This document shows positions 1 to 20,535 of a DNA stretch of 20,535 nucleotides, one piece after another (position 1 is the first letter of the stretch; each line of letters opens with the position of its first letter). The translations under genes were made by a program, and so were the position numbers. A model generated the notes under the pieces. The model had not been told where the DNA came from. It searched no databases and saw only the letters and a list, made by a program, of their open reading frames with translations. Source of the DNA: a virus; IMG/VR virus record IMGVR_UViG_3300019889_000043, positions 1 to 20,535 of that record; one strand, given 5' to 3'.

Positions 1-57
1 ACAGAAAGATACTCTACCCGTGCGCAGGGTCAAGTTTTTGTTCGAGCTATGTTCTCG
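1..57. other. left-edge sequence, no feature seen
   Basis: These 57 bases lie downstream of the last minus-strand gene. I see no start codon with a ribosome binding site and no hairpin followed by a T run, so I call nothing here. Confidence 0.5.
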
Positions 58-486
58 TTAGGTTCGATTAATGTTCCAGAGGCTGGCCAGTTCGTCGAGA
101 TGCAGGCGCAGCCGGTCAGCGCAGGTATCGCGCTGCCTGCGGGTGGTGTGCCGGTCGCCGATGGCGCGGCCCAAACCCACGATTTCACACATCAATTCGT
201 AGCCGGACTTGCCGAGCAAGGCGCGGCACTTTCTGAGATCGCCGAGGGCATCGGTTTGCTTTTCCGCCAGTGGAACATAGTCGCCGCCATCGACATATTC
301 GCGGAACTGGCGACCGGCATCAGTGTTCGCGGTGCGGAAGGTATTCGCGAATCGGAAGGCGGCTTCGACCTGCCGTGCATCAAGCGCGCCATTGCGGGCA
401 AGAACGACGACCGACCATTCGCGCAGCGCCAGCACCTGCGCGCGGTGTTCGATGTTGGCGATGGTCTTCGGCTGCGGGATGCTCAT
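58..486 (-). CDS. hypothetical phage protein, 142 aa
   Basis: The product is a soluble, largely helical protein of 142 residues with no membrane segment. The ATG at 486 is preceded by AGGG at good spacing, and the gene follows the stop of the upstream membrane-protein gene by only a few bases, so it belongs to the same operon. The C-terminal half has a regular helical pattern ending in LDELASLW, with the Arg-rich stretch TTRRQRD at about residues 114-120. That pattern loosely recalls small rhizobial phage or DUF6456-type proteins, but I cannot assign a family with confidence. It is the last gene visible in the head module, so a completion, neck or tail-related role would fit the position, but this is inference only. 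Confidence 0.7.
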   Translation of the reverse strand: MSIPQPKTIANIEHRAQVLALREWSVVVLARNGALDARQVEAAFRFANTFRTANTDAGRQFREYVDGGDYVPLAEKQTDALGDLRKCRALLGKSGYELMCEIVGLGRAIGDRHTTRRQRDTCADRLRLHLDELASLWNINRT

Positions 487-493
487 GATTGCC

Positions 494-973
494 CTAAGAA
501 TTCTGAATAACGACGGTCACTACGGCGACTAGCGCACCGAGAAAGAGGCCGGTCCAGAGCATCATTTTGTCGCGGCCATGGAAGAGCGCAAAACCGTAAT
601 CGAGCGACATGATCTGCATCACCGCAGCAATGATGGCGATGTAGCGCGACGCTGCCGCACCGGTATATGTCGTGACTTCAAATTCCGTTGAACGCGCATA
701 GATGGACACCAGAACGTTCAAGACCATGGCCGCCCATAGCAGGAACAGCCCCAACGTCATTTGCCGTACTCGATCATAGTCGCCATCGCCTCGCACCGCC
801 GCCCAGATGAGGCGGTAATAGGCTGCAACGATGGTAACGACCGAACCGGCAAACAGTCCATTGAGGATGCTCATCAACAGGTTGGGTTCCACAGTCTCCC
901 GCAGTGCAAAGAACACAGCGGTCAGTCCGGCGATCCCCCATAGAAAGCGGTTAAGTGCTAGGCTTTTGAGCAT
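494..973 (-). CDS. polytopic membrane protein, 159 aa
   Basis: The protein has four or five hydrophobic spans, at roughly residues 8-24, 35-55, 72-93, 108-125 and 137-156, separated by short charged loops such as RGDGDYDRVRQ, so it should sit in the inner membrane. I chose the ATG at 973 because AAGGG lies nine bases upstream and the first span follows directly. An in-frame ATG at 1003 would add ten polar residues and deepen the overlap with the preceding gene. No family is recognised. A multi-span protein beside the single-span protein at 1151-1384 could be part of a lysis (holin-type) or superinfection-exclusion function, but no endolysin is visible nearby, so the role stays open. Confidence 0.7.
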   Translation of the reverse strand: MLKSLALNRFLWGIAGLTAVFFALRETVEPNLLMSILNGLFAGSVVTIVAAYYRLIWAAVRGDGDYDRVRQMTLGLFLLWAAMVLNVLVSIYARSTEFEVTTYTGAAASRYIAIIAAVMQIMSLDYGFALFHGRDKMMLWTGLFLGALVAVVTVVIQNS

Positions 974-1145
974 CACGCCGGTCCCTTCTCGCAATTTTGT
1001 CATTCTCTTGGATCATGCGCTTGACGACATATTCCAGTCGGCTTGATGCGGTCTCGATGTCGCGCCGCGCCTGCACAACACTGTCGAGCATATCCCGCCG
1101 TGTTCCGTCACGCGGATTGAACAGCATTTTAAGGAAGCGTTTCAC
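951..1145 (-). CDS. small charged helical protein, 64 aa (GTG start)
   Basis: This reading frame extends further upstream, but the upstream part lies under the membrane-protein gene ending at 1151. The likely start is the GTG at 1145, with GAGG nine bases before it, directly after that gene. The product is 64 residues, highly charged and probably one long helix (for example SRLEYVVKRMIQEND at about residues 35-49). It overlaps the next gene's preferred start by 23 bases, consistent with coupling. No family is recognised. An alternative start is the ATG at residue 7. Confidence 0.6.
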   Translation of the reverse strand: MKRFLKMLFNPRDGTRRDMLDSVVQARRDIETASSRLEYVVKRMIQENDKIARRDRRDAQKPST

Positions 1146-1150
1146 TTGCT

Positions 1151-1384
1151 TTACCTCACTGGCGGTTGCGAACGCAGCAAGTCGGTCAGACGAACAATTG
1201 CTGCGGTCGCCGCTTCCTGTGCTTTGACGGTTTCTCTTGTCATGACGATCAGCGTTTCTGTCAGTTCCTGGTTGCGGTTGTAGAATCGATAGCAAGTGAA
1301 CCCCAACGCGATGATCACAAGGCCGGGCAGGCCGAGGGCCAGCAGCTGCTGGAATACTGGTTCAACAAGTCCTGTCGGTTCCAT
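1151..1384 (-). CDS. single-span membrane protein, 77 aa
   Basis: A hydrophobic segment at about residues 14-36 (LLALGLPGLVIIALGF and following) precedes a long hydrophilic, probably coiled helix (NRNQELTETLIVMTRETVKA). The N terminus is short, so the helix probably faces the cytoplasm. The start is five bases after the TGA of the preceding gene, with a modest GAAGAG upstream. Small one-span proteins with a trailing helix are common beside head and tail genes of alphaproteobacterial phages and are sometimes labelled holin-like. I see no specific motif to support that, so the function is unassigned. Confidence 0.75.
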   Translation of the reverse strand: MEPTGLVEPVFQQLLALGLPGLVIIALGFTCYRFYNRNQELTETLIVMTRETVKAQEAATAAIVRLTDLLRSQPPVR

Positions 1385-1387
1385 TTC

Positions 1388-1585
1388 TCACTCTTCGGGC
1401 GGCGGTTCTGGCGCGGCGAGCGGTGTTGGTGGAGCTACTGGCCGGATGGCCGGTGTAATCAGTTCCTGCGCATAGCTGATGCCTTCGTCAGGCAGTAGCG
1501 GGTCCGGCGTTGTCCACGCCTTCATGCTCTGGTTCCAGGTGTAGACGACTTCGCCCACGGTGATCGTATCGCCATTGGTCAGCAT
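1388..1585 (-). CDS. small protein with proline-rich tail, 65 aa
   Basis: The N-terminal half looks like a small beta unit (NGDTITVGEVVYTWN) and the C-terminal third is Pro/Ala-rich and acidic, ending PPPEE, probably disordered. Two in-frame ATGs exist. I prefer the one at 1585, which overlaps the connector stop by seven bases and has a weak GGGTG before it; the one at 1597 has no visible ribosome binding site. It sits directly after the head-tail connector, where small head-completion or adaptor proteins are often found, but no family is recognised. Confidence 0.65.
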   Translation of the reverse strand: MLTNGDTITVGEVVYTWNQSMKAWTTPDPLLPDEGISYAQELITPAIRPVAPPTPLAAPEPPPEE

Positions 1586-2232
1586 CGCGGCACCCATAGT
1601 GTTGAGAGGGCATGGCGCAGCCAGTCAGGCGCGAAGGATGGCGATCCGGCGTTGGCCTCGCGATCCTCGTAATACATGGCGGTGATCCTGAGAACGAGAT
1701 CGCGCAGACCAGCTGGCGTCTCTTCCGGTGTCGCATAGCCGGTGATGAGTTCGACGACAATGCTGGTATTGGCAGGCGCAGCACCCTGCCGTGTCAGCAC
1801 GCCGCCAGACGGGACCAGCCACGATTGCTGCACGCCCATTTCCGGTGAGACCGCGCCGACGATCTGATACATCGGCGAGATGTCGTCGCCGCCCTGAAGA
1901 ACCCGAAACGAACTGATTCCGCCCAGTTGCGACGGCGAGGACGGCACATGCCAGCCGCCTGAACAACCGGCGCAGCGGTTCGATGCTTCCGCCGTCAGAC
2001 GACCGGAGAACGATGCAAAATTTGCATATTCGCCAGCTGCCGGCCGCCAGACATAATTTGCCTGACAAACCGCCAGACCCGTCTCGCGTTCGATCAACGC
2101 CATGGCGCGGTCGGTGGCATCCTTGATGTAGATATCGTCGTCGATGAAATCGACACGGCAGTGCAGCTTGACCAGTGTCAGCCACTGGGCGGCGACGGTT
2201 GCTCCGTTGCGTTTGATCAGCTGGACGCTCAT
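1579..2232 (-). CDS. head-tail connector protein, HK97 gp6-like, 217 aa
   Basis: The N-terminal half carries the usual layout of phage head-tail connectors of the HK97 gp6 / SPP1 gp15 type: a helix near LTLVKLHCRVD (about residues 18-28), then the DDDIYIKDATDRAMALIERETG helix pair (about residues 31-52) and a Trp-containing strand. The C-terminal portion has the characteristic LRDLVLRITAMYYEDRE helix. These proteins form the ring under the portal that joins head to tail. The protein is longer than typical members because of a Cys/Gly-rich insertion with AGCSGGWHVP at about residues 88-97. The ATG overlaps the TGA of the fibre gene (ATGA), indicating coupling. The function is inferred from family pattern and position after the portal. 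Confidence 0.8.
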   Translation of the reverse strand: MSVQLIKRNGATVAAQWLTLVKLHCRVDFIDDDIYIKDATDRAMALIERETGLAVCQANYVWRPAAGEYANFASFSGRLTAEASNRCAGCSGGWHVPSSPSQLGGISSFRVLQGGDDISPMYQIVGAVSPEMGVQQSWLVPSGGVLTRQGAAPANTSIVVELITGYATPEETPAGLRDLVLRITAMYYEDREANAGSPSFAPDWLRHALSTLWVPRC

Positions 2233-4199
2233 TTCTTCTTCGATCCCTGAAGTTCCTTGACCGCCAGTTCCACAGCTTTCGACACGGCATTATCAATCTG
2301 TTCGGTGATGAACGCGCGGGCGTCGCCGCGCAGCGCCGCCATCAACGGCAGGACACTGCATTCGAAGACCTCGCCGTCCTCACGGATGAAGGCGATGCGG
2401 TCGTCGTCAATCGCCCGCACCTCTATAAATGGCAGCGCCGCTTCCCCCTGCGCTCCTTGTGGCCCCTCGATACCCTTGCCGGAAAGACCCTGCGGCCCCG
2501 GTTCACCCGGCCTGCCGCGCTGACCGCGTGCTGCGATCAGCTGCCACAATGGAGATTCGCCTGGAACCGACGTGTTGTTATTGGCCTTGGACTGGAACGT
2601 GCCGCCATCCTTGATAACGCAATCGTTGCGGCGATAGGCCTTGGCCGGATCATGGGTGCCGAGATGATCCCATGGAACGGCATCCTGACCGCGTTCGCCG
2701 TCCTTGCCGTCCTTGCCGTCCTTGCCAGCCGGACCAGGTCCGCCAGTTGCTCCGTCCTTGCCGTCTTGGCCAGCCTCACCCTGCGGACCCTGCTCGCCGT
2801 CCTTGATCTCGGCCAGCTTCTCGGCGACCTCGGCGCGCATATCGTCGAGCCACTTTTCGGCGTCGATATGGAACTCGCGCAGCTTGACGCTGAATTCCTT
2901 GAAGTCGCGCTTGATGTCCGCCATGGCGAACTCGGTGATGTCATGCACCGTGGCGTCGATACTGGCTGTCGCCTCGTCGAACAGGGCAACGAGATCGGCC
3001 CTCAAATCATGGATGCTCTTGCCGACATCGGCTTCCTCGACCTTGGCTGCCAGCTTCGTTTCGAGATCGCACAGGGCGTCGTCGATTTTGCCAAGCCGGT
3101 CGTCGCGGTCATTGAAGGCGGCGGCGTTCTCTTCGAGGCTCTGGAAAACATCCTCATCGATTTTCTTCAGGCGCTTTTCGATGCCATCGATCGCTCTGGC
3201 CATTTCGCCGCGCATGACTTCGAACGCTGTAACACTGGTTTCCTTGTCCAGTTTTTCTTCCAGCGCCTTTGCGAAGTCCGGCTGCATCTCGGCAACCATC
3301 TCGCCGATGCCTGACAATGTCTTGCGGAATTCTTCGAGCGCGTCGAGGGCTTCCTGTTTGACGCTGGAATGCTCTTCGCCAATGGTGAGCATGTCCCGCT
3401 CAACAGTTTCGATATGCTCTTGCAGAGACTTCAGATCGTCCGCAGTAACCTTTTCGGCGAGCGTTTTTTCGTATTCTTTCGCTCGTTCTTCGATCCTGGC
3501 ATCGATGGATTTCACGCTGTCGAAGATTTCACCAAAGACCCTGACGGTTTCCTCTTCACCCATCTGCTGGCGTTCGCCAGTGTCGAGCAGACTCTGCTGC
3601 ACAGCGTCGAGATGCGTGCGCAGGTCCTTGATCCGTTCGCCCATGGCTTCGAGCACAAGGGCGCTTTCGCTGCGATCAAGCTTTTCTTCCAGTCCCTTGT
3701 CGAAGACCTCTTTCATGTCGGCGATGTGGTCGCCGATATCGATCAGGTTCTGGGCGAAGGCTTCCCCAGCCTTCAGGGTTTCTTCCAGCCCTTCCTGCAG
3801 CTTGCCGACATCGGCAAGGCCAGTGTTGAGTGCGGTCAGCTGGTCCTGCAGGTCCTTGAATTGCCCGCGCACGACATCGATCGCTTGCGTCATGACGGCG
3901 TGGTCGGCCTTTGCCGCAAGTTCGTTGCCGATCTCGATGGTTTTCTCATCAAGTTCGCTGCGGACTTTTCGGGTTTCGGCCTCGAAGCCTTCCTGCAGCT
4001 GGCCGACATCGCCGATGCTGGTGCCGATGGTGTCGATGCGGTCCTGCAGTTCTTTCAGCTGGCCGCGCATCACTTCCAGTGCGGAAAGCGCGACAGCACT
4101 GTCGAACTTCTTGTCCATTTCCATGCCGAGTTCGGCACGCACCCGGCCGATTTCCTCACCGAAGACTTCAATGATCTGTTCCGGATCGACCTTCATCAT
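2229..4199 (-). CDS. coiled-coil / collagen-like fibre protein, 656 aa
   Basis: Residues 1-465 are a long coiled coil made of diverged repeats. The units begin near EVMRGQLKELQD (43), DVVRGQFKDLQD (108), EAMGERIKDLRT (184), DDLKSLQEHIET (254) and EVMRGEMARAID (327). Residues 468-506 are 13 Gly-X-Y collagen triplets, followed by a small module at about 509-556 with AYRRNDCVIKDGGTFQSK and a conserved LWQL. That pattern matches the short aromatic fold often found in phage tail or head fibres and carbohydrate-binding units. A second collagen segment (559-587, with one phase break) and a helical C terminus follow. The start overlaps the portal stop and the stop overlaps the connector start, so it is made from the portal-connector operon. 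A trimeric head or neck fibre is the best guess; a tail fibre is less likely from position. Confidence 0.85.
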   Translation of the reverse strand: MMKVDPEQIIEVFGEEIGRVRAELGMEMDKKFDSAVALSALEVMRGQLKELQDRIDTIGTSIGDVGQLQEGFEAETRKVRSELDEKTIEIGNELAAKADHAVMTQAIDVVRGQFKDLQDQLTALNTGLADVGKLQEGLEETLKAGEAFAQNLIDIGDHIADMKEVFDKGLEEKLDRSESALVLEAMGERIKDLRTHLDAVQQSLLDTGERQQMGEEETVRVFGEIFDSVKSIDARIEERAKEYEKTLAEKVTADDLKSLQEHIETVERDMLTIGEEHSSVKQEALDALEEFRKTLSGIGEMVAEMQPDFAKALEEKLDKETSVTAFEVMRGEMARAIDGIEKRLKKIDEDVFQSLEENAAAFNDRDDRLGKIDDALCDLETKLAAKVEEADVGKSIHDLRADLVALFDEATASIDATVHDITEFAMADIKRDFKEFSVKLREFHIDAEKWLDDMRAEVAEKLAEIKDGEQGPQGEAGQDGKDGATGGPGPAGKDGKDGKDGERGQDAVPWDHLGTHDPAKAYRRNDCVIKDGGTFQSKANNNTSVPGESPLWQLIAARGQRGRPGEPGPQGLSGKGIEGPQGAQGEAALPFIEVRAIDDDRIAFIREDGEVFECSVLPLMAALRGDARAFITEQIDNAVSKAVELAVKELQGSKKK

Positions 4200-5632
4200 G
4201 ATGCGCCTCGCAATTCCCGCAATACCGCATCGGACTTCGCCCGCAATTTGTGCCGCATCAGGATATTTCCATCTTCCAGGCTCGCGGCGGCGGCGGCGTC
4301 ATCTGGCGGCGGATTGTTATCGTTTGTGTCGTCGGCTGGCGGCGGCGGCGGCGCTGCTGCTGCTGCCGGTTCCGGTATCTCATAGGACAGCGGCACCATC
4401 TGCTGCTGGACGCGCGGCTCGTCGCCATTTGCCGCGGCGGGCAGTCCTTCGGTGCGACGGGCCTCGTTGGGCGAGTAGATTCCGCCCTGTGTGGCTCTGG
4501 CCAGTGCTTCAATACGGGTTTTGAAATCGGGACGATCCAGCGCCGTCATGTCGAACTCGGTGTATTGATCGGTTAGTTCGATTTCTCCCAGCTGGTCAAA
4601 GGCCAGTTCGATATGATTGACATAGTAGGCAAGGCCCTGCGCTTTCCACTGCAGGGTCAGCTGCTCGACGTTGTTCCAGGTTGCGCCGGTCATGTCATCG
4701 ATCAGGGCGAGCGGCACACCGAAACAGGCGGCGATCTGCTGACGCGCCAGCTTCAGCGACTCGATGAGTTGCGTATCTTGCGCATTCATCATCGTCGCTT
4801 TCCACTCAAGTTCATTGGTCAGGATCGGCACGCCGCCGATGTTCGCGCCAGTCGTCTGTTCCATCCAGCGCTCGCGCAGGATTTTGACCTGTTCGGCGGT
4901 CAGCGTTGCCTTGGTCTGCAGCACGCCGGACGGCTTCGACTGGTTGCCGAAGAACTTGTTCATGTTGACGGTGGCGGCGTTGTAGATGCCCTGTTCGATC
5001 ATCGACGCGGTGACAGGCGGCTCGCCGATCAGCGGATGGCGTGGCGTGCGGCAACGGATATGCATCACGTCGCGGGCCGGAACGACCCAGCGTGCGCCCG
5101 CGTTGTAGGCCGGATCGAGCAGCGGATCGATCATCGGATTGCCGCCGATGGAGTAGAACACCGATCCATCCTCGGCGATCATGGGCACCGTCGCCTTGGC
5201 ATTGAGCAGATGCAGCTGGGAAACTTCGGTGCGGTCATTGCGCTGCGCAAGCGCATAGGCATTGCCCTCGCCGAGAAGATCGAAGACCAGATTGAACATG
5301 AAGTCGGAACGGGTCTGGTAGGCATTCGGCTTTTTCAGCACCCGTGCCAGACCGGTGTTCTTGATGATCCGCGTGCCGCCGTTGTCGAGTTCTTCCTTGT
5401 TCTGGCCGGGTAGCTGGGCAATCGTCCGTGCATAGAGCGAGATGCAGGCATAGACGACACTGTTCACACCGCCAGGAATAGGATCATAGGCGACCTGACC
5501 GAAGTTGATCGGCCATGCGCAGGGAATCCAGCCTTCATCGGTTGGCATGGCTGGGGAAGAATAAGGCCCCGGCGATGAACGCCAAGGGCCAATTCCCATG
5601 TAACCCGCCATGCGCTGTATCAAGTTGGGCAT
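4196..5632 (-). CDS. portal protein, HK97 family, 478 aa
   Basis: This matches the HK97-type phage portal family, which forms the dodecameric ring at the packaging vertex. Visible signatures are the N-terminal helix with VVYACISLYARTIAQLP (about residues 59-75), HPLIGEPPVTA (about 199-209), a helical segment with the FFGNQSKPSGVL motif (about 226-237), LIESLKLARQQIAACFGVP (about 288-306) and a TWNNVEQLTLQW helix. The ATG at 5632 has a strong GAGGGG four bases upstream. The C-terminal 60 residues are unusual: runs of Ala and Pro mixed with Asp/Asn, then a short basic helix. The stop overlaps the fibre gene start. The function is certain at family level. Confidence 0.95.
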   Translation of the reverse strand: MPNLIQRMAGYMGIGPWRSSPGPYSSPAMPTDEGWIPCAWPINFGQVAYDPIPGGVNSVVYACISLYARTIAQLPGQNKEELDNGGTRIIKNTGLARVLKKPNAYQTRSDFMFNLVFDLLGEGNAYALAQRNDRTEVSQLHLLNAKATVPMIAEDGSVFYSIGGNPMIDPLLDPAYNAGARWVVPARDVMHIRCRTPRHPLIGEPPVTASMIEQGIYNAATVNMNKFFGNQSKPSGVLQTKATLTAEQVKILRERWMEQTTGANIGGVPILTNELEWKATMMNAQDTQLIESLKLARQQIAACFGVPLALIDDMTGATWNNVEQLTLQWKAQGLAYYVNHIELAFDQLGEIELTDQYTEFDMTALDRPDFKTRIEALARATQGGIYSPNEARRTEGLPAAANGDEPRVQQQMVPLSYEIPEPAAAAAPPPPPADDTNDNNPPPDDAAAAASLEDGNILMRHKLRAKSDAVLRELRGAS

Positions 5633-5641
5633 TGCCCCTCA

Positions 5642-5995
5642 CTATTTGTTTGTGGCGCTCTTCTTGCCTTTCAGCGGGGAGGTTTTTCCAGTCATTGGCG
5701 ATGCGATGGTGTCCTCCCCGCCGTCCGGTTCGCCCAACGGTAAGGACCGTTCCGCTGGGGATTGGGCAGTGGTCATCTCGCGATTGCGGTAGCCCTGTTG
5801 CTGCTGGTGGAAATAGGCATTGGCCTTTTCGACGTGTTCCGGTTCAAGGCTCTCGCTGTAGCTGTCGGCATTGGTTCTCGGATCGTCGGCGATCTGGCCC
5901 CAGCCTTCCTTTTCGGCATGACGTGCGTCGGCGTCCGGCATGTTCTGAAACGTCATGCGGCGCGTTCCGGCGCGGATGAATACCTGCCGGGTCAT
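5642..5995 (-). CDS. small head-module protein sharing a repeat motif, 117 aa
   Basis: The product is hydrophilic with a basic C terminus. Residues about 19-33 (MPDADARHAEKEGWG) align without gaps with a segment in each of the two genes before it (MADTEAAQAITDKWA and LDDSQAAAAKSDQWG). The rest is charged and probably disordered (a Gln-rich run HQQQQGY, then SPLKGKKS). The start forms an ATGA overlap with the preceding stop, with AAGGA six bases before the ATG. It lies between the motif-sharing protein and the portal. I do not recognise a family; a small capsid-associated protein is plausible from location. Confidence 0.75.
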   Translation of the reverse strand: MTRQVFIRAGTRRMTFQNMPDADARHAEKEGWGQIADDPRTNADSYSESLEPEHVEKANAYFHQQQQGYRNREMTTAQSPAERSLPLGEPDGGEDTIASPMTGKTSPLKGKKSATNK

Positions 5996-6324
5996 TCGTC
6001 TTCCTTGGGAGATACGCGCGGGGCCGGAGCAGGTTTAGGTTCTGGCGCTGGGGATGCGGGCGCGGCGGGCGCTGCCGAAATCGATGTCTCGAAATCGGTC
6101 AGGGACTTTGGCAGGTTATGCGTGCTGATGTCCCAGCCATCCGGAATCGACGTGTCGAAGCCGCTCGCAGATGCGCCGTCTTCCGTACTCAATCCCCACT
6201 GGTCACTCTTGGCGGCGGCGGCTTGGCTGTCGTCCAACTGCAGGAACTGGCCCGCATAATTGCCACGCGTCACAAAAACGAGTTTCGTTCCACTGGAAGT
6301 TTTTGCTGTGGGTGCTTTTGCCAT
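5992..6324 (-). CDS. putative capsid-associated protein with duplicated N-terminal domain, 110 aa
   Basis: Residues about 14-80 resemble the N-terminal domain of the gene at 6391-7005: both contain LV(L/F), GNYA, LQ(M/L), a DxxxA...W stretch and a final SLxDFxxS(V/I)S. They are therefore paralogous domains. Here the domain is followed by an Ala/Pro-rich tail (APEPKPAPAP) instead of a beta-rich domain. I chose the ATG at 6324 because AAGGG lies eight bases before it; the frame could extend to a TTG at 6357, but without a good ribosome binding site. Its place after the capsid gene suggests a minor or decoration protein, which is inference. Confidence 0.75.
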   Translation of the reverse strand: MAKAPTAKTSSGTKLVFVTRGNYAGQFLQLDDSQAAAAKSDQWGLSTEDGASASGFDTSIPDGWDISTHNLPKSLTDFETSISAAPAAPASPAPEPKPAPAPRVSPKEDE

Positions 6325-6390
6325 TGGTTTTACCCTTGATTTTCTGGACTTGTTCAATTTGCGGTGTAAGTGAAGTTCAGCGGCTCCGAC

Positions 6391-7005
6391 CTAAGCTGCT
6401 ACCACCAATTCGAAGTCGATAGGACCTCCGGTGAAGTACGGGCCGTCCGTGAATAGTATCTGTGTTATCCCGTTGCTGGGGGCGACTACCAGTGGCGTGT
6501 GCGTGACGCCCTCGACCTTCAAGGTTGTCACTCCAACCAATTCTGGGAATTCCCCTGCCAACACCACTGGGCTGTTGGCGTACGTGGTCCTCGCTTCATC
6601 CGTGTAGACATCTGTTATGACGGCGAGCGGGTATGGCCCGAAGAAATGCGTTGGGGTTATCGACCCGGTCAAACCCCCTATATTCAATACATCGTCTACA
6701 ATCGCGCCACGGAACCATCCTCCAGCACCATCAGTGACGTCCCCTGAAGTAGCTGTTACGGCCATAGGCCCTTCTGGCTCTTCTGGATCGCCGTCGCTGA
6801 CACTGTTGTCGAAATCGACGAGTGACTGCGGATAGCTGTAAGGGCTGATATTGAGGCCGGACTCGATGGATGAGTTGATGCCGTTACTGCCCCAGCTGGT
6901 GGCATCGACCGCCCATTTGTCGGTGATGGCTTGCGCGGCTTCGGTATCGGCCATCTGCAGCCGCTGGTTGGCATAATTTCCGAACAGGACGAGCATGCTT
7001 TTCAA
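6391..7005 (-). CDS. putative capsid decoration protein, 204 aa (TTG start)
   Basis: This is the first gene after the major capsid protein. An N-terminal domain of about 70 residues (MLVLFGNYANQRLQM to DFDNSVS) is shared with the next gene. An acidic linker (DGDPEEPEGP) leads to a C-terminal beta-rich domain of about 130 residues with Gly/Thr/Val-rich strands (GGLTGSITP, VTTLKVEGVTHTP), which looks like an Ig-like or jelly-roll-type unit. The TTG at 7005 has GGGAGA about six bases upstream. The ATG at 6996 is the alternative but would leave that site too far away. Decoration or head-fibre proteins often follow the capsid gene, so that role is likely but not shown. No family is recognised. Confidence 0.7.
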   Translation of the reverse strand: MKSMLVLFGNYANQRLQMADTEAAQAITDKWAVDATSWGSNGINSSIESGLNISPYSYPQSLVDFDNSVSDGDPEEPEGPMAVTATSGDVTDGAGGWFRGAIVDDVLNIGGLTGSITPTHFFGPYPLAVITDVYTDEARTTYANSPVVLAGEFPELVGVTTLKVEGVTHTPLVVAPSNGITQILFTDGPYFTGGPIDFELVVAA

Positions 7006-7027
7006 CGCCGTTCTCCCTTTGAAAATG

Positions 7028-7060
7028 AGATGCCACCGCCAGTTGGTTTCTGGCGGTGGC
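7028..7060 (-). terminator. hairpin after capsid gene, likely terminator
   Basis: A perfect 11-bp GC-rich inverted repeat (7032-7042 with 7050-7060, 7-base loop) lies ten bases past the capsid stop. On the minus strand it is followed by ATCTCATTTTC, which is T-rich but not a clean run. It could terminate partly, or protect the 3' end of the abundant capsid mRNA. Confidence 0.6.
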
Positions 7061-7070
7061 GAAAGTCCTG

Positions 7071-9038
7071 TTACCAGGTCAGGCCGTTGATGACGGCAAC
7101 CATGCCGCCCCGACGCATCGCCCAGTCCATATCCATGAGCATGCGGATACCGATGGACGCCGTCTGCCACAGCGAACGAACCGGCGAAGCCGCCGCCCCA
7201 GCGCCATCGACGATGGGAAGCACCGTGCCAGGAACCGGAATGGCTTCCGATGCCGGATAGCTGCCGTCTTCCTCGTGGATCGTTGCGACATCGGAGATAT
7301 CGAACTCAGGCGTATCGCCAACACCGGTCGAGAAGTCCGCAAACCGCACCAAGGCCAGAGTGGTTGTGGGCACACTGGTCGAGGAGATGAACGGGAATCC
7401 GCCGATGTTGCCAGCGTTGATCTGGTCACGGTATGGATACACGCCGACCGTCGTTGCGACGAACTGCAGCTTGAAGATCATCGACGGATTGATCAGGAAC
7501 ACCAGCCGGTCAGCCGCATTGGCGGCAATGAACGGAGCGATGATTGCCTGCAAGTCCTTGTCGATGGCATTCGTGCCGCCGCCTGCTGTTGCAACGATTG
7601 GTGTGACGCCGTTCAGCAAGCCAGCCGGACGGATCGCATCGCCCGCTACCGTATCGAGCAAGGCCGCATCGATCGCCACAGCGGTATCATCGACGATGCC
7701 TTCACGGATCAGAGCCTCGATAGCCGGTGTCGAGTGCGCAGCCATCTCGCGGGTATAAGTCGAGATGACGCCCATCTTGTGCGGCACGAGGGTCACCGAC
7801 CCGAACGAACCACGACGGACAGGAATCGGCTGGCCTTCACCGACGAACGCACCGGCAAGATCGCCGGGTGCCCGACGTGCCTGGTTGCGGCGCGGCAGCT
7901 TGATCTGACCGTTGCGACCGAAGGTGAACTTCGATCCCATTGCCGACAGATCGCCGTAGACGGAAATTGCCTTGAGTGAATCCACCCAGGCATCGATACC
8001 GGTCATGACCAGTTCAGCTGCCCAGCCTGCGACGGTCGTCTGTGCAGGATTGGTAGTTGCCTTGATCACTTCGGCAACGTCGTCGCGGTCACCATAGCGC
8101 TTCATGCGGATGGCTTCGACCGGCTGGCGCAAGGCATGCGCTTCAAGGTTGCAGACAGCCATCTTGAGCAGGATATCCATCGGGCTTTCACGACCGGAAG
8201 CAGCACGGCGCTGTTCGGTCTGAACGTTCGGACGGAAAATCTGCTGGTTGGTTTGGGTGGTGCTCGCCGTGCGCATGCCGAGGTCTTTTTCGGTCGAACG
8301 CTTGCGGTCGAGGTCTTTTTCGAGCGTGGCAATCTCATCCTTGAGAGTGTCAAACTCTGTGATTTCGTCTTCCGTGAGTTCTTCGTCATCACGGTTCTTG
8401 GCATCAAGTGGTGCCTTCTTGTCGTGTGCCGCGACGAGCTTCTGCTCCAATTCGCGGATTTTCTCAGCGAGGGTCATTTTTCGCCCCTGTTTTTCGAGTG
8501 CAGGGCCGGACTTGGCGGTTTTGGTCACGTTCTGGTCGGTGGTGCCTGACTTGGCGAGGACCAGCTGGCGTGTTTCTTCACTGATGCCCATCGATCGCAT
8601 CAGCGCGTCCGCATTGGCGGGCACTGAAACGACAGAGCATTCGAGCAATTTGGATTTGAGGTAGCGGAAAGGCCCCCAGAACGGATCGCCGTCCTTGTTC
8701 ACCGGTTCCTTTTCCATCGGGATAAAACCGACGCTGCAAGCGCGAAGGATACGGGCTTCGAGCAGCTGCCGGACCTCGTCGACTCTGGCGAGTTTGCCGC
8801 CTTCGAGCAGCTTGAGCCGTCCGATCAGCTGCTTGCCGACGATCTTGACGTTCTCCCAGGTGCCGATGGGCTGCGTCTTGTCGTGCATGAACAGCGCGAC
8901 AGGGTTGAGTGCGAATTCAGTGAGGTCCCAGCCTTTGGCCACGATCACGTCGCCGACACGATCCACGGATTCGGTGGACATGACGAACTCATAAGGGTCG
9001 GTGGCAGACTGGGTGGCAGTTTTGAAGACAGGGTCCAT
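7071..9038 (-). CDS. prohead protease - scaffold - major capsid fusion protein, 655 aa
   Basis: Three functions lie in one frame. Residues about 1-150 are an HK97-type prohead protease (peptidase family S78/U35): RVGDVIVAKGW, the His motif LFMHDKTQPIGTW (His52), the Ser motif CSVGFIP (Ser102) and LLECSVVSVPANADAL. Residues 188-265 form a charged coiled coil (MTLAEKIRELEQKL), the usual delta/scaffold region. From about 290 the sequence is an HK97-fold capsid protein, with GRNGQIKLPRRNQ, AGAFVGEGQPIPVRRGSF, LDTVAGDAIRPAGLLNG and INPSMIFKLQF. Proteolytic removal of the scaffold part probably occurs near residues 265-290. The ATG at 9038 has no visible ribosome binding site, whereas ATG 188 has a strong one, so separate scaffold-capsid product is likely. 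Confidence 0.93.
   Translation of the reverse strand: MDPVFKTATQSATDPYEFVMSTESVDRVGDVIVAKGWDLTEFALNPVALFMHDKTQPIGTWENVKIVGKQLIGRLKLLEGGKLARVDEVRQLLEARILRACSVGFIPMEKEPVNKDGDPFWGPFRYLKSKLLECSVVSVPANADALMRSMGISEETRQLVLAKSGTTDQNVTKTAKSGPALEKQGRKMTLAEKIRELEQKLVAAHDKKAPLDAKNRDDEELTEDEITEFDTLKDEIATLEKDLDRKRSTEKDLGMRTASTTQTNQQIFRPNVQTEQRRAASGRESPMDILLKMAVCNLEAHALRQPVEAIRMKRYGDRDDVAEVIKATTNPAQTTVAGWAAELVMTGIDAWVDSLKAISVYGDLSAMGSKFTFGRNGQIKLPRRNQARRAPGDLAGAFVGEGQPIPVRRGSFGSVTLVPHKMGVISTYTREMAAHSTPAIEALIREGIVDDTAVAIDAALLDTVAGDAIRPAGLLNGVTPIVATAGGGTNAIDKDLQAIIAPFIAANAADRLVFLINPSMIFKLQFVATTVGVYPYRDQINAGNIGGFPFISSTSVPTTTLALVRFADFSTGVGDTPEFDISDVATIHEEDGSYPASEAIPVPGTVLPIVDGAGAAASPVRSLWQTASIGIRMLMDMDWAMRRGGMVAVINGLTW
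8475..8488 (-). promoter_or_regulatory. internal ribosome binding site and ATG for scaffold-capsid product
   Basis: On the minus strand AGGGG (8488-8484) is followed by six bases and an in-frame ATG (8477-8475), codon 188 of the fusion gene, exactly where the scaffold coiled coil begins. Translation from here would give a 468-residue scaffold-capsid protein without protease. The match to a ribosome binding site is better than at the annotated gene start. Confidence 0.6.
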
Positions 9039-9047
9039 GGGACAAGG

Positions 9048-9065
9048 CCAACGTTATTGCGTTGG
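9048..9065. promoter_or_regulatory. inverted repeat just upstream of the capsid fusion gene
   Basis: CCAACG and CGTTGG (9048-9053, 9060-9065) flank a 6-base spacer and end ten bases before the gene start. It could form an mRNA hairpin at a start that lacks a ribosome binding site, or be a protein-binding site. Confidence 0.3.
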
Positions 9066-9088
9066 TCAGTCCATTTAACTGTTTCGCG

Positions 9089-9104
9089 GTAACCTTTGGG
9101 TTAC
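9089..9104. promoter_or_regulatory. inverted repeat between HTH gene and capsid gene
   Basis: GTAACC and GGTTAC are separated by four bases. It lies nine bases after the stop of the HTH gene and is a possible operator or small hairpin. No T run follows on either strand. Confidence 0.3.
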
Positions 9105-9112
9105 GTGGGAAA

Positions 9113-9325
9113 TTATTTCACGATGGCAGGAACACCGCGCCCTTCAGCGAGCGAAAGCAGCTTGACGGCAAGGCCATAGCTCGGTGACTGCACTTCGCCG
9201 GATGCGATCCGCCACATGTGCATGCGTGAACACCCGACCGACGAGGCGATCTGGGGAAGTGTCATGCCGGTCTGTTCAAGTCCGGCGACCATTGCCTGAA
9301 ATTGTTCTTGTGTCGAAAGCTGCAT
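9113..9325 (-). CDS. small helix-turn-helix DNA-binding protein, 70 aa
   Basis: The whole protein is a compact Cro/CI-like or MerR-like DNA-binding domain. Residues about 22-43 (TLPQIASSVGCSRMHMWRIASG) read as helix, turn and recognition helix, and the remaining residues form the closing helices. It has no oligomerisation or sensor domain, so it would act as a small repressor or activator. The ATG at 9325 has only a weak site (GGAAAA) upstream. It is the first gene of the head transcription unit, preceded by a terminator and a palindromic AT-rich promoter, so it may control itself and the capsid gene downstream. Its target is not known. Confidence 0.8.
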   Translation of the reverse strand: MQLSTQEQFQAMVAGLEQTGMTLPQIASSVGCSRMHMWRIASGEVQSPSYGLAVKLLSLAEGRGVPAIVK

Positions 9326-9352
9326 GGCGCAACAATTTTCCAGTGAGAGTAT

Positions 9353-9382
9353 GTATATATACTACGAAAAGGCCGCAGACAC
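9353..9382 (-). promoter_or_regulatory. putative promoter with palindromic -10 region for the HTH/head unit
   Basis: A self-complementary GTATATATAC (9353-9362) contains TATATA as a possible -10 box. TTGGTG about 18 bases upstream on the minus strand could serve as -35, although it falls inside the terminator hairpin. The palindrome would also suit binding by a small HTH dimer. This is the most AT-rich spot nearby. Confidence 0.35.
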
Positions 9383-9401
9383 CAAATGTATGCCTGCGGC
9401 C
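9367..9401 (-). terminator. intrinsic terminator upstream of the head module
   Basis: GGCCGCAG (9394-9401 read on the minus strand) pairs with CTGCGGCC (9371-9378). Inner wobble pairs extend the stem, and TTTT follows directly on the minus strand. It separates the accessory block and the tRNA-like element from the HTH/capsid unit. Confidence 0.7.
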
Positions 9402-9472
9402 CTGTGCTTTCCTGAAGGTCTTCCAAGGGGATCATGTGCTATCCCCCAAATCGAAGCTAACACAAATTCGTT

Positions 9473-9597
9473 TGCGCGGTAGGGATTCGAACCCACGGTT
9501 GCCTCGGTATCGGGTATCCGTCCCCACCTTAGCAATCTATACGGTTAAAGCCTTACTTTTTCGGCATCACATTTTAGACCAGACTCATGAACGCGCA
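9473..9597 (-). ncRNA. degenerate tRNA-Ser-like element, 125 nt
   Basis: Read on the minus strand, the 3' part has a full tRNA T-loop (GGGTTCGAATCCC). The 7-base ends at 9597-9591 and 9479-9473 pair at six of seven positions (TGCGCG with CGCGCA). A segment resembling the D-arm of class II tRNAs (GAGTCTGGTCTAAA) follows the 5' end, and GATTGCTAA looks like an anticodon loop with GCU (Ser). However, the element is 125 nt, the anticodon stem is not complementary, the outer T-stem pairs mismatch, and no CCA follows (AACG instead). It may be a decayed or rearranged tRNA, a tRNA-like phage RNA, or a remnant of an attachment site. It is not a normal tRNA. Confidence 0.4.
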
Positions 9598-9603
9598 TGC
9601 AGT

Positions 9604-9957
9604 TTATCTTGATTTGCCTCTACGCCACGGGCTTTTTTTCTTGTGCCAAGACTGATGTCTGGGCCGACCTTCGAGGCCATCCGGTCGATTAGGGGCCATG
9701 GTCCACACACCATCTTCCGCAGCGGCCTCAAGAAAGGCAATTCTGCAAGCGCCAGCAGACAATCGACCTTCCAGTGCATCAATGCACGCCAAGCGCGCCG
9801 CGTAATGTTTCTCGCCATGGTCATCGGGCCAGTCGTTCAGAAGATGGTCCGCCAAATCGCCCACGGTCTGCAACACGCGCATCCGGCCCAGTGTCGAGGT
9901 CTGCACCGCCAGATGCTCGATGGCTATGTCTCTGAGTTTGGGTGTCGTTTCGCTCAT
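9604..9957 (-). CDS. DUF982 domain protein, 117 aa
   Basis: Residues about 27-85 match the DUF982 pattern: VLQTVGDLADHLLNDWP, HYAARLACIDALEGRLSAGACRIAFLEAA. DUF982 is a short helical domain found mainly in Rhizobiales, with no established biochemical role, and it points to a rhizobial host. The C-terminal 30 residues are strongly basic (HKKKSPWRRGKSR) and could bind nucleic acid. I chose the ATG at 9957; the frame could extend to a TTG at 10002, but that would run through the inverted repeat upstream and has no ribosome binding site. It is the last gene of the accessory block, followed by the tRNA-like element. Confidence 0.85.
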   Translation of the reverse strand: MSETTPKLRDIAIEHLAVQTSTLGRMRVLQTVGDLADHLLNDWPDDHGEKHYAARLACIDALEGRLSAGACRIAFLEAAAEDGVWTMAPNRPDGLEGRPRHQSWHKKKSPWRRGKSR

Positions 9958-9975
9958 GAACTCTAATATTGGAGA

Positions 9976-9997
9976 TGATTCGCCAAGAGTCGAATCA
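9976..9997. promoter_or_regulatory. perfect 7-bp inverted repeat upstream of the DUF982 gene
   Basis: TGATTCG and CGAATCA are separated by eight bases in the 67-base gap between two minus-strand genes. No T run follows, so an operator fits better than a terminator. AATATT lies a few bases downstream as a possible -10. Confidence 0.35.
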
Positions 9998-10024
9998 CCC
10001 AAAGGGGTTAGATTGTCGCATCCT

Positions 10025-10429
10025 TTAGCGTTTGATCGCGCCAGTGCGCAGCTGCATGAGTAAGTCCTGATAGGCTTCCGGATCGCGGACTTTCAGATGA
10101 CGCAACTGCATCGAGCGCTGGTCAGGCAGCATCTCTTCTGGCGGCAACCCTTTGCCGCCGCCCTTCTCCGGTTCGGTGTCGAGATATTGCTGCATCCAGA
10201 ATTTGATCTTGTCAGCCGCTTCCTGCTTGGTTTCCTCTGTCCCGTTCATATCGCCACTAAAGAACTTAACGTCCGAACCAAGCTGGAAGCTGTACGCCCA
10301 CCTGCCCTTCTGCGGCCCCTGTTCTTCGCGCAGGATGCGCCCGACAATGATGCCCTGGTACTTGGCACAGAAGTCATAGGCGAGTTCATCGCCGCCGATC
10401 ACGGTTCTTATCCATTCGAGTTCAATCAA
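10025..10429 (-). CDS. hypothetical phage protein, 134 aa (TTG start)
   Basis: The TTG at 10429 overlaps the stop of the preceding gene and has GGAG seven bases upstream, so it is a convincing non-ATG start. Residues 1-75 look like a small beta-rich module with a Trp, a GRI and a GRWAYSF strand, followed by a KQEAADKIKFWMQQYL helix. This arrangement is common in uncharacterised phage proteins. The C-terminal part contains a Gly/Lys linker (KGGGKG) and a helix rich in Arg and Gln. No enzyme motif is visible. Confidence 0.75.
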   Translation of the reverse strand: MIELEWIRTVIGGDELAYDFCAKYQGIIVGRILREEQGPQKGRWAYSFQLGSDVKFFSGDMNGTEETKQEAADKIKFWMQQYLDTEPEKGGGKGLPPEEMLPDQRSMQLRHLKVRDPEAYQDLLMQLRTGAIKR

Positions 10430-10616
10430 CGCCTATCTCCATCAGCTGGGCATAAACCTCGTCCGGCGTTCCCTGCAGGATTGTATGACGGCCATCAAGC
10501 AATGCCTCGGCATCTGCAATACAATCCCAATAGCTGTGCTGTGGGCCGACCCGCACGGCGACTTCGCGCCACTTCAGGATTTGCATGCGCAAGGCCAGTC
10601 GTTCGTTTCTGTTCAC
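10422..10616 (-). CDS. hypothetical small protein, 64 aa (GTG start)
   Basis: The GTG at 10616 overlaps the TGA of the preceding gene (GTGA) and has GGAGGA upstream at good spacing, so I prefer it to any start further up. The product is helical: NERLALRMQILKWREVAVRVG, then ADAEALLDG and DEVYAQLMEIG. No known domain is recognised. It is tightly coupled on both sides. Confidence 0.7.
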   Translation of the reverse strand: MNRNERLALRMQILKWREVAVRVGPQHSYWDCIADAEALLDGRHTILQGTPDEVYAQLMEIGVD

Positions 10617-11089
10617 CGCTTCCTCCTCGGTCTGCGATAGCTGTCGTGGTTGCCACGGCACAAGGTCAGGGCCTCGTCGTCGGGCGATACGCCATTGGCA
10701 ATCGCCATGGCGCGATAGTCGTCATAGAGCGGGAAGCCGCCATCGGTGATCGGGCGCTTGATGTCGCCGCGCATGGCGGCAATGCGGACACCGAGATTGT
10801 TGTCGGCGTTCTGCAGCAGGAAACTGGCACAGGTCGAAGGCTTTTCCGACCCGTGCATGTGACAGGCGAAGGTGTTGAACGAGGCGTCATAGGCCGTGTT
10901 GGCGGAAATGCGGAACGCCTCGGCTGGGAAGGTGCCTGTCGGCAAGTCCTTGCGCCATGGGCACTGCTCGCAAGGCTCGCGCCGGTTCCAGCCCTTGCCG
11001 TCGCTGGCGGACAGGAGGGAAACGACAGCATGTTCGCCGTCGCCACAATGGCGGATGTTTTCAACGCGGGTGGATCGTTTTCGTCTCAT
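10613..11089 (-). CDS. DUF6283-like cysteine-rich protein, 158 aa
   Basis: The sequence holds the spaced Cys/His signature I associate with the DUF6283 family: CEQCPWRKD (Cys40, Cys43), FACHMHG (Cys76, His77) and STCASFLL (Cys87), with the connecting FPAEAFRISANTAYD helix. Such proteins are small metal-binding proteins of unknown function found in phages and bacteria; these four ligands could hold zinc or an iron-sulphur centre. I chose the ATG at 11089 because it forms an ATGA overlap with the preceding stop and has AAGGA eight bases upstream. The C terminus is basic (YRRPRRKR). Confidence 0.8.
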   Translation of the reverse strand: MRRKRSTRVENIRHCGDGEHAVVSLLSASDGKGWNRREPCEQCPWRKDLPTGTFPAEAFRISANTAYDASFNTFACHMHGSEKPSTCASFLLQNADNNLGVRIAAMRGDIKRPITDGGFPLYDDYRAMAIANGVSPDDEALTLCRGNHDSYRRPRRKR

Positions 11090-11364
11090 CAATCGGTTCC
11101 TTGTCCTTTCTGGAAATACGGGCGGGTGAAATCCCGTTCTACTTGCACAGTGGTGAAGCCACGGAAGATCATGATTCCCTGTATGAAGCCGAGCCAACGG
11201 TTCGCTTTCCCCTCGTCAGTCATGGTTCTGAGTTCCGACAACATCCAGCGAAGGTGAACAAGATGGGTTCCTGGCACTGGTATGCACTCTGCTTTGTGGG
11301 CAAACTTTGCCAGCATGGTGTCGTAGCGATCTATGATGTCTTGGTGGATGACGCCCACTTGCAT
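11089..11364 (-). CDS. conserved hypothetical phage protein, 91 aa
   Basis: The pattern HLVHLRWMLSEL, then KANRWLGFIQGIM and a C-terminal RDFTRPYF, recurs in small hypothetical proteins of many phages, where HLxWM and NRWLGFxQG are the conserved parts. The function is unknown to me. The ATG at 11364 is preceded by CAAGGAACCA, the recurrent leader motif of this window, and by a 9-bp hairpin. Its stop overlaps the next start. No membrane segment is present. Confidence 0.8.
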   Translation of the reverse strand: MQVGVIHQDIIDRYDTMLAKFAHKAECIPVPGTHLVHLRWMLSELRTMTDEGKANRWLGFIQGIMIFRGFTTVQVERDFTRPYFQKGQGTD

Positions 11365-11370
11365 GGTTGG

Positions 11371-11424
11371 TGGTTCCTTGTTCAGTTGTCGCCTGAGAGG
11401 GGGTTCATCGAGCAAAACCCCCTC
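11371..11424 (-). promoter_or_regulatory. leader with 9-bp hairpin and CAAGGAACCA site
   Basis: A perfect GAGGGGGTT/AACCCCCTC stem (11397-11405 with 11416-11424, 10-base loop) lies just before the ribosome binding motif at 11371-11380. Without a T run it is more likely an mRNA structure affecting translation or stability than a terminator. Confidence 0.4.
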
Positions 11425-11448
11425 CCGCGCTGGATACCAGCAGCCCTT

Positions 11449-11514
11449 TCAGGCGAAGGGCGACGACCCACCCTTCTGCTGCCACTGCCGGATGCCCGAC
11501 CAGTCAGCGGCCAT
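11449..11514 (-). CDS. possible 21-aa mini-protein, uncertain
   Basis: A short frame starting inside the end of the preceding gene encodes a Trp/Gln-containing peptide (MAADWSGIRQWQQKGG and five more). The composition looks protein-like, but no ribosome binding site is visible. It fills part of an otherwise empty 139-base gap. It may be a truncated gene or chance. Confidence 0.2.
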   Translation of the reverse strand: MAADWSGIRQWQQKGGSSPFA

Positions 11515-11755
11515 TTCGTTCGTCGGCACTATCGGCACCGACGATCCTGTCCATTTCGTCGGACCAAAGGTCTATCTCGTTTTTTACCGCCAGCATGCCC
11601 CGCTGGTTCGCCAGCCCATGCAAGTGCAAAGCGATGTGCCCCGCGCCGGACAGGAAGGCATCGCGAATCGGGACAATGACACGCGGGTCCGACTCGTTGG
11701 GGAACGTGATGACAAGGTATTCCTCGAACAGGGCTTCCAGTGTTTCGTGGTTCAT
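11504..11755 (-). CDS. hypothetical protein, 83 aa
   Basis: This is an acidic soluble protein with predicted helices (HETLEALFEEYLVI and AVKNEIDLWSDEMDRIVG) around a central segment with HIALHLHG. The ATG overlaps the preceding TGA (ATGA), with GAGGT upstream. No family motif is recognised. It lies between the YkgJ-like gene and the gene at 11364, in the same operon. Confidence 0.7.
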   Translation of the reverse strand: MNHETLEALFEEYLVITFPNESDPRVIVPIRDAFLSGAGHIALHLHGLANQRGMLAVKNEIDLWSDEMDRIVGADSADERNGR

Positions 11756-12309
11756 TGGTCTACCTCTATCTCGACTGCCATACCGATCTTCCGCATCTTG
11801 TCGAGGGTAGAGTGTTCCTCGGTGCGCTGGCTTGAATGTTCCTCATGCCACTGGTGATCGGCAGAAAGGGATGGGGCGAAGATAACAAAGCCCTCCGATG
11901 AATTATAGCGGATCATTGCCGCCATGCCATGTTCCTGCGCGCGGCGCTCGATGTAGGCGCGCAGCTGCGGGTCACGGTGCGCATCGGGAAAGCGCGGGTC
12001 CACCCAGATTTGCACCACAGGCAGATCAATGGATTGCTTGCCCTCGTACTGCATGGTGATGTAGTCCGGCATGATGTCGATGACGTAGTGCGACCGATCC
12101 GGCCTCGACAGGTCGGCGGTGTCGTCATTGACCAGCCAGCGGCAGTTCCAGACCATGCAGCTGAACGGGCGCTTGGTATAGATGCTGCAGCCCTTGCCCG
12201 TCTTCTGATACTGGCAGCGGGTGTTTGCCAGTTTGTTGATTTCCTTGGTCGGCAGCAGCTTGCAGCACAGCTGGCAGTCGCCGCACTGGCGTCGTGCAGT
12301 CTCGCTCAT
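11752..12309 (-). CDS. YkgJ-like cysteine-cluster protein, 185 aa
   Basis: The N terminus has the dense cysteine pattern of the YkgJ / UPF0153 metal-binding family: CGDCQLCC (Cys9, 12, 15, 16), RCQYQ (Cys32), GCSIYTKRPFSC (Cys41, 51) and Cys56. Members are thought to bind zinc or an Fe-S cluster, but no reaction is established. The remaining 125 residues (a MPDYITMQYEGKQ strand and a DPQLRAYIERRAQEHG helix) are typical of phage-borne members. The start overlaps the preceding stop as ATGA, and a GAGG lies ten bases upstream. The role in the phage is unknown. Confidence 0.8.
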   Translation of the reverse strand: MSETARRQCGDCQLCCKLLPTKEINKLANTRCQYQKTGKGCSIYTKRPFSCMVWNCRWLVNDDTADLSRPDRSHYVIDIMPDYITMQYEGKQSIDLPVVQIWVDPRFPDAHRDPQLRAYIERRAQEHGMAAMIRYNSSEGFVIFAPSLSADHQWHEEHSSQRTEEHSTLDKMRKIGMAVEIEVDQ

Positions 12310-12809
12310 TCCGCTGCGTCCTCGTGTGGCTGTTGCACCGCATTGCCTACCTTTGGTTTGTATTGCGTCAGTCGGTCGGTAAATCCGAACGGGAAAAGGC
12401 GACCAGGCTCGATGATGACAAAGAGATGATACTGATTGGCGGTGTCAACAAGGCGGCTTTCTGCCGGATAGAGTTCGACGGCCTCGCATTCCTTGCCCAC
12501 CAGTTCGTTCTTGATGCGCTGGAAGTCCCGAAAGCGTTCTTCGCCGATAGGTGCGCGATCCCGCCGTTTGATCGACAGCCATTTCATCTTCGGCCAGCCA
12601 GCAACCTCGTCTGCGTCGCGCACATCGACCTGATAGCGGCTGTTGATGACGATATTGGACAGTCTGCGCTCATTCTCCATGGTGGCGCGCAGCTGCTCGA
12701 TGGGCACGTTCAAGTTTTTGGCCATATCGCGCAGATGTGCATCGGAAATCGGTAGCGGTTGAGCGGGCGCGAAAGGCGTCCACGACGGTAGCTTGTTCTT
12801 AGACTGCAT
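12306..12809 (-). CDS. DUF7694-like protein, 167 aa
   Basis: The central block WLSIKRRDRAPIGEERF, DFQRIKNELVGKE and ELYPAESRLVDTANQYHL is a conserved phage-protein signature that I believe corresponds to DUF7694. The function is unknown. The N-terminal third contains a helix (LRDMAKNLNVPIEQLRATME) that could be a small DNA- or protein-binding segment. The ATG at 12809 has GAGGA upstream and overlaps the preceding gene by 11 bases. The stop forms ATGA with the YkgJ-like gene. I am sure the block is conserved but less sure of the family number. Confidence 0.75.
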   Translation of the reverse strand: MQSKNKLPSWTPFAPAQPLPISDAHLRDMAKNLNVPIEQLRATMENERRLSNIVINSRYQVDVRDADEVAGWPKMKWLSIKRRDRAPIGEERFRDFQRIKNELVGKECEAVELYPAESRLVDTANQYHLFVIIEPGRLFPFGFTDRLTQYKPKVGNAVQQPHEDAAE

Positions 12810-13011
12810 CGGCAGCGTCCTCGATAGTGATGCGGATGCGCCGACCGATTAGACGGCGCAGATCATCATGTTTTTTGCCTTCATTCCAAGACATCAACCG
12901 GATGAAGAGGTCAGAATCGTCACTGGAAAATTCGATAGTCGCGGACTGTCCGCCGTCTTCCAGCTGTATGTTGCTGGCATCAATTTCGGCGATGAAGGTT
13001 GCGTCTCTCAT
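12799..13011 (-). CDS. hypothetical protein, 70 aa
   Basis: This is a small acidic protein with alternating strands (ATFIAEIDASNIQLEDGG, ATIEFSSDDSDLFIRLM) and a basic GRRIRITIEDA strand near the C terminus, probably a compact beta fold. The ATG at 13011 has GAGGA seven bases before it and overlaps the TGA that ends the shifted zinc-ribbon frame. No family is recognised. Confidence 0.7.
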   Translation of the reverse strand: MRDATFIAEIDASNIQLEDGGQSATIEFSSDDSDLFIRLMSWNEGKKHDDLRRLIGRRIRITIEDAADAV

Positions 13012-13140
13012 GACTGGTCCTCGAACTCGTGGCAGTGGCCGCAGTAGCGGTGCTTGATATCAAATCGGGTGGTAGCTTTTCATGCCGCAGCGCGGACAGG
13101 TGTTTCCTGCACCGGAGCCTTGGCCTTGCGGGTTGGCCAC
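13008..13140 (-). pseudogene. zinc-ribbon mini-gene interrupted by ATT-TGA, restored by a +1 shift
   Basis: Reading from a possible GTG at 13140, one frame encodes TCPRCGMKSYHPI and stops at TGA (13062-13060). The +1 frame continues DIKHRYCGHCHEFEDQS and stops at 13008, forming ATGA with the next gene. Joined, the two halves make the familiar small phage zinc ribbon with Cys-x2-Cys, SYHP-DI, RYC and a second Cys-x2-Cys, 43 residues in all. The junction ATT TGA T resembles the prfB recoding site CTT TGA C, where the P-site tRNA slips to TTT. It may be programmed +1 frameshifting or a plain frameshift mutation. The start is uncertain, as no ribosome binding site is visible and it overlaps the preceding gene. 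Confidence 0.5.
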
Positions 13141-13730
13141 TGGTTGAACAGGGTGCCAAGCTTCGACGTGTTGACGATCTGCATGGTCGTCCAGCGTTCG
13201 ACGCTGCCATCGGCCTTGGTGACGGTCAGGGTCGAGTAACCCCAGACGTGCGAACCGGTCAGCGAGGCGTCTACGACTTCGCCGATCTTGTTGACGATCT
13301 TCATGACGAAGAGGTCGTACTGATCGCCTGCGCCCTTGATCATCTCGGCGACGAAGGCTTCGACGTTCTCTGGCTTGTGAGCGCGGATATTCGGCTCGCC
13401 CCAACGACGGGTTGCTGCCGTGTAGGTCGTCAGGCGGGTGGCCAGATTGTGGCGCGCGTCCATCGTCGCGTTGCCGCGCGGGAATGCGGTGTCGAGGTCC
13501 ATGCCGTGTTCTTCCATCTTGGCGAGGTACTTGCCAGCCAGTGCGCGAGCATCCTGCTCGGCGCGGGCGAAGGCGTCCTGCTTCTGCGGCAGAACAGCGG
13601 CGGTGATCGGGTGGGCAGTGTCGAGGTAGGCGACGGTCTTAGGCATGTGGTGGTCCCCGTTGGGTGGTGGTGGGGGGGCCGCAGCCCCGTTGGTTAAGGA
13701 CGGCTGTTCGTCCTTTGGCTTGTCGCTCAT
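13080..13730 (-). CDS. conserved hypothetical protein, 216 aa
   Basis: Residues 1-28 include a Pro/Ala linker (NGAAAPPPPPNG). The main domain follows, with helices DAFARAEQDARALAGKYLAK and KPENVEAFVAEMIKGAG, then a strand-rich C-terminal part (HVWGYSTLTVTKADG, TTMQIVNTSKLG) and a basic tail. I recognise no named family or catalytic motif. The ATG at 13730 forms ATGA with the preceding stop and has AAGGA seven bases upstream. A second good start exists at 13646 (GGGGA then ACCACCAC then ATG, residue 29), which would omit the linker. The linker DNA resembles the intergenic leaders found elsewhere in this window. Confidence 0.75.
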   Translation of the reverse strand: MSDKPKDEQPSLTNGAAAPPPPPNGDHHMPKTVAYLDTAHPITAAVLPQKQDAFARAEQDARALAGKYLAKMEEHGMDLDTAFPRGNATMDARHNLATRLTTYTAATRRWGEPNIRAHKPENVEAFVAEMIKGAGDQYDLFVMKIVNKIGEVVDASLTGSHVWGYSTLTVTKADGSVERWTTMQIVNTSKLGTLFNQWPTRKAKAPVQETPVRAAA

Positions 13731-13969
13731 AGCCTGATCCTTTCCAGCCGCGCGAATACCTCTTTGGTCAGCGGCTCATGTTTGTCATCGTCGTAGGTGA
13801 TCACCCATCGGCGGCTGGGATAAAACAGCACTGAGACAAAGCAGAGTCTGCCGTCATCAAAGAAAGCACCGTAGCCGTATCCATCCTGCTTCTCGGCCTT
13901 TTTGACAGCCACGCGGACTTCATCCGGCAGCGCGTCAATCGGCACGGCAATGGCCCCGAAGGTTGTCAT
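13727..13969 (-). CDS. hypothetical protein, 80 aa
   Basis: This is a small mixed protein with a strand-rich centre (GYGYGAFFDDGRLCFVSVLFY, SRRWVITYDDD) and a terminal helix (KEVFARLERIR). It shows no membrane segment and no known motif. The ATG at 13969 overlaps the preceding TGA. It is flanked by coupled genes of unknown role. Confidence 0.7.
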   Translation of the reverse strand: MTTFGAIAVPIDALPDEVRVAVKKAEKQDGYGYGAFFDDGRLCFVSVLFYPSRRWVITYDDDKHEPLTKEVFARLERIRL

Positions 13970-14163
13970 GCGTCGTCGCCTATCAGTGAGCGCCGCACGT
14001 CGATCAGCTGCTCGAAGGTTTCGCCGCGCTTGCCGGTCAACGGCTTGTAGTAATAGCCGCTGCGGTCCTTTTCGATGAAGATCGCGCCGACAGCCTTGCC
14101 TTCGAGCCGCACGATTTCAACGCATGGCTTGGCACTGGCAGATGGTTTTTCGAACGTGATCAT
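13966..14163 (-). CDS. hypothetical protein, 65 aa
   Basis: I start this at the ATG at 14163, which forms ATGA with the preceding stop and has AAGG nine bases upstream; longer readings lie under the preceding gene. The product has strands CVEIVRLEG and VGAIFIEKDRSGYYYKPL and a C-terminal helix (TFEQLIDVRRSLIG). The fold is probably small alpha/beta. No family is recognised. Confidence 0.65.
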   Translation of the reverse strand: MITFEKPSASAKPCVEIVRLEGKAVGAIFIEKDRSGYYYKPLTGKRGETFEQLIDVRRSLIGDDA

Positions 14164-14423
14164 TGCCGTTGCCTTCTGTCTGGATGGCCGTGGTCGCCGA
14201 ACAATTCCTGTTCGGAAATGGGGATCATTTCTTGGACTGCCTTGAAGTGCATGGTGAGCATCGCCTTGCGGACCATAGGGGAATGACCGGCCAGCCAGAG
14301 CGACAGCAGTTCGCACAGGACAGCGCCCTGAACACTCGGATCGCGTCTGGCCAGTAGCGGCTTGATCTCTTCGACGATGGCAGCAACGTCGAGGGCCATT
14401 TCTTTTTCAATGGAGGTTGGCAT
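14160..14423 (-). CDS. hypothetical helical protein, 87 aa
   Basis: The sequence is almost entirely helical: DVAAIVEEIKPLLARRDPSVQGAVLCELLSLW and RKAMLTMHFKAVQEMIPI, and the C terminus is basic (HPDRRQRQ). The ATG at 14423 is preceded by AAAGGACCGACCAA, a diverged form of the recurrent AAGGAACCA leader. The pattern resembles small rhizobial proteins of unknown function, but no family name is secure. Confidence 0.7.
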   Translation of the reverse strand: MPTSIEKEMALDVAAIVEEIKPLLARRDPSVQGAVLCELLSLWLAGHSPMVRKAMLTMHFKAVQEMIPISEQELFGDHGHPDRRQRQ

Positions 14424-14619
14424 TTGGTCGGTCCTTTAATTCCCCTTCACCACCTAATACGTGCCGTTCGAGATTGCTGATGCGGGCATGCTGCACCATG
14501 TTGATGTGGTCTTGTTCGCGGTACGCTTTCTGCTGCAGACGGCCCTGATAGAAAATCAGGGCGACCGTCGCACAGTTGGCCACGAGAACGAACACGTTGA
14601 CATAGAAGCTAAAGGGCAT
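14407..14619 (-). CDS. single-span membrane protein, 70 aa
   Basis: Residues about 4-25 form a membrane span (SFYVNVFVLVANCATVALIFY), followed by a basic, polar, helical tail (GRLQQKAYREQD, ARISNLERHVLG), so the tail is probably cytoplasmic. The ATG at 14619 has GAGGAAGGA upstream, one of the strongest sites in the window. The gene overlaps the next start by 17 bases and the preceding gene by 11. It is one of a run of small envelope proteins in this block; the function is unknown. Confidence 0.7.
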   Translation of the reverse strand: MPFSFYVNVFVLVANCATVALIFYQGRLQQKAYREQDHINMVQHARISNLERHVLGGEGELKDRPNANLH

Positions 14620-14770
14620 TGGTGTTTCCTTCCTCTGGCCAGCGCTTTAAGGGCACGAGCCGCAGATTGTCTTCGGCACAAAGAGGGCAATAGATTTCCG
14701 TCTCTTCCGCCAAGCGCCCGCATTCCTTGTCATCGAATCCGCAGATCACGCATTCGAAATGATACTTCAT
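14609..14770 (-). CDS. small zinc-ribbon protein, 53 aa
   Basis: Two Cys-x2-Cys pairs (FECVICG, Cys7/Cys10; YCPLCAE, Cys28/Cys31) with the intervening DDKEC make a rubredoxin-like or zinc-ribbon unit. The ATG at 14770 forms ATGA with the preceding stop, and AGGTCAGGA lies upstream. Such tiny proteins may act as nucleic-acid or protein adaptors; nothing here says which. Confidence 0.7.
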   Translation of the reverse strand: MKYHFECVICGFDDKECGRLAEETEIYCPLCAEDNLRLVPLKRWPEEGNTNAL

Positions 14771-14868
14771 CTGTCCTGACCTTTTTGCAGTGCAACACCG
14801 ACGAACAGGGTGAGTGCCAGCAGCGCAACGCCGAGCAGGATCATGCTCCAAAACAGGATTTGATACAT
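14767..14868 (-). CDS. 33-aa membrane peptide
   Basis: The product is one hydrophobic span (ILFWSMILLGVALLALTLFV) with a short polar tail (ALQKGQDR). The ATG at 14868 overlaps the preceding TGA (TGATG), and GGGAGG lies just upstream, so translation is well supported despite the size. Its role is unknown; it could modify a host membrane protein or assist lysis. Confidence 0.65.
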   Translation of the reverse strand: MYQILFWSMILLGVALLALTLFVGVALQKGQDR

Positions 14869-15128
14869 CACATCCTCCCGTCGATGACTTGGACTTCCTC
14901 GCGCGTCGTCAGCTTGACGATGCGGATCAAGCGCTGCTGGGCGGCGGCGATCTGCGATGCTTGCTCGATGATGAACGGCAGACGCTTTTCGTCGGCTGCG
15001 AGTAGCGGCATCCACATGCCATTAGGTCCCAGCGTGGCGCAGACGCCTTCGGTGCCATCGTCATCGACCGACAGCGCCATCCAGACGCTGTCGATGCTGA
15101 GTAGAGTGTTGATTTGCGGTCCGCTCAT
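14868..15128 (-). CDS. hypothetical protein, 86 aa
   Basis: The start at 15128 forms ATGA with the preceding stop; a start further up would lie inside the previous gene. The ribosome binding site is weak, so translation may depend on coupling. The protein has an N-terminal strand region (SVWMALSVDDDGTEGVCATLG, GMWMPLL) and a C-terminal helical part (IIEQASQIAAAQQRLIRIVKL). No family is recognised. Confidence 0.65.
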   Translation of the reverse strand: MSGPQINTLLSIDSVWMALSVDDDGTEGVCATLGPNGMWMPLLAADEKRLPFIIEQASQIAAAQQRLIRIVKLTTREEVQVIDGRM

Positions 15129-15322
15129 CGAATATGCCCAACGATAATGGCGAAGCACATAAAGCAGAATACGACGAAAATTCCCGCCAAACGACCAGCC
15201 AGACGCCAGTCCATGTTCCAGTCTTTACTGTGTTTTTCCATCTCTTCCGCCAGAATTGCTGACAGGTCTGGCCCTTGTACGCCCTTGGGACCTTGCAAGC
15301 CCTTTTGCTCGTCGCGGCTCAA
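15125..15322 (-). CDS. short collagen-like membrane protein, 65 aa (TTG start)
   Basis: The frame begins with a TTG at 15322 that overlaps the preceding TGA. The N terminus has collagen-type triplets (GLQGPKGVQGP), a short helix follows, and the C terminus is a single membrane span (GIFVVFCFMCFAIIVGHI), so the Gly-rich end probably lies in the cytoplasm. A later ATG at codon 28 (15241) would remove the triplets, so the start is not certain. The Gly-x-Pro run links it in style to the big fibre gene at 2229-4199, but it is too short for a stable collagen helix. Confidence 0.55.
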   Translation of the reverse strand: MSRDEQKGLQGPKGVQGPDLSAILAEEMEKHSKDWNMDWRLAGRLAGIFVVFCFMCFAIIVGHIR

Positions 15323-15738
15323 TTTAGTTTCGCAATCTTGACGTTGTTTGTGTGCGAGACGATGTTCACCATCATCTGGTCTTTGGTAAAGGTGAATTCG
15401 AGCCAGCCATCCTTTTCGAGTGCTGTCTTGATCGTTTCCTTTTCGATGACATCGACGCCGTCATCCCCGCCGAAGGTGGCGCGCTTGATCTCATACCAGC
15501 CACGGGTTTTCTCTGGATTGCACTCCTCGGCATAGATGACGACTGGCTTTTCGCCGTCCGGAAAAGCGCCGTTGTGCATCAGGTAGACGCCCTGATCGCC
15601 GACGATCCAGAAACCCTGTTCCGGATTTTTGTCGCCGTCCATATGCTGCACCAAGTTCGGCCTCGTGCCGTTCGGCCAGTGCTTCTCGGCGTCTGCCCAG
15701 AGCAGCTTCAGGTTCTCGTTTGTGAAGGTGAGTTTCAT
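15319..15738 (-). CDS. DUF3085 protein, 139 aa
   Basis: The region QGFWIVGDQGVYLMHNG, then VVIYAEECNPEK, WYEIKRATFGGDDGVDV (about residues 41-98) is the hallmark of the DUF3085 family, small proteins of unknown function found on plasmids and phages. The N terminus (LTFTNENLKLLWADAEKHW) fits as well. The ATG at 15738 is preceded by CAAGGAACCA, seven bases from the ATG, directly after the previous gene. No catalytic motif is apparent. Confidence 0.85.
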   Translation of the reverse strand: MKLTFTNENLKLLWADAEKHWPNGTRPNLVQHMDGDKNPEQGFWIVGDQGVYLMHNGAFPDGEKPVVIYAEECNPEKTRGWYEIKRATFGGDDGVDVIEKETIKTALEKDGWLEFTFTKDQMMVNIVSHTNNVKIAKLN

Positions 15739-15753
15739 TTGTGGTTCCTTGTT

Positions 15754-15963
15754 TTAGTATTTCAGAAAGCCTTGCCGGTTGCATTCCAGAAGTTCATCGC
15801 GCTCTGCATCTGTCCGATAGTTGGCCTTCAAAGTCTCGCATCGCTCCCGATGCTGCCACGCACGGACAATCTCGGCATCCTGATGAGCCTCATACTCACG
15901 GACGAAAAAGTAGTAAGTGGTGGCGATGATGCAGATACATGCAGCTGCGATGAGGATTTTCAT
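15754..15963 (-). CDS. membrane-anchored protein, 69 aa
   Basis: An N-terminal hydrophobic segment (KILIAAACICIIATTYYFF) is followed by a charged domain of about 50 residues with two cysteines (RCETLKANYR, LLECNRQG). It is either membrane anchored with a periplasmic domain or weakly exported. The ATG at 15963 forms ATGA with the stop of the lipoprotein gene before it. A single-span protein paired with a lipoprotein resembles the i-spanin/o-spanin arrangement of phage lysis, but the order, small size and absence of an endolysin leave this speculative. Confidence 0.7.
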   Translation of the reverse strand: MKILIAAACICIIATTYYFFVREYEAHQDAEIVRAWQHRERCETLKANYRTDAERDELLECNRQGFLKY

Positions 15964-16277
15964 CGTGCCGGTATCCCGCCTTTGTATGGGTACTTTGTCA
16001 ACGTCCCGTCGTTCTGGCGAAAGCCCTTGAGCCGGATGCCCTGCGCGGTAAAGCAATCACTGGCATCGTCGATCAGGTCGTTCGGTGCAATGACGCCGCC
16101 GTAGGCGATGGTTTCTTGCCTTGCGCTGTCGCGCAGCCGCATGCGGCACTGGGCCTTTGCCTGTTCGAGTTTCACCGGACTGATCTTGCCGCCAGCGAGC
16201 GGGACAAATTCTGCCTGTCCCGAAACGCAACCGGCGAGCGGCAGTAACGAGACTGCCAGTATGAGGTATCTCTTCAT
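15960..16277 (-). CDS. putative lipoprotein, 105 aa
   Basis: The N terminus is a lipoprotein signal: MKRYLILAVSLLPLAGC, with the lipobox LAGC (Cys17) as acylation site. The mature part of 89 residues is hydrophilic, with two further cysteines (KAQCRMRLR, SDCFTAQG), and should face the periplasm. The ATG at 16277 forms ATGA with the preceding stop and has GAGGA upstream. It could be the outer-membrane half of a spanin pair or an exclusion lipoprotein; the sequence does not decide. Confidence 0.8.
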   Translation of the reverse strand: MKRYLILAVSLLPLAGCVSGQAEFVPLAGGKISPVKLEQAKAQCRMRLRDSARQETIAYGGVIAPNDLIDDASDCFTAQGIRLKGFRQNDGTLTKYPYKGGIPAR

Positions 16278-16438
16278 CGTGATTCCTCAGAAACGCGGGG
16301 CATGGCGCAAACGGCGACCAGCGCGAAGATGCCGAAGAGAAGACCGAGGATGAGCCAGCCGATAAAGCTACGGCCCTTTGAGGTGGCGATCACGGCGGCG
16401 GTAATGCCGCACATGATCCAGAGTATTGCGAGTTCCAT
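16274..16438 (-). CDS. small two-span membrane protein, 54 aa
   Basis: I find this short gene by direct reading. It encodes MELAILWIMCGITAAVIATSKGRSFIGWLILGLLFG and 18 more residues. Two hydrophobic spans (about residues 3-18 and 26-45) flank the basic turn SKGRS. This hairpin with a WLxLGLLFG second span is familiar from small bacterial and phage membrane proteins of the superinfection-immunity type, but I give no name. The ATG at 16438 has CAAGGAACCA nine bases upstream, and the stop forms ATGA with the lipoprotein gene. Confidence 0.75.
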   Translation of the reverse strand: MELAILWIMCGITAAVIATSKGRSFIGWLILGLLFGIFALVAVCAMPRVSEESR

Positions 16439-16443
16439 TGCGT

Positions 16444-16492
16444 TGGTTCCTTGATTGGTGGGGGCCGAAGCCCCGCTGGTTCCCCTTGCTGT
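16444..16492 (-). promoter_or_regulatory. leader with UUCG hairpin and CAAGGAACCA site
   Basis: In the mRNA, GGGGC-UUCG-GCCCC (16474-16461) is a very stable cUUCGg tetraloop hairpin seven bases before the recurrent CAAGGAACCA (16453-16444). It occupies the whole gap between two genes. The outer ends match those of the 81-bp repeats further right. Confidence 0.5.
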
Positions 16493-16891
16493 TTACTGGC
16501 AGGACGCCGGATTGCGCACGCAAATCTCGGCGGTCTTCTTGCCATTCGGATTGCGGACGACAACCTTCTTGCCGTTGACGACCGCGACTTTGGTTGCCTC
16601 GACCGGCATCCACTTCCAGCCTTGCATGGTCATGCACTGCTTCTTGACGTAGGCGGTGCGGATGGCGTTGCCGATGGCACTGCCGATGGCGGCACCGGCC
16701 ACGAAGGATGCCGATCCCATGGCGAACGAACCTTGCTGCGCGCCCATGGCCATCAGGTTGCACTGTGCGTCGGCCATTTCATAGGTTGGACCAACACCGA
16801 TTTTCGTCCACTGGTTTTGCGCCATGGATGCTGTTGTTCCCATTGCAAGGATAACTGCTACTGCCCCGATTTTTGTGATGTGCTTGTTCAT
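16493..16891 (-). CDS. secreted protein with glycine-zipper segment, 132 aa
   Basis: A classical signal peptide (MNKHITKIGAVAVILAMGTTASMA, cleavage near residue 24) leads to a mature protein with a Gly/Ala/Ser stretch (MGSASFVAGAAIGSAIGNAI, about residues 58-77) that looks like a glycine-zipper membrane insertion. A basic domain with two cysteines follows (KKQCMTMQGW, AEICVRNPASC). It should be periplasmic or outer-membrane associated. CAAGGAACCA lies 14 bases before the ATG, within the second 81-bp repeat. Possible roles are envelope modification or exclusion of other phages, without direct evidence. Confidence 0.75.
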   Translation of the reverse strand: MNKHITKIGAVAVILAMGTTASMAQNQWTKIGVGPTYEMADAQCNLMAMGAQQGSFAMGSASFVAGAAIGSAIGNAIRTAYVKKQCMTMQGWKWMPVEATKVAVVNGKKVVVRNPNGKKTAEICVRNPASCQ

Positions 16892-16901
16892 TTTGTTTCT
16901 G

Positions 16902-16982
16902 TGGTTCCTTGAGCGTCATCTTCAGGCTCGCCATGCTCAGGACGAACGACGGGGTTGGTTCCCCGTTTCGACTTTTATTTGG
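16902..16982. repeat. 81-bp intergenic repeat, copy A
   Basis: It shares a 24-base identical start with copy B, then CGCCATGCTC and a GACGGGGTTGG-TCCCCGTTTCGACTTTT end. It contains an ACGGGG/CCCCGT stem (16949-16966), which on the plus strand is followed by TTCGACTTTT, and the CAAGGAACCA motif at its 5' edge. It fills the gap between two secreted-protein genes. Confidence 0.75.
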
Positions 16983-16991
16983 TTCCCCGTT

Positions 16992-17246
16992 TTAGCAGCT
17001 GTAACCGCAGCCAAGCGTTCCATTGTTTGGCCGTTCCAAACTATACGGGTCTTGAGTGCCGCGTTTGCCGGTGTACGGATTGGTGTTGCCGCGCGTCGAG
17101 TAGTTGTCGAGCGTCGTGTTGTTCCGGTTGGAGCGCTGGTACGATTCGACGTAGGTGCCATTCTTGCGGAAATGACCGCTGACGGTATCCGCCTGCGCCG
17201 CAGTGGCGCAAAGGACAATGGCAAGTGATGCAATGAGAGTTTTCAT
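16992..17246 (-). CDS. small secreted protein with YSTRGNTNPYTGKRGT motif, 84 aa
   Basis: A signal peptide (MKTLIASLAIVLCATAAQA, cleavage near residue 19) precedes a mature peptide of 65 residues: VSGHFRKNGTYVESYQRS, then DNYSTRGNTNPYTGKRGTQDPY. The RxxGTYV and YSTxGNxNPYTGxxGT pieces recur in small exported proteins of many bacteria and phages; the function is unknown to me. Two cysteines close the sequence (LGCGYSC). The ATG is preceded by CAAGGAACCA, inside the 81-bp copy B. Confidence 0.8.
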   Translation of the reverse strand: MKTLIASLAIVLCATAAQADTVSGHFRKNGTYVESYQRSNRNNTTLDNYSTRGNTNPYTGKRGTQDPYSLERPNNGTLGCGYSC

Positions 17247-17287
17247 TTCAGGTTTGGTTCCTTGAGCGTCATCTTCAGACCCGCCAT
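17243..17287 (-). other. possible 14-aa leader peptide in repeat copy B
   Basis: An ATG inside the repeat opens MAGLKMTLKEPNLK, whose TGA overlaps the ATG of the secreted-protein gene. The codons include the CAAGGAACCA motif. Copy A keeps MASLKMTLKEP but lacks the nearby stop. Translation is not shown, and no strong ribosome binding site precedes the ATG. Confidence 0.25.
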
Positions 17288-17335
17288 GCTCTTTGGGCGG
17301 GTGACGGGGTTGGCTCCCCGTTTCGACTTTTTTGG
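17255..17335. repeat. 81-bp intergenic repeat, copy B
   Basis: It is homologous to the 16902-16982 copy and fills the space from just after the coiled-coil gene to just before the secreted-protein gene. It holds two stems: ACCCGCC/GGCGGGT (17279-17302) and ACGGGG/CCCCGT (17304-17321). The second is followed by TTCGACTTTTTT on the plus strand, an intrinsic-terminator shape facing against the genes. Confidence 0.75.
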
Positions 17336-17599
17336 TTAACCTGTAATGCGCTTCAGTATCTCATCGAGTTTGGTGTCGAGTGCGTCAAACTTGTTGTCCA
17401 TACTCGTCTCAAGGTGGGCACGGATTCCCAGAAACTCGCCCTTGAACATGACTTCCAAATCCTGCGACAGTTCAGAGAGGCGGCGGTCGAGTCGGCGCAC
17501 CGATTCGCTGTTGCCCTGTGTCAGTTCACGCAAGTCGCCAAGATCGCGCTGAATGCGCCGCAAAAGTTCCGTGGTGCCGTCGAGTACATCAGCCATCAT
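17336..17599 (-). CDS. coiled-coil protein, 87 aa
   Basis: Nearly the whole sequence is heptad-patterned: TELLRRIQRDLGDLRELTQG, SVRRLDRRLSELSQDLEVMF, FDALDTKLDEILKRI. It should form a dimeric or trimeric rod. ATG 17599 overlaps the preceding TGA, and AAGGG lies six bases upstream. The pattern resembles small coiled-coil proteins common in alphaproteobacterial phages, but no family is assigned. It is the last gene before the first 81-bp repeat. Confidence 0.75.
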   Translation of the reverse strand: MMADVLDGTTELLRRIQRDLGDLRELTQGNSESVRRLDRRLSELSQDLEVMFKGEFLGIRAHLETSMDNKFDALDTKLDEILKRITG

Positions 17600-17895
17600 T
17601 CTTTCCCTTCCAGTTTGCGTTCGAGGCTGCGGCCCATGTCGCCCAGCTTTCGGGAAACATCCTTCAGGCCATCGGCGTGGCTTTCATGACCCTCGCTGCG
17701 CAACCGTGTTGCCAGTTCCTCGTAGTCGTAGGCGGCACGGACTAACCGCTCTGCCGTCCGGAGTGTGATGCTCTTGCGGGCCATTTCGTCTTCGTTCCTT
17801 TCGGCATCGCGCTCTTTGGCGATCATTTGTCCATAAGTCGTCAGGTTGGCTTGTCGCGCCAACGCGTTGAGATGTTCACGGGTGAGGATCGTCAT
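17596..17895 (-). CDS. helical hypothetical protein, 99 aa
   Basis: The N-terminal LTREHLNALARQANLTTYGQMIAK could be a short HTH-like helix pair, and the rest is a long charged helix (ERNEDEMARKSITLRTAERLV and LKDVSRKLGDMGRSLERKL). The ATG at 17895 overlaps the preceding TGA. An internal ATG at codon 38 has its own AAAGGA upstream, so a shorter 62-residue product is possible. No family is recognised. Confidence 0.65.
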   Translation of the reverse strand: MTILTREHLNALARQANLTTYGQMIAKERDAERNEDEMARKSITLRTAERLVRAAYDYEELATRLRSEGHESHADGLKDVSRKLGDMGRSLERKLEGKE

Positions 17896-18131
17896 TGCTC
17901 TGACTCGTCGTGGTCCTCGTCCTCGTCTTCGTCGTTGTCAGGCGCGGCCTCCTCGGCAGCGGCGAGGCGCGCCCAGTAGGCGTCGCGCTCGGCTTGGATG
18001 CGATCCTTCTCGGCCTGCGGCAGGGCGTGATACGCGGCATCCTCGGCGGCGATCTCGGCTTTGGTCTGGGCTTCGCGCTTGGCGTCGTCCTCGGCCATCA
18101 GTTCATCCAGTGTTTGCATTTTGCGGTTCAT
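17892..18131 (-). CDS. acidic helical protein, 79 aa
   Basis: A helical Ala/Glu/Arg-rich body (LDELMAEDDAKREAQTKAEIA, QAEKDRIQAERDAYWARLAA) ends in an acidic tail of about 15 residues (DNDEDEDEDHDESE). I chose the ATG at 18131, which follows CAAGGAACCACACA; an in-frame ATG at 18149 lies upstream of that motif. The acidic tail could mimic DNA or chelate metal, but this is speculation. It is the first gene after the large terminase. Confidence 0.65.
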   Translation of the reverse strand: MNRKMQTLDELMAEDDAKREAQTKAEIAAEDAAYHALPQAEKDRIQAERDAYWARLAAAEEAAPDNDEDEDEDHDESEQ

Positions 18132-18236
18132 TGTGTGGTTCCTTGTCACGTCATGCGTTTACTTTGTATGCACCAATTAGTGATCGGGTGCAACAACTAT
18201 TTCACAAATTAGAGCATGCGCAACAGAATTGGCAGA
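18132..18236 (-). promoter_or_regulatory. 105-base gap after terminase with dyad symmetry
   Basis: The gap contains TTGT-a-TGCACC/GGTGCA-ACAA (18164-18196, 12-base loop) and a second ATTGGC/GCCAAT stem (18228-18245) at the terminase stop. It is AT-rich, and TTGCAC-17-CATACA could be a weak promoter for the accessory block. No T run follows the stems, so an operator or attenuator is likelier than a terminator. Confidence 0.35.
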
Positions 18237-19928
18237 TTAGCCAATGAGGGCCATAACGTCGAGGGGATTTTCCGTCTGCAGCTTCAGGGCGGCGACGGCT
18301 TGCACGGCTGCAACAGCCGGATCGATGCGCCCGAAGGATTTCTGTTTGGTCAGTTTGCGATTGCCCGCCGGGTCGCGATCAATAATGGCGTTCGACACCG
18401 CCCAGCGCAGGACAGGATGCCCGCCATGGAAGATGCGCCCTGACAGCGCCAGTTCCTCGAAAACGTCGATGGCCGGTGCCATGTCCTTATACCCCTGCCC
18501 GAACTCGGTCAGCGGGACGGCGATGCCCAGCCGGTTGAACGCCTGCTTCAAAACGTCAATGCGCCAGCGGTCATAGGCGATCTTCTGGATGTTCATGATG
18601 CCGACCGCGTCGCCGATATCGGTCGCCAGCCAGTCGTAGTCGAGCGCCGATCCTGGGACTGGGATAATCAGTTCGTCCCTCGCCCAGGCGCGGTATGGCG
18701 CGCGATCCCGAAGACCGCGATCATCGAGCGTGTCGTCCGGCGTCCAGATGCGCGGAAACAGGTGGATGTTGTGCTGGTCGTCCTCGACCGCGAACACCAG
18801 CGCCGACAGATCGGTGCGGGCCGAGAGATCGAGGCCACCGTAAACCGGCCTGCCATCGTAAAGCAGCCGCTCGTCGGTCGGCTTCTCGCCCAGTTTCCAC
18901 ACGCTCGGTGTCAGGAACGGTGCCTTGGCCTGAACCCGCTGGTTCAAGTAGAGATTGCGCACCGAGGCTTCCAGCGACGGCACTTTCTCGGCGCGCTTCA
19001 TCGTCGTGCGGAACTCGTCGAGATCGCGGTAGTCGCCCAGTGTCGGATTTGCCTTGTGCCATTCCTTCTCGTCGAGCAGATCGCAATTGTCGGTGGCGGC
19101 ATAAAGATGCACGGCGAAGGTGTCGTCGTCGATCTCGCCTTGCTGAACCTTGATGCCATAGTCGATGAGTTCGGACAGGATGTGATCGTTGGCCGGTGCC
19201 TGCGTCGAGATCACCATCATCAGCGGCTCGACTTGGCTACCGAGCGAGGTCATCAACGCGTCGTACAGTTGCGGATTTTTGGCCTGTGCCAATTCGTCGT
19301 AGACGACGAGGTCGAGGCCTTCACCGAACTGGCCACCGGCCTCGGCGGCAATCGCCATGTAGTGTGAGCTATCCGCCTTGTGCGTCACGGTCTTGGTCGA
19401 GTCGATCACCTTGAGGTGCAGGCGGATTTTTGCGTTCGCCCTGACCAGCGCGGCGACGAAGCGGAACAGGATGCCCGCCTGCTTTCTGGATGTCGCTGCC
19501 GAAACGATCGTCGAGTGCATGCGCTTGGCCGGACCGACGAGATGGATCAGCACAATCAAAGCGGCCAGGAGGGTCTTGCCCGCGCGGCGGCCGACAGACA
19601 GGATCGCTTGTCGCCGTCGCCTCGTGCCGTCCTCGCGGCGCGGGTTGTAGACATCGCGGATGAAGTCGATCTGGAAAGCGCGCAGGCGCAGCGGCTGGCC
19701 GACGAACTTTCCGGCTGGAACCACGAGCGAGTGACAGAAGGCGATGATCCGGCCCGATGGCTTGAACCAGTCGTCCCTCGGCACATCCAGTTTGATGAAA
19801 CCGGCTTCGAGATAGTCAGGCAGACGCGGCGGCAGCGGTTTCTTGGCGCGTGCGACTCTGGCCGCTGGTGTCGGCTGGGCTTTTTGCAGGATCAGCTTCG
19901 ACATGGCGCGCTGGACCGGACCTTTCAT
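18237..19928 (-). CDS. terL: terminase large subunit, HK97 type, 563 aa
   Basis: This is the packaging motor ATPase and DNA-cutting nuclease. The ATPase part has Walker A GRRAGKT (about residues 113-119), Walker B LDLVVYDE (catalytic Asp211-Glu212) and a coupling motif ISTQA (about 240-244). The nuclease part has GGLDLSARTDLSALV, DYDWLATDIG and DRWR, and ends with RIDPAVAAVQAVAAL, supplying the metal-binding acidic residues. The length is normal. I set the start at the ATG at 19928, which forms ATGA with the small subunit stop and follows AAGAACCAAACA, a diverged copy of the recurrent leader. The usual following gene, the portal, is about 12.6 kb away. Confidence 0.95.
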   Translation of the reverse strand: MKGPVQRAMSKLILQKAQPTPAARVARAKKPLPPRLPDYLEAGFIKLDVPRDDWFKPSGRIIAFCHSLVVPAGKFVGQPLRLRAFQIDFIRDVYNPRREDGTRRRRQAILSVGRRAGKTLLAALIVLIHLVGPAKRMHSTIVSAATSRKQAGILFRFVAALVRANAKIRLHLKVIDSTKTVTHKADSSHYMAIAAEAGGQFGEGLDLVVYDELAQAKNPQLYDALMTSLGSQVEPLMMVISTQAPANDHILSELIDYGIKVQQGEIDDDTFAVHLYAATDNCDLLDEKEWHKANPTLGDYRDLDEFRTTMKRAEKVPSLEASVRNLYLNQRVQAKAPFLTPSVWKLGEKPTDERLLYDGRPVYGGLDLSARTDLSALVFAVEDDQHNIHLFPRIWTPDDTLDDRGLRDRAPYRAWARDELIIPVPGSALDYDWLATDIGDAVGIMNIQKIAYDRWRIDVLKQAFNRLGIAVPLTEFGQGYKDMAPAIDVFEELALSGRIFHGGHPVLRWAVSNAIIDRDPAGNRKLTKQKSFGRIDPAVAAVQAVAALKLQTENPLDVMALIG

Positions 19929-20461
19929 TGTTTGGTTCTTGGCTCGGTGAACCACGCGCCGTTGGGATCGCCATCGGAACCGAGCAAGGCATCCATGATG
20001 TCGTCTTCTTCAGGGGTATCGTTGGAACCTTGCAGCCGCGCCCTGGCAACCGGAGACAATCCCAGCTGCTGGCCGGTGATGTCCATTTCCTTGGCATAGT
20101 CGAAGGCCAGTTTGATCAGCGGATTGATCTTGGTGACCTTCGGCGTTTTCTTGCCGTCAGCGCCAATTTCGCCACCCTCGTCCGTCCACAGTTTACCTTG
20201 GTCGATTGCCGTCTGAAGTCGCCCGTATGCCCACCATGCTCGGACGAACCTTTCGAGTATCGGGCTGTCCGCTTTTTTCAATAAATCGAGCGGCATGGCG
20301 GTGATGACGAACTTCCACAAATTGCGCTGCTCGGCGATCATCTTCGTCGGCATAACCGGCGCACCTTTCAGCTTCACGGGTGGCGGAATGGCCTTTTTGC
20401 CAGACTTCGCCCGATTGCCCTCAAGTGCCTTGATCTCGCGTGCTTTTGGTGGTCGGCCCAT
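19925..20461 (-). CDS. terS: terminase small subunit, P27 family, 178 aa
   Basis: The opening MGRPPKAREIKALEGN is the typical start of P27-family small terminases. The ILERFVRAWWAYGRLQTAI helix, KVTKINPLIKLAFDYAKEMD and the LGLSPVARARL motif (about residues 134-144) complete the pattern. The small subunit recognises phage DNA and loads the large subunit. The C-terminal 30 residues are acidic (DTPEEDDIMDALL). The ATG at 20461 has only GGAAA close upstream but matches family starts. Its stop overlaps the large-subunit start. Confidence 0.9.
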   Translation of the reverse strand: MGRPPKAREIKALEGNRAKSGKKAIPPPVKLKGAPVMPTKMIAEQRNLWKFVITAMPLDLLKKADSPILERFVRAWWAYGRLQTAIDQGKLWTDEGGEIGADGKKTPKVTKINPLIKLAFDYAKEMDITGQQLGLSPVARARLQGSNDTPEEDDIMDALLGSDGDPNGAWFTEPRTKQ

Positions 20462-20500
20462 TTTCCAAATTGTCGGTTTGTGGTACTAATGCATTGATTT

Positions 20501-20529
20501 AGCATAATCTTATTTTCCGGAATGTAGAA
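20501..20529 (-). promoter_or_regulatory. putative promoter before the terminase genes
   Basis: On the minus strand TTCTAC (20529-20524) and TATGCT (20506-20501) are separated by 17 bases, a reasonable sigma-70 pair in an AT-rich stretch about 40 bases before the terminase start. This is a motif match only. Confidence 0.35.
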
Positions 20530-20535
20530 AGAAGG

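Follow-up and report, generated by a model that had tools for sequence, protein, structure and literature searches.

The capsid gene of the virus studied here probably makes two products from one reading frame, a 655-residue protease-delta-capsid protein and a 468-residue delta-capsid protein that begins at an in-frame ATG at codon 188. On comparative sequence evidence we put the probability that this nested start is real and functional at about 85%. The start codon is retained at the same place in every fused homologue that we aligned, and the signal that accompanies it lies in the nucleotides.

One frame for protease, scaffold and capsid

The gene occupies positions 7071–9038 on the minus strand of the window, by which we mean the whole 20,535 nt that were analysed (positions 1–20,535 of IMGVR_UViG_3300019889_000043); the parts of the gene described below, the hairpin ahead of it and the small regulator gene beyond lie on the same strand. 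From the ATG at 9036–9038 the frame stays open for 655 codons down to 7071, with an in-frame stop five codons upstream. The preliminary description had read this frame as a protease with His52 and Ser102 motifs, a scaffold coiled coil and an HK97 capsid protein, and the domain searches, alignments and structure prediction bear this out. Residues 21–147 (8598–8978) match Peptidase_S78 (PF04586; E 2e-8, 34.9 bits with a cut-off of 21), and the putative catalytic residues His52 (codon 8883–8885) and Ser102 (codon 8733–8735) show no variation in alignments of 60 and 55 sequences. Residues 360–570 (7329–7961) match Phage_capsid (PF05065; E 6e-15, 55.9 bits, above the cut-off). TIGR01554, a model of stand-alone major capsid proteins (MCPs), scores 72 bits, also above its cut-off, with residue 195 at model position 2. 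PHROG 617 is matched over its full length (residues 9–655 to positions 21–626 of 626, E 2e-85). The NCBIfam model for prohead protease/MCP fusions, NF045541, matches the N-terminal part only and falls short of its threshold, with 44.5 bits against a curated cut-off of 525.

An AlphaFold2 model built on 55 sequences shows a confident protease domain over residues 1–147, followed by a short helix, a disordered linker at 163–186 (8481–8552; pLDDT below 50) and a confident helix from residue 190. The delta, or scaffold, coiled coil is formed by helices 190–216 and 223–259 (8262–8471), with pLDDT above 90 for most residues. Foldseek matched the C-terminal part of the model to the capsids of HK97 and GTA and to others of the HK97 fold, which together with PF05065, TIGR01554 and the helices identifies an HK97-fold MCP with a coiled-coil delta domain. 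The internal methionine falls at the end of the disordered linker, two residues ahead of the confident helix, and so sits at a hinge.

Elsewhere in the window, a 656-residue repetitive coiled-coil protein with collagen-like triplets is encoded directly after the portal gene (2229–4199); its matches to tail-fibre families are confined to the collagen part.

An internal start at codon 188

Six bases before ATG 188 (8475–8477) the gene carries the Shine-Dalgarno (SD) motif AGGGG (8484–8488), placed exactly at the start of the scaffold helix, as had been pointed out from the sequence beforehand. The frame from 8477 to 7071 encodes 468 residues, the length expected for the inner product, and we predict this stand-alone delta-MCP to be the major product of the gene. 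Predicted pairing with the 16S tail gives –5.7 kcal/mol for ATG 188 and –0.9 kcal/mol for the outer ATG; most other starts in the window fall between –5 and –6.6. The SD of ATG 188 is the strongest among the in-frame start codons of the gene, the next being a GTG within the protease domain at –5.6. Within the window gene alone, the site comes 27th among 660 codons, and synonymous shuffling gives P = 0.09. This is only mildly unusual, so the weight must come from relatives, and it is conservation among homologues that raises the predicted site above chance.

Conservation among fused homologues

A single-protein search of genome contigs gave no matches; profile searches retrieved 80 loci from genomes and 80 from viruses, and further homologues, among them PAJU2, SP-016, RHph_X2_26 and JLK-2012, came from phage and plasmid records. 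We aligned 148 fused frames, with 81 representatives below 70% identity, and chose the junction candidate in each for its position, whatever its SD strength. Every one of the 148 has a start codon where the coiled coil begins (145 ATG and 3 GTG), while the linker that separates it from the protease differs freely between homologues in both length and sequence. The nearest relative, a metagenomic virus contig (L001) at 82%, is identical to the window in DNA over codons 181–192, which hold both the AGGGG motif and the ATG; neighbouring linker residues differ.

In this first set the junction SD averages –6.2 kcal/mol, compared with –1.8 for the 1057 ATGs that lie elsewhere in frame (p 1e-35). It also exceeds the expectation from synonymous recoding (–6.2 versus –4.5, p 2e-9), and other ATGs show no such excess. 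The homologues are related by descent, so that both p-values overstate independence and are too small; the 81 representatives and a later set of homologues are the fairer guides. The later set, 58 further fused homologues that played no part in forming the idea, served as validation. All 58 have ATG at the junction, with a mean SD of –6.1, and the junction SD reaches –5 kcal/mol or below in 66% of them versus 4.7% of other ATGs. In both sets together a start codon is present in 206 of 206 fused homologues (203 ATG, 3 GTG). The preliminary description had named loss of the internal site from homologues as an outcome that would count against it, and the alignment gave the opposite. The SD itself is less uniform, being weak (above –4 kcal/mol) in about one fifth of homologues.

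Split relatives and the history of fusion

Sixteen relatives encode the protease and the MCP as separate genes, and the first residue of their MCP is the one that corresponds to the internal start, with an SD ahead of it in most of the 16. The protease stop lies anywhere from 4 nt inside the MCP gene to 104 nt before it (–4 to +104 nt). A tree built from the capsid part shows at least 10 changes between the fused and the split state, at least 6 of them forced by well-supported branches. The deep clade that contains the window is fused in 27 of 27 rows; its members are near 40% identical, and they keep the start although the flanking linker has turned over completely. Most simply read, the capsid cistron with its ribosome site is the constant element, and a fusion would arise when the stop codon ahead of that cistron is lost.

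Several plasmid-borne relatives were also seen. A relic of the window's capsid gene lies on a Sinorhizobium terangae plasmid (L008:2955–3680). It ends within the delta domain, with transposase-like frames after it, and has kept its internal SD-ATG (gggggatcccATG) intact. Homologues on a Sinorhizobium plasmid (L007:2788–3882) and a Cupriavidus plasmid (L010:2899–3891) match the capsid part only, from residue 318–326, and have a short N-terminus; a protease was not found within the fetched stretch. These two may be scaffold-free capsids of satellites, or relics.

Start codon, cleavage site, vestige or separate transcript

A conserved methionine at a domain border could also mark a processing site. 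If only the full-length protein were made and the protease cut itself off near residue 188, the methionine and the basic or glycine residues around it would form a cleavage motif, and the residues ahead of it are indeed often K, R, G or E; PAJU2-type genes are described as polyproteins of this kind. The conserved signal, however, is at the level of nucleotides. The SD core occurs in all three codon phases at a spacing of 6–10 nt, so that the encoded amino acids differ while the nucleotide motif stays, and in the three homologues without ATG its place is taken by GTG. Other conserved methionine columns have an SD of –5 or below in 0–25% of cases versus 60% at the junction. Purines peak at –13 to –8 before the internal start, and predicted mRNA structure is lowest at the junction within 180 nt on either side. 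Six tests, the synonymous excess and the later set of homologues among them, support the junction codon as a probable start site and not just a conserved methionine. On the synonymous excess and the three phases we rejected the view that a protein-level motif alone explains why the methionine is conserved. In the split relatives, moreover, this codon is where a gene actually begins. We therefore regard self-cleavage of a single polyprotein as an improbable account of the site.

The internal start might instead be a disused remnant of two genes that fused recently, in line with the existence of split relatives and the interconversion of the two states. Against so recent an origin stand the uniformly fused deep clade, with its start kept through linker turnover, and the 12 codons across the junction that are identical in the window and L001 amid differing linker residues; an unused remnant seems to us very improbable. 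Another arrangement is known from herpesvirus UL26.5, where the short product comes from a separate internal transcript. Promoter strength and not competition between ribosomes would then set the ratio, and the internal start signals would work equally well on such an mRNA. A scan of 8300–9400 for sigma-70-type patterns found no promoter-like site, and an internal sigma-70 promoter was accordingly set aside; tailed-phage head genes are also usually carried on one long late transcript. Both points make a separate transcript unlikely. Translation from a nested start on the common message is the reading that we retain.

The outer start and the region upstream

The ATG at 9036–9038 is the only start after the upstream stop that keeps the whole protease domain, and alternative outer starts were rejected on that ground. 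The preliminary description had noted that this ATG has no visible ribosome binding site and lies behind a possible hairpin, and both observations hold, the predicted SD pairing being that of –0.9 kcal/mol given above and the hairpin (CCAACG-CAATAA-CGTTGG, 9048–9065) having a perfect 6-bp stem. The stem is kept in place with differing sequence in eight relatives (L001, L013, L014, L093, L095, L370, L371 and L373). Across these and the window it lies 1–9 nt upstream of the outer ATG with energy z-scores of –1.4 to –5.8, and the outer SD in hairpin-bearing members of the clade is weak or partly inside the hairpin. Distant members that lack the hairpin (L375, L376, L379, L380 and L398) have plain outer SDs of –5.2 to –7.6.

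Weak outer initiation is thus well supported, as a prediction, for the window phage and its near kin, and not for the whole family. Over the family as a whole, outer SDs taken at their best case have a median of –4.8, and in 61% the inner SD is the stronger; much of the wider family has a fair outer SD, so that strict ratio control is no family rule. The contrast of a weak outer and a strong inner start, as first proposed, therefore stands for the window's clade and does not extend to all its relatives. In several phages outside that clade (L037, L070, L003 and L077) we observed a second kind of hairpin (AGGCCCGC-loop-GCGGGCCT, for example), upstream of the outer SD and 19–23 nt before the outer start.

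A palindrome, GTAACCCAAAGGTTAC, lies further upstream at 9089–9104, between the capsid gene and a small gene for a helix-turn-helix (HTH) regulator (9113–9325; PHROG transcriptional repressor, HTH Pfam match). Its arms, GTAAC-N6-GTTAC, are kept in L001, L008, L013, L014 and L093, and the middle bases differ in relatives. L001 and L008 likewise have similar HTH ORFs ahead of their capsid genes. It is possible that the palindrome is an operator for the HTH protein and controls the head operon. About 9 kb of small genes (9113–18149) separate the capsid gene from that for the large subunit of terminase, although head genes usually follow one another directly there. Both the HTH gene and some of these small genes recur in L001 and in the S. 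terangae relic (L008).

Other fusion families

We examined two further kinds of fusion, both with a Phage_capsid_4 capsid: one with a ClpP-type protease (L206 and L209–L288) and one with an S78-like protease (L204 and L289–L368). In both, an unbiased scan for a conserved start codon with SD returned the protease/scaffold border as the strongest signal. Among representatives below 90% identity, an SD-ATG is present at the border in 27 of 27 ClpP-type and 7 of 8 S78-like fusions; these sets are less diverse, and the ClpP-type protein is conserved around the site, so that the counts are supporting and not decisive. The S78-like family (L204 and relatives) has two SD-ATG sites about 24–30 codons apart near the scaffold start, in 7 of 8 and 6 of 8 representatives, which perhaps points to a third product.

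Comparison with known systems

Phages lambda (C/Nu3) and Mu (I/Z) have a nested in-frame start behind the protease. As in those phages, a conserved in-frame start with an SD lies downstream of the protease domain in the window gene, and an abundant protease-free product is predicted from it. The nested product of lambda and Mu is a scaffold only, their capsid protein being encoded by a gene of its own, whereas the nested frame in the window continues through the capsid domain to give scaffold plus capsid; the lambda C protease is also ClpP-like and that of the window S78. HK97 gp4 (protease) and gp5 (delta-capsid) have the same domains in the same order but are unfused, as two ordinary cistrons, and correspond to the split relatives.

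That protease and capsid can be fused was already known, as the preliminary description had said. The capsid gene of Gifsy-2 is reportedly tripartite, with protease, scaffold and capsid in one frame, a description attributed to Effantin et al. from 2010. ClpP-capsid fusions of the same make-up are known in Paracoccus (PMC6536676). Homologues with this arrangement have an SD-ATG at the protease/scaffold border; Gifsy-2 and the Paracoccus fusions differ from the window in their ClpP-like protease and their capsid family (Phage_capsid_4), and with its S78 protease the window gene falls outside the Gifsy-2 type. Closer in kind is ORF003 of Pseudomonas phage PAJU2 (PHROG 617), an S78-delta-capsid fusion and a full-length homologue at about 26%, which has AGGAGG before its own internal ATG. 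It is cited as an autocatalytically cleaved capsid polyprotein (PMC8306868), and the papers within our search describe no nested start for it. Nor did the open literature, as far as we searched it, yield a description of such a start in any protease-capsid fusion, so that it appears to be undescribed.

A model for two products from one gene

Ribosomes entering at ATG 9038 would make the 655-residue protease-delta-capsid protein, and those that bind AGGGG and start at ATG 8477 the 468-residue delta-capsid protein, which would be a normal HK97-type capsid precursor. The shared delta and capsid domains would let the two co-assemble, bringing a limited number of protease copies into the procapsid, and at maturation the protease would remove the delta domains and itself. 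In the window phage and its near relatives the hairpin and the poor SD would keep the outer start weak and so favour plain MCP. The synthesis of both products, their ratio, co-assembly and cleavage are what we infer from the sequences. A low ratio of protease to capsid, as originally proposed, is plausible, and the case for it is stronger in the window's clade than in the family.

We lean towards a broader view, in which protease-capsid fusion genes of tailed phages are generally two-product genes. At least three families (S78 with the HK97 capsid, ClpP with Phage_capsid_4 and S78-like with Phage_capsid_4) would keep the border start, the intervening stop would have been lost and gained many times, and in the window's clade the hairpin, perhaps with the HTH operator, would throttle the dose of protease. 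Losing the protease stop would cost little if the ribosome site of the capsid were kept, which would explain how fusions arise and revert. Fused genes present a puzzle of stoichiometry, since a protease on every capsid subunit would crowd the procapsid with hundreds of copies. A nested start in all such genes, if true, would answer that puzzle, and would correct the annotation of many phage genes as single polyproteins.
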